This document shows positions 1 to 64,000 of a DNA stretch of 64,000 nt, in pieces; positions within the stretch are counted from its first letter, which is position 1; each line of letters opens with the position of its first letter. This DNA is from Gemmatimonadetes bacterium 2013_60CM_65_52 (GTDB lineage: Bacteria > Gemmatimonadota > Gemmatimonadetes > Gemmatimonadales > Gemmatimonadaceae). The DNA lies in NCBI GenBank assembly GCA_002215645.1, contig NGFI01000014.1:248001-312000 (forward strand). Direction: 5' to 3'. The notes beneath the pieces were generated by a model, which made no database searches, was not told the origin of the DNA, and saw only the letters and a program-made list of their open reading frames with translations. The translations under genes were made by a program, and so were the position numbers.

Positions 1-595
1 TCGGCGAGACGGTGTCGAGTCGCGCGCCGAGCAGATAATCCGTCCACGCGAGCAGCGCTGCCGTCTCCGCGGCAAAGAGATCGACCACGGGCTCGCGCGC
101 GTCCGGAAGTCCTACGCCAGCCTTCTGAAGGGACAGATGCGCCGTCGAGCCCCAGAATGTCTGCTCGGAGATGGCCCAGATTCCGTTGGCGATCTCGTCG
201 AGAAACCGCCCGCGATTCTCGAACACCTCGGCCATCACGAGCGTCGTCAGCCGCTGTCGTCGCTCGGTGTTGATCCGGTCGTACTCACTGCGATCGCCGT
301 CGCGGCTGAAACGAAGCGTCACGGTGGCCGGCAACGTGCCCCAGGCGACGCCGAGCTGTTTCTCTGCCGCCGAGATGAATGAGGCGCGCACGGGCGCAGG
401 CGTCGCGTCCCACTGTGCCCGCTCCCGAATTGTGGGATACGGATGCCACGCATCCGGCGAAGCAAGGATGCCGCCGAGCTGCGCTTCGGTGACGCGGCCC
501 GCGAGGAGGCGCCGGGGCGACTGCGCGCCTACGCCATGCACCATCACGCACGCGAACAGCGCGGCAGCGAATGCGGTCGGGACGCGTCTGATCAT
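1..595 (-). CDS. Heparinase II/III-like secreted protein (3' part beyond window)
   Basis: The frame stays open from an ATG at 595 to the window edge, giving the first 198 residues. The N-terminus (MIRRVP, then an Ala-rich hydrophobic stretch ending near GVGAQ) is a Sec signal peptide, so the protein is exported. The stretch with YDRINTERRQR, then ENRGRFLDEIANGIW, then a WGSTAHL motif, then PVVDLFAAETAALLAW matches, from memory, the alpha-helical toroid part of uncharacterised heparinase II/III-family proteins, common in Bacteroidota and Gemmatimonadota. The catalytic C-terminal part is outside the window, so activity cannot be judged. It is divergent from the amidohydrolase at 725, and the 129 bp between them should hold both promoters. 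It has no stop in the window and must continue leftwards. Confidence 0.72.
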   Translation of the reverse strand, partial: MIRRVPTAFAAALFACVMVHGVGAQSPRRLLAGRVTEAQLGGILASPDAWHPYPTIRERAQWDATPAPVRASFISAAEKQLGVAWGTLPATVTLRFSRDGDRSEYDRINTERRQRLTTLVMAEVFENRGRFLDEIANGIWAISEQTFWGSTAHLSLQKAGVGLPDAREPVVDLFAAETAALLAWTDYLLGARLDTVSP

Positions 596-724
596 GGAGT
601 GTTCCGATATGAGTGGCGTGGGTTACGGCTTCTTCGCCCGTTCCCGTGACGCTGCATGCGCGGTACGTTCTGCGCTAGTACGGGCGGCGCGCGCCGTCCG
701 CTGTCTCCTCCTGCCGACCACCGC

Positions 725-2134
725 ATGCGTCGTATCGTCATCGCGCTCTGCATTCCCGTCGTCGCCTCCGCGCAGGCGACCGATCAGGTCAAGCAATTCG
801 TGAGCGTGGACGCGCCCGTGGTGGCGTTGACGCATGCGCGGGTGATCGATGGAACGGGCGCGGCGGCTCGCTCCGATCAGACCGTGCTCATCGATCATGG
901 CGTCATCCGCGGCGTCGGCGATTCGAGCCAGGTCGCCATTCCGGCCGGCGCGCGCGTCATCGATCTCACCGGAAAGTCGGTGCTGCCAGGCTTCGTCATG
1001 GTGCATGAGCACATGTTCTATCCGTCTGGGGGCGGGACCATCTACAACGAGCAGGCATTCAGCTTTCCGCGGCTTTATCTCGCGGGCGGCGTCACGACGG
1101 CGCGCACGGCGGGCAACATGGCCGGCTACGCCGACCTCGAGCTGAAGCGCGCGATCGACAGCGGACGCACAGTCGGTCCCGACCTCGATGCGACGGCCCC
1201 GTATCTGAATGGACCCGGCCTGCCCATCTACCAGGTCCATGCGCTCAAGGACACTGCCGATGCGCGGCAGATGGTCGCACATTGGGCCGATCGCGGCGCG
1301 ACGTCGTTCAAGACGTACATGCAGATCACGCGCGCGGAGCTCGCGGCCGTGGTGAAGGAAGCGCACCGCCGCAAGTTGAAGGTGACCGGCCATCTCTGCT
1401 CCGTGACCTTCCGCGAAGCGGCGACCATCGGCATCGACAATCTCGAGCATGGTCTCGTGGTCGCGAGTGATTTCGTCACCGGCAAGAAACCGGATGAATG
1501 CCCCACCACTGGTGGAGGCGTGCTCGCCTCGCTCGCCACTCTGGATGTCGACGGCGAGCCCATCCAGTCGCTCATCCGTTATCTCGTGGCAAAGCATGTG
1601 GCGCTGACGTCCACGCTCACGGTCTTCGAGACGTTCGTGCCCGGACGCCCGCAGGCGCCACAGGGCGCACTCGACGCAATGCTGCCCGAATCGCGCGACC
1701 AATACACTCGGCGCTGGACCTTGATCTCGACGAGCACCTCGCCGTGGAGCGGTCTGTTTCCGAAGGAGATGCGCTTCGAGCTCGCGTTTCTTCGCGCGGG
1801 CGGTCTCCTGCTGGCGGGCACGGATCCAACGGGTTACGGAGGCGTCGTCGCCGGCTACTCCAACGCGCGCGAGCTCGAGCTCCTCGTCGAGGCAGGACTC
1901 ACGCCGCTCGAGGCCATCAAGGTGGCGACGTTCAATGGCGCAACCTATCTGGGCCGCGCCGACCGCATCGGATCGATCGCCGGCGGCAAGCGCGCAGACC
2001 TCATCGTCGTCAACGGCGACCCGTCCACGCGCATCGCGGACATCGAGAAGATCGAGACCGTGTTCAGGAACGGCGTGGGATTCGACTCCGCCAAGCTGTT
2101 CGCCTCCGTCAAAGGACAGGTAGGACTCCATTGA
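725..2134 (+). CDS. Secreted amidohydrolase family protein (first of a pair)
   Basis: A 469-residue metal-dependent amidohydrolase of the imidazolonepropionase/prolidase-like group. I chose the ATG at 725 because it gives a signal peptide (MRRIVIALCIPVVASAQA); an earlier in-frame ATG at 656 only adds an unlikely Pro/Arg-rich leader. The N-terminal beta-sandwich start is seen in the residues around VIDGTG, followed by VLPGFV and the metal-site motif H94-E-H96 (usual form HxH). Later candidates for metal or catalytic residues are the His in TGHLC, the His in NLEHGL and the Asp in AGTDPTG. The C-terminus has the typical IGSIAGGKRADLIVVNG segment. The substrate is unknown; secreted members are often dipeptide or lactone hydrolases. 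Its stop overlaps the next start (TGATG), so the two genes are translationally coupled. Confidence 0.87.
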   Translation: MRRIVIALCIPVVASAQATDQVKQFVSVDAPVVALTHARVIDGTGAAARSDQTVLIDHGVIRGVGDSSQVAIPAGARVIDLTGKSVLPGFVMVHEHMFYPSGGGTIYNEQAFSFPRLYLAGGVTTARTAGNMAGYADLELKRAIDSGRTVGPDLDATAPYLNGPGLPIYQVHALKDTADARQMVAHWADRGATSFKTYMQITRAELAAVVKEAHRRKLKVTGHLCSVTFREAATIGIDNLEHGLVVASDFVTGKKPDECPTTGGGVLASLATLDVDGEPIQSLIRYLVAKHVALTSTLTVFETFVPGRPQAPQGALDAMLPESRDQYTRRWTLISTSTSPWSGLFPKEMRFELAFLRAGGLLLAGTDPTGYGGVVAGYSNARELELLVEAGLTPLEAIKVATFNGATYLGRADRIGSIAGGKRADLIVVNGDPSTRIADIEKIETVFRNGVGFDSAKLFASVKGQVGLH

Positions 2135-3651
2135 TGAAACACGCAAGACTGATTCTCGTGGCGTTCGCGGCGTTCGTCGGGAATGCGTCCGCACAGACCA
2201 CGGCTAGACACGGTGTGCGCGCCACCACGCTCGCGATCCGTAATGCCACCATCGTCGACGGCAACGGGACGCCGGCCTCCGGCCCCACGGACATTCTTCT
2301 CGAGGGCAACCGAATTGCGAGCGTGACGTTTCTCGACCCGGTAGCCGTGCGCTCCGGACTCGCGAAGCGCCCGAAGGCCGACGTGGACATCGACGCAACG
2401 GGAAAGTACGTGTTGCCGGGATTGATCAACGCGCACGCGCATCTTCAGGACGAGCGTGCGCACGTTCCGCAGCCGTGGGATTACACGCTCAAGTTGTGGC
2501 TCGCCTGCGGCATCACGAGCGTGCGCGAGGTCGGCGCGGATACCACCGAGAAGATCATCACCTTGCGCGAACGTTCCGCTCGCGGAGAGATCGCCTCACC
2601 GAGACTGTTCGTGTACGCGCGATTCTCGAATCCTCCGGTGCCGCAGACGCCGGACGCCGCACGCACGCGCATTCAGCTCCTCAAGCGGATGGGCGCGGAC
2701 GGCATCAAGATCCTCGGCGTCGATCGCGACGTCATGCAGGCAGTGCTCGACGAATCGCACAAGCTCGGCTTGCGCGTCGCACACCATGTGGGTGTCGAAG
2801 AGACAAACGCGTGGGACGACGCCCGGTTCGGCACCACGAGCATCGAGCACTGGTACGGCATTCCCGACGCCGCAATTCTCGATGGGCGACAGCACTTTCC
2901 ATCGGACTACAACTATCGAAACGAGACCGATCGCTTCCGGTGGGCAGGCCGCCTCTGGCGCGAGGCCGATCCTGTATTGCTCGGCCGCGTGCTCGACACG
3001 CTGGTCGCGGCAAAGGTCGCGTGGGTGCCGACGCTCGATATCTACGAGGCGTCGCGCGACCTGCAGCGCGCGCAGACGCAGCCGTGGTTCGTCGATTACC
3101 TGCATCCCACGCTCGAGGAATACTTCCGTCCCGATCCGGCCAATCATGGCTCGTACTTCATCGGCTGGACATCGACCGACGAAGCGTACTGGAAGGAGAA
3201 TTACAGAATCTGGATGGCAGCGCTGCGCGACTTCGAGCGGAAAGGTGGGCTCATCGGCGCCGGCGACGATGCAGGATTCATCTATCAGATGTACGGCTTC
3301 GGGCTCATTCGCGAGCTCGAGCTACAGCAGGAGGCCGGCTTTCAAACGATGAAGGTGCTGCAGCACGTCACGGGCAACAACGCTCGCATCTTGGGGCGCG
3401 ACGCAGACCTTGGGCGCGTTCGCGCGGGCTATCTCGCGGATCTGATCGTCGTGAACGGCAATCCGCTGGAGAACATCAAGGTGCTGTATCCGACGGGTGT
3501 CGATCAGATGCGCGACGGAAGGGTCGTGCGCGGCGGGGGAGTGGAGTGGACGATCAAGGACGGCATTCCGTACCACGGGCCGACGCTACTGCGCGAGGTG
3601 AAGGCGCTCGTCGCAGCGGCACGCGCCGAGAAGGCACAGCCCGGGCACTAA
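2134..3651 (+). CDS. Secreted amidohydrolase family protein (second of a pair)
   Basis: A 505-residue amidohydrolase starting at the ATG that overlaps the previous stop codon. MKHARLILVAFAAFVGNASAQ is a clear signal peptide. The motif VLPGLINAHAHLQ carries the HxH metal pair at residues 101-103. VAHHVGVEETN and TSIEHWYG supply later His residues, GAGDDAG the conserved Asp, and the C-terminal segment with AGYLADLIVVNGNP is typical of the family. It is only moderately similar to the first gene, so the two are coupled members of one superfamily rather than a recent duplication. They may act on related periplasmic substrates, but no substrate can be read from the sequence. Its end is only 13 bp from the converging DUF2779 gene, which is where the defence-type island starts. 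Confidence 0.87.
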   Translation: MKHARLILVAFAAFVGNASAQTTARHGVRATTLAIRNATIVDGNGTPASGPTDILLEGNRIASVTFLDPVAVRSGLAKRPKADVDIDATGKYVLPGLINAHAHLQDERAHVPQPWDYTLKLWLACGITSVREVGADTTEKIITLRERSARGEIASPRLFVYARFSNPPVPQTPDAARTRIQLLKRMGADGIKILGVDRDVMQAVLDESHKLGLRVAHHVGVEETNAWDDARFGTTSIEHWYGIPDAAILDGRQHFPSDYNYRNETDRFRWAGRLWREADPVLLGRVLDTLVAAKVAWVPTLDIYEASRDLQRAQTQPWFVDYLHPTLEEYFRPDPANHGSYFIGWTSTDEAYWKENYRIWMAALRDFERKGGLIGAGDDAGFIYQMYGFGLIRELELQQEAGFQTMKVLQHVTGNNARILGRDADLGRVRAGYLADLIVVNGNPLENIKVLYPTGVDQMRDGRVVRGGGVEWTIKDGIPYHGPTLLREVKALVAAARAEKAQPGH

Positions 3652-3664
3652 CCACATCCGCTCA

Positions 3665-5506
3665 TCAATTGCCTGCTGACGTTGCTCGCCGCCAATACTC
3701 GAACACCAGCACCATGCTGAGCGTGTCCAGCTCGCAGTACTGTCGAAGAAGGTGTGCCCACGCGTTTCTGCCGTCGGGATCATCCCGTTCGACGCCGTAC
3801 ATCATTGCTTGATATGCCGTCATGGCACCGGTGCCTTCGTGCACGTCCTGCATCACGCCATTGATCTCGATGGCCGGCAACGCCCGATAGGGGTCGGCAT
3901 CCGCGGGAACATCGCGGCCTCCCCAGAGCTTGAACTGCTCTCGCATCGCGGCGTCGGACCGCCAGAGCGCATCCAGAACAACCTTGATCGACGTTCGCCC
4001 TTTCATGCCGGGATGGTAGTAGTCGTTCTGCGCCCATTTGTGCATGTCCACCGCTCGCAATTCCAGCCGCTTCAGCCATGCATGGAGCTCCGGATCCAGC
4101 GCGGCAAATCGCGGCAACTCTTCGGCGGTCTCACGAAGCGTGCTGATTTCATACTGCGACCATATCAGAACACTTCCCGTCTCCCCGACCGCATCACGGA
4201 GCGCGACGGTAAAGGCCCGATTCGGCCACACGTCGTCCGCATTGAGCCACTCGGTGTGAACGGGCTGCGCGCCCGGTTCGGCCACCGTATGACAACTCCA
4301 CTGAAACGACACCTGTCCCCAGGGCCGCATTCCGACATGATACGGCATTGCCAGGCGTGAGCACTCGAAGTCGATAAAATACAATGGATACTCGACGCGC
4401 CCGATGTTGGCCCGAAGAGTCGGCCCGATCCACTCGGTGCCGCTGCGCGTATGCTCGATCTGCCGTCGCTGACGAATTCCAAGCGGACCCCACGTCATGT
4501 CGGCCTTCGCGAGGCAGGCGATGGACACATCGAACAGGGACGCCTTGCCTTCGGCGAAGAGGGTCTCGACCAGCGGCTCACCATCGAGCGTCTTCACCTG
4601 GCCCGCATGGGTCAACTCCAGCACGTGCGGATTCTTGTCCGCCAGGTCACCCCAGCAGTGGTGAAATCCGCTTTCGCCGGCCGCATTTGGAGCGCTGAAC
4701 TCACAGTTCCTGCAATCTGCGCCGATCGTGCGCCAATCCGCTTCAAACGGCTCGTCAAGCATTGACTCGAACGCGGACGCCGCGGCATCCACCTCGTCAC
4801 GGAGAAGGGCCACTTCCGCGGAGACATCCAGGATTGTGAGAAGGTCGAGGCTGTCCAACAGCTCGGGCTCGCCGATGAACCGGGCACCGTATGTTCGTTC
4901 GCCGTTCGGACCGCCGGTGAGCACCCGAAAGAGCGAGGGCACGTTGTCGACCTTCGCCCGCTTGCTCGCATCCACCAGCATCAGGAAGGGCCGAACAACA
5001 ATGCCGGGCAGCATGCGCTCGAGCACGAGTGTCTGATACGTGATGTCTTCGAGTTTTTCTCGCCATTTAGCCGCGACTCCTGGTTTCGTCGCGTTCTGAA
5101 GGAGGCCTCGGCCACCTTTCGCCAGGCTCTGGGCGTGGGCGGCGCCGTCGATTCCCTTGGATTTCACCTCAATGAGATCGATGGCCTCACCGTTCTTCAC
5201 GAGGACGTCGGCGCGCGCTATTCGTCCGCCGTGGAGAATGGTGGCGTCAAAGACCGTCACGTGCTCCGCACGCAGCAGCTCGCGACCGTGCGCGGCGTCT
5301 GCAATGGGATCATGTCCACTCGGCGCTGCAATTCCCTCAGGATACTTTGCGCGCGCAAGGGCATCTACCATGTATCCTCCGTGCGCGAGCAAACGGAGAT
5401 AGGCGTTAGAGCTCTTGTTGTCCGGATACCCTTGTCGCCTGTAGTACAGCTTCGCGCCACAACTGCGTGCCTGCATGTATTCTGATTTGGAGAGCGGGAG
5501 CGTCAT
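3665..5506 (-). CDS. DUF2779 protein: Cas4-like nuclease fused to DEDD exonuclease-like domain
   Basis: A 613-residue protein recognised as DUF2779 by the YFIDFE...RPWGQVSFQWSCH region. Two nuclease-like parts can be read. Residues 1-290 look like a RecB/Cas4-type PD-(D/E)XK domain: D100, then E113-V-K115 (LIEVKSKG). C16 together with C265, C268 and C284 is arranged like the Fe-S cluster cysteines of Cas4 and AddB (one N-terminal, three C-terminal). Residues 370-600 look like an RNase H-fold 3'-5' exonuclease: D379-x-E381, a middle acidic stretch (VDMHKW), and YCELD with D594. The domain reading is inference; the DUF match is recognition from memory. The gene is divergent from the SNF2 gene across about 87 bp containing a perfect dyad (5537-5558), which suggests shared control with the island. 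Confidence 0.85.
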   Translation of the reverse strand: MTLPLSKSEYMQARSCGAKLYYRRQGYPDNKSSNAYLRLLAHGGYMVDALARAKYPEGIAAPSGHDPIADAAHGRELLRAEHVTVFDATILHGGRIARADVLVKNGEAIDLIEVKSKGIDGAAHAQSLAKGGRGLLQNATKPGVAAKWREKLEDITYQTLVLERMLPGIVVRPFLMLVDASKRAKVDNVPSLFRVLTGGPNGERTYGARFIGEPELLDSLDLLTILDVSAEVALLRDEVDAAASAFESMLDEPFEADWRTIGADCRNCEFSAPNAAGESGFHHCWGDLADKNPHVLELTHAGQVKTLDGEPLVETLFAEGKASLFDVSIACLAKADMTWGPLGIRQRRQIEHTRSGTEWIGPTLRANIGRVEYPLYFIDFECSRLAMPYHVGMRPWGQVSFQWSCHTVAEPGAQPVHTEWLNADDVWPNRAFTVALRDAVGETGSVLIWSQYEISTLRETAEELPRFAALDPELHAWLKRLELRAVDMHKWAQNDYYHPGMKGRTSIKVVLDALWRSDAAMREQFKLWGGRDVPADADPYRALPAIEINGVMQDVHEGTGAMTAYQAMMYGVERDDPDGRNAWAHLLRQYCELDTLSMVLVFEYWRRATSAGN

Positions 5507-5536
5507 GGCGGGCGGGCTGGTATCGGAAGGGCGGGC

Positions 5537-5558
5537 AGCTCACCAGATTCCGTGAGCT
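5537..5558. promoter_or_regulatory. Perfect dyad AGCTCAC-N8-GTGAGCT in divergent island promoter
   Basis: A 7-bp perfect inverted repeat with an 8-bp spacer lies between the DUF2779 start (5506) and the preferred SNF2 start (5594). The position and symmetry fit an operator for a dimeric repressor controlling both directions. No dedicated regulator gene is visible in the island unless the RhuM-family protein, whose N-terminus looks DNA-binding, does this. Function is inferred from position only. Confidence 0.4.
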
Positions 5559-5593
5559 CGCGCCTAAAGTACCAGCTTATGCGATCGGCGACC

Positions 5594-8451
5594 ATGGGAA
5601 TCACGGATCATCAGGCCAAGTATTTCGCGCATGAGCTGACGCGCCGGTTTCCTCCGGATGACGCGTCCCGTCTGGCCGGCGCGCTCGTGGATGCCCAGGT
5701 CGACCTCAACCCGCATCAGGTTGACGCCGCGCTGTTCGCCTTCAGCTCCCCGCTTTCCAAAGGAGTTCTCCTCGCGGATGAAGTGGGGCTCGGCAAGACT
5801 ATCGAAGCGGGTCTCGTGATCTCCCAGCGTTGGGCCGAACGGCGGCGAAAGATTCTGGTCATCACTCCGGCGAATCTTCGCAAGCAGTGGTATCAGGAGC
5901 TCACTGAGAAGTTCTTCGTACCCTGCGTGATCTTCGAGGCACGATCATTCAATCTTGGGCGTAAACAGGGTGCTCAGAACCCATTCTCCAATAGCTCGAT
6001 CGTGATCTGCTCGTACCAGTTCGCACGAAGCAAGGAATCCGATGTTGCCGCCGTGCCGTGGGACCTCGTGGTGATCGACGAAGCCCACCGCCTCCGCAAC
6101 GTCTACAGGACGTCGAACGTCATCGCGAACTCTCTGAAGCGGGCACTCGCTCAGCGGCACAAGATTCTCCTGACGGCCACGCCGCTCCAGAACACTCTTT
6201 TGGAGCTTTACGGGCTGGTCTCGTTCATCGACGAACATGTCTTTGGCGACGTTCGGACGTTTCGCGAGCAATACACGGTGCTCGATGACGACACCGCCTT
6301 CCAATCCCTGAAGCGCCGCATCGCGCCGGTCTGTCATCGCACCCTGCGCCGGCAAGTCGCATCGTACGTGTCATATACGAAACGGTCGGCCATCCTGGAG
6401 CTGTTCACGCCGGACCAGAGCGAAGATGAGCTGTACGAGCTCGTGTCCGAGTACCTGCGCCGCGACAATCTTCAGGCGCTGCCGGGCAGTCAGCGGACGC
6501 TCCTCACGCTGGTGCTCCGAAAGCTCCTCGCGTCGTCGACATTGCGATCGCGGGAGCGCTGGAGACGATGGCCAACCGGCTTCGCGAGAAGCTCCGAGTG
6601 GGCACACCGACGACAGAGCTGGAAGAGACGCTCGAGGCTGACTACGAATCCCTGCCCGAGACGGCCGAAGAGTGGGGCGACGATACGGAGAAGGCCGAAG
6701 CACTGAGCGCGGAAGCGCGCGAAGCCTTGCAGCGCGAAATCGGCGACCTCGATGAATTCGCGGCGTTGGCGGCTCGCATCGAGCATAACGGCAAAGGGAA
6801 GGCACTGCTCGGTGCGCTGGAGAAGGCGTTCCACGCCATTCGCGCGCTTGGCGCCAACGAAAAGGCGATCATCTTCACTGAGTCGCGACGCACGCAGCAA
6901 TACCTGCTGCGCGTGTTGGCCGATGGAGGATTTCCCGCCGAAGACGTCGTCCTGTTCAATGGATCGAACACGGACGAGAGTTCCAAGGCCATTTATGCGG
7001 CGTGGCTTGCTCAACACCGCGGCACGGACCGGGTTACCGGATCCCGCACGGCCGACATGCGGTCAGCGCTCGTTGACTACTTCCGGGACCGCGCGCGGAT
7101 CATGATCGCCACGGAAGCGGGCGCCGAAGGAATAAACCTCCAGTTCTGCTCCCTGGTGGTGAACTACGATCTTCCGTGGAATCCGCAGCGCATCGAGCAG
7201 CGCATCGGGCGCTGTCATCGTTATGGGCAGAAGCATGATGTCGTCGTCGTGAATTTTCTCAACCAGAACAACGCCGCCGACGTGCGGGTCTTCGAGCTTC
7301 TGTCGTCGAAGTTCAAGCTGTTCGAAGGTGTCTTCGGCGTAAGCGACGAGGTACTCGGCGCAGTCGAAGCGGGCGTCGATTTCGAGAAGCGCATTGCGAC
7401 GATCTATCAGACATGCCGCCACCCAACGGAGATCAAGCGCGAGTTCGACACGCTCCAGCTCGAACTGAGCTTCGAGATCAACGAGGCCATGACCTCCACG
7501 CGTCGCAAATTGCTGGAGAACTTTGACGACGAGGTGCGCGACCGGCTGAAGGCGACGAATGAGAAATCAACCGAGGCGCGCAGCCGGCTCGAAGACTTGT
7601 TGATGGCCCTCACGCAGCACGAACTGCGGGACCGGGCTGATTTCACTAGAGCGGGCGGGTTCGATCTCCATGCTCCTCCAACGGAAGACATGGCGACGGG
7701 GCGATATGAGCTTCCGCGTCGTTCCGGGGAAGCGCATCTATATAGAATCGGTCACCCGTTGGCTGAATGGGCGATCACCGCGGCCAAGGAGCGTGTCCTC
7801 GAGCCGGTCTCGGTGGAGTTCACGTACTCGGTGAAGGAAGGCCGGTCCGTGGTGCTCGAGCCGCTGATTGGGCAGTCGGGGTGGTTGAGCGTGTCGCGGT
7901 ACAGTGTGTCGTCGCTCGACCGGGAGGAGGATCACATGATCTTCGCCGCGCAGACAGATTCAGGTGCGCCGGTGGATCCCGCGGCTCCGCTTCGGATGCT
8001 TCGTCTCCCGTCGCGTGTCCTGGGTGCCGCCCGGGTGCCCGTCGACGTCTTCGATGCGCTGGAAACGGTGCGCAAGCGTGCCGAGGCGGATATTCAGTTG
8101 TCCGTCTCAGAGCACAACGCGACATTCCTGGATGAGGAAGCAACCAAGCTCGAAGCGTGGGCAGACGATCAGAAGACGGGACTTGAACGCGAACTGAAAG
8201 ACATGGATCGGCAGATCCGCGAGATCAAGAAGTCGTCAAGTGCAGCCCTGACCCTCGAACAGAAGCTCGCAATTCAGAAGCAGGTCAAGGCAATTGAGGC
8301 AACGCGGAACGAGAAGCGGAAGCGGCTGTTCGATGCGCAGGACGAGGTTGATCGCCGACGGGAGTTCCTGATCAGCGACATCGAGTCGCGACTGGAGCAG
8401 GTTGTGAGCAAGGAGTCTCTTTTTGCATTGCGTTGGACTCTGGTATCATAG
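5594..8451 (+). pseudogene. SNF2-family helicase, frameshifted near 6543 (about 950 aa if intact)
   Basis: Two overlapping frames together make one SNF2/HepA-type helicase. The first part (to 6543) has the Walker A core in LADEVGLGKTIEAG, the DEAH box in VVIDEAHR and motif III in LLTATPLQN. The second part (from 6544) has the C-terminal helicase lobe with EAGAEGINLQF and the arginine-finger motif QRIGRCHRYGQ, then a charged coiled coil. The break is exact: LLASST is in one frame and AIAGALETM in the frame one base away. Family members have LASSTFAIA here, so one base appears missing between 6543 and 6544. No slippery heptamer is present. It is either an assembly or sequencing indel or a real inactivation. 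The start is uncertain: ATG 5594 is preferred, with alternatives at GTG 5552 (inside the dyad) and ATG 5579. It is the first gene of the plus-strand island operon. Confidence 0.82.
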
Positions 8452-8549
8452 CGCCACCAACGTTTGTTGAGGGTCTGCTCGGCTCGTAGATTATCGTCTT
8501 CGGCCTACTCCATCAGGCGCGTTCCGTTCACCTGGAGAAGTACAGTATC

Positions 8550-10178
8550 GTGGCAACGCGGCAGACCCGGCTTGAACTCACGTGGATTGGCAAGGAGACT
8601 CGACCGCTCCTTGAGCCGCGCATTCTAGTGGAAGATCCGGACAAATCCTATCATGCGCCGCACCAAGTTGGATTGCGTACCGTCTTTGACAATCAGTTGA
8701 TTTTTGGGGACAACTTGCTGGCGCTAAAGGCTCTCGAGCAGGAATTTACGGGAAAGATCAAATGCATTTTTATTGATCCTCCGTACAATACTGGAAGTGC
8801 CTTTGAGCATTACGACGATGGTGTCGAACACTCGGTTTGGCTCTCCCTACTCAGGGATCGAATTGAGTTGCTTGGGAAACTCCTTGCATCCGATGGCTCG
8901 TTGTGGATCACCATTGATGACACGGAATGTCATTACCTGAAGGTTCTTTGCGACGAGGTCCTCGGTCGACGGAGTTTTGTGTCATCCATTGCATGGGAAA
9001 AGGATCAAGGAAGGCGTGGAGACACGGATATTTCATCGGCGCATGACCACATCCTGCTTTATGCACGGGATAGAGACATTTGGAGAAGAAGAAGAAACCT
9101 TCTCCCAAGGTCCGAAGCACAAGTGTCTCGATATCGCAATCCTGACAATGACCCTCGCGGACCATGGCTGCAAGGTGACAATGGCACGGCTAAGAGCGGA
9201 TCTGCCGCCGCTCGCTTTCCTGTTACGTTGCCGTCTGGCCGAATTGTAACACCGCCTTCTGGTAATTATTGGCGCTTCTCGGAAAAGAGCTTTCAACGCG
9301 CTCTGGTAGACAATCGCGTCTATTTCGGCGCGAAGGGTGACAGCATGCCCGTCATCAAGCGGTATCTCACGGATGTGCAGGACGGAATCGTACCGCGAAC
9401 TTGGTGGCCAGCATCAGAGGTAGGTTCGAATCAGGATGCGAAGCGCGATCATCTTCGTAAGCTTCTTCCGGAAATTGAGCCTTTTGCCACCCCGAAACCG
9501 GAGGAACTGCTTGAGCGGGTCTTGACGATTTCGACAAGTGCGGGCGATCTCGTTCTCGACTCCTTCGCCGGCTCCGGCACCACAGGCGCCGTCGCACACA
9601 AAATGGGCCGCCGCTGGATCATGATCGAAATGGGCGAACACGCTCATACCCACATCATCCCGCGCATGAAGAAGGTGATCGACGGCGAAGATCCCGGCGG
9701 TATCACCGAATCCGTGAACTGGAAAGGCGGCGGCGGTTTCCGCTACTACCGCCTCGCACCGTCGTTGATCACCACCGACCAGTGGGGCAACCCCGTCATC
9801 AACACGGAATACAACGCCGCCATGCTCGCAGAGGCGCTGTGCAAGCTCGAAGGCTTCACGTATGCGCCCAGCGATTCCGTCTACTGGCAGCAGGGCCGCT
9901 CCACCGAGCGCGATTTCCTCTACGTCACCACCGCCAATCTCGGGCCCGGCCAACTCCAGCAGCTGAGCGACGAGGTCGGGCCGGACCGCACGCTCCTCGT
10001 CCTCTGCACCGCATTCCGGGGCAACACCGATCGCTTCGGGAACCTGACCGTTCGCAAGATCCCCACGCACGTCCTCTCCCGCTGCGAGTGGGGTCGCGAC
10101 GACTATAGCCTAGAAGTCGCCAACCTGCCCCCCGCGCCGCCGCCCGCGGGCCAGCAGGACATGTTCGGCGACGAATGA
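8550..10178 (+). CDS. Site-specific DNA (adenine-N6) methyltransferase, type III Mod-like
   Basis: A 542-residue beta-class methyltransferase. The catalytic motif DPPYN is at residues 76-80, preceded by LIFGDNLLALK, and the AdoMet-binding motif FAGSGTTG is near residue 339. This motif order (catalytic first, AdoMet-binding second) is the beta class used by type III Mod subunits. The region between the two motifs would hold the target recognition domain. The GTG start at 8550 follows a GGAGAA ribosome site. The first half is visibly AT-richer than its neighbours: 8701-8820 is 44% GC by count, while 9721-9780 is 67%. That pattern fits replacement of the N-terminal/specificity half by recombination. 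It should methylate host DNA so the Res-like nuclease downstream does not cut it. It ends 1 bp before the RhuM-family gene. Confidence 0.93.
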   Translation: MATRQTRLELTWIGKETRPLLEPRILVEDPDKSYHAPHQVGLRTVFDNQLIFGDNLLALKALEQEFTGKIKCIFIDPPYNTGSAFEHYDDGVEHSVWLSLLRDRIELLGKLLASDGSLWITIDDTECHYLKVLCDEVLGRRSFVSSIAWEKDQGRRGDTDISSAHDHILLYARDRDIWRRRRNLLPRSEAQVSRYRNPDNDPRGPWLQGDNGTAKSGSAAARFPVTLPSGRIVTPPSGNYWRFSEKSFQRALVDNRVYFGAKGDSMPVIKRYLTDVQDGIVPRTWWPASEVGSNQDAKRDHLRKLLPEIEPFATPKPEELLERVLTISTSAGDLVLDSFAGSGTTGAVAHKMGRRWIMIEMGEHAHTHIIPRMKKVIDGEDPGGITESVNWKGGGGFRYYRLAPSLITTDQWGNPVINTEYNAAMLAEALCKLEGFTYAPSDSVYWQQGRSTERDFLYVTTANLGPGQLQQLSDEVGPDRTLLVLCTAFRGNTDRFGNLTVRKIPTHVLSRCEWGRDDYSLEVANLPPAPPPAGQQDMFGDE

Positions 10179-10179
10179 A

Positions 10180-11229
10180 GTGAGCCAGGACGACGAGGTC
10201 CCGGCGTCGGAGCTGATCCTCTACCAGACCGAGGACCAGCGCACGCGGGTGGAGCTCAGGCTCGCTGGAGGCACCGTTTGGCTCTCCCAGGCGCAGATGG
10301 CCGAGGTGTTCCAGACGTCTGTCGCGAACATAAACATCCACCTGGCAAGCATTTATGACGATGGTGAGCTGGACCCGACCGCAACTATTAAGGATTTCTT
10401 AATAGTTCGAACCGAGGGTGCGCGAGAGGTCCGGCGTGACGTCAAGCACTATGCCCTCGAGGCCATTCTTGCCGTGGGCTACCGGGTAAAGTCCAGGCGA
10501 GGAACCCAGTTCCGGCAATGGGCCACGACCCGTCTGAGTGAGTATCTCGTCAAGGGGTTCACGCTCGACGACGAGCGACTGCGCAATCCACCGGGTCCGG
10601 GCACGCCGGACTATTTCGACGAGCTCCTGGAACGCATCCGGGACATACGCGCCAGCGAGCGCCGCATGTACCTCCGCGTCCGCGACATTCTGGCACTCGC
10701 CAACGACTACGAGCCCTCTGCCGCCGAGACGAAGCGACTCTTCCAGACGGTGCAGAACAAGCTGCATTTCTCTGTCACCGGCCACACTGCCGCGGAGCTG
10801 ATCGCCCAGCGCGCGGATCACTCCGCGCCCAACATGGGCTTGTCGACATGGAAGGGCGACGTCGTCCGGAAGGGAGATGTAGTGATCGCCAAGAACTACC
10901 TGCGCAATGGCGAGATCGACGAGCTGAATCGCATCGTCGTGATGTTCCTCGACTTCGCTGAAGATCAGGCGCGGCGACGCCGGCAGACGTTCATGCAGGA
11001 CTGGGCTACGAAGCTCGACGAATTTCTTCGGTTCAACGAGCGGCGCGTTCTGGACAATCCCGGGAGCATCTCGCACGATGCCGCCGAACGGCTCGCGCGC
11101 GAAGAGTATGCGCGCTTCGAGGAGCGGCGGCGGCTCGAGCGAGAACAGATCGCTGAGCGTGACTATCTGGACGAGGTGAGCGAGGCGGTGCGCTCGTTGC
11201 CGCGGGCCGGCAAGGAGAAGAAGGAGTGA
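10180..11229 (+). CDS. RhuM (virulence RhuM) family protein
   Basis: A 349-residue protein recognised as the RhuM family by the N-terminal segment with TVWLSQAQMAEVFQT (a winged-helix or KilA-N-like DNA-binding look), then TIKDFLIV, HYALEAILAVGYRV and RGTQFRQWAT. The C-terminal half is mostly helical and charged. The GTG start lies one base after the methyltransferase stop, and its own stop overlaps the GTG of the Res-like gene, so it is translationally embedded between modification and restriction genes. RhuM is named from a Salmonella pathogenicity island gene; its biochemical role is unknown. Its place here suggests regulation, control of restriction, or a toxin or effector role. The sequence does not decide between these. 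Confidence 0.88.
   Translation: MSQDDEVPASELILYQTEDQRTRVELRLAGGTVWLSQAQMAEVFQTSVANINIHLASIYDDGELDPTATIKDFLIVRTEGAREVRRDVKHYALEAILAVGYRVKSRRGTQFRQWATTRLSEYLVKGFTLDDERLRNPPGPGTPDYFDELLERIRDIRASERRMYLRVRDILALANDYEPSAAETKRLFQTVQNKLHFSVTGHTAAELIAQRADHSAPNMGLSTWKGDVVRKGDVVIAKNYLRNGEIDELNRIVVMFLDFAEDQARRRRQTFMQDWATKLDEFLRFNERRVLDNPGSISHDAAERLAREEYARFEERRRLEREQIAERDYLDEVSEAVRSLPRAGKEKKE
10383..10407. repeat. AT-rich perfect 10-bp inverted repeat inside the RhuM gene
   Basis: AACTATTAAG and CTTAATAGTT flank a 5-base loop. The sequence is strikingly AT-rich in a GC-rich gene and encodes part of the conserved TIKDFLIV stretch. In mRNA it would form a hairpin with a 10-bp stem. No function is known. Confidence 0.6.
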
Positions 11230-13928
11230 GCCGGCATGTGAATTCGATCGCCGGCCGGTTGAGTCTGCGCGCGCCGCAGCGCGAGGCGCTCGAGATACTC
11301 GATCGCGTCACTGAGATTGTGGCGCCTTCGAAAGCCACGGATGTCGATGCTGCACTTCAGGTCATCCGGAGCGAGTATCCTTCACTCACCGAGTTCGAGC
11401 GGGACTTTCCGTCGCTCTGTTTTGCGCTTGCCGCCGGCGTGGGCAAGACGCGGCTCATGGGTGCGTTCATCACGTATCTGCATCTGGCGCATGGGATCGA
11501 CAACTTTTTTGTGCTCGCGCCCAACCTCACCATCTATAGAAAGCTCATCACCGACTTCACGCCGAATACCCCGAAGTACGTCTTCAAGGGCATCGCGGAG
11601 TTCGCCACGGCTGCGCCCGAGATCATCACTGGCGACGACTACGAGATGCGCGCCTCGACGTTGTTCGACCGGCTCGTCCGCTGCAAGATCAACATCTTCA
11701 ACATCTCGAAGATCACATCGGAAGTGCGCGGCGGACGGGCGCCAAGGATCAAGCGGCTGTCGGAGTACATCGGCGAGAGTTACTTCGAGTACCTCGCGGT
11801 GTTGCCAGACCTCGTGCTGATCATGGACGAGTCGCATCGGTATCGAGCATCGGCGGGTGTGAAGGCGATCAACGAGCTGAAACCGGTGCTCGGCCTCGAG
11901 CTCACGGCGACACCGTTCACGGAGTCATCGCGCGGGCCGGTGCAATTCAAGAACGTCGTGCTCGACTACCCGCTCGGTCGCGCCATGGCCGATGGCTTCG
12001 TGAAGGAGCCGGCGGTGGTGACGCGTCGCAATTTCAACGCGGCGGGGATGAGCGCGGACGAGATCGAGCGGCTCAAGCTGGAAGACGGCATCCGTCTCCA
12101 TGAGAGTGTCAAGGTGGAGTTGGAGACGTATGCCCGACAGATGGACCGGCCGGTGGTGAAGCCGTTCGTGCTCGTGATCGCTCGTGACACGACCCACGCC
12201 GCCGCATTGCTCGCACACATCGAGTCCGAGGCGTTCTTCGAGGGGCGGTATTGCGGCAAGGCGATCCAGGTCGATTCGAGTCGTAGCGGCGCGGAAGAGG
12301 AGGTCATGATCGAGCGACTCCTTCGCGTCGAGCACGCCGACGAGCCGACCGAGATTGTGATTCACGTCAACATGCTGAAGGAAGGTTGGGACGTCACGAA
12401 TCTCTACACGATCATTCCACTGCGGGCCGCGAATGCGCGAACTCTGATCGAGCAATCGATCGGACGCGGGCTGCGGCTTCCGTATGGGGTGCGCACCGGT
12501 GTTCCGGCGGTTGATCGCCTGAACATCGTGGCGCATGATCGATTCCAGGAGATCGTGGACGAAGCGGGCCGGCCGAATTCGCCGATTCGCATGACGAGTG
12601 TCGTGCTCGATGAACGCGAACTGGATGCGCGAACCACAAGCGTGGCGTCGCCGTCGCGGTTGGATGCCGAGCTGGGGCTGGCCCCGGCGGCGGAAGTTGC
12701 GCAATTCGCAACCGATGCCCGCGTCGAAACGACGCCGCTCTTCAGTTCTCCGGAAGAACAGCGCGTCGCACAGATCACCCATTCCGTGATACGGCGCTTG
12801 TCGACCCGGCCCGATCTGCTTCCCGACGTTGCACATCTGGAGCGAGCGGACATTCGCGCCGAAATCGCGCGTATCGTCGAGGCGGAGTACGCGCCGCGCC
12901 AAATCGAGTTGGACATTGCTACCCAGCCGATGGACGTCGTGGCGATCGTGGCCAAGACTGCTGAACGCATCGGCCAACGGATGATTTCGATTCCGCGCAT
13001 TCTCCTGGTGCCAACAGGAGACGTCAGTTCACGTTTCGAGCCGTTTCAGCTGGAGTTGAGCAACCTCCGCTATCCACCGGTATCCGAGGACCTCTGGATC
13101 CGACATCTTCGCACGGGTCAAACAGACGTTCTCGCGCTGAATCCTGGTGGAGTGGAGGAGAAGCGGGCGGAAGACTATGTGGTCAGTGGCCTCGTTGGCT
13201 TCAACGATGTTTCGTACGACGATCACGCCGATTTGCTCTATGATCTGGCCGGGCAGGTCGTGCGTCATCTCGAGTCGTACCTGTCAGACGAGGATGCGCG
13301 AAGGGTCCTTCGCTATCACCAGCGCGAGATCGCGACGTTCGTTCACACACAGATGGTTCCTCACTTTCGCGAAAAGTCGACCGGCGGATATGAGGTTGTG
13401 GTGAGCCGCGGGATGACGGATCTGAAACCGAGCGCGTATACCGCTACGGTTCGCGAAGGCGTCGTGGACTATCGGTTCACGCCGACCGACAAGGGCAATA
13501 TCGCCAAGTACCTGTTCGCGGGCTTTACGCGGTGTTTGTACGACGTTCAGAAGTTCGATTCGGATCCGGAGCGAAAGTTTGCGGTGATCCTCGAGCGCGA
13601 CGCGCTCAAGTGGATGAGGCCGGCGCGCGGCCAGTTCCAGATTTTCTACGGGAGCGGCGGGACCCACAACGAGTACCAGCCCGATTTTGTCGCGGAAACG
13701 GATCGCGAGATCCTGATGGTGGAGGTGAAAGCACGGCGCGATCTGGAAGATCCTGATGTTGTGTCGAAGCAGTCCGTGGCACGGGACTGGTGCGGCCATG
13801 CGACGGCCTATTCCACCGGACACGGCGGCAAGCCGTGGCGGTATGTGATGATTCCGCACGACGCCGTGGTGGACAACGCGGAACTCGGATGGCTGGCTGA
13901 TCGTTTTTCGTTGACGTCAGCCAACTGA
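11226..13928 (+). CDS. Type III Res-like restriction endonuclease (helicase plus PD-(D/E)XK nuclease)
   Basis: A 900-residue DEAD/DEAH-type helicase with a C-terminal nuclease, resembling the BPTD_3080-type restriction endonucleases related to type III Res. It has Walker A GVGKT at 71-75 (in FALAAGVGKTRL), Walker B as DESH at 201-204, motif III LTATPF, motif V in NMLKEGWDVTNL and motif VI in EQSIGRGLRLP. The nuclease site is D820 (QPDF) followed by E833-V-K835 (MVEVKA), a standard PD-(D/E)XK pattern near the C-terminus. Type III Res proteins translocate or slide on DNA with Mod and cut it; here the Mod-like gene is two genes upstream with RhuM between. The GTG start overlaps the RhuM stop (GTGA). 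All motifs are intact, so the enzyme is probably functional. Confidence 0.9.
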   Translation: MSRHVNSIAGRLSLRAPQREALEILDRVTEIVAPSKATDVDAALQVIRSEYPSLTEFERDFPSLCFALAAGVGKTRLMGAFITYLHLAHGIDNFFVLAPNLTIYRKLITDFTPNTPKYVFKGIAEFATAAPEIITGDDYEMRASTLFDRLVRCKINIFNISKITSEVRGGRAPRIKRLSEYIGESYFEYLAVLPDLVLIMDESHRYRASAGVKAINELKPVLGLELTATPFTESSRGPVQFKNVVLDYPLGRAMADGFVKEPAVVTRRNFNAAGMSADEIERLKLEDGIRLHESVKVELETYARQMDRPVVKPFVLVIARDTTHAAALLAHIESEAFFEGRYCGKAIQVDSSRSGAEEEVMIERLLRVEHADEPTEIVIHVNMLKEGWDVTNLYTIIPLRAANARTLIEQSIGRGLRLPYGVRTGVPAVDRLNIVAHDRFQEIVDEAGRPNSPIRMTSVVLDERELDARTTSVASPSRLDAELGLAPAAEVAQFATDARVETTPLFSSPEEQRVAQITHSVIRRLSTRPDLLPDVAHLERADIRAEIARIVEAEYAPRQIELDIATQPMDVVAIVAKTAERIGQRMISIPRILLVPTGDVSSRFEPFQLELSNLRYPPVSEDLWIRHLRTGQTDVLALNPGGVEEKRAEDYVVSGLVGFNDVSYDDHADLLYDLAGQVVRHLESYLSDEDARRVLRYHQREIATFVHTQMVPHFREKSTGGYEVVVSRGMTDLKPSAYTATVREGVVDYRFTPTDKGNIAKYLFAGFTRCLYDVQKFDSDPERKFAVILERDALKWMRPARGQFQIFYGSGGTHNEYQPDFVAETDREILMVEVKARRDLEDPDVVSKQSVARDWCGHATAYSTGHGGKPWRYVMIPHDAVVDNAELGWLADRFSLTSAN

Positions 13929-13935
13929 GGCGTAG

Positions 13936-16050
13936 ATGGCCAGCGGATCCGCGGGAGACCGCCCGTTACGGCCGATCTGGAACGTCGACGAGCGGGCACT
14001 GCAGGTGTTCATGGAACGCATGCAGCAGCCGCCAGATTCCGCGCAATGGTTCGCGCTGCGGCGCGCGGCGGAACGCCTTGCGCTCGTCCCTGGGTTCGAT
14101 TCGCTCATTACGCTGGATTCCAACACGATCAAGGAGCTGCCGCACCAGATCGACGTTGCACTTCGAGTGCTGCGTCAAATGGGCGGCCGCGCAATCCTTG
14201 CCGATGAGGTGGGGCTCGGGAAAACCATCGAAGCCGGTATCGTGCTCAAGGAGCTCGCGGTGCGCGGCCTCGCCCGACGTATTCTGATTCTCACGCCTGC
14301 TGCTCTCGTGGATCAATGGTGCGGCGAGCTCGAGACCAAATTCTTCGAGGTATTCGAGACGCCGACGGATGGTGATGACTGGCGGCGATGCAGCCGTGCG
14401 ATTGTTTCATATCATCGTGCCGTGCGGAAGCAACACCAGGAAGCCATTCTTCGTACGCCGTGGGACCTCGTCATTCTGGACGAAGCACACAAGGTCAAGA
14501 ATCACCTGGCCAGCATTCATCAATTCGTCGCCAAAATACAACGGAACTACATCCTCCTGCTGACGGCGACTCCTCTCCAGAACGACCTCCGCGAGCTGTT
14601 CAACCTCGTGACGCTTCTGCGGCCGGGTCAGCTTGGAACATGGCGCGACTTTTCGCGTCGTTATCTCACGAGTGGTGACCGCCGCAAGGTGACGAATCCG
14701 GCCGCGGTGCGTGAGCTCACGTCGGAGGTCATGATCAGGACTCGGCGATCGAGTGTCGCCCAGTCGATCGATCTTCCTCCTCGGCGCCCCACGCATCCGG
14801 TCGTCGTGTTGACCCCTTCGGAGCGGGATCTGTATGATCGCACCGTGCTGTTCCTTCGCGAGCTCTATGCGAGCGGATTCTACGAGCCGACTCATGATGA
14901 GATAGAGGAGGACGCCGTTCGCAAGCGACGGCGAGGCGGCAAGGGCATCATGACTCTCGAAATCATGCGCCTCTGCCAGCGTCTATGCTCATCGTCTGCC
15001 GCTCTCGCCGATTCGCTGCGGAAGTTCAATGAGGGCGAGCTGATCACGCCGGAGTATCGCGACCGCGCGGTGGCGCTTGCCGATGATGCGGCCGCGATCG
15101 ACTCAAACGCAAAACTGGTAGCGCTGAGGCGCGTTCTGGAGGAACACACGGGACAGGTGATTGTCTTCTCCGAACATCTTCCGACTCTGGCGCTGCTCGA
15201 CCGCCATGTCCGTGCCAGTGGCCGTCGGCCGATTCTGTATCAGGGAGGCTTGTCACGCGTCGAGCGGGCGCGCCGCCTTCGGCTCTTCAAGGAGGCTACC
15301 GATGGCGTATTTATCGCAACGCGTGCCGGCACCGAGGGGCTGAATCTCCAATTCTGTAACGTGCTGGTGAACTACGAGCTACCGTGGAACCCGATGGTCG
15401 TCGAGCAGAGAATTGGACGCATCCATCGTATCGGGCAGACCCGGGAAGCGCACATCATCAACTTTGCCGCGCGCGGCACGATCGAAGCGCACATCCTCAC
15501 GCTACTCGATCAGAAGATCCGCCTGTTCGAGCTCGTCGTCGGGGAACTCGACGTCATTCTTGGCGATTTTGGCGGCGCCGAGACGATGGAGCAGCGAATC
15601 ACCGATGAGTTCCTGCGGGCGAAGACCGAGGGCGAATTCGAGAAGGCCATCGACAGCATTGGTGACGAGATCAGCCGAAGCCGCAAAGCGGGCCTGGAGC
15701 AGGAGCGCCTCAACGCCGACTTGAGCGGCGACGACAACGCGATGCGGCTCGAGCGCGACTTCGTCAATCTCGAAATTCCAGCGCGCGTACGATTGGGGCT
15801 TGGGACGAAACACCTGAAGATGGTCCTGGGACTGGACGCGCGCCGAGAAATGCTACTCCTTCAAGTTCACGAGATCATGGAAGCGCTCGAACAGGCCGAT
15901 GTGCGGGATGGTGTGCGCTCGCCCGACTATGGACCGCTCGTCGATATCACTGGCGTGACGCGACGTGGACGGGCAGTCTACCTCACTGTTCAGGCGGACC
16001 GATTGCCGATAATGCTCGTGAAGATCGACGCGGACCCGATTGTGGCGTGA
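13936..16050 (+). CDS. Second SNF2/HepA-type helicase
   Basis: A 704-residue SNF2-family ATPase. It has Walker A GLGKT at 93-97 (ILADEVGLGKTIEAG), DEAH at 182-185, motif III in LLTATPLQND, the C-terminal lobe with ATRAGTEGLNLQF, and the arginine-finger motif QRIGRIHRIGQ around R495. It is shorter than the first SNF2 protein and diverged from it, and it lacks the long C-terminal coiled coil, so it is a distinct paralogue. It starts 7 bp after the Res-like stop; the next gene starts 10 bp after its stop. SNF2 proteins of this type occur in DISARM (DrmD) and in type III-linked defence clusters, but no other DISARM gene is here. It probably works with the adjacent Cys/His-rich protein, to which it is closely linked. 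Confidence 0.9.
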   Translation: MASGSAGDRPLRPIWNVDERALQVFMERMQQPPDSAQWFALRRAAERLALVPGFDSLITLDSNTIKELPHQIDVALRVLRQMGGRAILADEVGLGKTIEAGIVLKELAVRGLARRILILTPAALVDQWCGELETKFFEVFETPTDGDDWRRCSRAIVSYHRAVRKQHQEAILRTPWDLVILDEAHKVKNHLASIHQFVAKIQRNYILLLTATPLQNDLRELFNLVTLLRPGQLGTWRDFSRRYLTSGDRRKVTNPAAVRELTSEVMIRTRRSSVAQSIDLPPRRPTHPVVVLTPSERDLYDRTVLFLRELYASGFYEPTHDEIEEDAVRKRRRGGKGIMTLEIMRLCQRLCSSSAALADSLRKFNEGELITPEYRDRAVALADDAAAIDSNAKLVALRRVLEEHTGQVIVFSEHLPTLALLDRHVRASGRRPILYQGGLSRVERARRLRLFKEATDGVFIATRAGTEGLNLQFCNVLVNYELPWNPMVVEQRIGRIHRIGQTREAHIINFAARGTIEAHILTLLDQKIRLFELVVGELDVILGDFGGAETMEQRITDEFLRAKTEGEFEKAIDSIGDEISRSRKAGLEQERLNADLSGDDNAMRLERDFVNLEIPARVRLGLGTKHLKMVLGLDARREMLLLQVHEIMEALEQADVRDGVRSPDYGPLVDITGVTRRGRAVYLTVQADRLPIMLVKIDADPIVA

Positions 16051-16060
16051 GCAACGCGTC

Positions 16061-18214
16061 ATGAGCGAGCAGCCGGAGATCGCCCGCACAGAGGAACACG
16101 AACGTGTCGCAGATGAACACGTTCGCCGCCTCCTCGACGGCTATGTGTCGCTGTCCGGCGCCGTGATGACGGAGCTTGCTCCCAATCTTCATCAGCTGGT
16201 AATCCCCGCGAGTGACCGGCGGGCATTCGGCCGCCGGTCGGTGGCTCGCATCGCCTTCTCGGTTGAAGCGATGCAGGAAGATGAACACGCTGAGATGGCG
16301 ATCATCGGAAGTCCATTTGCGGCACAGTTGATCGAGGCCGTACGTCGCCGCGGCGATCGGCACTTCGTGGGACGTGTCACGCCAACAGATCGCGACCTGT
16401 CGAGCGCACCGCCCGCCCCCGTGCCGATCCGGAACGGGCAGGTTGCGGCTTCGAGTGCTTCGGTCAGACGGCATCGCGTCGGGTCCCTAATCGCGCGGGT
16501 CGTGGTCCGCGCAGGTGCTGATGTACGAGAGCACCTTGCTGAGAGCGCGCTCTTCGACCTCAGCAGCGGAGCCCTCCTCACTGATGACGTGGCTCGCGCG
16601 TGCGTAAGCGCTGGCGATGCCTCGGCCCTGGCGAACCGCTCTGATGTCTGGGAATCGCTAGCCGTTTCGGGTGTGTTGCCGATGACTGACATGGTGCCTC
16701 GAATGCTGGACAGTCTGGAAGCAAGCCTCCGTCCGGAGATCGAGAAGCTCGAGACGGAGTCCCAGCGAGCGCTGACTCACGAATTGGGGCGCATCGAGCG
16801 TTACTATCGATCGCTGCTGGATGATCTTGGAGGCCGAGGGAGCGAGATCACGACCAAGGACGCTCGCGCGGCATACCATGCGGAACATTCCAGACGGAAG
16901 CGCGAAGAAACGGATCGTCACGAGGTCCGCGCGATAGTTCATCCGGTTCAGTTGCAGGAATTTGAGCTTCTCGTTCAGAGGGCGGAGTGGGCAATCGAAG
17001 GGGGCACGGGCAGGCGCGGTACTCTCGTGGCCCAGCGCTCACTCGCTGGTAACGGTGCATGGGTGCTGCGTTGCCCAACGTGCTCCGGGCCTCTGCGCGA
17101 AGGCGTCATTTGCCGAAGCGACCATCTCGCGTGCGATCTGTGCTCACTCGACTGCTCCGTGTGCCGCGATAGCTTTTGTCGCGGTCATGGTCTGGCAGCC
17201 TGTCACATCGACGCGCTCCCGGTGTGCTCGGAGCACTCGAGAACCTGCGTCTCCTGCCATCGTGCGCACTGCAGCGCGCACGATGGATTGTGTGATGAGT
17301 CGGGACATGCGGCGTGTGCGGCATGTCTTGCCGACTGTGCGTTTTGCGGGCGCATCGTATGTGACCGCCACGCCACGCTCAGTGATCCAAGTGCACCGAA
17401 GGGTGCGCGACGACTGTGCTCGAATTGCGTTCGCGCATGCGAGGGTGGCGTCGGAGAAGTCGTCGGGCCGGACGAAGTCACCGGGTGTGCCAGCTGCGAG
17501 CATGTCGTGTGTGAACGGCATCAAGCCCGCTGCGATGTCGACAAGCGCATCCACTGTTCCAAGCATCTCAGGCGCACCGACCGTTCACGCCGACTCGTCT
17601 GCGAGAAGGATCGGGCGCGGTGCGCACATGAGCCGAATGCGATTGTTGCAGTGGACGAAGTTGTGACGTGTGCGACCTGTTCAACCATCACGTGCTCCAC
17701 GCACTCAGCAATCTGTGTCGTGGACGGACTTACCCATTGTCTGACCCATCTAGCGCCCGTGAAAGATCGGCCGCGTGCGAGCGCATGTGTTCGGCATCAG
17801 AGCCGTTGTCACATCGATGATGTAGTTTACACGAGCAGCGGTACCGCGTCGTGTCCTTGCTGTGGGAAGGCAACCTGTGTTGATCACCGACGTGAGTGCG
17901 ACAACTGCGGACGTGCGGTCTGCACAAAGGACTATTCGTCGGGCGCAACGAGAGCGTGCGCCACGTGTCGCAGGCTTGTGGAAGTGACCGACGTGCCGGA
18001 TGATATTCTGGAGGCAGCGATGCTTGCACGTGATGGTGATTCGTCTCGCCCCAAGCGGTGGCGAATGACGAGGGATTCGAAGCACCGGATTGTCGAGTTG
18101 GATCTGGGTTGGACCAGGCGGCTCGTCGTATCCGTGCCGCATGCCACTGTGTCGCCGGACACGGTCGTGTCCCATTCCATATTGGGAAGAAGGATCCTTC
18201 GTCCGTCGACTTAG
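16061..18214 (+). CDS. Unrecognised 717-aa protein with tandem Cys/His zinc modules
   Basis: I do not recognise a family. Residues 1-330 are soluble and mostly helical with a charged helix region near 200-300. Residues 338-636 contain 45 cysteines and many histidines. A repeated pattern C-x2-C-x4-C-x2-H appears seven times (for example CVSCHRAHCSAH, CAFCGRIVCDRH, CASCEHVVCERH, CATCSTITCSTH; the last copy ends in Asp). Two modules share the exact 27-residue spacing C-x2-C-x4-C-x2-H-x3-C-x7-C-x2-H; others differ by one residue or in one ligand. This looks like a chain of cross-brace-like zinc modules, as in B-box or RING-type folds, probably for binding protein or nucleic acid. About 80 residues follow the zinc region. 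The ATG at 16061 is preferred over GTG 16040, which lies inside the preceding gene. It is the last gene of the island operon. Confidence 0.8.
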   Translation: MSEQPEIARTEEHERVADEHVRRLLDGYVSLSGAVMTELAPNLHQLVIPASDRRAFGRRSVARIAFSVEAMQEDEHAEMAIIGSPFAAQLIEAVRRRGDRHFVGRVTPTDRDLSSAPPAPVPIRNGQVAASSASVRRHRVGSLIARVVVRAGADVREHLAESALFDLSSGALLTDDVARACVSAGDASALANRSDVWESLAVSGVLPMTDMVPRMLDSLEASLRPEIEKLETESQRALTHELGRIERYYRSLLDDLGGRGSEITTKDARAAYHAEHSRRKREETDRHEVRAIVHPVQLQEFELLVQRAEWAIEGGTGRRGTLVAQRSLAGNGAWVLRCPTCSGPLREGVICRSDHLACDLCSLDCSVCRDSFCRGHGLAACHIDALPVCSEHSRTCVSCHRAHCSAHDGLCDESGHAACAACLADCAFCGRIVCDRHATLSDPSAPKGARRLCSNCVRACEGGVGEVVGPDEVTGCASCEHVVCERHQARCDVDKRIHCSKHLRRTDRSRRLVCEKDRARCAHEPNAIVAVDEVVTCATCSTITCSTHSAICVVDGLTHCLTHLAPVKDRPRASACVRHQSRCHIDDVVYTSSGTASCPCCGKATCVDHRRECDNCGRAVCTKDYSSGATRACATCRRLVEVTDVPDDILEAAMLARDGDSSRPKRWRMTRDSKHRIVELDLGWTRRLVVSVPHATVSPDTVVSHSILGRRILRPST

Positions 18215-18230
18215 CGTGGGTCGATGCGGG

Positions 18231-18245
18231 AATGCCTGAGGCATT
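18231..18245. terminator. Small hairpin after the island operon
   Basis: AATGCC-TGA-GGCATT forms a perfect 6-bp stem with a 3-base loop 16 bp after the stop of the zinc-module gene. There is no T-tract, so it is only a weak terminator candidate. The gap to the converging permease is 115 bp. Confidence 0.25.
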
Positions 18246-18323
18246 GAGAATGAGGAGTGAAACGGCATGAAAAACGGTGAACGGCGAGAGTGAACGGCCA
18301 ATACGTAGTCATAGTCTGCGGTC

Positions 18324-18334
18324 ACCGTCCTACC
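18324..18334. repeat. Degenerate single copy of the GTCCTAC repeat at a stop codon
   Basis: ACCGTCCTACC matches one unit of the 8-mer arrays found elsewhere in the window. On the minus strand its TAG is the stop codon of the lactate permease. It is short, so chance cannot be excluded on its own. Confidence 0.35.
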
Positions 18335-19940
18335 TCGGTACCATCGCCGAGAAAGGCGGTACATATGCCTGGAGCAGCACCAGCAGGCCGACGAGCGTAG
18401 CGAGCACGATGCTGTGTACGAGGACGAAACGCAGAATTCGCCACTCGTGCCCGTACCACCGCGTCGCCGTGCTGGCCACCACGATGCTCTGCGCGTCGAT
18501 CATCTTGCCCATCACGCCGCCCGAGCTGTTTGCCGCCGCCATGAGCAGCGGACTCACACCCACCTGCTGCGCCGTGATTTTCTGGAGTCCACCGAACAGC
18601 ACGTTCGACGACGTATCCGATCCGGTCAGCGCGACGCCGAGCCATCCTAACAGCGCGCCAAAGAACGGATAGGCCACGCCAGTGCGGGCGAACGCGAGCC
18701 CGAGGATGACGTCCTGCCCCGAGTACCGCGTCGTGTAGCCCAGCGCGAGCATTGCCGCGATGGTCGCCAGCGACGGCGCAACCAGACGCAGCGCGCGCCG
18801 ATAGATGGCGACGAGCTCCAATGCGCGATAACGCAGGAGGACTCCCGTCACGATCGCGGAGAGGAAAATCGCGGTGCCGCTCGCGGAGAGCCAGTTGAAG
18901 TTGAATACGGCCGCCTCGGGAGCGGACGTCGCGACGGCCGGCGCCACGCGCTGCACGAGCTGATCGAGACCGGGCATCGCAAGCTTCGGTGACGACACCG
19001 CGTTGAGCGCCGCTTTCACGGCCGGCAGTCCCCACAGCGCCACGAACAGCGTGAGCACGAGCCAGGGCATGAATGCCCGGACAAAGACTCGTGGATGCGG
19101 CGGCGCCGGTACGGGAGGCGCGCACAATCGCAGATACCACGTCAGCGCCACGATGGAGAAGATCGACGACACGACGTCCACGAGCCACGGCCCGTGATAG
19201 TTGCTGACGAGAAACTGTGGCACGGCGAACGTGACGCCAGCGATCAACAGCGCGCGCCACGTCTCACGAATGCCGCGCAGCCCGGAGTGCGCCGCGATGA
19301 GCCAGAACGGCACCACCAGCGAGAACAGGGGCAGCTGACGGCCCACCATCTTGCTGAGTTGCAACAGGTCGAGACCGGTCACCGCCTGAAGCGCCACGAT
19401 GGGCGTGCCGAGCGCACCGAAGGCCACGGGTGCCGTGTTGGCGATGAGCGACAGTCCCGACGCCTGCAACGGAGGAAAGCCGAGCCCGATGAGCAGGGCG
19501 CCTGTAACGGCAACTGGCGTCCCGAAACCGGCCGCGCCCTCGAAGAAAGCGCCGAAGCAGAACGCAACCAGCACGAGCTGGAGTCTCGGATCTAGCGTGA
19601 CGTGCGTGATGGCCGACCGAAGCTCGTTCAGGAGACCGCGCCCCTCAGCGAGCTGATAGAGGAAGATGACGTTGAGAATGATCCAGCCAATCGGGAACAG
19701 ACCATACATGGCGCCGAGTCCCGCCGCGGACAGCGCCATTCGAACCGGCATGCGCACCACGAGGACCGCAACGCTGAGCGCGACGACGAGTCCGAGAAGG
19801 GCCGCGTAATGTGCCCGCACTCGACGCGACGCCAGCAGACAGAGGAGCACCACCAACGGCAGCGCCGCAGCGAGCGTCGACAGCACGACGTTGCCGAGCG
19901 GATCGTAGCTCTGTCGCCAGAGCACAGCGTGCTCGATCAC
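18330..19940 (-). CDS. lctP: L-lactate permease family (LctP) transporter
   Basis: A 536-residue polytopic membrane protein of the lactate permease family, which imports L-lactate, D-lactate or glycolate with protons. Family hallmarks are the N-terminal [21 protein letters not shown] segment, the conserved loop [19 protein letters not shown], the stretch [14 protein letters not shown], and near the C-terminus [14 protein letters not shown] and [11 protein letters not shown]. Around 12 to 14 hydrophobic segments are visible and the length is normal. The GTG start at 19940 directly abuts the stop codon of the upstream peptidase gene, so the two are cotranscribed. The substrate assignment is from family knowledge; lactate versus glycolate cannot be separated here. 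Confidence 0.92.
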
Positions 19941-21545
19941 TCAGGGTGTCGGCCGCGGTCCCCAGAATTTGCCGATGTCAGCCAGTAGCGCGCTGTACAT
20001 CTCGATGCCATCCCAGAGATTCCTGATCTTCAGGTTCTCGTCGGCTGCGTGCTGATTGTCGTCGTAGTTCGCCATCGGGAGCGAGATCATGGGCACTCTG
20101 AGAATCTGCTCGAACAGATAGGCGGGTCCGCTGCCTCCGACCGTGGGATTGATGAGCGGCGGCTCAGCCGCACCGTCGGACATTGCGGCGATGACCGCCT
20201 TGCCGAAGGGGCCGTCCATAGGCGCACGTGACGGCGGATAACCGTGCTCCCACGTCAGCTGCGCGACTCTCGCGTGCGCAAGCCTGGTTGCAAGCGTGAC
20301 GCTGTCGCGCGTCACGTAGTAGCCCTGCTTCCTGATGTGATCCTCAACGAGCTTCTGCACGCGCTCTGGCGTCTGGTTTGGCACCAGCCGGAGATCGAAC
20401 GACGCATACGCCTCCGATGCAATCGTGTTCGATCCTGTCTCGCGCACGCCGCCCACCCGAATCCCCCGCACGTTGAACGCGGGCAGCATGATTCGCTCGG
20501 CCAGCAGCGCATCCTTCGCCTCGGTGTGCGCGAGACCCAACGCTCGGCGAAGTGTGGAATCATACGCCGGCAGTGCAGCGATGGCCTTGCGCTCCGCCGG
20601 CGAGACTGGCTTCACGTCGTCGTAGTAGCCGGCGATCCTGATGCGGCCGTCGTCGTCACGCATGCTCGCGATGAGATTCGCGATGAGGGCGGCGGGATTC
20701 GGCGCCCAGTTGCCGTAATGCCCACTGTGTAACGGTCGCGTCGGACCAAATACGGTAAGATCGAAGGCTGTGATGCCGCGCTGGCCGAATGACAGCTGCT
20801 GTCGCCCGCTTTGATGTACCGGGCCGTCGCAGAAGAGCCATGCGTCGCCCGTGAGCTGCGAGGCATATGTCTCGAGGATCTTCTGAAGGTGCGGTGACCC
20901 CGCCTCCTCCTCGCCCTCGAAAAACACCTTGATGTTCACGGACGGCTTGACGCCGCCGTCGCGCATCGCGTCGAGGGCGGTGAGCATCGTGATGATGGAG
21001 CCCTTGTCGTCGCCCGCTGAGCGGCCGTAGAGGCGCGCCTCCGGATCGATGTGCCCGCCGTCGCCCGGAATCGGAATGATACGTCCACCGGTGGTCACTT
21101 CCCCGGTGCGCAACACCGGCGACCACGGTGGCGACGACCACTGCTTCGGGTCGAGTGGCTGGCCGTCGTAGTGCGCGTACAACACAAGCGTCCGCGACGC
21201 ACCCGGTGCCGGAAGCTCGCCATACACGGCAGGCGGTGCATTCGGCACGGTGAGCAGCCGGGTATTGACGAATCCGCGCTTGCCGAGCATGCCGAGCAGG
21301 TGATTGGCATTGCGGCGGATGTTCGTGGAATCGCTGGCGAGATTCGGGAGCGACAGCAGCTCGGCGAATTCGGTGACGATCGCTCCTTCGTTCTTTTCGC
21401 GATACGTACGCGCTGCTGCACGAGCGGCCACACCGACGCTGGGCGTCTGCGTCTGTGCGTCGGTGCGACGCGTGTTGACCAGCAGGGCGACGCCAGCGGC
21501 GAAGCAGATTGCAAGGAATCGGGACGGAAGCATGCGAACTCGCAT
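19941..21545 (-). CDS. Exported M20 family dipeptidase/metallopeptidase
   Basis: A 534-residue zinc peptidase of the M20/M25/M40 family with an N-terminal signal sequence (MRVRMLPSRFLAICFAAGVALL). Metal-site segments are LVLYAHYDGQP (His and Asp), GRSAGDDKGSI (bridging Asp), FEGEEEAGSPH (catalytic Glu pair) and a C-terminal His in the VGGSGPAYLFEQIL region. An inserted dimerisation domain sits in the middle, as usual for carnosinase-type members. It probably trims dipeptides outside the cytoplasm or in the periplasm. It is cotranscribed with the lactate permease, whose GTG abuts this stop codon. The start at 21545 gives a normal signal peptide. Confidence 0.9.
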   Translation of the reverse strand: MRVRMLPSRFLAICFAAGVALLVNTRRTDAQTQTPSVGVAARAAARTYREKNEGAIVTEFAELLSLPNLASDSTNIRRNANHLLGMLGKRGFVNTRLLTVPNAPPAVYGELPAPGASRTLVLYAHYDGQPLDPKQWSSPPWSPVLRTGEVTTGGRIIPIPGDGGHIDPEARLYGRSAGDDKGSIITMLTALDAMRDGGVKPSVNIKVFFEGEEEAGSPHLQKILETYASQLTGDAWLFCDGPVHQSGRQQLSFGQRGITAFDLTVFGPTRPLHSGHYGNWAPNPAALIANLIASMRDDDGRIRIAGYYDDVKPVSPAERKAIAALPAYDSTLRRALGLAHTEAKDALLAERIMLPAFNVRGIRVGGVRETGSNTIASEAYASFDLRLVPNQTPERVQKLVEDHIRKQGYYVTRDSVTLATRLAHARVAQLTWEHGYPPSRAPMDGPFGKAVIAAMSDGAAEPPLINPTVGGSGPAYLFEQILRVPMISLPMANYDDNQHAADENLKIRNLWDGIEMYSALLADIGKFWGPRPTP

Positions 21546-21589
21546 TGGTCCTTGTTGGGAGACGGAGCAGAAGATACGACGCGTTTTGA

Positions 21590-21612
21590 GCTTGCTGTTC
21601 TACTGTCCTGCC
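21590..21612. repeat. Partial copy of the TGTCCTAC repeat at the M15 gene stop codon
   Basis: TTGCTGTTCTACTGTCCTGC resembles the right half of the full element at 22642-22702 (TTGC followed by two 8-mer units, each with one change). On the minus strand it supplies the last codons and TAG stop of the M15 peptidase gene (ending AGQ). Confidence 0.5.
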
Positions 21613-22619
21613 AATTCTTCAAACCTCGCATTACCGATTCGGTATTTCCGCCAGTCCCCGTAATCGAAATGCCACCACTCTTCCGGATACACAGTAAAGC
21701 CATGGGCCTCCATCACGCGCCGTAATAGCTGTCGGTACCACCGCTGCCGCGAAGTGCCACCGGGATAGTCCGCCGCGGCTCGAGGAGTCGTCTCGTCGTA
21801 CGTGCTCACCATCTCCACCGGCTTGCCGCTCGCCAGCTCGTACAAGGTGAGATCCACCGCGGCGCCGCGATTGTGCCGCGAACCGTCTGCCGGATTCGCC
21901 ACGAAGATGTGCTTGTCCGCGGGTGTCGCATCCCAGAACATCTTCGTCACATACCACGGCCGGTAGCCATCGTGCACGAGCAGTCCGTAGCCCAGTGGAC
22001 GGAGTGCGGCGCTCGCCCGTGCGACCGCCTCTGCCGCGGGCCGCTGAAGGAAGGCGCGCGCCTGCGTGTAGAACGGCGTGCCGAGAAAGTTGTCGCTCGT
22101 CGCGTATCGGATCTCGAGCTTGATCGTGGGATCGAGCTTCACCAGCTCGACGAGATCCGAGGGTCGAAAGGAGCCCGTTTCCGCTGGTGGCTTCGCGGCG
22201 AGTGCATCGCGTCGCAGCTCGTCGAGCGGGCGCACTGGCGTCACGCGCAACTGATTGCCCGACTCGGGCCCCATCTGCGTCCGAGCGAGCACCATGGACG
22301 GATAGTTCATCGTTTTCACGCGGCCCGTGCCATCGCGCCTGAAGACGACCGGCATCGTGTCGCTGCTCACGCGAACGGTGACGAACGAATCCGCCTTGAT
22401 CTCGGTGAGCACCAACTCTTCACGTGCGACGCGAAGGACGAGATGCCGGTCGCGCTCGAGCACCATGCGCTCCACGCCGGGCGAGCTATAGTCGCCGATC
22501 AGCGCATTCCAGCGCTCAGGCGGCGAAGGTGGTGGGCTGTCTGCCGGCGCGGGACGAACGGCGACCTGGCATGATGCGGCGAACAGCGCGCCGACGAGCA
22601 GACGAGGGGAAAATTTCAT
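21600..22619 (-). CDS. D-alanyl-D-alanine dipeptidase-like lipoprotein (M15D, VanX/DdpX family)
   Basis: A 339-residue lipoprotein: the N-terminus MKFSPRLLVGALFAASC has a lipobox with Cys 17, followed by a Pro-rich linker. The C-terminal M15D domain shows SRHNRGAAVDL (zinc His and Asp), DGYRPWYV (conserved Arg) and EEWWHFDYGDW (catalytic Glu and third zinc ligand). The enzyme family cleaves D-Ala-D-Ala dipeptides, in cell-wall turnover or nutrition as often as in vancomycin resistance; no vanHA or VanRS genes are near, so resistance is unlikely. An extra N-terminal domain of about 120 residues of unknown role precedes the peptidase. It is divergent from the alpha/beta hydrolase, and the region between them carries the inverted repeat element. 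Confidence 0.87.
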   Translation of the reverse strand: MKFSPRLLVGALFAASCQVAVRPAPADSPPPSPPERWNALIGDYSSPGVERMVLERDRHLVLRVAREELVLTEIKADSFVTVRVSSDTMPVVFRRDGTGRVKTMNYPSMVLARTQMGPESGNQLRVTPVRPLDELRRDALAAKPPAETGSFRPSDLVELVKLDPTIKLEIRYATSDNFLGTPFYTQARAFLQRPAAEAVARASAALRPLGYGLLVHDGYRPWYVTKMFWDATPADKHIFVANPADGSRHNRGAAVDLTLYELASGKPVEMVSTYDETTPRAAADYPGGTSRQRWYRQLLRRVMEAHGFTVYPEEWWHFDYGDWRKYRIGNARFEELAGQ

Positions 22620-22641
22620 GAGTGAACGTTACCAATAGGAT

Positions 22642-22702
22642 GGTAGGACGGTAACGGCGTTCTAGTTTGCTGTCCTACTGTCCTACTGTCCTACTGTCCT
22701 AC
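22642..22702. repeat. Inverted repeat element with four tandem TGTCCTAC units
   Basis: The left arm GGTAGGACGGTAAC is followed by an 18-base spacer region and then four perfect tandem copies of TGTCCTAC (22671-22702). The last base of the array directly precedes the ATG at 22703. The arm and the units are complementary (GTAGGAC with GTCCTAC), so the transcript can fold in several registers. Similar elements lie at 42332-42412 and 48795-48842. Confidence 0.8.
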
Positions 22703-23602
22703 ATGCCTTACTCTGACTTCCTCTCCTTCCGCCGTTCGCTGGGCCGCACGCCTCCGCTCGATCGCATGCGCGTTCGCGCGCGAGGCCTGGACCTCGCCGT
22801 CTGGACGTCTCCTCCCGTGGGCCGTGCGACACCGCTCCTTCTCGTCAACGGCGGCATGCTCTACGACCACGCGCTGTTGTGGCCCGCACTCTCGCCACTC
22901 GCGTTGAATCGGCAGGTCATTCTCTATGACCAGCGCGGGCGTGGCGCATCGGAGGCCCCGCACGTGCCTGCGGACGCGCGCATCGAGGACGACGCGGAGG
23001 ACATCGGTGCCCTCAGGCGCGCGCTCGGCGTGCGCCGCTGGGACGTGCTCGGCCACTCCTGGGGCGGCGGCATTGCCATGCTCGGCGTCCTCGGCGACTC
23101 CGGCGGGACTCAGCGGCTCGTCACCGTGGATTCCGTCGGACCCACCAGCGCATGGATGCCCGAGTTGCATGAGATTGCACTTTCGCGACTCTCGCCAGCG
23201 GGCCGTGAGACTGCGGCACAACTCTATCCGCGCCTCGGTACGACCGACGTGGAAGCGCAGGGCGCATACTCGCGCGCAACATACCCCGCCTGGTTCGTGG
23301 ATGCCGAGTTGGCTGCGCGTTTTGCGCCGCCGGCAGGCGCCAGTGCCACGGGTTCGGCGGTGCTGGCACATTTGCGACGCGAGGGGTATGACTGGCGCGA
23401 GCGGCTGCGTGCCCTTTCGACGCCAACGCTCGTCATCCATGGGGAGCAGGACGCGCTGCCGGCATCCGTGGCCAGCGACCTCGCAGCCCTTCTGCCCAAC
23501 GCGCGTCTCTCCCTCCTGCCGCACGCCGGCCACATGCCGTTCTGGGAAGCCCCTCACCTCTTCTTCAGCCGGATCGAGTCCTTCCTCGCGACGGGATCCT
23601 GA
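22703..23602 (+). CDS. Alpha/beta hydrolase
   Basis: A 299-residue alpha/beta hydrolase of the proline iminopeptidase/haloperoxidase-like group. The nucleophile is S119 in GHSWGGG, with an oxyanion region in LLLVNGGMLYDH. The late acid is the Asp in VIHGEQDALP and the catalytic His lies in LPHAGHMPFWEAP. There is no signal peptide, so it is cytoplasmic. The ATG at 22703 is chosen because upstream sequence is the tandem repeat; a longer in-frame start (TTG 22667) would translate the repeat itself. It lacks a normal ribosome site: the array occupies that place. The substrate is unknown. Confidence 0.88.
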   Translation: MPYSDFLSFRRSLGRTPPLDRMRVRARGLDLAVWTSPPVGRATPLLLVNGGMLYDHALLWPALSPLALNRQVILYDQRGRGASEAPHVPADARIEDDAEDIGALRRALGVRRWDVLGHSWGGGIAMLGVLGDSGGTQRLVTVDSVGPTSAWMPELHEIALSRLSPAGRETAAQLYPRLGTTDVEAQGAYSRATYPAWFVDAELAARFAPPAGASATGSAVLAHLRREGYDWRERLRALSTPTLVIHGEQDALPASVASDLAALLPNARLSLLPHAGHMPFWEAPHLFFSRIESFLATGS

Positions 23603-23629
23603 CCTCCGTCGTCTCGCCGTCTCTCAGCC

Positions 23630-24361
23630 GTGACTCTGCGACGCATCCTTCCAGGCGCAGCCGCGCTTGCCGCGCTGCTCTTTGCCCTTCTGCCACTGGC
23701 GTCCCCAGCGCCGGCCCGGCGGCCGCGCGCGCGTCTCGCCAGTAGCGGCGCAATCGGCGGCTCGGTGGCGTTGCGCGACCCTTCGCGTCCTGCGCCGAGT
23801 GAGGTTCGCCGCCGTCTCGCCGTGAGTGGCGCCGGCACGTACATCAACGACATGCTCGTGGAGCGCGACAGCGCGCTGTCACGCTGGCCCGACCGGCACG
23901 GGGCACCGTTGCGCATCTGGATCCAGAACGAGACCGACATTCCCGGATGGGCGGAGAGCTACGCCGTGGAAGTTCGCAACGCGTTTCTCGAGTGGAACGC
24001 CGTGCATCTCCCCGTGCGGTTCGCCTTCACCCCCGACTCCACATCCGCCGACGTCCACGTCGCGTTCATCGATCACTTCGACGAAGAGATCAGCGGGCGC
24101 ACGAAGTGGGCGCGCGACGACGACTGGTGGATCACCGACGCCGACATCACGCTCGCCGTGTATCACCGCGACGGGCCGATTCTCGACGACGACGCGATGC
24201 ACGCCATGGCCCTCCATGAGATCGGCCATCTGCTCGGACTCGACCACACGACGGACTCGACGAGCATCATGGCGCCGAGGGTGCGCGTCCGTGCGCTCTC
24301 ACGCGCCGATCGCGCGACGGCGAGGCTGCTGTATTCGCTCCCGCCGGGAGGCGTCCGCTAG
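23630..24361 (+). CDS. Secreted matrixin-like zinc metalloprotease (copy 1)
   Basis: A 243-residue protein with a signal peptide (GTG start at 23630, hydrophobic core AAALAALLFALLPLA). The zinc site HEIGHLLGLDH (first His at residue 196) is followed by SIMAP, giving the HExxHxxGxxH plus Met-turn layout of metzincins, here matrixin/M10A-like. Its length is short for the family, with no hemopexin or other add-on domain. The segment before the site has GTYINDML and RWPDRHG, shared with the next gene, which shows that the two are paralogues. It follows the alpha/beta hydrolase by 27 bp, so it may be in the same transcript. Confidence 0.85.
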   Translation: MTLRRILPGAAALAALLFALLPLASPAPARRPRARLASSGAIGGSVALRDPSRPAPSEVRRRLAVSGAGTYINDMLVERDSALSRWPDRHGAPLRIWIQNETDIPGWAESYAVEVRNAFLEWNAVHLPVRFAFTPDSTSADVHVAFIDHFDEEISGRTKWARDDDWWITDADITLAVYHRDGPILDDDAMHAMALHEIGHLLGLDHTTDSTSIMAPRVRVRALSRADRATARLLYSLPPGGVR

Positions 24362-24381
24362 TTCGTCTCCGGCTGGAGCTT

Positions 24382-25011
24382 GTGCCGGGCGTCCTTCTGC
24401 TCGGCCTCGTCTCGTTCGCCGCGCTTTCCGTTCCCACCGCCAGCGTTCGCCGGCGCGTGATGAACCTCCAGGCCGGTACCTATATCGGAGACATTCTCGC
24501 CGATCAGGACAGTGCGCTGTACCGCTGGCCGGACCGGCCGGGTATGCGAATCCGCGTCTTCGTCGAGCCGATGTCCTCCGTCGCAGGGTGGAACCCGCGG
24601 TACGCGGACATGGCGCGCGAAGTGTTCACCGAATGGGCTCGCATGGACGCGCCGCTTTCATTCACATTCATCGACGACACCGCTTCTGCCGACATCGCCG
24701 TCCGCTGGGTGAACCGATTTCCACTCGAGGACGGACAGCGCATTGGTGTCACCGAGCGGTTGCAGTCGAGCCGCTATGAGATCACGCGCGCCCGAATATC
24801 CATCGCAAATCACGACAGCCTGGGCCACCTTCTGTCCCCAGTGGTCGTCGCCGGCATCGTACGCCACGAAGTGGGACATGCACTCGGCCTGAATCACTCC
24901 GCCGACGCAAGCAGCGTCATGTATCGCGAGTCCGCGACGGAAGCCTTGTCGGCATCGGACCGCGCCACGCTGCGGCTGTTGTACCTGGTTCCTCCCGGCT
25001 CGCTGAAATAG
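24382..25011 (+). CDS. Secreted matrixin-like zinc metalloprotease (copy 2)
   Basis: A 209-residue paralogue of the preceding gene. It shares GTYIGDIL, DSALYRWPDR and a zinc site HEVGHALGLNH (first His at residue 162), followed by SVMYRE as the Met-turn. A GTG start with CTGGAG just upstream gives a short signal peptide. The two copies sit 20 bp apart in one orientation, the result of a tandem duplication; they differ enough to be old. They probably act together on extracellular protein. No propeptide cysteine switch is obvious. Confidence 0.84.
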   Translation: MPGVLLLGLVSFAALSVPTASVRRRVMNLQAGTYIGDILADQDSALYRWPDRPGMRIRVFVEPMSSVAGWNPRYADMAREVFTEWARMDAPLSFTFIDDTASADIAVRWVNRFPLEDGQRIGVTERLQSSRYEITRARISIANHDSLGHLLSPVVVAGIVRHEVGHALGLNHSADASSVMYRESATEALSASDRATLRLLYLVPPGSLK

Positions 25012-25052
25012 CGCGCCGCGTCAGTAGCGCGGGACTTGCGACGTGACGCCGC

Positions 25053-25991
25053 ATGTCCGCCGAACAGAACTATGACGTCGCAATCGTCGGCGGCGGCCCC
25101 GCCGGTCTCAGCGCCAGCATCTGGCTGGCCCGCTATCTCCACCGCGTCGCGGTCATCGACTCGGGCGACCCACGAAATTGGGAAACGCGCGGCGTGAACG
25201 GCTATCTCGGATTGCCGGCCGTTCGTCCTGAAGAGCTGCGACGTCGCGGCCGGCAGGAGGCGCGTGCGGAAAGCGTCACGCTCATTGATGCGGTGTGCGA
25301 GCGCGCAACGCAGCGCGATGACGATCACTTCGAGCTCATTCTGGGTACCGGTGCACACGTCCATGCGCGACGCCTGCTTCTCGCCATCGGCCTGCGCGAC
25401 GTGTGGCCGAACCTGCCCGGAATCGAAAACGTGTATGGCGCGAATGCGCACGTCTGCCCGGACTGCGACGGCCGCGAGTGCCAGGACAAGAAAGTCGTGG
25501 TGATCGGCAAGGGACGAAAAGCCGTCGGTCTCGCACTGGACCTCACCACGTGGACTCGCGACATCATCATTTGCACGAACGGCGCGCCGGCCGCGCTCGA
25601 CCGCGCCGAGTACTGCGAGAAACTCGATGCGTTGAACATTCCGGTGCTGGAGTCGCGCATCACGTGCGTACGCCACAGCGGGGAGCGCGTGCACGCGATC
25701 GAGTTCGAGAACGGTCTTCAGCTCGATGTGGACAAGATCTTCTTTGCCATCGGCCAGTATCCCGCCGACGATCTGGGCGCGCAGCTCCACTGCGAGCGGG
25801 ACAAGGGCGGGCACATTCTCGTGGACGACAGTTATCACACGTCCGTGCGCAATTGCTTTGCTGCGGGCGACATCGTTCCCGGCCCGCAGTTGGCGATCGT
25901 GGCCGCGAGCGACGGCGCCGTTGCCGCGCTCGCAATTCACCGCTCGCTCGTGCCGGAATCGCGCAAGCTTACCAGCGCAGCGTCGTCTTGA
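25053..25991 (+). CDS. NAD(P)/FAD-dependent oxidoreductase (thioredoxin reductase-like)
   Basis: A 312-residue flavoprotein of the thioredoxin reductase family. The FAD-binding motif is VGGGPAGLSA at 12-21; the redox pair is C135-P-D-C138 followed by DG, as in TrxR (usually CATCDG). The second nucleotide-binding motif is altered (VVVIGKGRKAVGLAL). The C-terminal AAGDIVPGPQLAIVAASDGAVAA segment is typical. The changed NAD(P)-site and CPDC pair suggest a TrxR-like protein that may use another electron donor such as ferredoxin; this is inference. Its 3' end overlaps the converging PDZ gene by 23 bp. Confidence 0.86.
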   Translation: MSAEQNYDVAIVGGGPAGLSASIWLARYLHRVAVIDSGDPRNWETRGVNGYLGLPAVRPEELRRRGRQEARAESVTLIDAVCERATQRDDDHFELILGTGAHVHARRLLLAIGLRDVWPNLPGIENVYGANAHVCPDCDGRECQDKKVVVIGKGRKAVGLALDLTTWTRDIIICTNGAPAALDRAEYCEKLDALNIPVLESRITCVRHSGERVHAIEFENGLQLDVDKIFFAIGQYPADDLGAQLHCERDKGGHILVDDSYHTSVRNCFAAGDIVPGPQLAIVAASDGAVAALAIHRSLVPESRKLTSAASS

Positions 25992-27138
25992 CCGGCTTCT
26001 TCTGACGCAGGAGGTCGATCTCCACCGACCGCTCGCCGTTCTGATACGCGAAGCCGACGAGCTGCCGCACCTCGAGCACGGAGCGAACGGGCTGGCCCGA
26101 CACCTTCACGATCACGTCGCCGTCCGTGAGCCCCGATTCCGATGCGGGCGAGCCGGCGGGTGCGTTCGTCACCAGTACGCCGCTGCTCACGCCGATCGTG
26201 CGGCCCAGCCCCTCACTGATCGTTGTGAGCTGGGCGCCCGCCACTCCATTCACGGAGAAGCCGAACACGAACGGAGTGGCTGCCGGCATCGGCGGCACGG
26301 GCGGCGGAGCCGCCGCCATCGGCGTACGTGAAGTCGCGCGCACCGGGCCGGCAGATGGAGCCGGCATTCGCGGAAACACAGTCGGCACGTCGGGAATGCC
26401 GCTCAGCACGTATGCGGCTCGGTCATCACGAGCCTCGTCTCCGCGACGCTGCACGATGCGCGAGGGCGCCTCCGCGACGGTGACCGCGAACTCGCGTGGA
26501 CGGCCGTCGCGGCGGACGCGCACGCTCACCTTCGCGCCGGGCCGCAGCAGCCGATTCAGCGAGATGTCGTTTTCGCGGACGTCGCTCCCGTCATATGCCA
26601 ACAGTGTGTCGTTGGGCACGAGGCCGGCGCGCTGTGCGGGCGAGCTCGGATCCACCGACACGATGCGCGGATACGACAGATAGCGAACGATCAACTCTCC
26701 CCCCTCGGCGCGCGGCTCAATGCCCGGTCCTTCGACGACGATGCCGATCCAGCCGCGCGGAGCGTTGAAGAACTGGGGCAGCATGTTCGCACGCAGCATC
26801 ACTCGCTGCATTCCCGCGGCAAGCGGTTGCCGCATCCGCATCTCGCCACTCCGCACACCGATCTCGTCGCCAATCTGTTCGGTGATGTACGCCACCGTGC
26901 GCGCAATCTCCTCCGCGACGCGGCGGCGCTCCGCGGCGGTGATGTCTTCGCTCTCGTTGTAGAGGTGCGTGAGTGAGTCGAGGCGGATCTGAAGGCGGCG
27001 GAACGCGCGCTCGCTCGTGGTGTCACCCGTCTCGGCACGCGGCGGGCGCCGGGTAATGACCTGCTGCGCCGCAGCCGGCGCGAGACCCGACGCAACGGCC
27101 AGCGCGAGCGAAGGGAGAAGGAAGCGTGTGGGGTGCAT
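25969..27138 (-). CDS. Exported protein with two PDZ domains
   Basis: A 389-residue protein with a signal peptide (MHPTRFLLPSLALAVASGLAPAAAQ) and two PDZ domains. The first (about 128-222) has RGWIGIVVEG and SSPAQRAGLVPNDTLLAYDG; the second (about 295-385) has GVLVTNAPAGSPA and DGDVIVKVSGQ. The region between is Pro/Ala-rich. There is no protease domain, so it is not a DegP. Its ATG overlaps the stop of the anti-sigma gene, so sigma factor, anti-sigma factor and this PDZ protein form one operon. PDZ proteins often sense misfolded envelope proteins, so a role in the envelope stress response controlled by this sigma factor is plausible but not shown. Confidence 0.86.
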   Translation of the reverse strand: MHPTRFLLPSLALAVASGLAPAAAQQVITRRPPRAETGDTTSERAFRRLQIRLDSLTHLYNESEDITAAERRRVAEEIARTVAYITEQIGDEIGVRSGEMRMRQPLAAGMQRVMLRANMLPQFFNAPRGWIGIVVEGPGIEPRAEGGELIVRYLSYPRIVSVDPSSPAQRAGLVPNDTLLAYDGSDVRENDISLNRLLRPGAKVSVRVRRDGRPREFAVTVAEAPSRIVQRRGDEARDDRAAYVLSGIPDVPTVFPRMPAPSAGPVRATSRTPMAAAPPPVPPMPAATPFVFGFSVNGVAGAQLTTISEGLGRTIGVSSGVLVTNAPAGSPASESGLTDGDVIVKVSGQPVRSVLEVRQLVGFAYQNGERSVEIDLLRQKKPVKTTLRW

Positions 27139-27839
27139 CAGAAGCTGTTCACGCGCAGCGACGCCGGCAGCACCGTACTGAGCTGCCGCAGCGTTGCCTC
27201 GCGCTGGCCAAGGGTGGTGAGATAGTAGCCGTTGATGACGGGATCGTGCGGCGCCGAACGCAGGGCCTCACGCGTGGTGGAGAGCACCCGATCGAGGGCG
27301 GCGAGCCGCGAACGGTACGCCACTGGCGTACCCGCGCTGGTCGAATCGAACTTCGCGAGATACGCCGTCGCCTGCTGATACAGCAGCTCCGAGTGTTGCT
27401 GTGCGGATCGCGCCTCCTCCAGCGTGCCGAAGAACACCGAGTCCGGATTGCCGGACGACGTCCCACCCGTCTCGCCGCTGGTCAGTGCGGCGGCCGGCGC
27501 CGGGAGAAAGTCCGCACCGGCGGATCTGCGGCCGAGCATCGCGCCACCAGCCACGAGGAGCAGCCCCGCTGCTGCCTGGAGCATCCAGCGTGGCGAGCGG
27601 CGCGGAGCTATTGCCTGCTCCACGTGCAGCGGCGTGCTCGCGAGCGCAGCCGCGATGGACTCCCAGCGCGTGAGCGGAAGTCCGAAGGCGTCGCGCTCTG
27701 CCGACGCCAGCGAGCGCAGCGCAGCGTATGCGTGTCGCTCGCGGGCGCAAGCGTCGCATGAAGCGATGTGCGCGTCCTCCTCGGGAGTCGGCGGTTCGTC
27801 GCTCAGCGCGGCGAGACGTTCAACAGGCAGGTGCAGCAT
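27138..27839 (-). CDS. Anti-sigma factor with zinc-finger motif
   Basis: A 233-residue membrane protein. The N-terminal part has the anti-sigma zinc-binding pattern H-x3-C-x2-C (HIASCDACARE), then a single membrane helix (MLQAAAGLLLVAGGAML) around the middle and an outer C-terminal domain with helical segments. This is the standard zinc anti-sigma (ZAS) layout for holding an ECF sigma factor. The ATG at 27839 lies 20 bp inside the sigma gene, so translation is coupled. The stop overlaps the PDZ gene start. The signal that releases the sigma factor is unknown. Confidence 0.85.
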   Translation of the reverse strand: MLHLPVERLAALSDEPPTPEEDAHIASCDACARERHAYAALRSLASAERDAFGLPLTRWESIAAALASTPLHVEQAIAPRRSPRWMLQAAAGLLLVAGGAMLGRRSAGADFLPAPAAALTSGETGGTSSGNPDSVFFGTLEEARSAQQHSELLYQQATAYLAKFDSTSAGTPVAYRSRLAALDRVLSTTREALRSAPHDPVINGYYLTTLGQREATLRQLSTVLPASLRVNSF

Positions 27840-28431
27840 GTTCAGCGGTGTGGGACTGAATCCGATGTGACGACGGTGCATCGACAAGATGAGCCAACAA
27901 TACGCGCAGCTTGGCGCGCGCCTTGAAAAGTTGTGATTTCGAGCCGCCGGCCGTGATCCCCAGCTCGGCTGCGATTTCCTCGTGCGTGTACCCTTCGACG
28001 TCGTGGAGGAGGAACACGGTACGTGCTCCCGGCGCGAGCTTCGCCGCCGCCTCTTCGATGGACGCCGCGAGCAGTGCCCGATCCGCCTCCGGCTCCACCG
28101 AGGCGCTGTCGTCCTCCACGGCAACCTCCATCGCCGCCATGCGCTTCGTGCGGCGCAGCGCGTTCAGCGTCCGGTTCACCGCAATGCGATGCGCCCACGT
28201 AGCGAACTGCGCGTCGCCACGAAAGCCCGGGAGCGCCTTGAAGATCTGAATCCAGACCTCCTGTGCCACGTCGGCGGCAAGATCGGGATCGTGCCCCACC
28301 AGGCGCCGAACGACGACGTCGATGTGCGGCGCGTGGCGGGTCCACAGGGCCCGCATCGCCGCCTGATCGCCGGAGATGGCGCGTTGTACGGTGAGCTGTT
28401 CATTGTCCATGACGTCCAACGAATTTGTCAC
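27820..28431 (-). CDS. ECF RNA polymerase sigma factor (sigma-70 family)
   Basis: A 203-residue ECF sigma factor. Region 2 has DLAADVAQEVWIQIFKAL, FATWAHRIAVNRTLNALRR, and region 4 has LLHDVEGYTHEEIAAELGIT followed by SKSQLFKARAKLR, the HTH that reads the -35 box. It has no region 3, as expected. The last 20 codons are a His/Ala/Cys-containing tail. It is the first gene of the sigma/anti-sigma/PDZ operon. A second in-frame start is at 28410. No clear ECF-type promoter could be identified in the 303 bp upstream. Confidence 0.92.
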   Translation of the reverse strand: MTNSLDVMDNEQLTVQRAISGDQAAMRALWTRHAPHIDVVVRRLVGHDPDLAADVAQEVWIQIFKALPGFRGDAQFATWAHRIAVNRTLNALRRTKRMAAMEVAVEDDSASVEPEADRALLAASIEEAAAKLAPGARTVFLLHDVEGYTHEEIAAELGITAGGSKSQLFKARAKLRVLLAHLVDAPSSHRIQSHTAEHAAPAC

Positions 28432-28734
28432 AGCGAGACAGAAAAGGGTTGCCCTGCCACCCTCTCCTTACGCACCTGCGCGCCCGGGAGCTTCAGTTTC
28501 CCGCCTGTGACGCACGGTACAGCGTAGGTCGTTACGGCTGAACATCTTGCTCGTCGTGCGGACAGGAGGCATCTTGTCCCAATCCGGCCGTGGAACTCGC
28601 CGGAGCCTGCCCGAGTAGTGATATCGCCGGATCGAACGCCCTCCCCGATCCGGCGCACGTGTTCACCGTCCCACGCGCATGCGTCCTGCCCTGTCACATC
28701 CGGGACGTGCTCGCAACAGAATGCCTGGAGCAAG
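28432..28734. other. Divergent intergenic region between ECF sigma operon and serine hydrolase
   Basis: A stretch of about 300 bp with no convincing gene. It must hold the promoters of the minus-strand sigma operon and the plus-strand serine hydrolase. An in-frame extension of the hydrolase to GTG 28618 is possible but encodes an Arg/Ser/Cys-rich leader that does not look coding. No strong dyad or riboswitch-like fold was seen. Confidence 0.4.
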
Positions 28735-30111
28735 TTGCTGAACCTCCTGCTCGCCGCGGCGGTTGTCGCGCATCCGGTAATACCGGTCACTCCGGCTCGT
28801 GCGGCCGTGAGCGAGGGCCTGCCCATCAAACGGCCAGCGGCCGTCGGCATGTCCGCGGCGCGCCTCGCCAACATCGATCGCGTCGTGGAGCGGGGCATCA
28901 AGGCGGGCGGCTATCCGGGCGCCGCCGTGGTGGTGGGCCGCAAGGGCGCAGCGGTGTGGGAAAAGGGCTTCGGCCGCCTGGGCTGGACGCCGGAATCGGG
29001 CCCCGTCAGCGCTGAAAACACGATCTACGATCTCGCGTCGCTCACCAAGGTCGTCGGAACGACCACGGCGGTCATGGTCCTCTTCGACGAGGGCAAGCTG
29101 CATCTCGACGACCCCGTGTCCCGCTTCATTCCGGAGTTCAGCGGCGGCGCCAAGGAGAACGTCACCATTCGGATGTTGCTGGAGCACCGCTCCGGACTTC
29201 CGGCCGGCCGCGATCTCTGGCGTCTCGCACATACACCGGAAGAGGCGCGCGCCATGGTGATCGCCACGCCGCTCGTCGCCGCCCCCGGACAGACCTACGA
29301 GTACTCCGACCTCGGCGCCGACATGCTCGGCTTCACGGTCGAGGCAATTGCCGGTGAATCGCTCGACACGTTTCTGCAACGCCGCGTGTTCGTGCCGCTG
29401 GGCATGTCGGACACGCACTTCCGTCCCGACGCATCGTTGCGCGGACGGGTTGCGCCGACCGAGATCACCCCGCCACGCGGCTATCCCCTGCGCGGCGAAG
29501 TCCACGACGAAAATGCATACGCCCTCGGCGGCGTAGCTGGGCATGCCGGCCTCTTCAGTACCGTGAGAGATCTCTCGATCTTCGCCCAGATGCTCCTGAA
29601 CGGCGGCGTGTACAGCGACGTCCGCATCGTCTCGGACAGCGCGGTTCAGCTCTTCACGCATCGCGCCGCGGGCACGCGCGCGCTCGGTTGGGACACGTGT
29701 GCCGGCACCGGCGGCTGCGGCCAGTACCTTGGCGTCAACGCGTATGGGCACACCGGCTATACTGGCACGTCTCTGTGGATCGATCCCGATCGCGAGATGT
29801 TCGTGGTGCTGCTGACGAATCGCGTGCACGCCGCGAGGGCGCGACGGCCCGCGAAAGTCATCTCCGACGTCCGCGCCGATCTGGCCGATGCGGCTGCGCT
29901 TGCCGTGACTGACGTCGCCGGTGGGCCGATCGCCATGCCGCGTGCGTTTCGCGCCGACCGCGCCGTGGGTTGGAACAGACCGGAGCGCTCCGCCCGGCAC
30001 GGCAAGAGCCGGAGGGGAAAGAGCGCGGCGTCACGCTCGCGGTCGAAGTCAGGCAAGCATCCCGTGTCGAAGAAGCCTTCTCGCCGGACAAAGTCCGCGA
30101 AGACGCACTGA
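28735..30111 (+). CDS. Secreted beta-lactamase-family serine hydrolase with basic tail
   Basis: A 458-residue class C beta-lactamase/esterase-family protein. The catalytic SxxK is S102-L-T-K105 (DLASLTK). The second motif is in YEYSDLGAD (YSD in place of YxN) and the third is HTGYTG (HxG). I chose TTG 28735 because GGAG lies just upstream and the next residues form a signal peptide (LNLLLAAAVVAHPVIPV), although GTG 28618 is possible. The last 45 residues are a Lys/Arg/Ser-rich tail with no acidic residues, unusual for the family and perhaps binding cell wall or nucleic acid. Members include penicillin-binding-protein-like esterases and D-aminopeptidases; the substrate is unknown. Confidence 0.86.
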   Translation: MLNLLLAAAVVAHPVIPVTPARAAVSEGLPIKRPAAVGMSAARLANIDRVVERGIKAGGYPGAAVVVGRKGAAVWEKGFGRLGWTPESGPVSAENTIYDLASLTKVVGTTTAVMVLFDEGKLHLDDPVSRFIPEFSGGAKENVTIRMLLEHRSGLPAGRDLWRLAHTPEEARAMVIATPLVAAPGQTYEYSDLGADMLGFTVEAIAGESLDTFLQRRVFVPLGMSDTHFRPDASLRGRVAPTEITPPRGYPLRGEVHDENAYALGGVAGHAGLFSTVRDLSIFAQMLLNGGVYSDVRIVSDSAVQLFTHRAAGTRALGWDTCAGTGGCGQYLGVNAYGHTGYTGTSLWIDPDREMFVVLLTNRVHAARARRPAKVISDVRADLADAAALAVTDVAGGPIAMPRAFRADRAVGWNRPERSARHGKSRRGKSAASRSRSKSGKHPVSKKPSRRTKSAKTH

Positions 30112-30184
30112 CCGCCCGCGCCACACGGTTGCCCGCAAGGGGTCGCACTGGTGATACTCCAGAGGACACGCGCGGAGCAGCAGC

Positions 30185-30538
30185 ATGACAGACCAACAGG
30201 AATCGAACGAGCCCACGCCGGGATCGGCGGAGGCATTCTCCGACGTCGGCGTCGAGCAGGCGAGGCTCGCCCTCCGCAAGGTGAAGGACCCCGAGCTCAA
30301 CCTGAACATCATGGACCTCGGGTTGGTCTATGACGTTCGCGTCGAGAACGGCACCATCGTCGTGGACATGTCGCTCACGTCTCCCGGCTGTCCGAGCGGA
30401 CCGGAGATCATGGGGGAGGCCGAGCGCGTGCTGAAGGCGCTTCCCGGCGCCGGCAACGTGGCCGTCAACCTGGTCTGGTCTCCAATGTGGAGCCCGGAGC
30501 GCATCGAGCCCCGCGTGCGCGCGTACATGGGACTCTAG
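30185..30538 (+). CDS. MIP18/DUF59 family iron-sulfur assembly factor (SufT-like)
   Basis: A 117-residue DUF59 protein. The core has VKDPELNLNIMDLGLVYDV and the conserved single Cys in SPGCPSGPEIM, with the usual length plus an N-terminal tail of about 20 residues. DUF59/SufT/MIP18 proteins help put Fe-S clusters into target proteins. Here it lies about 17 kb from the suf operon, not inside it. Its stop is 5 bp from the converging RNase D gene. Confidence 0.88.
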   Translation: MTDQQESNEPTPGSAEAFSDVGVEQARLALRKVKDPELNLNIMDLGLVYDVRVENGTIVVDMSLTSPGCPSGPEIMGEAERVLKALPGAGNVAVNLVWSPMWSPERIEPRVRAYMGL

Positions 30539-30543
30539 CGTTT

Positions 30544-31704
30544 CTAGGCGGTCTTTCTGTGCGGCTTCAACGCCTCGATGAACGCCGCGCCGAGCTCTCC
30601 CCGCTGCCACGCGCGCAGCTCGCTGACGTCTTCCAGATCCTCTACGGTCGTTGGATTTCGCCGAGCGACCGCTTCGAGCCGGTCGCGTGAGCACAGGACG
30701 CCCGGATCCATCGACAGTCGTCGCGCCGCCTCGTCGCGCGCGGTCTTGAGTGCGGACGTCCTCGTGTCGAAGTCGGGGTCACGATCCCAGCGCGGTGCTC
30801 TCGGAAACTTTGGCAGTTCCGAGTCAGGCAGCGCGAGCGCGCGCTGCACCGCGTCGATGAGCTGCGAACCGCACTGCTCCAGAATGCCGCGCGGCATGCC
30901 CTTGACGCGCGCGAGGTCGTCCTTCGTCTGCGGCAGCGTGCGCGCGATGGTGAAGAGCTGTTCGTTGCCAAGCACGCGGAACGTGGCGCGGTCCAGCTTC
31001 GCGGCGATGGTGTCACGCCAAGGGACGAGCTCGCGCAAGACGGCCAGCTCGCGCCGCGTCAGATCGCGCGCTCCCTTCAGACGCAGGTACGCGAGAGCGG
31101 CATCCTCGTCCGCCCAACGGGTGCCCTCGAGCTGCGCGAACTCCTCGCGCGCCCACGCCATGCGCCCCATGCGTGCCAGCTCCGCCGCCATCCGATCCTT
31201 CAGCTCCAAGAGGTAGCGGGTGTCCTGCGCGGCGTAATCCAGCATGTCTGTGGTGAGCGGCCGCATGGACCAGTCAGCGCGCTGATGTTTCTTGTCGAGC
31301 CGGACGTCGAAGAACCGCTCGAGGAGCGCGGCGAGACCGAAGGCCGTGTACCCCAGCAGCTGGGCTGCGATGCGCGTGTCGAAGATGTTCGTCACGTGCC
31401 AGCCGTAGTCCTGCTGGAGAAGCCTGAGGTCGTAATCGGCATCGTGAAAGACGACTTCGACGTCCGCACTGGAGAGGAGATCGCCGAGTCCCGGCGGTGT
31501 ACCGATCGGGAGTGGGTCGATGACGGCGTGACGGTCGCGCGTGGAGAGCTGCAGCAGGTAGATGCGATCTACAAAGCGATGAAAGCTGGCCCCCTCCGTG
31601 TCGAGGGCGAGCTCGCTGACGCCGGCGATCTCGCGCGCGAAACCGTCGACGGCGGCGGCAGTGTCGAGATAGTCGAACGGTGGTGCGTTCAGAGCTTCGG
31701 CCAC
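30544..31704 (-). CDS. rnd: Ribonuclease D
   Basis: A 386-residue DEDD 3'-5' exoribonuclease, which trims tRNA 3' ends. The exonuclease residues are D-T-E in LALDTEGAS, the middle Asp in VVFHDADYDL and the last Asp and Tyr in LDYAAQDTRYL. The HRDC domain follows from about residue 200 (DLTRRELAVLRELVPWRD). The GTG at 31704 with GAGGA six bases upstream is preferred; the frame could start at TTG 31758, which would overlap the divergent transporter start. The length matches RNase D (370-390). Confidence 0.92.
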   Translation of the reverse strand: MAEALNAPPFDYLDTAAAVDGFAREIAGVSELALDTEGASFHRFVDRIYLLQLSTRDRHAVIDPLPIGTPPGLGDLLSSADVEVVFHDADYDLRLLQQDYGWHVTNIFDTRIAAQLLGYTAFGLAALLERFFDVRLDKKHQRADWSMRPLTTDMLDYAAQDTRYLLELKDRMAAELARMGRMAWAREEFAQLEGTRWADEDAALAYLRLKGARDLTRRELAVLRELVPWRDTIAAKLDRATFRVLGNEQLFTIARTLPQTKDDLARVKGMPRGILEQCGSQLIDAVQRALALPDSELPKFPRAPRWDRDPDFDTRTSALKTARDEAARRLSMDPGVLCSRDRLEAVARRNPTTVEDLEDVSELRAWQRGELGAAFIEALKPHRKTA

Positions 31705-31757
31705 GCCACGTCCTCGCTGCACTGTTGTCCGTAATGTTCCGGGCGTAATGTATCGCA

Positions 31758-33068
31758 ATGACCCACTCCACCGGCGAGCCGCCTCACTCCAAGGACCCGT
31801 CTGCCCCCTCGCGCCCTAGCCTTGTGGAACAGGCGCGCGCGAGCATTGCCATGCGCACCGTTGGACGATATGAGGCGCGCGCGCGGCGTTCGGTGGGCTG
31901 GCGGAATCGCGACCTCGTGCGCGCAACCGCAATCATCCTCGCGGTTTTCTTTGGCGCGCGGCTGTTCTGGGTCGCGAACCACCTCTTCTTCGCCGTGTTC
32001 CTCGGGATGCTGTTCGGCATCGCCGTATCGGGAGGTGTGAACAAGCTGCAGCGCTTCCGCATCCCGCGCGGCATCGCCGCGGCGTTGATCGTCCTGAGCT
32101 GCGTCGGCCTGATGGTCGGCTTCGGTGCGTGGATGGCGCCGACGTTGCGCGAGCAAGGGGTGGAGCTGCGCACCAAGCTGCCTGAGGCGGCCGACCGCGT
32201 GGAAGAGTGGGTCAACGCACGTCGCGGCGGCGTGCTGGGGCTGATGTTCTTCGACAACGGACGCGCGCCAGCCACGGCCCAGCCGCCCATTGCAGGTCCC
32301 GCCGCCAAGCCAGTGGCGCCCGACACCACGGCGCACACGCCCGGTCTCCAGGATCAGCTTCGCGAGCAGATGCACGGAATGTCGCGCTATCTCTTCCCTG
32401 TCATCGCCTCCACGGTCGAGATCATCGGCGGGCTGCTGCTCATTCTCTTCCTGAGCATCTACTTCGCGGCCGAGCCGGATCTCTATCGTGCCGGCCTGCT
32501 GTCTCTCTTGCCGGCGAAGAAGCGGGCGCGCGGCACGATCATGATGGATCGCGTGGCGGAGGTGTTGCGGAGGTGGCTGGTGACGCAGCTCATCGCCATG
32601 GTGGTGATGGGTGTCGTCAGCACGATCATGCTGCTGGCGCTGCACGTGAAAGCGGCCTTTGCGTTGGGCGTGCTGGCAGGCCTGTTCGAGTTCATTCCCA
32701 CCATCGGCCCAATCCTGAGCGCGCTGCCCGGCATCGCGATGGCGTTCCTCGACTCACCGGACAAGGCACTTTACGTGGCGTTCGCGTACTGGGGCCTCCA
32801 GTTCCTCGAGAGTCACCTGCTCATTCCGCTGCTCATGAAGCAGGGGATCAAGCTTCCCCCGGCGCTGACCGTGGTGACGCAGACGCTGTTGGCGCTGGTG
32901 TTCGGCTTCATTGGTCTCATGGTCGCGGTGCCGCTGCTCGCCACGATCATCGTGTTCGTACAGATGTTCTATCTGGAACAGCTTCCGGCTGAAGGCACCT
33001 GGACGTATCCGGTCTTCAATTCGGATCTCGACGAACCGCTCGACGCGGCGCGCGGCGCGCACCCATAG
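31758..33068 (+). CDS. AI-2E family (PerM/YdiK-like) membrane transporter
   Basis: A 436-residue protein with about 7-8 membrane helices. The N-terminus is charged and soluble (about 45 residues), then helices at LVRATAIILAVFF, AVFLGMLFGIAV, AALIVLSCVGLMV; the conserved AI-2E C-terminal region has GLFEFIPTIGPILSALPGIAMAF and GLQFLESHLLIPLLMKQGI. A Pro/Ala-rich insertion sits near residues 170-190. Family members transport autoinducer-2, Na+/H+ or other solutes; which applies is unknown. It heads a plus-strand run with the PLP enzyme, thioesterase and methyltransferase. Confidence 0.9.
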   Translation: MTHSTGEPPHSKDPSAPSRPSLVEQARASIAMRTVGRYEARARRSVGWRNRDLVRATAIILAVFFGARLFWVANHLFFAVFLGMLFGIAVSGGVNKLQRFRIPRGIAAALIVLSCVGLMVGFGAWMAPTLREQGVELRTKLPEAADRVEEWVNARRGGVLGLMFFDNGRAPATAQPPIAGPAAKPVAPDTTAHTPGLQDQLREQMHGMSRYLFPVIASTVEIIGGLLLILFLSIYFAAEPDLYRAGLLSLLPAKKRARGTIMMDRVAEVLRRWLVTQLIAMVVMGVVSTIMLLALHVKAAFALGVLAGLFEFIPTIGPILSALPGIAMAFLDSPDKALYVAFAYWGLQFLESHLLIPLLMKQGIKLPPALTVVTQTLLALVFGFIGLMVAVPLLATIIVFVQMFYLEQLPAEGTWTYPVFNSDLDEPLDAARGAHP

Positions 33069-33071
33069 CGC

Positions 33072-34073
33072 GTGCGCTCGCTGCTGGCCCGCTATCCGGG
33101 ACTTGCTGCCGCGCTTTCGCGGGTCGACCTGAGAGTCAGAGAAACCGCTGTCGAACGCTGGCGAGTAGACGGCGTCTCTATCCTCATCAAGCGGGACGAT
33201 CTGAGCACGCCGTCGTTCGGCGGTAACAAGGCGCGTGCGCTCGAGATGTTGCTCACGGGCGCCGGCCCTGACGTCACCGTGCTCACCGTCGGCGCCGAGG
33301 GATCCACGCATGCGCTCGCGGTGGCGCATTTCGCGAGACGACTGGGCGCGGCGTGCGAGGTCATCACGTGGCCGCAGGAGACGAACGAGATCTCGTTGCG
33401 CACGGCGGCGCGGCTGAGCGAGGCGGCCACCGTAACGCGTACGCGCTCGGTCGTCGAAGCGTACGTGCGCGCGACGGTGCGCCGGTTTCGGCGCGGTACC
33501 TTCTGGGTGCCGGCCGGCGGCAGTGTGCCACGCGGCGCTCTCGCGCATGTCAATGCGGCGCTGGAGCTCGTGGATCAGCTCGAGCGCGATGGACTCGACA
33601 TGCCGGCGTATGTGGTCGTTCCGCTGGGCACGGGCGGTACCGCGGCGGGTCTGCTCGTCGGGCTCTCGATTGCCCGAGTACGAACGCGCCTCGTCGCGGT
33701 CCGTGTCGTTCCGCGAATCGTGGCCAATCGCGCGCGTGTCCTGCGTCTCGCCCGCCGCACGCGACGGCTGCTCGAGCGCCTCGCCGGCGAGACGATCCCT
33801 CCCTGCGACGCGGAGATCCTGGAGATCGACGAGAGTGCGTATGGAGGCGCTTATGGCTGGGAGACGCCGGCTGCACAGGCGGCGGCGCTGGCGCTTCACG
33901 AAGCCGGAGGCCCAACGCTCGACGCCACGTACTCAGCCAAGGCGTTCGGCGTCGCCCTCCGGCGAGCGCAGGCGTTGGGTGACGGCAGCGTTCTTTTCTG
34001 GCTAACGTTCGACGCGCGGTGGCTCGCCGCGGCCGAATCGCCTGCACCGCCAGTCTCGCAACCAGGATACTGA
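33072..34073 (+). CDS. PLP-dependent enzyme, ACC deaminase/D-cysteine desulfhydrase family
   Basis: A 333-residue fold-type II PLP enzyme. The Schiff-base lysine is K53 in SFGGNKARALE, and the phosphate-binding loop is the Gly-rich VPLGTGGTAAG. LIKRDDL precedes the Lys as in the 1-aminocyclopropane-1-carboxylate deaminase/D-cysteine desulfhydrase family. D-cysteine desulfhydrase makes pyruvate, H2S and ammonia; the exact substrate is not decided by motifs here. The GTG start lies 3 bp after the transporter stop and the gene ends 1 bp before the thioesterase start. Confidence 0.86.
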   Translation: MRSLLARYPGLAAALSRVDLRVRETAVERWRVDGVSILIKRDDLSTPSFGGNKARALEMLLTGAGPDVTVLTVGAEGSTHALAVAHFARRLGAACEVITWPQETNEISLRTAARLSEAATVTRTRSVVEAYVRATVRRFRRGTFWVPAGGSVPRGALAHVNAALELVDQLERDGLDMPAYVVVPLGTGGTAAGLLVGLSIARVRTRLVAVRVVPRIVANRARVLRLARRTRRLLERLAGETIPPCDAEILEIDESAYGGAYGWETPAAQAAALALHEAGGPTLDATYSAKAFGVALRRAQALGDGSVLFWLTFDARWLAAAESPAPPVSQPGY

Positions 34074-34074
34074 T

Positions 34075-34524
34075 ATGACTGACCGTCTGCCCGAAGTCGT
34101 CTTTCACGTGTACCCGGCCGACTGCGACATGCTGGGCCACGTGAACCACGCGACGATGCTCGGTTTTCTCGAGCGTGCGCGCTGGGAGCTGCTCGAGCGG
34201 GAGGAGGTCGGCGGTGTGCGTGACTTCGCCACGGTGCCGGTCTACTCCGTGGTTCGGCATGTGGACATCGATTATTTCGCGCAATCCCTGCCCGGCGACG
34301 ATCTCGTGATACGCAGTGGACTGCTCGCGGTAAAGAACACCAGCTACATCGTGAAGCAGGGTGTGTGGAAGAAGGGCAGCGGCGTGTTGGTGGCGCAGGC
34401 GTCCATCGTGTTCGTGGCCATCGACCGCTCGGGGAAACCCGTTCGCGTGCCCGACGAATGGCGCTCGCTGCTGCCGCACTGGCCCGAAGACGACGCAGAC
34501 GAGCCCGTGGTCCGAGGACAGTGA
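34075..34524 (+). CDS. Acyl-CoA thioesterase, hotdog fold (4HBT family)
   Basis: A 149-residue hotdog thioesterase. The motif YPADCDMLGHVNHATML contains the 4HBT catalytic Asp/His region, followed by the long helix FLERARWELLE and VDIDYFAQSLPGDDL. Length is typical. It probably hydrolyses acyl-CoA or acyl-ACP thioesters. It starts 1 bp after the PLP gene, so they are coupled. Confidence 0.88.
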   Translation: MTDRLPEVVFHVYPADCDMLGHVNHATMLGFLERARWELLEREEVGGVRDFATVPVYSVVRHVDIDYFAQSLPGDDLVIRSGLLAVKNTSYIVKQGVWKKGSGVLVAQASIVFVAIDRSGKPVRVPDEWRSLLPHWPEDDADEPVVRGQ

Positions 34525-34544
34525 CGTCCCGGCTACATTAGGCC

Positions 34545-35189
34545 ATGACCTCGACGTCCTCCGACCCGGCGAATTCGCCGCAGCCGGCCGTCTCGGAAGC
34601 GGAACAGCGCCTGAGCGCGCGGCTGGGAGCCGTGCTCTTTCGGCATCGTGGGTGGCTGCCGGTGCCGTTCCTGCTCGTTCCGCTTCTGGCACACGGCACC
34701 ATCGACGCGATGAGCTGGATCGTCGGCCTGGCGTTCGTCGCCTTTGGCGAGGCGATCCGGCTGTGCGGCGTCGCCGCTGCCGGCACGGTGACGCGCCGCC
34801 GTTCGCGTACGGTACAGCGCCTCGTCACCTATGGCATCTTCGCGTGGATGCGCAACCCGCTCTACGTCGGAAACTTTCTCATCTGGATCGGGTTCACCAT
34901 CATTTCCGGCGTGCTCTGGTTCATTCCCGTGGCGGTCGTCCTCTTCGCCATCGAGTACACGCTCATCGTGCGGTACGAGGAAGGCGTGCTGGAGTCCATC
35001 TTCGACGAGGATTATCTGGCGTACAAGGCGCGCACGCCACGCTGGATTCCGCGTCCCCCGGGCACGGACGACGACGAGGGCGAGCACGACTGGGGCGAGG
35101 CGTGGCGCAGTGAGATCTCGACCTTTCTCCAGTATGCCGTGATCGCGGCGCTCTTCGTCGCCAAGCAGCGGTTCGGCCTGCCCTTCTAG
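34545..35189 (+). CDS. Isoprenylcysteine/phospholipid methyltransferase-like membrane protein
   Basis: A 214-residue integral membrane protein with 4-5 helices. The C-terminal half has the ICMT/PEMT signature: GIFAWMRNPLYVGNFL, then EYTLIVRYEEGVLESIFDEDYLAYKARTPR, which contains the AdoMet-binding RHPxYxG-like and EE motifs (here RNPLYVG). It probably methylates a lipid or small thiol/hydroxyl substrate at the membrane. Its last 4 bases overlap the end of the converging HAD gene. Confidence 0.88.
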   Translation: MTSTSSDPANSPQPAVSEAEQRLSARLGAVLFRHRGWLPVPFLLVPLLAHGTIDAMSWIVGLAFVAFGEAIRLCGVAAAGTVTRRRSRTVQRLVTYGIFAWMRNPLYVGNFLIWIGFTIISGVLWFIPVAVVLFAIEYTLIVRYEEGVLESIFDEDYLAYKARTPRWIPRPPGTDDDEGEHDWGEAWRSEISTFLQYAVIAALFVAKQRFGLPF

Positions 35190-35905
35190 GCCGCGCTCAG
35201 GTACTCCGTCAGCTCCTCGAACGAGCGGGCGACGAACTCCGCTTCACTTGGACCGCCGTCGCGGGCGACATCCAATCGGACGGCACGAAAGCCTGCCGCC
35301 AGCGCACCACGGACATCCGTGCGCTCATTGTCGCCCACGTGAAGAATCTCCTCCCGCTCCACGTGCAATGCGGCAACCGCCGCGTCGAAGATCTCCGGAC
35401 GCGGCTTGGCATGACCGACGTCCATCGAGTAGATCGTCGCCGAAAAGAAACCGCGCGCCGCATCCTTCTCCAGCAGCCGGTCCTGGGCGCGCCCTGACGC
35501 AAACCCGGTGTCGCTGATGACGGCGAGAGGATGCTTGCGGCTCATGGTGCGCAGCATCTGCCATGCTCCGGCGAACATCGCGGGCGGCAGCATCAACAGC
35601 GCATTGTCCACGGCATCGGCCGCGGCGGCAACGTGCTCACACTCGTCCCGAGGCATCACAGATGCTTTTCGCAGGATCCAGCGGAGGCGATCGTCCGTGC
35701 GATAGCCGCGACTCTCTTCACTCCACCAGCGCTGAGCCTCGCGACCCGACTCCTCGTACAGGGCGCGAAGCTGCTCCTCGGGCATGTCTCGCCCATACGC
35801 GCCGAGCAGCGCTCCCACCGCCGTGCGTCGCAGCGCCACGCGCTCCGCGGTGCGGCCGCCATCGTACAGCGTATCCCAGTAGTCGAACGTCACTGCGCGA
35901 AGCAT
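35186..35905 (-). CDS. HAD-superfamily hydrolase
   Basis: A 239-residue HAD-like phosphatase. Motif I is FDYWDT with nucleophile D8; the +2 position is Trp rather than Asp, as in the FDxW subgroup. Motif II is VISDTG, motif III Lys is in GHAKPRPEIF, and motif IV is HVGDNERTDVRGA. A helical cap of about 100 residues lies between motifs I and II. The substrate is unknown. It starts 15 bp after the ferredoxin stop and is probably cotranscribed with it. Confidence 0.88.
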   Translation of the reverse strand: MLRAVTFDYWDTLYDGGRTAERVALRRTAVGALLGAYGRDMPEEQLRALYEESGREAQRWWSEESRGYRTDDRLRWILRKASVMPRDECEHVAAAADAVDNALLMLPPAMFAGAWQMLRTMSRKHPLAVISDTGFASGRAQDRLLEKDAARGFFSATIYSMDVGHAKPRPEIFDAAVAALHVEREEILHVGDNERTDVRGALAAGFRAVRLDVARDGGPSEAEFVARSFEELTEYLSAA

Positions 35906-35920
35906 CGCGCGCCTTCTCTC

Positions 35921-36184
35921 TCAGCGCGTGGGGCGCCCGGGTGGGTTGTCGCTCGTGAAGACCTCGCGGTTGATCTGCACGTACTGCTTCTGATTTGCCG
36001 GAACGTCTTCCTCGGGAAAAATGGCCGTCACCGGGCATTCCGGCTCACAGGCACCGCAGTCGATGCATTCGTCGGGATGGATGTAGAGCTGATCCGCTCC
36101 CTCGTAGATGCAGTCCACGGGGCAGACATCCACACACGCCTTGTCCTTCGTATTGATGCACGCTTCGGTGATGACGTAGGGCAT
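35921..36184 (-). CDS. fdxA: Seven-iron ferredoxin (FdxA-like, [3Fe-4S][4Fe-4S])
   Basis: An 87-residue ferredoxin. C9-x7-C17-x3-C21-P and the later C50 would bind the [3Fe-4S] cluster, while C40-x2-C43-x2-C46 with C25 would bind the [4Fe-4S] cluster. [10 protein letters not shown] and [15 protein letters not shown] are typical of FdxA. It is a small electron carrier. Its divergent neighbour is the molybdenum hydroxylase small subunit 83 bp away. Confidence 0.93.
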
Positions 36185-36267
36185 TTTCGGAAAACCTGCG
36201 GAGAAGTGACGGTCAAGCTAAGATAATGCGATTCGCCGGCTGCTGAAACCACTTCCCGCAACCACGC

Positions 36268-36738
36268 ATGGCGTCGAGGCAACTGCGGTTGATCGTGAAC
36301 GGCGAGGAGCATTCGGTGCCGTGTGTCGACAGCGAGACGCTGCTGACAGTCCTTCGCGAGCGGTTGCAGCTCACCGGCACGAAGCTGGGCTGCGGCCGTG
36401 GCGAATGCGGCGCCTGCACGGTGCTCGTGGACGGCCGCCTCGCATACAGTTGCCTCACCCTGGCGGCGGGCTGCGAGAGCACGCCGATCACCACCGTTGA
36501 GGGGCTGGGCTCGGCGCAGGCCCTTCACCCGCTCCAGCAGGCCTTCATCGAGCATGACGCACTCCAGTGCGGCTTCTGCACACCGGGCCAGCTCATGGCA
36601 GGCGTCGCATTGCTGCGCGACACGGCACACCCGACGCCGACGCAGATCCGCGTGGCCATGAGCGGCAATCTGTGCCGCTGCGGGACGTACGCGGCCATCG
36701 AGCGGGCCATCTGCGCGGTCGCGGAGCGCAGCGCATGA
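36268..36738 (+). CDS. Molybdenum hydroxylase [2Fe-2S] small subunit (XdhC/CoxS-like)
   Basis: A 156-residue subunit carrying two [2Fe-2S] clusters. The plant-type cluster is C42-x4-C47-x2-C50 and C62 (GCGRGECGACTVLVDG...SC); the second cluster sites are in QCGFCTPGQ and CRCGTY. It passes electrons from the molybdenum site to FAD. Its stop overlaps the start of the large subunit (ATGA), so they are coupled. Confidence 0.94.
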   Translation: MASRQLRLIVNGEEHSVPCVDSETLLTVLRERLQLTGTKLGCGRGECGACTVLVDGRLAYSCLTLAAGCESTPITTVEGLGSAQALHPLQQAFIEHDALQCGFCTPGQLMAGVALLRDTAHPTPTQIRVAMSGNLCRCGTYAAIERAICAVAERSA

Positions 36739-39032
36739 GCCGCCGGTTCGTCGCCACGAAGGTTGAGGTCGAAGGCCGCGAGGAGATCAAGATCGTCGAG
36801 CGCCCTGACCTCGAGCCCGCTCCATGGGACGAGCACGCCGCGCTATCCGTCGTGGGGCAGCGTGTTCCACGCGTGGACGCGCCGGAGAAGGTGACGGGAC
36901 AGGCTCGCTACACCGCGGACGTTCAGCGCCCCGCGATGCTTCATGCCGAATTCGTGCGCGCCCGGGTGGCGAGCGGTAAGGTCACCCGGCTCGATTGTTC
37001 GCGCGCACTTGCCCTGCCCGGCGTGCGCGGCGTCATCACGGCCGAGGACGTCCAGACCATCTCACATCAGGGCGCGCCGCTCTTCGACACGACGATTCAC
37101 TGGGCGGGCCAACCAATCGCGGCGCTCTGCGCCGACACGCCCGACATCGCGCGCCACGCGTGCGCGCTCGTGGAAGTCGACATCGAAACTTCGCCGCATG
37201 CCGTCACCATCGAGGATGCCCTCGGCCCATCCGCACCGGCAGTGCGGCCAAGCGGAAATACGCCGAAGGGCCAGCCCCGAATCGCAAGCCGCGGTGACGC
37301 GCCCGCCGCGCGGGCTGCGGCAGACGTGGTCGTCACGCGCGAATATCGCACGCCCTGTGTACTTCACACCGCGATCGAAACACACGGAGCGGCGGCGGAA
37401 TGGACGGGCGACGCGCTGACGGTGTGGGAGAGCACGCAGGGAATCTTTCAGGTGCGCAAGGATGTCGCGCGCGCATTCAAGCTTCCCCTCAATCGGGTCC
37501 GCGTCGTGAAGGACTACATGGGCGGCGGATTCGGCGCGAAGAACTACGCGGCGGCGCACACCTACGCGGCGGTGGCGCTCGCGCGAAAGCTCGGCCGCCC
37601 GGTGCGCTGCCTGGTGGATCGCGAAGGAGAACAGACCGACACGGGCAATCGGCCAGCGACGCGTTGCCACGTCACGCTCGGCGCTCGCCGCGACGGAACC
37701 CTCGTGTCCATCGAGTGCGACGCCACGATCGCCTATGGCTACAGCGGATGGCTCGCGAGTCCGGCAAAGATCTTTCACGAGCTGTATGAGTGCCCGAACG
37801 TGCACACGAGCGAGACGTTCGTATTTCTGAATGCGGGCGCGATGGACTCTTTCCGTGCACCCGGACACACCGAGGGCGCATTCGCACTCGAGTGCGCGAT
37901 GGACGCGCTGGCCCGTGAGCTCGGCATCGATCCGCTCGATCTGCGCCGTCGCAACTACGCGCCTGCCGATCAGGAAAAGCGACGTCCGTACTCCGCGAAG
38001 CACCTCGACCGTTGCTACGCCGAAGGGGCGGAGCGATTCGGCTGGACGCAACGTCGTGTGGACGCCGCCGAGTCGCGCGAGCATGCACGACGGCTTCGTC
38101 GCGGCGTCGGCATGGCGTCGCAGATCTGGCCCGCCGGCGGCGGGCCGCCAGCCTATGCCACGGTGCGCATCAACCCCGACGGCACCGTGGACGTCCTCAC
38201 CGGCACACAGGACCTCGGCACCGGCTCGCGCACGGTGTTCGCCCAGATTGCCGCCGAATCACTCGGCGCGCGCCTCACTGATGTCCGCACCGTCCTCGGC
38301 GACACCGAGCGAACGCCGTACGCGGGCAATTCCTGGGGCTCGATGACGACGGCGTCGGTGGGTCCGGCCGTGCGGGTCGCAGCGCTACAGGCGAGAGCCC
38401 GCGTGCTCGAGGCGGCCGCCGAGCTGCTCGAGAGCGACGTGGCGCAGCTCGAGCTCAGCGAGAGCTCCGTCAGAGTCCGCGACGGTGATCGATCGATGAC
38501 ATTGGCACAGATCGGCCGGAAGCTGGGGGACGTCATGATCATCGGCGAAGGAAGCCGGGGCGCGAATCCGCAGGACACGGCCATCAGCGCGTTTGCCGCG
38601 CAGTTTGCCGAAGTCGAGGTCGACGTCGAGACCGGAATCGTGCGCGTGCTGCATGTCACGAGCGCCCATGACTCAGGGAGGATCATCAACCCGACGCTCG
38701 CCGAGAGTCAGCTCGTCGGTGGCATCATTCAGGGGCTGGGCTACGCGGTGTTCGAGGAACGCGTGCTCGACGTCGCGACCGGCAGGCACCTCAATCCCAA
38801 CACGCACGACTACAAGATCCCCACGATAGCGGACATCCCGGTCATCGACGCGTTCTTCGTACAGAGCGCCGATCCGGTGGCAAATCACACCGGGGCGCGA
38901 GGCGTCGCCGAGGCGCCGATCATCCCCACGGCACCCGCGATCGCCAATGCGGTCGCGGATGCCCTGGGTGTCGAGATTGCGGAAATTCCGTTGACGCCGT
39001 GGAGAGTGCTCGACGCCCTTACGGGACGATGA
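36735..39032 (+). CDS. Molybdenum hydroxylase large, molybdopterin-binding subunit (xanthine dehydrogenase family)
   Basis: A 765-residue large subunit of the xanthine dehydrogenase/aldehyde oxidase family. The ATG overlaps the small subunit stop. Seen are GQRVPRVDAPEKVTGQARYT (N-terminal ald_Xan_dh_C domain), DYMGGGFGAKNY (molybdopterin-proximal loop), the active-site stretch DSFRAPGHTEG, and GARGVAEAP with its conserved catalytic-Glu region near the C-terminus. The active-site loop is not the AYRCSFR of type I CO dehydrogenase, so it is not a true CO dehydrogenase; it probably oxidises an aldehyde or N-heterocycle. The last 14 bases overlap the converging beta-helix lipoprotein gene. The FAD subunit is 5.2 kb away. 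Confidence 0.93.
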   Translation: MSRRFVATKVEVEGREEIKIVERPDLEPAPWDEHAALSVVGQRVPRVDAPEKVTGQARYTADVQRPAMLHAEFVRARVASGKVTRLDCSRALALPGVRGVITAEDVQTISHQGAPLFDTTIHWAGQPIAALCADTPDIARHACALVEVDIETSPHAVTIEDALGPSAPAVRPSGNTPKGQPRIASRGDAPAARAAADVVVTREYRTPCVLHTAIETHGAAAEWTGDALTVWESTQGIFQVRKDVARAFKLPLNRVRVVKDYMGGGFGAKNYAAAHTYAAVALARKLGRPVRCLVDREGEQTDTGNRPATRCHVTLGARRDGTLVSIECDATIAYGYSGWLASPAKIFHELYECPNVHTSETFVFLNAGAMDSFRAPGHTEGAFALECAMDALARELGIDPLDLRRRNYAPADQEKRRPYSAKHLDRCYAEGAERFGWTQRRVDAAESREHARRLRRGVGMASQIWPAGGGPPAYATVRINPDGTVDVLTGTQDLGTGSRTVFAQIAAESLGARLTDVRTVLGDTERTPYAGNSWGSMTTASVGPAVRVAALQARARVLEAAAELLESDVAQLELSESSVRVRDGDRSMTLAQIGRKLGDVMIIGEGSRGANPQDTAISAFAAQFAEVEVDVETGIVRVLHVTSAHDSGRIINPTLAESQLVGGIIQGLGYAVFEERVLDVATGRHLNPNTHDYKIPTIADIPVIDAFFVQSADPVANHTGARGVAEAPIIPTAPAIANAVADALGVEIAEIPLTPWRVLDALTGR

Positions 39033-41232
39033 CCCCCGCGATGGCCGCGTTGATCAGATCGACGTTCGCGCCCGGATCCTTGCCGTCGGTGGCCTTCGCC
39101 TTGAACGAGCTGGACGCGGTGAGGTGTAGATCCAGGTTCGTCAGGTCCACGAATCCGACGCTACCGACGCTGGTGGCGTAGAAGCTCGTTGACGGATAGC
39201 CGCTCGAGCTCGCGAGGACGAGCACGTTGGCAACGAAGTTCGCGGCGGGCATGAACGCGGTGATGGACGGGCTACCGGACACGAGCCCCGGGCCCTTCAC
39301 GCCGAACGCCCCGCCGCCAATGATGTTGTCGCGAATGGAGAGCCTGAGCGGAGGCGTCGTCTGCGGGCCGCCGAAGAGCACGGCGGCGTTCGACGGGTTG
39401 ATGATCGTGTTGTGGATGAACGAGACGTCGATGATGTCCTGATTGATCAGGATGCCGCGGCCGTCACCCGTGAACGTCGGTGCGACGTCGATATTCGCGA
39501 TGATGTTGTCGTAGAACGTGATGCGCTGGAGCTTGAAGTTCACCTGATTCGGATCGGGATTCGCCGACACCACGATGCCCGAGCCCGTGTTCTTGATGAG
39601 GTTGTAGCGGAAGGTCACGTCCATCGTGCCGCAGCCCGGGCAGCCACCGCTCTGGTTGGTGGACTTCAGGTTGATCGCGCTTCCGCCCTGCCCGTCGAGC
39701 CAGTTGTTCTCCATCAGGTTCCCCTCGACGAGCACGCGCGCCGACGCCTTCGACTCGAAGAGATTCTTCACCAGCCACTTGTTCTTCCACGACACCTGCT
39801 TGAAGAAGTGGTTGTGCCGGATCTCGACGTCCTGCGCGATCAGATTGGTGATGTCGGGGTCGGAGCCGCCGAAGGAGACGTTTTCGCTGGACGCCTCGAG
39901 GTAGTTGTTGACGATCTTGTACGGCCCCGCGCCGTTCCAGCCGGCAATGGCCTGTGCGTCCGCGCTCTGCTCGTGAATCTCACTGATGTATGAATCGATC
40001 ACCGCCGAGGACGCCGAGTTCAGCGCGACGGCGCGCCGCGTGTTCGGTACGACGCCGGGAGTACCGGCGATGCCGTGGATGTAGCACCGGTCGATGACGA
40101 GGTTGTTCGGCATCACCGCGAGCGACGTCTGTCCACCGCCACCACCATCTCCGAAACGCACGAGCCCCGTGTTGCCGGGGTTGTTCGACGTCACCGAAAT
40201 CTCGAGGCCGATGAGCCGGTAGTGATGCGAGTTGTTGACCGTGACGATCGCGCCGCCGTTGTTGGCGCTGAGGATGATCGGCAGGTTCACGCTCGCGGCC
40301 AGCGTCGGCGTCATGCGCGCGTTCTCCGCCGGCATGCCCGTGCGCGTCGCGGGGCGAATGGTGATCCACTTGCCGTTGTTCGCGCCCTTGGCGGGCAGCG
40401 TGAAATTGCCCGTGTAGGTGACGCCGTTCGACAGCTCGATGACGTCCCCGTAATTGGCGCTGTTCAGCGCCGTCTGGAAGGCTGCGCTCGACGTGGCGCT
40501 GATGATCTGGCCGCCCGCATCGGGTGCCGGTGGCGCGGTGGTATTGAGGAACACCTGCGGCAGCGTCGCGAACGTTTCGCCGTTCGTGCCCCCCACTGCG
40601 GCGGTGACCGTCACCGTCGCGGTGCCATTCACTGTGCCGTTCGTCGCCGTGATGGTGCTCGTGCCCGCCGCCACTCCAGCGACGACGCCGCTCGACGTCA
40701 CCGTCGCCACGCCCGTGGCGGAGCTCGTCCACGTCACCGTTCTGCCCGTGAGCTGATTGCCTGCCGAGTCGAGGACCACGGCACTCGCCTGCGTGGTAGC
40801 CCCGGCGACGATGCTTGCGCTTGCGAGGGTCACATTGATCGTCTTGACCGCGGCCGGAGCAGGCGCCGTCACGGTGACCGTAACGGATGCGTTGACAGTG
40901 CCTACCGCCGCGGCGATGGTCGCCGTGCCGGCGCCCTTGGCCGTCACCAGGCCACCCGAGACCGTTGCGACGGTCGCATCCGACGTCGTCCAGGTGAACG
41001 TGGCGGAGGACGTGACGTCCACGCCCGCCGAATTTTTCGCGGTCGCCGACAGAGTGGTCGTCGCACCGACCAACAATGCGGGCACGGATGACGGCGACAG
41101 CACGATGGACGTCACCGTCGTGTTCGGCGGTGGCGGAGGCGGCGGGGTCGTGGTACCCGTAGAATCGCTTCCGCCACATCCAAACAGTACGGCGGCGACA
41201 AGTGCCGCGGAGATCGAGCGAAGTCTGCGCAT
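39019..41232 (-). CDS. Lipoprotein with BIG2-type Ig-like domains and right-handed beta-helix (pectate-lyase-like)
   Basis: A 737-residue lipoprotein (lipobox LFGC with Cys 19). A Thr/Pro-rich linker (residues about 27-40) precedes two BIG2/Ig-like repeats of about 90 residues, both with the pattern of a DSAG turn and a WT/S-x-ATV segment followed by GxGTxTIxA. The C-terminal 500 residues read as a parallel beta-helix with many Asn/Val/Ile rungs, like chondroitinase B or pectate lyase. It is probably a cell-surface polysaccharide-binding or -cleaving protein. No catalytic residues can be assigned with certainty. Confidence 0.85.
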   Translation of the reverse strand: MRRLRSISAALVAAVLFGCGGSDSTGTTTPPPPPPPNTTVTSIVLSPSSVPALLVGATTTLSATAKNSAGVDVTSSATFTWTTSDATVATVSGGLVTAKGAGTATIAAAVGTVNASVTVTVTAPAPAAVKTINVTLASASIVAGATTQASAVVLDSAGNQLTGRTVTWTSSATGVATVTSSGVVAGVAAGTSTITATNGTVNGTATVTVTAAVGGTNGETFATLPQVFLNTTAPPAPDAGGQIISATSSAAFQTALNSANYGDVIELSNGVTYTGNFTLPAKGANNGKWITIRPATRTGMPAENARMTPTLAASVNLPIILSANNGGAIVTVNNSHHYRLIGLEISVTSNNPGNTGLVRFGDGGGGGQTSLAVMPNNLVIDRCYIHGIAGTPGVVPNTRRAVALNSASSAVIDSYISEIHEQSADAQAIAGWNGAGPYKIVNNYLEASSENVSFGGSDPDITNLIAQDVEIRHNHFFKQVSWKNKWLVKNLFESKASARVLVEGNLMENNWLDGQGGSAINLKSTNQSGGCPGCGTMDVTFRYNLIKNTGSGIVVSANPDPNQVNFKLQRITFYDNIIANIDVAPTFTGDGRGILINQDIIDVSFIHNTIINPSNAAVLFGGPQTTPPLRLSIRDNIIGGGAFGVKGPGLVSGSPSITAFMPAANFVANVLVLASSSGYPSTSFYATSVGSVGFVDLTNLDLHLTASSSFKAKATDGKDPGANVDLINAAIAGVIVP

Positions 41233-41325
41233 GGACTGCCTGAAGATGCTGGTGGGTGAAAACCGCGACGCCGAGCGGCCAGAGCCGGGCTTCTACGACT
41301 ACAACTTGGCCCGGCGTTCGTCAAC

Positions 41326-41347
41326 GACGAGCCCGCTCGGACTCGTC
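41326..41347. terminator. GC-rich hairpin between yhbY and the beta-helix lipoprotein
   Basis: GACGAG and CTCGTC arms flank a nearly self-complementary centre (CCCGCTCGG), giving a strong stem in the 124-bp gap. There is no T-tract. It might end the M23-yhbY transcript or insulate the lipoprotein gene. Confidence 0.35.
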
Positions 41348-41356
41348 CTGGCTACC

Positions 41357-41668
41357 TCAGGAACGCCACGGGGGCAATGCCCCCGCCTTCCGCTTGAGGT
41401 CCGGGTTTTCGCGGTAGAGCGTGCAGGTCCGCCCGATCGTCTGCACCACGTCTGCGCCGAGCTGCTCGGCGACGTCGCGCGACGCGTCCTTTGGCTTCAC
41501 GTCCGTGGTTCGCGCCAACGCGATCTTCACCAGCTCATGCGTGCGGAGCGCATCATCGATGGTCTGCAACAGCGTGGGCGTGAAGCCCTGATGCCCCACA
41601 TGAACGATAGGACTCAGATGATGCGCCTCGGCCCGGAGCGCAGCACGCTCGCGAGAGGTCAGCGTCAT
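41357..41668 (-). CDS. yhbY: YhbY-family (CRM domain) RNA-binding protein
   Basis: A 103-residue CRM-domain protein. ERAALRAEAHHLSPIVHVGHQGFT is the conserved start with the GxxG loop, and ELVKIAL and ADVVQTIGRTCTLYRENP complete the fold. YhbY-type proteins bind ribosomal precursors and help ribosome maturation. Its ATG overlaps the stop of the M23 peptidase gene. Confidence 0.9.
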   Translation of the reverse strand: MTLTSRERAALRAEAHHLSPIVHVGHQGFTPTLLQTIDDALRTHELVKIALARTTDVKPKDASRDVAEQLGADVVQTIGRTCTLYRENPDLKRKAGALPPWRS

Positions 41669-42288
41669 CGGTTGCCGCCCTGCGTCACCAGAAACAATGG
41701 ATACGGATTGATGGGCTCTCCGTCCCAGAAACGTCCGTCCGGTGCCATGCGCATTACCTGAAAGTGGAGATGAGGAGTGTCTTTGGGCGCATTTCCCGTG
41801 GTGCCAACGAAGCCGATGGTGTCTCCGCGGACGAGCATTGCGCCCTGCGCGAGCCCTGGCTGAAAGGCGTCCAGATGCGCGTAATAGTATACGATGCGCC
41901 CAAGTGGGTCCGTCGCATAGAGACAGTTTCCGCCGAGCGCGTTGAATCCGACGCGCATGATTCGTCCGCTGTCCGCTGCGATGACTGGCGTGCCGCGCGG
42001 TGCCATGATGTCGAGTGCGCGGTGCACTCGTCCCCCGTCGCGTCCCTCGTCGAAGCTGTCACGCAGTTGCGACACGGACACGCCCGCTACCGGGATCTGC
42101 ATTCGACGCATCAGCAGGTAGTCGACGGCGTCCGCGCTCGATGCGCTTTCGGGCGTTGCGACTGATCCCGTCGAGCCCGCTAACACAACGGGCGTCGGCG
42201 CGGTCACTGGCGCTGCCGCGGAAGAATAGAGGTGACGGGAACAGCCGCTGACGGTCGCGGCGAACGTCAGAGCAATGAGCTTGCGCAT
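41665..42288 (-). CDS. M23 family metallopeptidase lipoprotein
   Basis: A 207-residue lipoprotein (lipobox VSGC, Cys 16) with a C-terminal LytM/M23 endopeptidase domain. Zinc residues are the His and Asp of HRALDIMAPRGTPV and the last His in HLHFQV; the catalytic His is in YYYAHLDAF. It should cut peptide crosslinks in peptidoglycan. It lies directly downstream of the repeat element at 42332-42412 and shares a 4-base overlap with yhbY. Confidence 0.9.
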   Translation of the reverse strand: MRKLIALTFAATVSGCSRHLYSSAAAPVTAPTPVVLAGSTGSVATPESASSADAVDYLLMRRMQIPVAGVSVSQLRDSFDEGRDGGRVHRALDIMAPRGTPVIAADSGRIMRVGFNALGGNCLYATDPLGRIVYYYAHLDAFQPGLAQGAMLVRGDTIGFVGTTGNAPKDTPHLHFQVMRMAPDGRFWDGEPINPYPLFLVTQGGNR

Positions 42289-42331
42289 CGCCAGATTGAC
42301 TGGCGACTGAGGGGTGGCGTCACCACTGTAA

Positions 42332-42412
42332 GGTAGGACGGTGGATCGGTAAGTCTGTAAAGGGCGGTAACGGGGTTTGCTGACCTACCGACCTCCTGTC
42401 CTACTGACCTAC
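42332..42412. repeat. Inverted repeat element, copy 2
   Basis: GGTAGGACGGT (42332-42342), a spacer with GTAACGG and GTTTGC shared with copy 1, then four 8-mer units: TGACCTAC, CGACCTCC, TGTCCTAC, TGACCTAC (42381-42412). On the minus strand the right end encodes the last residues (TVGQ) and TAG stop of the membrane protein gene at 42401. Confidence 0.75.
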
Positions 42413-42868
42413 CGTCTTTCCGCCGCTGCGCGGCGGTATCACTCCCTTCGGCGCGCTCGGTGTGTACTGCTTCCACTCCACCGCGACGACCGGCATCGAC
42501 GCGCGCCGACGGCCGCGCGGCCGGAACGACATGATCCAGAGCAGCAGCGGCGCGCTCGCGCACAGCGTTGCGAACATGGGAAGCGCCACGCTCACTGGCA
42601 CGAACTCGAGCATGTCCGACGCGATCGTCAACGCGTAGACCGGTACCGGCAGAAAGAGCGACGTGAAGATTGCCGCCGCCCGCGTTGGCCGCATTCCGTG
42701 GCGCACGCTGCGCACGGCGCTGAATTGCGCGAGACCGAGCCAGAAGACGCCCCAGGCCACGGCGAGCACCCCCGCCACGTCCGCTGAAATGGGCACCAGC
42801 GACAAACAGCTATACAGCGCCCATGAAGCAATCGGGGCACCCAGGATGGCGGCGGCGTTGGAACGCAT
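42401..42868 (-). CDS. Hypothetical membrane protein
   Basis: A 155-residue protein with four hydrophobic segments: ILGAPIASWALYSCLSLVPI, VLAVAWGVFWLGLAQF, AAAIFTSLFLPVPVYALTI and VALPMFATLCASAPLLLWIM, followed by an Arg-rich loop and a polar tail. I do not recognise a family. The last residues (TVGQ) are encoded by the repeat element, so the natural C-terminus may have been lost. The ATG at 42868 is the best start. The gene lies between the aldo/keto reductase and the M23 peptidase on the same strand. Confidence 0.65.
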   Translation of the reverse strand: MRSNAAAILGAPIASWALYSCLSLVPISADVAGVLAVAWGVFWLGLAQFSAVRSVRHGMRPTRAAAIFTSLFLPVPVYALTIASDMLEFVPVSVALPMFATLCASAPLLLWIMSFRPRGRRRASMPVVAVEWKQYTPSAPKGVIPPRSGGKTVGQ

Positions 42869-42972
42869 GCTGATCGGGAAAAGGAATTCCGTCGCTCCGC
42901 GGAGCACGGAGCCAACGTCCTCAGTGTCGTCCGGAGAGGAAAAAGCTTTAGGGCCGGAGCATCCGCTTGGAC

Positions 42973-43932
42973 CTAGCCGCCGAGCTCGCCCTGTAGTGGA
43001 AAACCATGCTGCCTGCGCCCGACGTCGGCCTCGTGCTTTGCCGTCACCTTGTAGAGCTCGAATCGGCCGTCCACCGCATGGCCGGCGCACTGCGTACGCA
43101 AGCGCTGCATCTCCAGCGACGACATAGGCTCGAAGCCCCGCGCCACACCGAGGTTCTGCCGAAGCACGCGCATGGAATCGACGCCGCTCACGGTGGTCGC
43201 CACGGGGAGGCTCATCGCGTAGCGCAACGCGTCCCGTGCCGCGACGACTCGCTTTTTTACCGCTTCTCCCTCGCCGCCGAGACTCTTCATCCCGATGGCC
43301 GCGACGCCGCGGCGCGCGAGCTCGGGGAGCACCTGCTGTTCGAAGCTCCGGAACGTCGCATCGAAACAGTTGAGCGGCAGCTGACACGTATCGAAGGGAT
43401 AGTCGTACGACAGCATCTTCAGATGAAGCGCGGGGTCCTTGTGCCCCGTGAAGCCCACGAAGCGCACGAGCCCCTTCGAGCGCGCCTTGTCGAGCGCCTC
43501 GACGACACCGCCTTTCATGAAGTGACGTTCGGGATCGCCCGCATACGCCACTTCGTGCACCTGCCAGAGATCGAGGTAGTCGGTCTTGAGGCGGCGCAGC
43601 GATTCCTCGAGCTGATGCATCGCGACCCGCGCGTCGCGCCCATGCGTGCATACCTTCGTCATCAGAAAGGCCTGCGCTCGACGTCCGCCCGCGAGCGCCT
43701 TTCCCAGGCGGATTTCGCTCTTGCCGTCGTGGTACTCCCACGCGTTGTCCAGGAAGGTGACGCCGGCGTCGAGCGCTGCGTGCACGATGGAGATCGCATC
43801 GCGTTCCGAGCCCACGAGCCCCAGATGATATCCGCCGAGTCCGATGGCGGAGACGGAAACGCCCGTCCGCCCCAGCGGACGCTGCGGAATTCCACCCTCC
43901 GTCACGGAGCGAACGCGAGCCGCTGTCGTCAC
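42973..43932 (-). CDS. Aldo/keto reductase
   Basis: A 319-residue (alpha/beta)8 oxidoreductase. PLGRTGVSVSAIGLGGYHLG is the family start; NAWEYHDGKSE replaces the usual DTAxxYG with Tyr retained, TKVCTH holds the Lys, and LDLWQVHEV the His of the catalytic tetrad. IGMKSLGG and SGVDSMRVLRQN occur where the NADP site lies. The GTG start at 43932 follows GGAGGAGAA. The likely cofactor is NADPH; the substrate is unknown. Confidence 0.88.
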   Translation of the reverse strand: MTTAARVRSVTEGGIPQRPLGRTGVSVSAIGLGGYHLGLVGSERDAISIVHAALDAGVTFLDNAWEYHDGKSEIRLGKALAGGRRAQAFLMTKVCTHGRDARVAMHQLEESLRRLKTDYLDLWQVHEVAYAGDPERHFMKGGVVEALDKARSKGLVRFVGFTGHKDPALHLKMLSYDYPFDTCQLPLNCFDATFRSFEQQVLPELARRGVAAIGMKSLGGEGEAVKKRVVAARDALRYAMSLPVATTVSGVDSMRVLRQNLGVARGFEPMSSLEMQRLRTQCAGHAVDGRFELYKVTAKHEADVGRRQHGFPLQGELGG

Positions 43933-44047
43933 TTCTCCTCCAGTCGATAGGCCGCCGACCGACGCTCTGCAGAATCCGAACCCGCGCTGTTGCGCCGGGG
44001 GCGGGCAGCATAACTTTCCAGCGCTCGACACACGAACGGAGACGGCA

Positions 44048-44242
44048 ATGCAGGAAGGACCAACGAACCCGGGCGGCGGTCGCCACATTCCTTTCAGGCA
44101 GGAAGGGTGGGGCGCGGCACTGTTCGTCATATTTCTCGCCGTCGCATCGGCGGCCGGCGCGGCGTACGTCCACAAGACGACATACAAGCACCCCACGGAC
44201 GTCCGCTTCCACACGAAGGGAGGCGAAGCGGAAGCCCACTGA
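44048..44242 (+). CDS. Small single-pass membrane protein (64 aa)
   Basis: A short frame with a good ribosome site (GGAG about 6 bases ahead of ATG 44048). Residues 1-25 are polar with Gly-rich GGGRHIPF, residues 27-47 form one membrane helix (WGAALFVIFLAVASAAGAAYV), and the tail is His/Lys-rich. It ends 17 bp before the FAD subunit of the molybdenum hydroxylase and probably shares its transcript. No family is recognised. Confidence 0.6.
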   Translation: MQEGPTNPGGGRHIPFRQEGWGAALFVIFLAVASAAGAAYVHKTTYKHPTDVRFHTKGGEAEAH

Positions 44243-44259
44243 GCCGGGCGCCGCGCAAC

Positions 44260-45225
44260 GTGTCAGCGTTCGAGTATCGTACCGCACGTTCGCTCGCGGA
44301 AACGCTCGACCAGCTCGCCCGCCCCGGGCACGTTCCCGTGGGCGGCGGCACGGATCTGCTCGTCACCATCGACGAAGGTCTCGCGTCCCCCGATGTCGTG
44401 CTGGACATCCGTGCGGTCCCGGAAGCCAACGGCATCAGTGAGCTGGCCGACGGCGGGGTCCGGATCGGCGCCGCCACGCGCCTCGCTGACGTCGCATCCC
44501 ACGTACTGATCCGTGAACGGTATCCGGCTCTCGCGCAGGCGTGCGAGCAGGTCGGCACGCCGGCCATTCGCGAGATGGCCACGCTCGGCGGCAACCTGAT
44601 GCAGCGCCCGCGCTGCTGGTATTTCCGGCGCGGCATCCCGTGTCACAAGAACGGCGGCTCGTCCTGCCCTGCGCACGACGGCGAGAATCAGTACCTCGCC
44701 GTGCTCGACGGAGGTCCGTGTTGGATGGTACATCCCTCGGATCCTGCGGTGGCACTCGTCGCGCTGGACGCGATCGTCGAAGTACATGGGCGCGGCGGCG
44801 CGCGTTCCATTCCCATTGCGACGTTCTTCGTCACGCCGCGCGAACGCATGGATGGGGAAACGGTCCTCCAGCAGGACGAGCTGATCGTGGCGATACAGCT
44901 CGGCGCCGCCGCAGCGGGCGGAATGCAGCAATACACGAAGCTCATGCAGCGCGGGGCATGGGACTTCGCGCTCGTGAGCCTCGCCGCCGCCCGTCGCGTG
45001 GACGGCGAAGTCCGCCTCGTCCTCGGCGGTGTGGCCCCGCGTCCGTACCGTGTCTACACGTCCGTCGAGGAGGAGGCCATGTCGGGCGGCCTCGATGAGG
45101 ACGCGATCGTCGGACTCGCCGAGCGCGCGCTGCTCGACGCTGAGCCGCTGTCGAAGAATGGGTACAAGGTGACGCTCGCCGCCTCCCTGCTCCGCGACGC
45201 CATTCGGAAGCTCGCCGCAGAATAG
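44260..45225 (+). CDS. Molybdenum hydroxylase FAD-binding medium subunit
   Basis: A 321-residue FAD-binding subunit of the xanthine dehydrogenase family. The FAD motif VPVGGGTDLL, the ATRLADVAS segment and the second motif ATLGGNLMQR are present. After it comes an insertion with three Cys (RPRCWYF, GIPCHKN, SSCPAHDG), as in PaoB/YagS-type subunits that bind an extra [4Fe-4S] cluster; the fourth ligand is not obvious. The GTG at 44260 is chosen since the protein then begins SAFEYRTARS. Small and large subunits are at 36268-39032; this gene most likely completes the same enzyme. The link is inferred. Confidence 0.9.
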   Translation: MSAFEYRTARSLAETLDQLARPGHVPVGGGTDLLVTIDEGLASPDVVLDIRAVPEANGISELADGGVRIGAATRLADVASHVLIRERYPALAQACEQVGTPAIREMATLGGNLMQRPRCWYFRRGIPCHKNGGSSCPAHDGENQYLAVLDGGPCWMVHPSDPAVALVALDAIVEVHGRGGARSIPIATFFVTPRERMDGETVLQQDELIVAIQLGAAAAGGMQQYTKLMQRGAWDFALVSLAAARRVDGEVRLVLGGVAPRPYRVYTSVEEEAMSGGLDEDAIVGLAERALLDAEPLSKNGYKVTLAASLLRDAIRKLAAE

Positions 45226-45258
45226 ACCGTCCGCCGCACTTGCGGCGGACGCCACCGC

Positions 45259-45444
45259 CTAGAACTCCCGCTTCTTCATCTGCTGGAACAGCTCGAGCGC
45301 GTCGGAGGTGGCCGCCTCTTCCTCTTGCGACTGCGCGGGCCGCGTGGCATCCAGCGTCGAATCGTACGTCTTGTTCTTTTTCGGCTTCGCGGCCGCCGCG
45401 GCCTGTGTCTTCTTCAACAGCTTCTTCAGCTCAGCTTCGTTCAC
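45259..45444 (-). CDS. Small Lys/Ala-rich hypothetical protein
   Basis: A 61-residue protein with a charged helical sequence: ELKKLLKKTQAAAAAKPKKNK, then an acidic stretch (SQEEEAATSDALELFQQMKKREF). No membrane segment is visible. The composition looks like a real small protein, not an antisense shadow. It converges on the FAD subunit and precedes no obvious partner. Function unknown. Confidence 0.6.
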   Translation of the reverse strand: MNEAELKKLLKKTQAAAAAKPKKNKTYDSTLDATRPAQSQEEEAATSDALELFQQMKKREF

Positions 45445-45483
45445 GACCCACTCCGGCGAAGGACGGTGAAAGTTAGCGCAAGA

Positions 45484-45876
45484 TCACCCACTCACGTACA
45501 GGGCATAGAGCTCGTCGAGGGCCGCTTTGGGCTCCGCGGACACCCCCTCGTGGACCGGCGACGACTGGATCACGTCGGACCGCGGGGCCGTGAGCCAATG
45601 AAACCGCTCCGAGGGAGGCGCCAATGCCACCGGGCCGGCGGACGCGTCGCCAGCACAAATTGCGGCGCACGAGCGGAGATACCGTGCAAGGAGCTCCGGG
45701 TCCACACCGGGCGCCATTCGTGCCAGCTCGCCGGCATCCGTCACCGCACGGAAACCGAGAAACTCCGCCGTGCGCGCATGCAGCACGATGCCCACGTTGA
45801 CGAATGCTCCGGTGTGCACGCGAGGCACCACGCGCAGGACGGCGAAATCGTAGTCCACCATGACCACATCGCTCAT
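45484..45876 (-). CDS. DUF3037 domain protein
   Basis: A 130-residue DUF3037 protein, recognised by VDYDFAVLRVVPRVHTGAFVNVGIVLHAR and ERFHWLTAPRSDVIQSSPVHEG. It overlaps the HipA-like kinase gene by 4 bp (ATGA), and DUF3037 proteins are usual partners of such kinases. The molecular role is unknown. Confidence 0.87.
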   Translation of the reverse strand: MSDVVMVDYDFAVLRVVPRVHTGAFVNVGIVLHARTAEFLGFRAVTDAGELARMAPGVDPELLARYLRSCAAICAGDASAGPVALAPPSERFHWLTAPRSDVIQSSPVHEGVSAEPKAALDELYALYVSG

Positions 45877-46712
45877 CGGCGCGCCGCCAGATGTTGCGGC
45901 ACTTCGATCCGTACCTGCTCCTGCGCGCGCCGCGCTTCGTCGAGCCAGCGATCCCGCGAGCTCACACGCTCGAGGAGGTACCGCGCATAGCGGTCGCGGG
46001 CTTCGTCCGCGGTGCGAAACTCGCCCATCGAGGAGACGGGATCGAGCAGCAGCTCGTCGGGCACGGAGGCGAGTACGTCACGAATGGCATTTTCCGTCAC
46101 GCGCGCGGCAGCCCACGTGTCGGCATCACCGAGGTCGCCAGCCGGCTCGAGCAGCACGTGCGAGCGAATGAGTGCGAACGGGCTCCGCGCGCGCCCCGCG
46201 TTCACGGAAGCCCAGTCGTGGTGCGCGTACAGCGCGGAGCCGTGATCGATGAGCCACGGCGTGCGATGCCAGATGAGCAGATTCGGGTTGCGATGCGTAC
46301 GATCCGGATTCGTCGTGAACGCGTCGAGCCACACCGTGCGCGCCGCGATCTCCGGTGGAATGAGATCACCGGCCGCCTTGGGGTCGAAGTTGAAGGCGCC
46401 CTCGAGATAGCGCATGCCCACGTTCACGCCGTGGCTGCGTCTCAGGATATCCTGAATTTCCGGGTCGGGCTCGCTCCGCCCGAACCGGTCGGATATGTCG
46501 ACGATGCCGAGGGACGGAATGGGCAGCTCGAGCGCCGACGCGATTCCGCCCACGATGAGCTCGGCCACCAGCACCTTGGCTCCCTGGCCAGCGCCGCGGA
46601 ATTTCACGACGTACAGGCCGTCGGCGTCCGTATCCACGACGGCAGGCAGCGAGCCCCCTTCGCGGAGCGGCTGCACATAACGCGTGGCGTTGAGACGCGG
46701 GAGTCCGGTCAC
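45873..46712 (-). CDS. HipA-like kinase family protein
   Basis: A 279-residue protein of the HipA-like kinase group. VVDTDADGLYVVKFRGAGQGAKVLVAE holds the likely ATP-binding Lys (VVKF), DAFTTNPDRTHRNPNLL the catalytic loop (D and N) and LIDHGSALYAHHDW the metal-binding Asp. It is shorter than true HipA toxins (about 440 aa) and lacks the HipA N-terminal domain; no HipB antitoxin gene is adjacent. It is translationally coupled to DUF3037, a pairing common in many genomes whose function is not known. Confidence 0.86.
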   Translation of the reverse strand: MTGLPRLNATRYVQPLREGGSLPAVVDTDADGLYVVKFRGAGQGAKVLVAELIVGGIASALELPIPSLGIVDISDRFGRSEPDPEIQDILRRSHGVNVGMRYLEGAFNFDPKAAGDLIPPEIAARTVWLDAFTTNPDRTHRNPNLLIWHRTPWLIDHGSALYAHHDWASVNAGRARSPFALIRSHVLLEPAGDLGDADTWAAARVTENAIRDVLASVPDELLLDPVSSMGEFRTADEARDRYARYLLERVSSRDRWLDEARRAQEQVRIEVPQHLAARR

Positions 46713-46769
46713 GAGCGGTGCGTGATTGGAGGAGACGAGCGGGTCTGCGCGCCAGTGTTGAGCGACGCG

Positions 46770-47132
46770 TCAGATTTCGGCGGTATCGGATTCGCGGCGG
46801 TCGCCCTGATGCGGCGGTGCGGAGATCACGAGAAACGTCGTATCGCTGCTGCCGGTGTTGCGCGCCTGGTGCGCCGTTCCGGACGGGATCTCGATGCCGC
46901 ATCCGGGAGGAAGGTCGTGAACGGCACCTTCCACCTCCATCTGCAGCGACCCGGTCAGCACGTAAAAGAACTGAATGGCCCGCGCATGCCAGTGGCGCGC
47001 TTCGCGCGTTCCCGGCGGCATCCGCTCGGCAATCACGCTCATGCCCTGTGCGCGGACCAGGTACCAGCCGTCACAACCGGTCCCCCAGGTGTAGCGATGG
47101 GCATTGTCGGTGGATACGGGCATCGGAATCAT
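46770..47132 (-). CDS. Cupin domain protein
   Basis: A 120-residue single-cupin protein. The metal-binding motifs are HWHARAIQFFYVLTG (two His) and the second PSGTAHQARN His. It is a small cytoplasmic beta-barrel with no signal peptide. It could be an oxygenase, an isomerase or a sensor. It is divergent from the suf operon with a 212-bp intergenic region. Confidence 0.84.
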   Translation of the reverse strand: MIPMPVSTDNAHRYTWGTGCDGWYLVRAQGMSVIAERMPPGTREARHWHARAIQFFYVLTGSLQMEVEGAVHDLPPGCGIEIPSGTAHQARNTGSSDTTFLVISAPPHQGDRRESDTAEI

Positions 47133-47276
47133 CGATGCGATCTCGCGATGGGGTGGTCGCTGCGTGACAAGATGTCATTTCGCCGCGTCGCGAACCAGTC
47201 CGGGCCGTGGCGAACGAGGCTCCGTTTCTCCTCGTAATCCATTGCCTGGCATGGATTTAGATCGATCGGAGGCGCG

Positions 47277-47315
47277 TTGACGCCACCCGTAATACCGACT
47301 ACTTTACTCTAGTAT
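47277..47315 (+). promoter_or_regulatory. suf operon promoter with Rrf2/IscR-like dyad
   Basis: A -35 box TTGACG at 47277-47282, a 17-bp spacer and a -10 box TACTTT at 47300-47305 lie about 40-70 bp before sufB. A dyad at 47292-47315 covers the -10 box; it begins ATACCGACT and ends CTAGTAT, close to the IscR type I box (ATAsYYGACT...STAT), but with a one-base shorter left half. No Rrf2 gene is in the window. The promoter is strong by sequence; repression is inferred. Confidence 0.6.
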
Positions 47316-47344
47316 CCAGGACACACGGGAGCAACAGACTGGAA

Positions 47345-48781
<1,437 letters not shown>

Positions 48782-48794
48782 CGCCGTGTACGTC

Positions 48795-48842
48795 GGTAGG
48801 ACGGCAAACGTCCTACTGTCCTACCGTCCTACTGTGTCCTAC
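48795..48842. repeat. Inverted repeat element, copy 3, just before sufC
   Basis: GGTAGGACGG (48795-48804), a 4-base CAAA spacer, then CGTCCTAC, TGTCCTAC, CGTCCTAC and TGTCCTAC (48809-48842, with an extra TG before the last). Two bases later comes the sufC ATG at 48845. The mRNA can form a hairpin between sufB and sufC and leaves no room for a normal ribosome site. Confidence 0.78.
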
Positions 48843-48844
48843 TG

Positions 48845-49593
<749 letters not shown>

Positions 49594-49597
<4 letters not shown>

Positions 49598-50931
49598 TCG
49601 AGTCGTACCTCCGCAACTTCGAGGCATTCTCCGCGAACGGCGGCGGGAGCGCGCCGCCCGCGGTGCGATCGCTTCGCCTGTCGGCCATCACGCGCTTCGA
49701 GACGCTCGGCTTTCCGACGACGAAGAACGAGGATTGGCATTTCACGTCCACCGCGCCGATCGCGGAGACGGATTTCTCCCCGTTGACGAAGTCGGCGCGC
49801 ACGCCGGACGCGAGCGCGCTGTCGCCGTACCGCTTCTCGGCGGAGTGGCACACGCTTGTGTTCGTGAACGGGCGGTACGACGCGGGCCTGTCCGGCGGTG
49901 CGGCGCTTCCCGACGGCGTTCACGTGATGCCGCTCGGCCGCGCGTACATCGAGCTTTCGCTCGTGGTGGATGAGTACCTCGGCAACGTCGCATCCTTCGA
50001 CGCTCATACGTTCACGGCGCTCAACACCGCGTTCATCAATGACGGCGCGGTCATCCATGTCCGAAAGGACGTTGAGCTCGCCGTTCCCATTCACCTGTTG
50101 TTCGTGAGCGACGCCGCAGCGGCGGACGGCGTCGCCCAGCCGAGGAATCTGATCGTCCTCGATCGGCATGCGAAAGCCACGGTCGTGGAGAGCTATGCGG
50201 GTCTCGCGCCTGGCAGGTATTTCACCAATGCCGTCACGGAAGCGGTCGTCGGCGAAGGCGCAACGCTGACGCATCTCAAGCTTCAGCAGGAATCGGCCGA
50301 CGCGTTCCACGTTGGGACCGTAGACGTGCGTCAGGCGCGCGACAGCCATCTGTTCTCTTTCAGCTTCGCCACGGGTGGAGCGCTCGCACGGACGAACATC
50401 TACACCACCCTGCGTGGTGAAGGGTGCGGAGCCACGCTCAACGGCCTGTACATCGGCGACCGGGATCAGCACATCGATCACCAGACGCGCATCGAGCACG
50501 TCGCGCCCGGGTGCTACAGCCGCGAGCTGTACAAGGGCATCCTCGACGGCGAGGCGCACGGCGTCTTCAACGGCAAGGTGTTCGTCCATCCCGAGGCGCA
50601 GAAGACCGACGGCAAGCAGACGAACAACACGCTGTTGCTGTCGGAGAAGGCACGCATCGACACCAAGCCGCAGCTCGAGATCTTCGCCGACGACGTGAAG
50701 TGCACGCACGGCGCCACCGTGGGCCGGTTGGATGAAACAGCGCTCTTTTACATGAAGAGCCGCGGCGTGAACGCGCGCCTCGCGCGCGATCTGCTGACGT
50801 ATGCCTTCGCTGCCGACGTGCTGGAGTCGATCGAGTGCACCGAGGTGCGCGAGGGACTCGAGGCCGCGACGCTTCAGCGATACACGAGGCAGTGGGCCGG
50901 CGTGTTGCCGGAGCACGCTGGCAGCCGGTAA
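49594..50931 (+). CDS. sufD: Fe-S cluster assembly protein SufD
   Basis: A 445-residue SufD, paralogue of SufB. It has TTKNEDWHFTSTAPI near residue 40-50, the beta-helix body with IGDRDQHIDHQTRIEHV and SRELYKGILDGEAHGVFNGKVFVHPEAQKTDGKQ, and DDVKCTHGATVGRLDETALFYMKSRG at the C-terminal core. It starts by ATGA overlap with sufC and ends 5 bp before sufU. Confidence 0.95.
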
Positions 50932-50936
50932 CGCGC

Positions 50937-51383
50937 ATGAGCGATCTGCAGGAGCTTTACCAGTCCATCATTCTCGATCACAATCGCCGTCCCAAGAACT
51001 ACGGCTCGCTCGACCACGCGACATCGAGCGCCGAGGGGCGGAATCCGCTGTGTGGTGACGAGGTGCGGGTCGAGCTGTCCGTCACGGGTGATGCGATCGA
51101 CGACGTGCGATTCACGGCATCCGGCTGCGCGGTCTCTCGCGCATCGGCGTCCATCATGACGCAGGCGGTGAAGGGCAAGTCGCGCGAAGAGGTGGAACAG
51201 ATCTTCGTCCGCTTTCACGATCTCGTGACGGGCAAGTTCGTGCCGGGCGAGGGCGATGCCCGCACGCTTGGCGAGATGGCGGCTTTCAGCGGCGTGTCTC
51301 GTTTTCCGATCCGCGTAAAGTGCGCGAGCATGCCATGGCATACGCTCCTGTCCGCACTGCGAAGTGCGGAGGCCGCGCCGTGA
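50937..51383 (+). CDS. sufU: SufU-type Fe-S scaffold / sulfur acceptor
   Basis: A 148-residue SufU. The zinc ligands C39 and D41 (NPLCGDE), C64 (ASGCAVSRAS) and C129 (RVKCASM) are all present. In Firmicutes and others SufU takes sulfur from SufS. The ATG at 50937 is chosen because it begins SDLQELYQSIILDH, the standard N-terminus. Its stop overlaps the Rieske gene start. Confidence 0.94.
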   Translation: MSDLQELYQSIILDHNRRPKNYGSLDHATSSAEGRNPLCGDEVRVELSVTGDAIDDVRFTASGCAVSRASASIMTQAVKGKSREEVEQIFVRFHDLVTGKFVPGEGDARTLGEMAAFSGVSRFPIRVKCASMPWHTLLSALRSAEAAP

Positions 51384-51721
51384 GCGAATTCGAGGACGTC
51401 GGCGCCGTCGTCGACCTGCCCGATGGCGAAATGCTTGGCGTGGAGCTGACGACGCGCCAGCCCGTGTGCGTTTACAATGTCGGCGGGACGATCGGTGCGG
51501 TGGGCAACCTCTGCACGCACGCGCTGTTTCATCTGTCCGAAGGCGTTCTCCACGGCGACGGTACCATCGAGTGCATCTGGCACGGCGCACGTTTCGACTG
51601 CCGGACGGGTGCCGCGAAGCGTCACCCCGCTGAGTGGCCCGTGCCGGTCTACGACGTTCGCGTGGTGAATGGCCGCATTCTCGTCGGGCCGGAGGTAGCG
51701 GTCGAGGAGACGCGCTCGTGA
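51380..51721 (+). CDS. Rieske [2Fe-2S] ferredoxin in the suf operon
   Basis: A 113-residue soluble Rieske ferredoxin. The cluster ligands are C45-T-H47 and C65-I-W-H68. It has no membrane anchor. GTG overlaps the sufU stop, and its own stop overlaps the sufS start. Rieske ferredoxins are found in some suf operons, and they might supply electrons for cluster assembly; this is inference. Confidence 0.91.
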   Translation: MSEFEDVGAVVDLPDGEMLGVELTTRQPVCVYNVGGTIGAVGNLCTHALFHLSEGVLHGDGTIECIWHGARFDCRTGAAKRHPAEWPVPVYDVRVVNGRILVGPEVAVEETRS

Positions 51722-52941
51722 CTGTCTCGCGCCGCGCAGACTTCCCGCTGCTGGTGGCGAATCCCGAGCTGCACTACCTCGACTCTGCGGCGACGTCGCA
51801 GAAGCCGAAAGCCGTGCTCGACGCCATGCGCGCCTATTACGAGCACGACAACGCGAATCCGCACCGCGGCGCGTATGATCTGTCCGTACGCGCGACACAG
51901 CGGTATCACGATGCGCGCACGCGCGTTGCACGGTTCATCGGACTCGCCGACGCGGATTGCCTCATCTTCACGCGCGGAACGACGGAGGCCCTCAACCTCG
52001 TGGCGACCGCATGGGGACACGCCAATGTTCAAGCCGGCGACGAGATCGTCGTCACCGGGCTCGAGCATCACGCCAATTTCGTTCCGTGGCAGCAGGTGGC
52101 GCGTGCACGCGGTGCCGCGCTCCGGGTATGTCCGCTCACCGAGGACCAGCGGGTGGACCTCGATGCCCTGCGCGGCCTCGTGGGGTCACGGACGCGCGTG
52201 GTGGCATTCAGCCACGTCTCGAACGCGGTTGGGACCGTGAATCCGGTGAACGACATCGCGCAGATCGCACGAAGCGTGGGCGCGCTGGTCGTCGTTGACG
52301 GAGCTCAGGCCGTGCCGCACATGCGCGTGGGCTTCGATGCACTCGACGTCGATTTCTACGCCTTCAGCGGCCACAAGATGTGCGGTCCCATGGGAATCGG
52401 CGGGCTCGCGGGCCGCCGCGCGATCCTCGAAACCATGTCGCCCTATCAGTTCGGCGGCGACATGATCGAGTTCGTGCGCGATGACTACTCCACATGGAAC
52501 GTGCTGCCGCACAAGTTCGAGGCGGGCACGCCCAATGTGGCGGATGCCGTCGGACTGGCGGCCGCGTGCGACTATCTCGATGGCATCGGCATGGACGCCG
52601 TGCTCTCCCACGAGCGCGCGCTCGTACGGCTTCTGTCGAGCCGGCTGGCGGAGGTGGAAGGCGTTCATGTGTTCGGTCCGCAGCCGGAGCAGCGGAGCGG
52701 TGTCGTGAGCTTCACGGTGGCCGACATCCACCCCCACGATCTCGCAACGATACTGGACAAGGACGGCGTCTGCATTCGCGCGGGGCATCACTGCGCGCAG
52801 CCCCTCATGCGGCGGCTCGGCGTCCCCGCCACGGCGCGGGCGTCGTTCTATGTCTACAGCGAAGAGCGCGACGTCGACGCGCTCGTCCGCGCGATCGAGC
52901 GTGCGCGCGCGATCTTCGCATCGCCACAGCTGGTCGAGTAG
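51718..52941 (+). CDS. sufS: Cysteine desulfurase SufS
   Basis: A 407-residue PLP enzyme that takes sulfur from cysteine. The PLP lysine is K220 in SGHKMCGPMG and the persulfide Cys is C359 in GHHCAQPLM. HHANFVPWQ contains the His stacking on PLP. The GTG at 51718 overlaps the Rieske stop. It is the last gene of the sufBCDU-Rieske-S operon. Confidence 0.96.
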   Translation: MTVSRRADFPLLVANPELHYLDSAATSQKPKAVLDAMRAYYEHDNANPHRGAYDLSVRATQRYHDARTRVARFIGLADADCLIFTRGTTEALNLVATAWGHANVQAGDEIVVTGLEHHANFVPWQQVARARGAALRVCPLTEDQRVDLDALRGLVGSRTRVVAFSHVSNAVGTVNPVNDIAQIARSVGALVVVDGAQAVPHMRVGFDALDVDFYAFSGHKMCGPMGIGGLAGRRAILETMSPYQFGGDMIEFVRDDYSTWNVLPHKFEAGTPNVADAVGLAAACDYLDGIGMDAVLSHERALVRLLSSRLAEVEGVHVFGPQPEQRSGVVSFTVADIHPHDLATILDKDGVCIRAGHHCAQPLMRRLGVPATARASFYVYSEERDVDALVRAIERARAIFASPQLVE

Positions 52942-52953
52942 CATCGCGCCAGG

Positions 52954-53436
52954 TCAGGGCGGCGTGATTGCCGCCGGCGCTCCGCGGATAAAGGCGATGA
53001 AGTCGGCAGGACCCGGTTCGTCATCACCCTGACGCAACAGGAGATTGATCTTTCCGCGGTGATATTGCCCGTGGAGCGCGATATGTACGAGGATGTCGCT
53101 CACCGCGCTCGTAAACGACCTGCCGTCGGTGGTCACATACGAGACTGCACGCTCGAGATCCTCCTCCTGCATCCGTACCAGCAGCGCGTCGTAGTCGGCC
53201 GCGAGCGTCCGCCCGAATCGTTCCGCTTCGTCGGCCGTGAACGTGGGCCACACGCCCGCGCGCTTCTCGCGCCCTTCGAGCCGCGACAGCCAAACCTCCT
53301 CGGCGCCGAGGACGTGCGCATACTCGCGCCACGCTTCCGGGTGCTCGCCGCCGGCTCGTCGCAGCGCATCGAGCACTTTCTCGTTGGCCCACGCAGCATG
53401 CTGCAGGAGCTGGCGGATCAACACGAGCGCGCTCAC
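52954..53436 (-). CDS. DinB family protein
   Basis: A 160-residue four-helix DinB/YfiT-like protein. The metal ligands are the His in LQHAAWANEKVL and H...H in HIALHGQYHRGKI. DinB proteins are often thiol transferases or stress-induced proteins; the target is unknown. It overlaps the histidine kinase stop by 4 bp. Confidence 0.88.
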   Translation of the reverse strand: MSALVLIRQLLQHAAWANEKVLDALRRAGGEHPEAWREYAHVLGAEEVWLSRLEGREKRAGVWPTFTADEAERFGRTLAADYDALLVRMQEEDLERAVSYVTTDGRSFTSAVSDILVHIALHGQYHRGKINLLLRQGDDEPGPADFIAFIRGAPAAITPP

Positions 53437-55751
53437 GGCTGACCTCCGGCTCTCGCAAGCTCGACATAGAACGTAGATCCCTTGCCCGGCGCGCTTTCGG
53501 CGCGCAGCTCGCCTCCCATGCCTCGCGTGAGCTCGCGGCTGATGGCGAGGCCGAGTCCCGTGCCCTCGATGGTCCGCGTCAGCGCCGGCTCGAGCTGCAC
53601 GAACGGCTCGAAGATGGACGCCAGCTCACCCGCCGGAATGCCGACGCCGGTGTCGCGCACCATGATGCGAACGCGTGTGTCCACCCCGACCGCGCTGACC
53701 GACACGCTCCCTCCCGCGGGCGTGAACTTCATGGCGTTGCCGAGCAGGTTGATGAGCACCTGCTCGAGCTTCTCTCGATCCGCGTTGACGACGAGATCGG
53801 CGGCCGGCGCGACATAGTGGTACTCGATCGAACGCGCCCTGGCTTGCGGCTCGATCACGCCCTCCATGCGCTCCAGCACTTCGGTCACCGGAAAATCAGC
53901 CATCAGGTAGCGAGTGTGGCCGGCCTCGAGACGGCTGAAATTGAGAATGTCCGTGATGATCTCGAGCAGATGCTGCTGGTTCTGGCGGATGCGGCCGAGG
54001 TCGCGCAACTGGTCCTCCGTCACGGGCCCGCGCACTCCCAGAGCGAGCAGGTCCGCATATCCGGCGATGGCGTTGAGCGGCGTGCGCAACTCGTGACTCA
54101 TCGTTGCCAGGAAGTCGCTCTTCGCCCGGCTGGCCGCCTGTGCTTCCGCGTAGAGCCTCGCGTTCTCGATTGCCGTGGCCGCGCGCGCCGCAATCTGCTC
54201 GACCGCCGCCTGATCGGCCGCCGTGTGCTCGCGGCCGGAATCCGAGTACACGAGCGAGAGCGCGCCGAATACCTGTCCGCTCGAGCGCATTGGAACGCAC
54301 AGATACGAGCGTGGGGCAAGCGCGTCCAGCATCTCCGCCTGCTCCTCCGTACGCGCGAAGCGGGTGATCTCCGCGCTCTGGATGCGCGGATTCAACTGTG
54401 CCACGCCGGTGCGGACCACTTCCGGCGCACCCGGGTCTCCCGCCCGATAAGGGAATTTGTTCCACAGCGCGCGCAACAGCACTTCCTTCTCCGGATCCCT
54501 GTGCGTCGACGAGACGCGCCGAATATCGCCGGAAACATCTACGAGGTCGACGCTACAGTAGTCAGCCAGCGTCGGCACCAGCAGACGCGTCACAGCGGCG
54601 AAGTTCCACTCGTAGTCGAGTGACACGCCGAGCACGGCCAGGGCGTTCTCCACCGCCTCGTGGCGCTCCCGGGCGACGCGCTCCTCATGGACGTCGTCGA
54701 GTACTCCCACCCATTCGCGCGCCAGATCGCCTTCACGGATGGGGACGGCGCGTACGCGATACCAGCGGTAGGCGCCCTCGCGCTGACGGAGCCGGTATTC
54801 GATCTCGTAGGCCTCCTGCCGTTCGCGTGCTTCGTTCCACCGGGCAACGACCTTGGCGCGGTCGTCGGAATGGATGGCCTGGAGCCATCCCGCACTCTGC
54901 TGCTCGGCCGTGGTCTGTCCGGTGATCTCATGCCAGGCGGGCACGTCCACGGTGCCGTCCACATCGGTGTTCCACACCATCACCGTGCTCGCTTCCACCA
55001 GTGCACGGTAGCGTTGATCCGTTCGCATGCGCTCGCGTTCCGCTTCCATCTTGCCGGTCACGTCGTGCGCGAATAGAGTGACGCCTCCCTCGCTGGTAGG
55101 GGCAGCGCGGACGCGCACCCATGCGTTCGCTCCCGGGAAGCGCGCCTGAAAGTCGATCGCGCGCTGTTCGCTCAGTGCGCGCAATGGCTCGAGCTCGAAC
55201 TCCGTTCCGGCCAGCGCGGGCACGGCCTCCCATAACACCCGTTTGCGCAGGGCCTTCAGATCCAGACCCATGCTGACACCGAGCGTACGAGCGGCTTCGT
55301 TGAAAAACTGCAGCCGGCCGTGCGGATCCAGCACCATCATGGCGTCGAGCATGCCATTCGTGGCTTCCGCCACCTGCGCGCGCTTGCGGCGCAGCGAGTC
55401 GAAGGCAACTCCGAGCACGGCGGAGACCACGACGTAAATCGCCAACGTGAAGAGCTCTGGGGGCGACACCGTCCCGTACGCTTCGACGTCCGCCTGCACG
55501 ACGAGCACGAAGAGCGCGGCGCCGATCACCGACGTGCCGATCACCGGCCAGAGCCCGCTCCTCCAGGCGACGAAAACACTCATCACCCAGAACAGCAGCA
55601 ACCGCGTCTCGGCGAGTTGTTGGCGCAGCGCCAGAGTGAGCGCCACGGTCACCCCGAGCGCCACGATCGCCTCGGCGTTCAGGCGCGCCTGACTGACCGA
55701 GTGCAGCGGCAGCACGTTTCGCCGTCCGGAAGATCGCCGAGCGTCCAACAT
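53433..55751 (-). CDS. Hybrid-free sensor histidine kinase with PAS, PAS and GAF domains
   Basis: A 772-residue membrane sensor kinase. Residues about 28-120 form four membrane helices (DUF4118-like); then PAS (about 130-235), PAS (about 245-365), GAF (about 375-540), HisKA with phospho-acceptor H553 in SHELRTPLNAI, and HATPase with NLLGNAMKFTPAGG, DTGVGIPAGEL and GTGLGLAIS. No receiver domain is fused and no response regulator lies nearby. It is cotranscribed with DinB and follows the glycosyltransferase gene by 66 bp. Confidence 0.92.
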   Translation of the reverse strand: MLDARRSSGRRNVLPLHSVSQARLNAEAIVALGVTVALTLALRQQLAETRLLLFWVMSVFVAWRSGLWPVIGTSVIGAALFVLVVQADVEAYGTVSPPELFTLAIYVVVSAVLGVAFDSLRRKRAQVAEATNGMLDAMMVLDPHGRLQFFNEAARTLGVSMGLDLKALRKRVLWEAVPALAGTEFELEPLRALSEQRAIDFQARFPGANAWVRVRAAPTSEGGVTLFAHDVTGKMEAERERMRTDQRYRALVEASTVMVWNTDVDGTVDVPAWHEITGQTTAEQQSAGWLQAIHSDDRAKVVARWNEARERQEAYEIEYRLRQREGAYRWYRVRAVPIREGDLAREWVGVLDDVHEERVARERHEAVENALAVLGVSLDYEWNFAAVTRLLVPTLADYCSVDLVDVSGDIRRVSSTHRDPEKEVLLRALWNKFPYRAGDPGAPEVVRTGVAQLNPRIQSAEITRFARTEEQAEMLDALAPRSYLCVPMRSSGQVFGALSLVYSDSGREHTAADQAAVEQIAARAATAIENARLYAEAQAASRAKSDFLATMSHELRTPLNAIAGYADLLALGVRGPVTEDQLRDLGRIRQNQQHLLEIITDILNFSRLEAGHTRYLMADFPVTEVLERMEGVIEPQARARSIEYHYVAPAADLVVNADREKLEQVLINLLGNAMKFTPAGGSVSVSAVGVDTRVRIMVRDTGVGIPAGELASIFEPFVQLEPALTRTIEGTGLGLAISRELTRGMGGELRAESAPGKGSTFYVELARAGGQP

Positions 55752-55817
55752 CAGCTCCGTCGAATCGTCGTCTCGAATATCGTTCGCGGTACGCCGTCCG
55801 TCACGCCGCCCGCCACG

Positions 55818-57467
55818 TCAGGGCCTTGCGACCGGATCGTAGAGATAGATCCGCCTCTGGCTCTCGTCGAAGAGATACGATTTCCGCCCCGGCGCAAGCG
55901 ACAGCAGGCGCGAATTCTCGGCGTCGCCGCGGTCGTAGACCACCCAGAGTCGCTCCGACTCGGGATTGGCGGTATTGCGGACGAAGGTGACGTGCGAGTT
56001 GTGGGCCCTCGAATATCGCACGAATACCACGGCGCGCGCGTCGTGGATGGAGCCGAGCAATCGATGGAACGGCGTGAGAAACCGCCGGTCGCTGATGTGC
56101 TGTGCGTGAAGGAGCTGCAACGAAAGGAGGCCCGGCAGCACGAACATCACGGCGGCCGAAACGAGGGCGGTCGACCACCGCGTAGACCGCCACATGAATC
56201 GCGGTGACCCGGGGGCTCCTCGCGGCCGTCCGATCAGCGATGCGGCCCACGCCAGTCCCGCGGCGCTCAGGTACGCATACACCGGCACGCTTTCGTAGTA
56301 GTAGAGCGTCCACTGGGCCGGCGTGGCGTACAGGAGATACGACGCCAGCAGGCAGAGGGCGCTCACGAACGCAAACGTGGCAGGGCCTCCAAGCGTAAGA
56401 AGGCCCAGCAAGGCAAAAACGCTCAATGCACCCGCCGTAGTGCCCCACACGCTCACGGACAGGTAAAACGTGCGATCGCTCAGAGTGTTCAGGAGTGTCG
56501 ACGGAAAATGCGTCACGTGCGGGGACCTGTACGCATTGTTCAGCTGGTAGAGATCCGGGGTAATGCTGTGCGCCGGCGGTGTCGACACGAGACCGAAGCC
56601 AGGCACGTCGTACGGCATGTAGAGACGCGTGTACAACGTCAGCGGCGTGAGACGCCAGTCGCCGGTGGTGCGGGCGCTCCACAGTGGAAGGATGGCCATG
56701 ACGGCCGAACCGACCGCGAACGCGATGGCGAAATCGCGCCAACGACGTTGCCGCACGACGTCCCGGAGAATTACGGCGGCCATCGGAATGGCGTATGCTA
56801 CGCCGGTGAGCGGCCGCGTGATGGCATCCCACCCCGTAAAGAACGCCACGGCGGCGAGCCAGCCGAGTCGCCGCGAGTCGCGCCACTCGAGCAGTGCATA
56901 CCAGCCGGCGAGCCAGCACACGGTCGTCGTCGCCTCGGAGAAGTATGTCGGCCCGAAATACAGCACGATTGGCGAGAACAGCCAGATGATCCACGCCATG
57001 AATGCCACGCCGCCGCTTGCGATTCGGCGCGCCAAGACGAACAGCAGCGACGCCGACAGCGATTGCAACACGAGTGGCATCAGCGCGGGCCAGCCGAGGA
57101 ATGCACCGGGCACCAGCGCGAGCGCGTGACCGGGGAAGTACTTGGCGGCGAGCGTCGGCTCGGTCAGGATGTGCGGCTGCTCCCAGAACAGCGGCATCGG
57201 CGGCGACGGCAGCGCCCACTTGCCGCGCGCGAAGATCTCGGCTTGGAGCACGTAGGCCATCTCGTCGTGAACCACCGGGATCGGGTTCACTGCAGCCCAG
57301 GAGTACCACAGGAGAAGGAAGGTGACGAGAAACACCGCGACCACCACGCCGCGCGACGCAAGCATCCGCGCGAGTTTCCCCTCCGTCGCATCGGGTGATC
57401 GCCCGGACTGCTCGGCGACGAGGCCGAGGACGAGAATGCCGAGAAACGTGAGCGTGAGAATCAGCAC
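55818..57467 (-). CDS. GT-C-like glycosyltransferase membrane protein (GT39/PMT-like)
   Basis: A 549-residue polytopic protein with about 10-12 helices. The acidic loop HDEMAYVLQAEIFARGKW lies in the first outer loop, as in the PMT/GT39 and ArnT-like proteins where Asp-Glu is catalytic. LLWYSWAAVNP and AITRPLTGVAYAIP are typical of the group. It probably transfers a lipid-linked sugar outside. The GTG start overlaps the stop of the ABC ATPase by 7 bases, an unusual partner for it. Confidence 0.8.
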   Translation of the reverse strand: MLILTLTFLGILVLGLVAEQSGRSPDATEGKLARMLASRGVVVAVFLVTFLLLWYSWAAVNPIPVVHDEMAYVLQAEIFARGKWALPSPPMPLFWEQPHILTEPTLAAKYFPGHALALVPGAFLGWPALMPLVLQSLSASLLFVLARRIASGGVAFMAWIIWLFSPIVLYFGPTYFSEATTTVCWLAGWYALLEWRDSRRLGWLAAVAFFTGWDAITRPLTGVAYAIPMAAVILRDVVRQRRWRDFAIAFAVGSAVMAILPLWSARTTGDWRLTPLTLYTRLYMPYDVPGFGLVSTPPAHSITPDLYQLNNAYRSPHVTHFPSTLLNTLSDRTFYLSVSVWGTTAGALSVFALLGLLTLGGPATFAFVSALCLLASYLLYATPAQWTLYYYESVPVYAYLSAAGLAWAASLIGRPRGAPGSPRFMWRSTRWSTALVSAAVMFVLPGLLSLQLLHAQHISDRRFLTPFHRLLGSIHDARAVVFVRYSRAHNSHVTFVRNTANPESERLWVVYDRGDAENSRLLSLAPGRKSYLFDESQRRIYLYDPVARP

Positions 57468-58507
57468 AGGTGCACCGCGGTGGCTTTGACGCTCGCCGTC
57501 ACCGCAACGTCGGGACGGAGACCGAGCTCCTCGACTGAACGTCGCGTCACGACAGCGGTGATCGAGGTCCCGCCCGTTGCCACCGAGACGCGTGAAAGCA
57601 CACCGTCTCGCGCGATCTCACGGACGACGCCCGCAAGGACGTTGCGAGGCGAGCTCCCGTCGAGCGGCGACAGCGAGAGCACGACGTCTTCTCCGCGGAC
57701 CACCGCGTGACCCGGACCGCACGTTGGCCGGCCAACGCCAATCAGCTCGATGCCCTCGCCGGTGAAGCGCAACGTGGTTTCGGCGCCGTCGGTGTCGCCC
57801 TCGCGCGATTCGATCATCCCGCGGAAGACATTTTCGATTCCCACGAAGTCGGCCACGATTCCGGATGCGGGTTTGCGAAACAGTTCGTCCGGAGTGGCAA
57901 CCTGTGCCACGCCGCCGCCGTGAAGAACGATGGCGAGGTCGCCGAGGAGTCCCGCCTCGACGAAATCGTGAGTCACGTGGAGCACTGTAGTTCCGCGCTC
58001 GCGATGGATGCTCGCCACCTCGGATCGGACCAGCGATCGGCGGCGCGGATCGAGAGCCGCGAACGGCTCGTCGAGAAGGAGAATGTCCGGCGACGTCGCG
58101 AGCGCGCGAGCGAGGGCCACGAGTTGTCGTTCGCCCCCGCTGAGCGTTGCCACGCTCCGGCCGAAGAGCGCGTCGGCACCGATGCGCTCCGCGGCCGCAC
58201 ACGCCGCGGCGGCGCTGCTTCCATAGGCGATGTTGCCCTCGACGTCGAGATGTGGAAAGAGAAAACCGTGCTGGTACACCATGCCGAGACGACGTGCTTC
58301 CGGGCGGCGGGTCGTCACGTCCGCGCCACGGAGGGCGATTCGCCCTTTTGAGTGTCGGCGCACGCCGGCAATGATCTCGAGCAGCGTCGTCTTGCCCGCG
58401 CCGGCCGGGCCGAGCACGACGCCCCATTGCCCACGGGACAGGGCAAAGGTGACGTCCGCCAGCATGAAAGCGCCGATGCGGGCGCCGACGCCAACGCACT
58501 CGATCAA
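57461..58507 (-). CDS. ABC transporter ATPase, molybdate/tungstate-type (ModC/WtpC-like)
   Basis: A 348-residue importer ATPase. Walker A GPAGAGKT at 33-40, Q-loop MVYQHGFLFPH, signature TLSGGERQLVALARAL, Walker B ILLLDEPFAALD, and a C-terminal TOBE-like domain (GVVREIARDG, then VTRRSVEELGLRP) that may sense oxyanion. The TTG start at 58507 overlaps the permease stop (TTGA). An in-frame upstream frame of Arg-rich sequence is not coding. Confidence 0.87.
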   Translation of the reverse strand: MIECVGVGARIGAFMLADVTFALSRGQWGVVLGPAGAGKTTLLEIIAGVRRHSKGRIALRGADVTTRRPEARRLGMVYQHGFLFPHLDVEGNIAYGSSAAAACAAAERIGADALFGRSVATLSGGERQLVALARALATSPDILLLDEPFAALDPRRRSLVRSEVASIHRERGTTVLHVTHDFVEAGLLGDLAIVLHGGGVAQVATPDELFRKPASGIVADFVGIENVFRGMIESREGDTDGAETTLRFTGEGIELIGVGRPTCGPGHAVVRGEDVVLSLSPLDGSSPRNVLAGVVREIARDGVLSRVSVATGGTSITAVVTRRSVEELGLRPDVAVTASVKATAVHLC

Positions 58508-59307
58508 CCGGAGCGCTCCAATGGGGAAGCACCCGCTCGGAGCGAGCGCAGCGCCAACAACGGCACGAGCGCGAGCAGCACCAGCACGGCCGCCACGGGC
58601 AGCGCCGCATCCAGTCCGTACGCGGTAAAGCGATCGTAGCTCAGGACGCTCACGACCTTGGGATTGTACGTCAGGATCACGATGGCGCCGAACTCGCTCA
58701 CGGCGCGCGCCCACATCACGATGGCCGCGGCAACGATACCGCGGCGGGCCAGCGGAAGCGTCACACGTCGGACCGCGCGCCACGGCGAATCACCCAGCGT
58801 GCGCGCCACGTCCTCGTAGCGACGGTCCACGCGCGCGATCGCCTCGCGCGCAGCACTCATGTACAACGGCGCGGCAACGAACAGCATGGCGAGCGCAATC
58901 CCGGTCGATGATCCGACGATTCCCAATCCGGCACGCCCCAGCACACCGCCGATCCAGGTCTGACGCCCGAACGCCAGCAACAGTGCAATTCCCGCGACGG
59001 GGTGCGGAATGAGCAGCGGCAGCTCCAGCAACGTGGCGAGGGCCACGCCGCCCGGCACGCGATCCCGTGCAAGCAGATACGCCAGTGGAGTGCCGAGAAG
59101 AATCGTCGCGAACGTGGCCGCCGTGGCGCAGGCTGCCGTCAACAGCAGGGCATTGCGCAGCTCCACATCCGCCGCAAGCGCGTTCACGCCAGCCACGCCG
59201 CCCCGGACGACCAGCGAGCCGATGGGAATGGCCAGCAGCAGCAATAGCAATGACGCGCCGGCAATTACTCCAGCGGTCGCAAGTCGCTCAGCGCCTCGCG
59301 CGCTCAC
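58504..59307 (-). CDS. ABC transporter permease, molybdate/tungstate-type (ModB/WtpB-like)
   Basis: A 267-residue permease with six helices. The EAA-loop is EDVARTLGDSPWRAVRRVTLP, the ATPase contact. LELPLLIPHPVAGIALLLAFG is the typical early segment. It overlaps the substrate-binding protein gene by 4 bases and the ATPase gene by 4 bases. Confidence 0.9.
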   Translation of the reverse strand: MSARGAERLATAGVIAGASLLLLLLAIPIGSLVVRGGVAGVNALAADVELRNALLLTAACATAATFATILLGTPLAYLLARDRVPGGVALATLLELPLLIPHPVAGIALLLAFGRQTWIGGVLGRAGLGIVGSSTGIALAMLFVAAPLYMSAAREAIARVDRRYEDVARTLGDSPWRAVRRVTLPLARRGIVAAAIVMWARAVSEFGAIVILTYNPKVVSVLSYDRFTAYGLDAALPVAAVLVLLALVPLLALRSLRAGASPLERSG

Positions 59308-60236
59308 GGCGGGGTCGACGCCATTGGCATGGTATCCCCCGTAAACACAGGACCGTCGTGGGTATCCATGTTGCCGCGCCGAAGCATCTCGCGCCCCTCA
59401 CGTCCAAGGAGAAACCGGACAAACCGAATTCCCGTCCGCCCATGCGGGGCCGAGCGGGGCACGCTCACCGCAAAAAGAATCGGCTCACCGCGATGCGCAA
59501 CGGCACCCTTCCGCGTCGGGACACTCACCGTTGCGCCGCCATACGCGGCCGCGTGAGCGACATCCCCAAGATCGATGTCCGCAGGCAGCGACACGAATTT
59601 GAATCCATGCGAGCGCGCGACCGACTCGTAGTCCACGATGTAGTCGAGCTCACCCGTGGAGAGCAGGGCCGTGAGCTCGGCGGCATTACCGCGAATTTGC
59701 GACGGCGGAGTGCGCTCGGCCAATCGGCGCGCCAATCCGGGCTCCGCGTAGAACCGTTCCGCCAGGGCGTACGTGATCAGGGTGCGATACCCTGCCGGCG
59801 CCTGAACCGGATCGCTGCGGCCGACGCGAACGTCCGCTCGCTGAAGGATCTCGCGCCAATTGTCCGAGCGGATCTGATCTGCATGGCGGGAGCCCCTGGT
59901 GTACGCGATCGCCATCCTGTCCCTGGCGAACGTCGCATACCAGGCCGTCGCTGACGGCATCAACAGCGCGGGAAACACGTCGCGGTCCGCGAGCGCGATC
60001 ACGTCTGGCACGCGCTTCAGATCGAGCACCCGCCGCGCGAGCTCCAGGGACGCTCCGTGCTCCTCCTGGACCACCGCTCCGGTTCTGGCGGCAAAGGTAT
60101 CCAGAAGCGGTCGCATAGGGCCGGCGAGACTCGCGGCATCATACACGACGAGCGTGTCCGCGCGTGCGGCCGCACGCCGCGAATCGGTCGTGCAGGCCGC
60201 AACGACGAGCGTCGCGAACAGGAAAGTGGAGCGCAC
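59304..60236 (-). CDS. Molybdate/tungstate ABC transporter substrate-binding lipoprotein (WtpA-like)
   Basis: A 310-residue lipoprotein (lipobox VAAC, Cys 15). The start of the mature domain is LVVYDAASLAGPM, with PDVIALADRDVF and VDYESVARSHGF as in WtpA-type oxyanion-binding proteins. It should bring molybdate or tungstate to the permease; which oxyanion is not decided. The GTG start is at 60236, and it is the first gene of the minus-strand operon. It fits the need of the Mo-hydroxylase in this window. Confidence 0.87.
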   Translation of the reverse strand: MRSTFLFATLVVAACTTDSRRAAARADTLVVYDAASLAGPMRPLLDTFAARTGAVVQEEHGASLELARRVLDLKRVPDVIALADRDVFPALLMPSATAWYATFARDRMAIAYTRGSRHADQIRSDNWREILQRADVRVGRSDPVQAPAGYRTLITYALAERFYAEPGLARRLAERTPPSQIRGNAAELTALLSTGELDYIVDYESVARSHGFKFVSLPADIDLGDVAHAAAYGGATVSVPTRKGAVAHRGEPILFAVSVPRSAPHGRTGIRFVRFLLGREGREMLRRGNMDTHDGPVFTGDTMPMASTPP

Positions 60237-60312
60237 CTGGAGAATCTACGGGCGAGGCGACCGAAACCAAGCGCGGCGCAAGCCGTATATTGGAGCGTCT
60301 CAACCCCACCCG

Positions 60313-61278
60313 ATGCCCGACCTCGCCATAGAAATCCGCAACGTCGTCAAGCGTTACGCCGGACACGTCGCGGTACGGGATCTGTCGTTGTCCGTCCCGC
60401 GCGGATCCGTGTACGGATTGCTCGGCCCCAACGGCGCCGGCAAGACGACCACGATCAGGATGATCCTCGACATCATCATTCCGGACAGTGGCTCGATCGC
60501 ACTATTCGGGGAACCGCACCTCACGCCGGGCATCGCCAATCGCATCGGCTACCTGCCGGAAGAGCGCGGCCTCTACAAGAAGATGCAGGTCCGGCGCGTC
60601 CTCAAATTCCTCGCGGAGCTCAAGGGCGTCGAGGGACGCGAGGCCGAGAAGCGCATCGCACACTGGATGGAACGCTTCGAGCTCAAGACCGCCGAAAAGG
60701 ACTGGGGCTTGTCGAAGGTGGACGAGCTCTCGCGCGGCATGCAGCAGAAGGTCCAGTTCATCGGGACGCTGCTGCACGATCCCGAGCTCGTGATTCTCGA
60801 CGAGCCCTTCTCCGGCCTCGATCCCATCAACGCGCAGGCGCTCAAGGACACGATCGTCGATCTCAAGGAGCGCGGCCGCACCGTCATTTTCAGCACGCAT
60901 CTGATGGACAACGCCGAACGCCTGTGCGACTCCGTGTGCATCATCGCGCACGGGGACAAGGTGCTCGACGGCGCCGTCGCGGACGTAAAAGCCCGTGCGG
61001 GCACACGCGTCGTGGCGTTGTCCGTCGCCGGCGAAGCTCGCGATGCCATTACACCCGTCCTTGCCGATCGCTCCCTGGTCGCGCGCGCCGACGATCAGAA
61101 TCGCTTTTACGAGATCGAGCTTGCGCCCGGCGCCGACGCGCAGATCCTGCTGCATCGCATCATGCAGACGGGCGCCGCCATTCAACGCTTCGAGCTGGTG
61201 CAGCCCTCGCTGCATCAGATCTTCCTGGAACGAGTCGGCGCAAGCGGCGTCGAGGAGGGAATGAGTGGTCAAGGTTGA
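60313..61278 (+). CDS. ABC transporter ATPase, NatA-like
   Basis: A 321-residue ATPase. Walker A is GPNGAGKTT at 38-46; signature is LSRGMQQKVQFIGTLLHDP (Arg in place of the usual Gly), Walker B VILDEPFSGLD, and H-loop STHLMDNAERLCD. The extra C-terminal domain of 90 residues (DUF4162) is typical of NatA/YhaQ. The ATG at 60313 begins the conserved PDLAIEIRNVVKRY. It overlaps the permease by 14 bp. Confidence 0.91.
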   Translation: MPDLAIEIRNVVKRYAGHVAVRDLSLSVPRGSVYGLLGPNGAGKTTTIRMILDIIIPDSGSIALFGEPHLTPGIANRIGYLPEERGLYKKMQVRRVLKFLAELKGVEGREAEKRIAHWMERFELKTAEKDWGLSKVDELSRGMQQKVQFIGTLLHDPELVILDEPFSGLDPINAQALKDTIVDLKERGRTVIFSTHLMDNAERLCDSVCIIAHGDKVLDGAVADVKARAGTRVVALSVAGEARDAITPVLADRSLVARADDQNRFYEIELAPGADAQILLHRIMQTGAAIQRFELVQPSLHQIFLERVGASGVEEGMSGQG

Positions 61279-62617
61279 TTTCCGCAAGCTCGCGGTCGTC
61301 TTCCGCCGGGAATACCTCGAGCGCGTCCGCTCGAAGTGGTTTCTCATCGGAACCCTGCTCGGCCCCGTCTTCCTCGGCGTGTTGATGGTGTTGCCGGCAT
61401 ACCTCTCCATGCGGCAGCGTCCGTCGATGGACCTCGCGAACGTCATCGTGATCGACGCCACCGGCACGAACCTCGGCCGGCGCGTAAGCGAAGGACTGAA
61501 GCGCGACTTTCCCGCGTCGCCGAGCCCGCGCGTAAAGATCGTCGAGCCAGCGCGGCTCGCCGTCACCGAGGACTCCGCGGTCAACGCGGTCGTACGCAAG
61601 GAAGCGTACGGCTTCCTCGTACTCGACTCGAACACCGTCGCGAACCGATCCGTGCGCTACGCGGGCCGCAATGCGAGCTCGGTGAGCGACGTCCAATCCC
61701 TCATGACCGGCGTGAAGCACGAGATCCTCGCGCAGCGGCTCGAGAACGCGGGACTCGACCCCGCGCGCGTGAACGCGCTGACGGCCGAGAAGCTGGAGAC
61801 GAAGACCGAAAAGATCGGCAACAATGGACGCGAGGCGGGAGGGGGGTTCGGCAACCTCGCCTTCGGATACATCATCGCGTTTCTGCTCTACATGATGATC
61901 GCACTGTACGGGCAGAACATTCTTCGCAGCGTGCTCGAGGAAAAGACGACTCGCGTGGCCGAGGTGGTCGTGTCGAGCGTCTCGCCGGATACGCTTCTGG
62001 CCGGCAAGGTCCTGGGGGCGGGGCTCGTGGCCATTACGCAGGTGACCGCATGGGTCGCGCTCACGCTGGGCATGCTGTTCTATCTGGGACCGATCCTCTT
62101 CAGCCGCATGTCGGGCGACGCCGCAACGGCTGGCGTGCGGGCACGCGCGGCGGCACAGGGGCTTCCTACAGACGCGATCACCGCGGCGCTGCCCACGCCC
62201 GGTACCGCGCTCATGATCCTCGCGTTCTTCGTTCTTGGCTTCATCTTCTATTCGGCGCTCTTCGCCGCCGCGGGCGCGATGGTCAGCAGTCAGGAAGACG
62301 TGCAGCAGGCCGCAATGCCCGTAATGCTGATGCTGATCTCCTCGATCATCTTCATGCAGCCGATTCTGCTGGGACCGGGCACCACGCTCTCACGCACGAT
62401 GTCGCTCATTCCCTTCTCGGCGCCCATTCTGATGCCGTTGCGCATGTCGCTCATCCCGGTTCCCTGGTGGGAGCTCGCGGCGTCGCTCGGCGGAGTGGCA
62501 CTGGCCGCCATGGCGGCAATCTGGCTGTCGGCGCGCATCTATCGCGTCGGCCTGCTCATGTACGGCAAGCGGCCGAGCTTCTCCGAGCTGGCGCGCTGGA
62601 TCAGGTATGCCGGCTGA
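61265..62617 (+). CDS. ABC-2 type permease, NatB/YhaP-like
   Basis: A 450-residue membrane protein. The first helix is at KWFLIGTLLGPVFLGVLMVLPAYL, a large outer domain of about 150 residues follows, then helices from FGYIIAFLLYMMIALYGQ on, with VLEEKTTRVAEVVVSSVSPDTLLAGKVLG (the conserved cytoplasmic loop of NatB). With the preceding ATPase it forms an exporter, Na+ or a drug/lipid. The GTG start at 61265 overlaps the ATPase gene. Confidence 0.9.
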   Translation: MVKVDFRKLAVVFRREYLERVRSKWFLIGTLLGPVFLGVLMVLPAYLSMRQRPSMDLANVIVIDATGTNLGRRVSEGLKRDFPASPSPRVKIVEPARLAVTEDSAVNAVVRKEAYGFLVLDSNTVANRSVRYAGRNASSVSDVQSLMTGVKHEILAQRLENAGLDPARVNALTAEKLETKTEKIGNNGREAGGGFGNLAFGYIIAFLLYMMIALYGQNILRSVLEEKTTRVAEVVVSSVSPDTLLAGKVLGAGLVAITQVTAWVALTLGMLFYLGPILFSRMSGDAATAGVRARAAAQGLPTDAITAALPTPGTALMILAFFVLGFIFYSALFAAAGAMVSSQEDVQQAAMPVMLMLISSIIFMQPILLGPGTTLSRTMSLIPFSAPILMPLRMSLIPVPWWELAASLGGVALAAMAAIWLSARIYRVGLLMYGKRPSFSELARWIRYAG

Positions 62618-62673
62618 CTCATGCAAGAACGCGAGCGGGCACTCGATGTTTGGAGGTTCCGCCCTTTTCAACC

Positions 62674-62692
62674 CCGTTCACTACGTGAACGG
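62674..62692. terminator. Hairpin CCGTTCAC-TAC-GTGAACGG after the NatAB genes
   Basis: A perfect 8-bp stem with a 3-base loop, 57 bp after the permease stop. It lacks a T-tract but could slow or end transcription. It directly precedes the larger inverted repeat. Confidence 0.4.
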
Positions 62693-62697
62693 CTAAT

Positions 62698-62766
62698 GAA
62701 CCACAGAGTCACAGAGAACACAGAGCTTTGCCTTGTTGCTCTGTGATCTCTGTGACTCTGTGGTCC
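62698..62766. repeat. Near-perfect 29-bp inverted repeat (CCACAGAGTCACAGAG type)
   Basis: Left arm 62698-62726 and right arm 62738-62766 are reverse complements with two mismatches, around an 11-base loop (TTTGCCTTGTT). Each arm is built from CACAGAG units. It lies in the 244-bp gap between the convergent NatB-like permease and DUF3618 genes. Similar CACAGAG palindromes recur in unrelated bacteria by my memory; function unknown. Confidence 0.8.
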
Positions 62767-62861
62767 ATTCGTAATCACGACTCTTTAAGTAGTCCGCGGA
62801 ACGATGAATGGGCGAGACGCTACTCGTGATTGTGCCGAGCGCCCCGAAACGGTGTCCGCGA

Positions 62862-63293
62862 CTAGTCTGCACGGGCGGTTGACGCCTGCCCTAGTGGCGC
62901 CGCCGAATCCCGCGCGACGCTCACCGGGACGTTGCGCGCGACGCCCGGAGTCGCGCCGATCGCCCGTTTCACGTCGCTGGCCAATGCGTCGATGCGCTGT
63001 TCCACCGCGCCGTGGAAGCCCTCGAGCACATGCGCCACGAGATCGTCGAGCACCGCGGCCACTCGCCCGCTCGCGCCCTGTGTGGCCACGACCGTGGCGG
63101 CCGCCGCCTTCACGTCCGCCTTGGACCCACTGAGCACGACCCCCGCGCCGACCGCGAGCGCAAGCGCCGGCCACGGGTTGTCGCGCACCATCTGCGCGAC
63201 GTTCAGCTTCTGCTCCAGCTCTTCCAGCGTATCGGAAATCCGCGTGCGCGTGAGCTCGATGTCCCGCTTCACGTCAGCCGTTGTTTCAGCCAT
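62862..63293 (-). CDS. DUF3618 family membrane-associated protein
   Basis: A 143-residue protein with the DUF3618 start DVKRDIELTRTRISDTLEELEQKLN, a hydrophobic helix in NPWPALALAVGAGVVLSG, and a helical tail. It is usually found with YqjE- and YqjD-like genes, as here. Probably a cell-envelope stress protein. The ATG at 63293 overlaps the YqjE-like gene by 25 bp. Confidence 0.84.
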   Translation of the reverse strand: MAETTADVKRDIELTRTRISDTLEELEQKLNVAQMVRDNPWPALALAVGAGVVLSGSKADVKAAAATVVATQGASGRVAAVLDDLVAHVLEGFHGAVEQRIDALASDVKRAIGATPGVARNVPVSVARDSAAPLGQASTARAD

Positions 63294-63682
63294 TCCCTGT
63301 CCTCCTTGAGCGTCGAAACCGTTTCGCGCGGCAGGAGCGCGGACGGCGAGAGCGCCGTGCGTGCCCGGAATGCGAGCCAGGCAGCGATGCCGCCAGCGAT
63401 GAGCGCCACGAGCAGCGCTCCGAGCCAGTACAGATCGTGGGGCAGCCACTGATCGCCAATCAGCAGGATGAGCGCCGTCAGCGCCGCGAGCGCGCCGAGC
63501 AGCAGCAACACCCCGCCAAGCGCGACGAACGCCGTGCCGCGTCCGGCGAGTCTGGCGGCATCACCGAGCTCGATGCGCACGAGCCGAGCCTCCGCGCGTA
63601 TGAGCCCCGCGCTGCTCTCCGCGAGATCGCGAAGCAACGCGCCCACTCCGCGACGGCCGTCTGACCTCGGATCGACCGTCAT
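63269..63682 (-). CDS. Phage holin superfamily III / YqjE-like membrane protein
   Basis: A 137-residue protein with GALLRDLAESSAGLIRAEARLVRIELGDA, then two membrane helices (VALGGVLLLLGALAALTALILLIG and YWLGALLVALIAGGIAAWLAF). It is the standard YqjE-like layout, and the holin name is from the family, not shown to be a phage function. It is between the YqjD-like and DUF3618 genes. Confidence 0.86.
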   Translation of the reverse strand: MTVDPRSDGRRGVGALLRDLAESSAGLIRAEARLVRIELGDAARLAGRGTAFVALGGVLLLLGALAALTALILLIGDQWLPHDLYWLGALLVALIAGGIAAWLAFRARTALSPSALLPRETVSTLKEDREWLKQRLT

Positions 63683-63697
63683 GCGAGCGTCCTCGCC

Positions 63698-64000
63698 CTA
63701 CTTACGGAACGCCTTGCCGAGCAGGTACCCCACACCCACCGCAATCGCGAGCGTGCGTCCGGGATGTTCTTTCACCTGCCGCTCGATGCCCGACTTGAGG
63801 CCGTCGACGTCCGCGTCCCGCAACCAGTCTGCCGACGCCTGCAATCCACCAGCGATCTGATTGCTCGTCTGGCCGAGGCGGCTGTCGTCGGCAACCATCG
63901 CGGCGCTGTTTCCCGTCGCGGCCGCGCCGGCAGTCTGTCCGCCGCCCGCACCCTGCTGACGCAGGCGCTCGGCCCCCGACTCTAACGCGTCCGCTACCGA
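63698..64000 (-). CDS. YqjD/ElaB-like membrane-anchored protein (5' end beyond window)
   Basis: An open frame from the window edge to 63698; 100 residues are visible. The sequence includes ESGAERLRQQ, VADDSRLGQTSNQIAGGLQASADWL, ERQVKEHPGRTLAIAVGVGYLLGKAF, with a C-terminal membrane helix as in ribosome-associated YqjD/ElaB-type proteins. An internal ATG at 63898 could start a 66-residue version, but the upstream frame (helical, Ala/Gly-rich) looks coding. It begins the yqjD-yqjE-DUF3618-like set. Confidence 0.78.
   Translation of the reverse strand, partial: SVADALESGAERLRQQGAGGGQTAGAAATGNSAAMVADDSRLGQTSNQIAGGLQASADWLRDADVDGLKSGIERQVKEHPGRTLAIAVGVGYLLGKAFRK

Follow-up and report, generated by a model that had tools for sequence, protein, structure and literature searches.

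The window analysed here, a stretch of 64,000 nucleotides from Gemmatimonadetes bacterium 2013_60CM_65_52, encodes a DUF2779 protein in which the main residues of two putative nuclease sites, one Cas4-like and the other DEDDy-like, are invariant among 75 divergent sequences, and in a set of 25 genomes DUF2779 genes are found close to methylase and WYL genes more often than expected. We give an even chance to the reading that this protein processes DNA ends as an ancillary enzyme of defence islands and is not a fixed subunit of any system. With two invariant active sites and these co-location counts, DUF2779 becomes a directly testable candidate for the post-cutting step in restriction-type defence, which is the degradation of severed foreign DNA.

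The DUF2779 gene, its family and its distribution

The gene shows an intact ORF of 613 aa in the minus strand, from 5506 to 3665, with an ATG start and the stop at the low end (the strand was absent from an earlier note on this DNA). The Pfam scan shows PF11074 (DUF2779) at residues 376-506 (E 1.4e-24), and the score of 87.2 bits, above the curated cut-off of 23.3, places the protein in this family. No further family was found by Pfam at E up to 10, PF13482 and TPR included, none by NCBIfam at E up to 10, and none by the PADLOC models at E 0.01; no Cas4 model of Pfam or NCBIfam matches the protein at E up to 10. The PDB yielded no meaningful sequence match when queried with the protein and two profiles, and the halves of the protein are linked to known structures by fold comparison only. 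The window's genome contains a second DUF2779 copy on contig C8, 55% identical.

The fusion of two nucleases, which the earlier note had read from the sequence, is supported by the predicted structure and is not new, being in print since 2014. Majorek et al. (2014) place DUF2779 as family F.17 among presumed 3'-5' exonucleases, and describe F.17 and COG2251 as containing DUF83, which resembles PD-(D/E)XK nucleases (PMC3985635). The N-terminal region is present in all 30 of the best other PF11074 loci searched with a profile of 75 sequences; the match is weak (best domain E above 1e-5) in four of them, L004-L007, and in L018 this region is in a different frame from the C-terminal part. Within the sections available of the literature found that names the family or its accession, no tested biochemical function is reported; one of these sources lists DUF2779 among top-scoring pathogen-associated domains (PMC8442362).

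A first scan of genome contigs with the protein alone as query found no relative. At E <= 1e-20 the protein matches 28 of the 395 genomes of the phylum, and three of these matches cover just part of the C-terminal half. At least 534 relatives were found with one genome per species scanned, and the best 80 were kept: they belong to Gemmatimonadetes, Chloroflexi, Actinomycetota, Verrucomicrobia-type, Bacteroidetes, proteobacterial and other lineages, and six of their loci repeat loci of a set of 26 Gemmatimonadota loci. Phage records show no DUF2779 match at E 1e-3, and 31 plasmid records match at E 1e-5, one of them covering at least 80% of the query. IMG/VR contains eight DUF2779 loci, some of which look like host islands, not viruses.

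Residue conservation and predicted structure

The following features were located in the gene:

3665..5506, minus strand: DUF2779 protein, 613 aa, intact ORF (ORF list)
4616..5506, minus strand: residues 1-297, Cas4-like PD-(D/E)XK domain with four conserved Cys (AlphaFold2 models; Cas4 7mi4_A, Z 13.5)
4394..4615, minus strand: residues 298-371, joining segment, mainly helical (AlphaFold2 model)
3668..4393, minus strand: residues 372-613, DEDD-type exonuclease-like (RNase H-like) domain (8g99_A, Z 13.7 over 373-613; MrfB 8un9_A, Z 11.7 over 360-611)
5459..5461, minus strand: C16, first of four invariant Cys (75/75)
5207..5209, minus strand: D100 of the PD-(D/E)XK site (75/75; strand 95-105 of the model)
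5162..5170, minus strand: E113-V-K115 of the PD-(D/E)XK site (E and K 75/75; strand 108-119 of the model)
4703..4714, minus strand: C265-x2-C268 (75/75)
4655..4657, minus strand: C284, fourth invariant Cys (75/75)
4364..4372, minus strand: exo I motif D379-F-E381 (D and E 75/75; strand 375-384 of the model)
4148..4150, minus strand: E453, probable exo II position, Glu for Asp (73/75; start of helix 451-467)
3725..3739, minus strand: exo III motif Y590-x3-D594, DEDDy type (Y and D 75/75; helix 577-611)

Two alignments were used. The near alignment contains 25 sequences, the window protein among them but without L063, which is partial, and L066, a duplicate of the window. The divergent alignment contains 75: to the window protein it adds 74 full-length homologues, which share 27-52% identity with that protein and were taken from the best 80 of the at least 534 relatives after removal of five truncated sequences and L112. 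The ten residues named in the earlier note (C16, D100, E113, K115, C265, C268, C284, D379, E381 and D594) are at the numbers given there and are invariant both in the near (25/25) and in the divergent alignment (75/75), which, as judged from these sequences, is far above chance. Four more residues do not vary in the 75 sequences: D154 and Q158, both in the helix that follows E113/K115, D487 and Y590. Position 453 shows Glu in 73 sequences and Gln in two. We take E453 to be the probable exo II position, where Asp is usual; this assignment is by order and by the usual motif.

All 75 sequences thus show the PD-(D/E)XK residues and the four Cys of the Cas4 pattern, and also exo I D-x-E and exo III Y-x3-D. 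From these motifs the exonuclease half is classed as DEDDy-like (Y590-x3-D594), with an acidic set that on a strict reading is D-E-E-D. The DEDD-type exonuclease of the earlier note stands in its fold and in D379, E381 and D594, all invariant, and lacked the third acidic residue and the class residue, for which E453 and Y590 are the candidates. Both active sites look intact in the alignments, and the Cys pattern suggests that the Cas4-like half probably holds an Fe-S cluster.

The AlphaFold2 model of the whole protein, with the 75-sequence alignment as input, has a mean pLDDT of 94.4 and a pTM of 0.92, and residues 1-300 folded alone have a pLDDT of 92.5. With Foldseek, the whole model shows no PDB match at E <= 0.001, the best being Cas4/Cas1 7mi4_A (E 2.6e-3); for residues 1-300 alone, Cas4 (1.6e-4) and RecE (2.5e-4) are nearly level. 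With VIA-align, residues 1-295 of the whole model match Cas4 (7mi5_A, Z 13.3). Residues 1-300 alone match best Cas4 7mi4_A (Z 13.5, 196 aligned, rmsd 4.3, 13% identity), followed by type I-C Cas4 (Z 12.2), MGME1 (11.5), RecE (11.0), EXO5, AdnA and others. The Cas4 match extends to residue 297, beyond the Cys cluster, whereas those of MGME1 and RecE stop at 251-263, short of it. The Cas4-like layout that the earlier note had seen in D100/E113/K115 and the four Cys is in this way borne out by the best fold match of the N-terminal half.

For the exonuclease half, residues 373-613 match DNA polymerase alpha (Z up to 13.7, 177 aligned, rmsd 3.3, 5% identity), the archaeal family-B polymerase 5mdn_A (Z 12.9, 12% identity), which is tied with the best-scoring polymerase alpha matches, and MrfB 8un9_A (Z 11.7, 172 aligned, rmsd 3.5, 15% identity). 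RNase T and DnaQ, the folds which the earlier note had chosen for comparison, are not among the 50 matches listed, which does not prove that they are unlike it; family-B polymerase exonuclease domains and MrfB are among these matches. That note had also allowed for a predicted structure lacking either fold; since the model shows a Cas4 fold over 1-295 and an exonuclease fold over 372-613, and the named residues are invariant, this is not the case here. In the model, D100 and E113/K115 are on neighbouring strands, and in the second domain D379/E381 occupy the first strand, E453 a helix start after a strand, and Y590/D594 the last helix. Such placement is the layout of PD-(D/E)XK and DEDDy enzymes, and together with the fold matches it suggests that the named residues cluster. 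The exonuclease domain of DNA polymerase alpha is described as inactive (PMC11194089), and therefore the fold by itself is no proof of activity.

The neighbouring operon in the window

The genes of the divergent operon next to DUF2779 are in the plus strand:

5552..8451, plus strand: DrmD-like SNF2 helicase gene, in two frames (5552-6706 and 6568-8451), divergent from DUF2779 (context)
8550..16050, plus strand: MTase_III-like methylase, RhuM, REase_III-like gene and second SNF2 helicase (model matches; context)

These genes match models of a type III methylase, a type III restriction enzyme, a DrmD-like helicase and RhuM (PDC-S05). In the ORF list, the DUF2779 and DrmD-like helicase ORFs are divergent and 45 bp apart; helicase relatives align from residue 14-18 of the window helicase on, and its true start may lie further from DUF2779. 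Of the order's 288 genomes, 10 contain a relative of this helicase at E <= 1e-60, and the genome of the window is one of them. Among the nine other helicase loci, eight contain a Mod-like gene nearby and six a Res-like gene, and DUF2779 is absent from the fetched flanks of all nine, although L178 ends early at a contig end. L177 shows the same gene order as the window through the second SNF2 gene and the following ORF, without DUF2779. Since none of the nine sister operons carries it, DUF2779 is a neighbour, not a subunit, of the SNF2-Mod-RhuM-Res-SNF2 system.

The DrmD-like helicase of the window is in two overlapping frames and its nine other relatives are in single open frames of 938-1273 codons; the split is either a real break or an assembly error. 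An ORF of 724 codons at 16040-18214 follows the second SNF2 gene, has a relative at the same place in L177, and shows no Pfam match at E 1e-5. The whole segment SNF2-Mod-RhuM-Res-SNF2-ORF, at 5552-18214, resembles a compact type III-like system that includes DrmD-like helicases. Two tandem amidohydrolase genes, at 656-3651, flank the island.

Genomic context at other loci

No conserved operon partner of DUF2779 was found in the 26 Gemmatimonadota loci, nor is any neighbour family shared by the majority of loci, either in these 26 or in those of the best 80 of the at least 534 relatives, where the largest neighbour cluster, WYL-like, is present in 13 of the 80.

Methylase and WYL co-location was counted in the 25 genomes with long-form DUF2779, the window's genome included, with rounded genome sizes. 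Four of the 30 PF01555 (N6/N4 methylase) sites are within 5 kb of DUF2779, with 0.085 expected (Poisson 2.1e-6); the 30 sites are 31 matches minus the second piece of one gene, and the window, which gave rise to the test, is counted in it, three near sites remaining without it. Two of the four near methylases, in the window and L071, are of type III Mod and are accompanied by Res, and the other two, in L068 and L072, fit type II models best (PADLOC); in L072 the neighbouring 864-codon gene has no PADLOC match. Type III Mod and Res genes within 10 kb of DUF2779 were found in at least four loci, the window, L071, L099 and L161, with three different best-model pairs. This number is a lower bound because the search was by tblastn with few queries; it covered 114 loci, counting repeats (26 Gemmatimonadota, the best 80 relatives and eight from IMG/VR).

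WYL genes number 18 among the 837 neighbours in the 80 best loci. They account for 11 of 262 genes at a distance of one or two genes and one of 272 at six or more (Fisher 0.0027), a post hoc comparison for which the WYL cluster was picked after proving the most frequent; the 11 near genes are in 10 of the 80 loci. In the 25 genomes, a second test places two of nine merged WYL sites within 5 kb of DUF2779, with 0.023 expected, and one locus (G202, the same as L090), in which two WYL genes directly follow DUF2779, is common to both tests. The window's genome shows no WYL match at E 1e-6.

PADLOC families at E 1e-10 number 76 over 130 adjacent genes and 198 over 130 distant genes of the same loci, and therefore these counts do not show that defence genes in general are enriched beside DUF2779. 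The near set contains those 130 of the 140 genes at distance one that encode 80-900 aa. The far set is a random choice of 130 from 145 genes that are at least seven genes away, and contig-end genes were excluded from this set only.

A BrxL gene is directly upstream of DUF2779 in L186 and in the near-identical L149, and lies about 9 kb beyond it in L160. In L193 BrxL is two genes downstream of DUF2779, and a WYL gene stands before DUF2779. In L189 (1460-7971), SbcD and SbcC genes are directly upstream of DUF2779 in the same strand, with a gap of less than 20 bp after SbcC, and L190 shows SbcD/SbcC-like genes before DUF2779, also in the same strand. Other genes seen nearby are macro-domain-like genes in L134 (Pfam-checked), L143, L161, L114 and L193, and a YqaJ-like gene that adjoins DUF2779 in L101, L102, L105, L115 and L119, with a gene order common to these loci (Pfam).

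Possible functions

In the ancillary role, a restriction or BREX-type system, or another nuclease, would first open the foreign DNA. The Cas4-like half would then cut or trim single strands of the opened DNA, while the C-terminal DEDDy-like half would remove nucleotides from 3' ends, and the DUF2779 protein would thereby degrade or resect the foreign DNA. Having both sites, a single protein could resect the two strands of a duplex once it is open, and it may cooperate with the neighbouring systems. The repeated placement near restriction genes suggests that the protein may help to destroy foreign DNA, including that of phages. The restriction-island role proposed in the earlier note is supported by the type III-like neighbours and by the methylase excess in the 25 genomes, but the gene is missing from the nine sister operons and has no constant partner; the role is plausible as long as the protein is not taken for a constant component of the adjacent system. 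In favour of the ancillary reading we count the invariant catalytic and Cys residues, the Cas4 and family-B exonuclease fold matches, the methylase and WYL counts, the type III genes at four loci, the BrxL genes in L186 and L193, and SbcD/SbcC in L189. More tentatively, and with well under even confidence, DUF2779 proteins would be widespread mobile anti-foreign-DNA enzymes, often WYL-regulated, that clear ends made by unrelated systems (type III restriction, BREX, SbcCD), a RecBCD-like degradation module for defence islands that is not yet recognised. Against the ancillary reading stand the nine sister operons, the lack of a recurrent partner, the PADLOC counts, the absence of WYL matches at E 1e-6 from the window's genome, the inactive polymerase alpha domains among the best exonuclease matches, and the Mycoplasma bovis phenotype given below.

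The main rival to the ancillary defence reading is a DNA-repair nuclease acting on host chromosome ends or damaged strands, found in islands because accessory genes collect there, which we consider possible although doubtful. Genes within 10 kb of DUF2779 that we take to be LigD-like from their sequence speak for it at three of the 26 Gemmatimonadota loci (L067, L070 and L074, the last repeated by L089), a recurrence too rare to build on. The SbcD/SbcC genes upstream in L189, the similar genes in L190 and the lack of a neighbour family common to most loci also agree with repair, and so does the likeness of the C-terminal half to MrfB, a mitomycin C repair exonuclease (PMC11194089). An insertion mutant of the Mycoplasma bovis DUF2779 gene does not reach wild-type titres in cell co-culture (PMC7373297), a phenotype that fits repair and hints at a different role in that lineage. 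A repair enzyme accounts poorly for the patchy distribution in the phylum (28 of 395 genomes, three of them partial) and for methylase and WYL co-location above expectation.

A dedicated component of the adjacent SNF2-Mod-RhuM-Res-SNF2 system, trimming the DNA that this system cuts, is unlikely: the 45 bp between the divergent ORFs, a distance that grows if the helicase starts further off, and the type III genes near DUF2779 in L071, L099 and L161 point that way, but none of the sister operons carries DUF2779 in the fetched flanks, even L177, with L178 cut by the contig end. It is highly improbable that one nuclease half is a non-catalytic remnant, for D100, E113, K115, D379, E381, Y590 and D594 are invariant in all 75 sequences and remnants rarely keep such residues; in its favour are Glu where Asp is usual at position 453, Gln there in two sequences, and the inactive domains of polymerase alpha as the nearest solved exonuclease matches (PMC11194089).

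Comparison with known systems

The window protein shares with PF11074/F.17 the RNase H-like 3'-5' exonuclease clade and the PD-(D/E)XK-like DUF83 partner described in the family entries of PMC3985635. It is longer (613 aa, with near-alignment relatives of about 600-630) than most other loci of the family, since in 23 of the best 30 the open frame spans 460-534 codons, and the N-terminal match of these loci takes in a smaller part of the profile. COG2251 (F.13) also combines DUF83 with an RNase H-like exonuclease, but according to the same entries it is of the PF13482 family, often with AAA repeats (PMC3985635), and the window protein has no PF13482 match.

With Cas4, the protein shares the fold over residues 1-297, the PD-(D/E)XK residues and the four Cys, and it differs in being fused to an exonuclease and in lacking a Pfam Cas4 match. 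Its second half shares with the family-B DNA polymerase exonuclease domain the fold over 373-613 and the D-x-E and Y-x3-D motifs, but it has no polymerase and carries Glu where exo II probably lies; the best matches, to polymerase alpha, are inactive domains. MrfB (YprB) of B. subtilis has the same fold and is a 3'-5' exonuclease (PMC12458937), but it is DEDDh with a TPR tail (PMC11194089), whereas the window protein shows Y590 for His and no TPR match in Pfam.

Cas4 enzymes act on single-strand substrates with a polarity that varies between reports (PMC5704561), and in Synechococcus elongatus the transfer or maintenance of plasmids is reduced by a Cas4-like nuclease that is not known to belong to DUF2779 (PMC10653904). 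The nearest parallel in context is the UvrD-Cas4-like fusion (Hudaiberdiev et al., 2017), another Cas4-like fusion beside type III Mod/Res and WYL genes, in which the partner is a helicase, whereas in DUF2779 it is an exonuclease. That fusion is read as ancillary to different pathways (PMC5704561), and an ancillary role likewise fits the DUF2779 protein because its partners vary.

Follow-up and report, generated by a model that had tools for sequence, protein, structure and literature searches.

The protein encoded at positions 16061..18214 (+) of the window, the 64,000-nucleotide stretch of DNA that was analysed, is best read, with moderate confidence, as the rear subunit of a two-gene SNF2 motor of the RapA/BrxHII type that probably serves as an auxiliary anti-phage defence motor. 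Here, the upstream SNF2 gene would supply the ATPase, while this zinc-array subunit (P0001, 717 aa) would supply a RapA-like C-terminal module, made up of a degenerate alpha/beta domain and a beta-sheet domain with a helical hairpin. We infer that the two proteins form a complex, in which the N-terminal module of P0001 most likely docks in trans onto the SNF2 motor, as the module of RapA does in cis. The neutral, expandable zinc array would then form an extended docking arm, by which the motor is offered to a third partner or an invader's nucleoprotein.

The SNF2 ATPase motor subunit (704 aa; 13936..16050, +) is the near-obligate neighbour of the zinc-array gene. Its stop codon ends at 16050 and the ATG of the zinc-array gene lies at 16061, in agreement with the 10-bp distance given in the original prediction. 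The product matches Pfam SNF2-rel_dom and Helicase_C, retains intact core motifs with GLGKT and DEAH present, and aligns to RapA 152-634 with 99.9% probability. Tudor_RapA gave no Pfam match in this product, and the RapA alignment starts at residue 152. Against the NCBIfam RapA model the protein scores 180 bits, which does not reach the cut-off of 576, and its best NCBIfam/PADLOC score, 233.7 bits for DrmD, is far below the cut-off of 950.

P0001 had been described as an unrecognised protein, and it remains one at the level of sequence families: searches of Pfam, NCBIfam and PADLOC returned no family match, those of PDB sequences gave chance matches only, and a scan of all 23 homologues stayed at chance level. 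The N-terminal half, left out of the original prediction together with the type III restriction-modification (R-M) operon described below, was suspected from sequence motifs to resemble the C-terminal part of RapA before any fold search. An AlphaFold2 model built with the 23 homologues (mean pLDDT 83.8) resolves this half into an alpha/beta domain (residues 19-105; 16115..16375, +), placed by model secondary structure, VIA-align and profiles in one register as the first post-helicase domain of RapA, and a beta-sheet domain (residues 126-330; 16436..17050, +) with an inserted long two-helix hairpin (208-286), placed by the model, VIA-align and a hairpin profile. In RapA, the first of these has been termed an inactive REase-like fold, and the beta-sheet domain with its inserted helical hairpin belongs to the C-terminal topology of RapA/BrxHII (PMC12839542); the modelled secondary structure of residues 19-330 fits this topology. 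VIA-align places E. coli RapA at ranks 1, 2, 3 and 5 (Z = 7.3, 7.0, 6.7 and 6.5), superposing residues ~7-306 of the model on RapA ~698-966 with as many as 234 residues aligned. The non-RapA rows at comparable Z span just 56-71 residues, in coiled-coil or small-domain stretches. These RapA matches are moderate (Z below 8, rmsd 6-9 Å), and RapA is absent among the best 50 Foldseek matches listed for the model. Profiles of the Gemmatimonadota N-domain, of its haloarchaeal counterpart and of a RapA_C alignment built here were then compared: the Gemmatimonadota profile (A5) matches the haloarchaeal one (A7) with E = 5.5e-5, A7 matches RapA_C with E = 5.5e-4, a further profile (A9) does so with E = 0.009, and the helical hairpin of P0001 matches RapA 884-924 with E = 0.024. 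All these comparisons share one register; their probabilities are low to moderate overall, and low (4-30%) for RapA_C.

The model gives a moderate likeness between the first 330 residues of P0001 and the C-terminal part of RapA. In essence, a C-terminal module characteristic of the RapA family is found in the adjacent gene, as a separate chain, on moderate evidence (Z 7.3). Because the SNF2 protein covers RapA 152-634 and the zinc-array subunit covers ~698-966, the two genes account for complementary parts of RapA, and together they quite probably represent a RapA/BrxHII-type helicase cut in two, with the array added to its rear. B. subtilis YqhG, the partner of YqhH, was considered as a parallel split partner; its family was absent from the relatives searched, and it remains a lead.

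The pairing of the two genes is close to strict. In a sample of 395 Gemmatimonadota genomes, 26 have the SNF2 orthologue and 26 the zinc-array gene, with 24 having both. The pair is adjacent at 25 of the 27 zinc-array loci; of the remaining two, one is truncated by the end of its contig and the other is an orphan. The exceptions to pairing are contig ends (G275, G163 and G378) and the orphan in G020. This orphan lacks both the SNF2 partner and the first 40 residues, sits beside MacB/FtsX genes, and looks like a deletion remnant. One contig carries two SNF2/zinc-array pairs ~25 kb apart (G188, contig 11). Weak N-domain matches in G087, G306 and G061 were wrong-frame or short and were set aside as chance, and no relatives were found in phage records or IMG/VR.

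In the window, the pair stands at the end of an apparent operon spanning 8550-18214, in which genes assigned by family match to a type III modification methyltransferase (Mod; 8550..10178, +), a RhuM-family protein (10180..11229, +) and a type III restriction subunit (Res; 11226..13928, +) are followed on the same strand by the SNF2 and zinc-array genes, with successive gaps of +1, -4, +7 and +10 bp. Upstream lies a DrmD-like SNF2 helicase, also assigned by family match, in two overlapping frames (5552..8451, +). The same six genes occur in the same order, at 53-79% identity, in a genome from another genus of the same family (G072), where Mod is 79%, RhuM 72% and Res, in the same position, 68% identical. 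This conserved operon weakens the idea that the window neighbours are pure coincidence. Other genomes of the family contain related type III systems that come without the pair, which is thus an add-on to them. The window copy of the DrmD-like gene has a frame change near 6541-6544, which may reflect either true inactivation or a fault in the assembly; its G072 counterpart is a single intact frame of 951 aa. A DUF2779 gene (3665-5506, -) adjoins the operon, and one like it, 24% identical over 262 aa, lies near the pair in another locus (L036); the region analysed in G072 contained none. Elsewhere in Gemmatimonadota, most genomes have the pair by itself, surrounded by unrelated chromosomal genes, and 52 neighbours of Gemmatimonadota pairs gave only scattered PADLOC matches. 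When a third conserved neighbour was sought at these loci, only a subtilase-family gene recurred, near the pair at 8 of 26 loci and at varying distance and side.

The same arrangement extends well beyond Gemmatimonadota. Using tblastn, the order of SNF2 gene followed by partner gene was found on haloarchaeal plasmids. It recurs on cyanobacterial and alphaproteobacterial plasmids, where the putative partners were assigned by gene order and size; together with the adjacency in Gemmatimonadota, this pairing in haloarchaea and other phyla bears out the earlier guess that the SNF2 protein is the partner of P0001. The haloarchaeal partners contain 5 (Halocatena), 30 (Haloferax) and 24 (Halorhabdus) strict zinc units, and in all three genera a gene for an Mrr-type nuclease lies 3′ of the pair. 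In other haloarchaea, the SNF2 protein is 51-58% identical to that of Halocatena and its gene is followed by one for a partner of ~390 residues with a single terminal zinc ribbon; several of these single-ribbon pairs adjoin genes for a DUF1156 methyltransferase and a DUF499 ATPase. Haloarchaeal pairs as a whole neighbour DUF1156 methyltransferase, DUF499 ATPase, PD-(D/E)XK or Mrr genes. No array is present in the partners from Nostoc and Oscillatoria, and that of Rhodovastum has a single terminal C-x2-C-x4-C-x2-C-type unit. Across the pair types, partners carry 0 or 1 zinc unit, or 5-30 units with a length of 15 residues. The array proteins of Gemmatimonadota and haloarchaea also end alike, with a C-x2-C followed by a small beta domain (hhalign E = 7e-4), which in the P0001 model occupies residues 640-717 (17978..18211, +). 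From these sequences, the family reads as a motor-plus-partner pair whose partner may have grown a zinc arm to differing lengths. At haloarchaeal DUF1156/DUF499 BREX-related loci (L094-L100), the SNF2 helicase and the RapA-like module are encoded by adjacent, often overlapping genes, the second of which is annotated merely as a "hypothetical protein". The 1245-aa zinc-array gene of Haloferax lucentense (L071:3994-7731) is absent from the gene table, the record having short antisense "hypothetical proteins" instead. With operon context pointing to it in two unrelated settings, defence is the likely role of the pair.

An unlikely alternative is that the pair is a split RapA doing the job of RapA itself, recycling or remodelling RNA polymerase, with the zinc arm binding a transcription component. 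The complementary coverage of RapA by the two genes would suit such a role, as would the lack of defence neighbours around most chromosomal copies. RapA, however, contacts RNA polymerase through its N-terminal tandem Tudor domains, and it is this region that is missing from the SNF2 gene, whose product scores higher with DrmD and far below the RapA cut-off. Sporadic presence in 26 of 395 genomes is also unlike a housekeeping factor, and the archaeal copies reside on plasmids with R-M-type genes.

The zinc-module array of P0001 (residues 338-636; 17072..17968, +) contains 45 Cys and 20 His. The motif C-x2-C-x4-C-x2-[HD] occurs in seven units, at residues 365, 396, 426, 476, 537, 598 and 613, and the long form C-x2-C-x4-C-x2-H-x3-C-x7-C-x2-H is exact at 476 and 537, two modules separated by 61 residues; the Cys count, the seven units and the two exact modules of the original prediction were all correct on recounting. 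Across 20,000 shuffles of the 299 array residues, the number of units averaged 0.13 and peaked at 4, never reaching 7, and no shuffle produced two long modules. Beneath the motif lies a 15-residue period, in which C-x2-[C/H/D] pairs (C-x2-C, C-x2-H and C-x2-D in this family) are alternately 8 and 7 apart. When the 23 homologues were aligned, the ligand Cys and His outside the unit at 537-597 proved invariant or nearly so, which argues that the array spacing is under selection, and many non-ligand residues (e.g. 445-473) are invariant as well. The exception is a 61-residue variable repeat unit (residues ~537-597; 17669..17851, +), which is present in 12 of the 23 homologues and cleanly gone as a block in the other 11. 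Conserved positions comprise ~44 Cys, 17 His and several Asp/Glu at pair positions, and from these counts roughly 16 zinc sites per chain are predicted. The tandem Cys/His modules originally proposed thus form, judged by sequence, a genuine array of invariant spacing, and its predicted zinc binding follows from the invariant C-x2-C/H pairs only.

Modelled alone, the array forms a regular strand-turn-strand repeat with a pLDDT of 91.4. Its best structural matches in the PDB are FYVE and Rab-effector zinc fingers, LIM and PHD domains, all with Z < 5 and covering 40-118 residues, and Foldseek alone returned no significant PDB fold for either the full model or the array. The earlier description of the modules as cross-brace-like therefore stands in that they resemble cross-brace zinc folds, whereas the RING and B-box domains named there are not the best matches (FYVE/Rab-effector/LIM/PHD are, at Z < 5). 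Predicted giant-virus and phage protein structures (BFVD) match the array better, with E down to 5e-9 and low TM-scores; these include uncharacterised proteins of Edafosvirus, Hyperionvirus and tailed phages with predicted zinc-module arrays like that of P0001. Given these matches between models, long arrays of small zinc modules appear not to be unique to the P0001 family.

Long zinc arrays often bind nucleic acids, and the array could accordingly be read as a sensor that recognizes a DNA feature of the invader and switches the motor on, a reading that the DNA-restriction gene context would also suit. Against this, the array is neutral in charge (36 basic and 35 acidic residues in P0001, with net charges of -7 to +1 in other homologues), its structural matches are mainly protein- or lipid-binding cross-brace folds, and relatives of one pair type carry anywhere from 0 to 30 units, making a nucleic-acid sensor quite unlikely; the neutral charge weakly favours protein docking over nucleic-acid binding. 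Another reading, a very unlikely one, is that the two genes form an independent module lying only incidentally next to type III R-M, and that the array chiefly stores metal or buffers redox. While the very high Cys content and the varied neighbours in most genomes fit such a module, the full operon is retained in two genera, the array gene is nearly always tied to an SNF2 motor, and invariance of ligand spacing and of non-ligand residues such as 445-473 would be needless for a metal store. Finally, the suggestion that P0001 is a RING/B-box-like ubiquitin ligase or ubiquitin-like conjugation factor, an option in the original prediction, is very improbable in spite of the cross-brace spacing and weak RING/RBR rows in fold searches, as family scans found no RING or B-box match for P0001 or its homologues, neighbourhood scans found no E1, E2, ubiquitin-like or JAB gene, and growth or loss of whole arrays is ill-suited to a single catalytic RING.

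Taken further, the preferred reading of a split defence motor would suggest a cross-domain defence module not recognised before, in which a zinc arm of 0 to ~30 units on a split RapA/BrxHII-type motor is a length-tunable adaptor that plugs the motor into type III R-M, BREX-related and Mrr systems; this we put forward tentatively, as a possibility short of even odds. SNF2 motors are central to BREX type 3, BR and DISARM, but little is understood of the way they connect to sensors and nucleases. A motor apparently split by nature, whose partner comes with no zinc modules, one or many, lends itself directly to experiments in which subunits are swapped and the arm is shortened. It also brings unannotated "hypothetical proteins" from haloarchaea, cyanobacteria and Gemmatimonadota together as a single two-gene family.

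Among known systems, DISARM supplies the best-scoring family of the SNF2 gene in DrmD, yet at a score far below the 950-bit cut-off; DrmA, DrmB and DrmC were not seen in the window, and DrmA and DrmB were never the best family of the window genes tested. BrxHII and the BREX-related (BR) helicases (PMC12839542) share the post-helicase domain order of the pair, and several haloarchaeal pairs adjoin DUF1156 methyltransferase and DUF499 ATPase genes of BR type. The window pair differs in that its helicase is divided between two genes, a split that a text search of PMC12839542 did not turn up, and in that DUF499 and DUF1156 genes are absent around it, with no PglZ gene in the window. E. coli RapA, the SNF2 ATPase of RNA polymerase recycling (PDB 8spg, 8so8, 8t0l and 6bog), has the same succession of SNF2 motor, alpha/beta domain and long-helix-bearing beta-sheet domain, whereas the pair is encoded by two genes, lacks the N-terminal Tudor pair, and carries a zinc array and end domain on its rear subunit. 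The array, in turn, resembles FYVE, Rab-effector, LIM and PHD folds in its cross-brace geometry, which is locally C-x2-C-x4-C-x2-[C/H] (Z 3-4.8). Such folds occur singly or in twos, whereas the array of this family is continuous, with up to 30 units in a 15-residue period.
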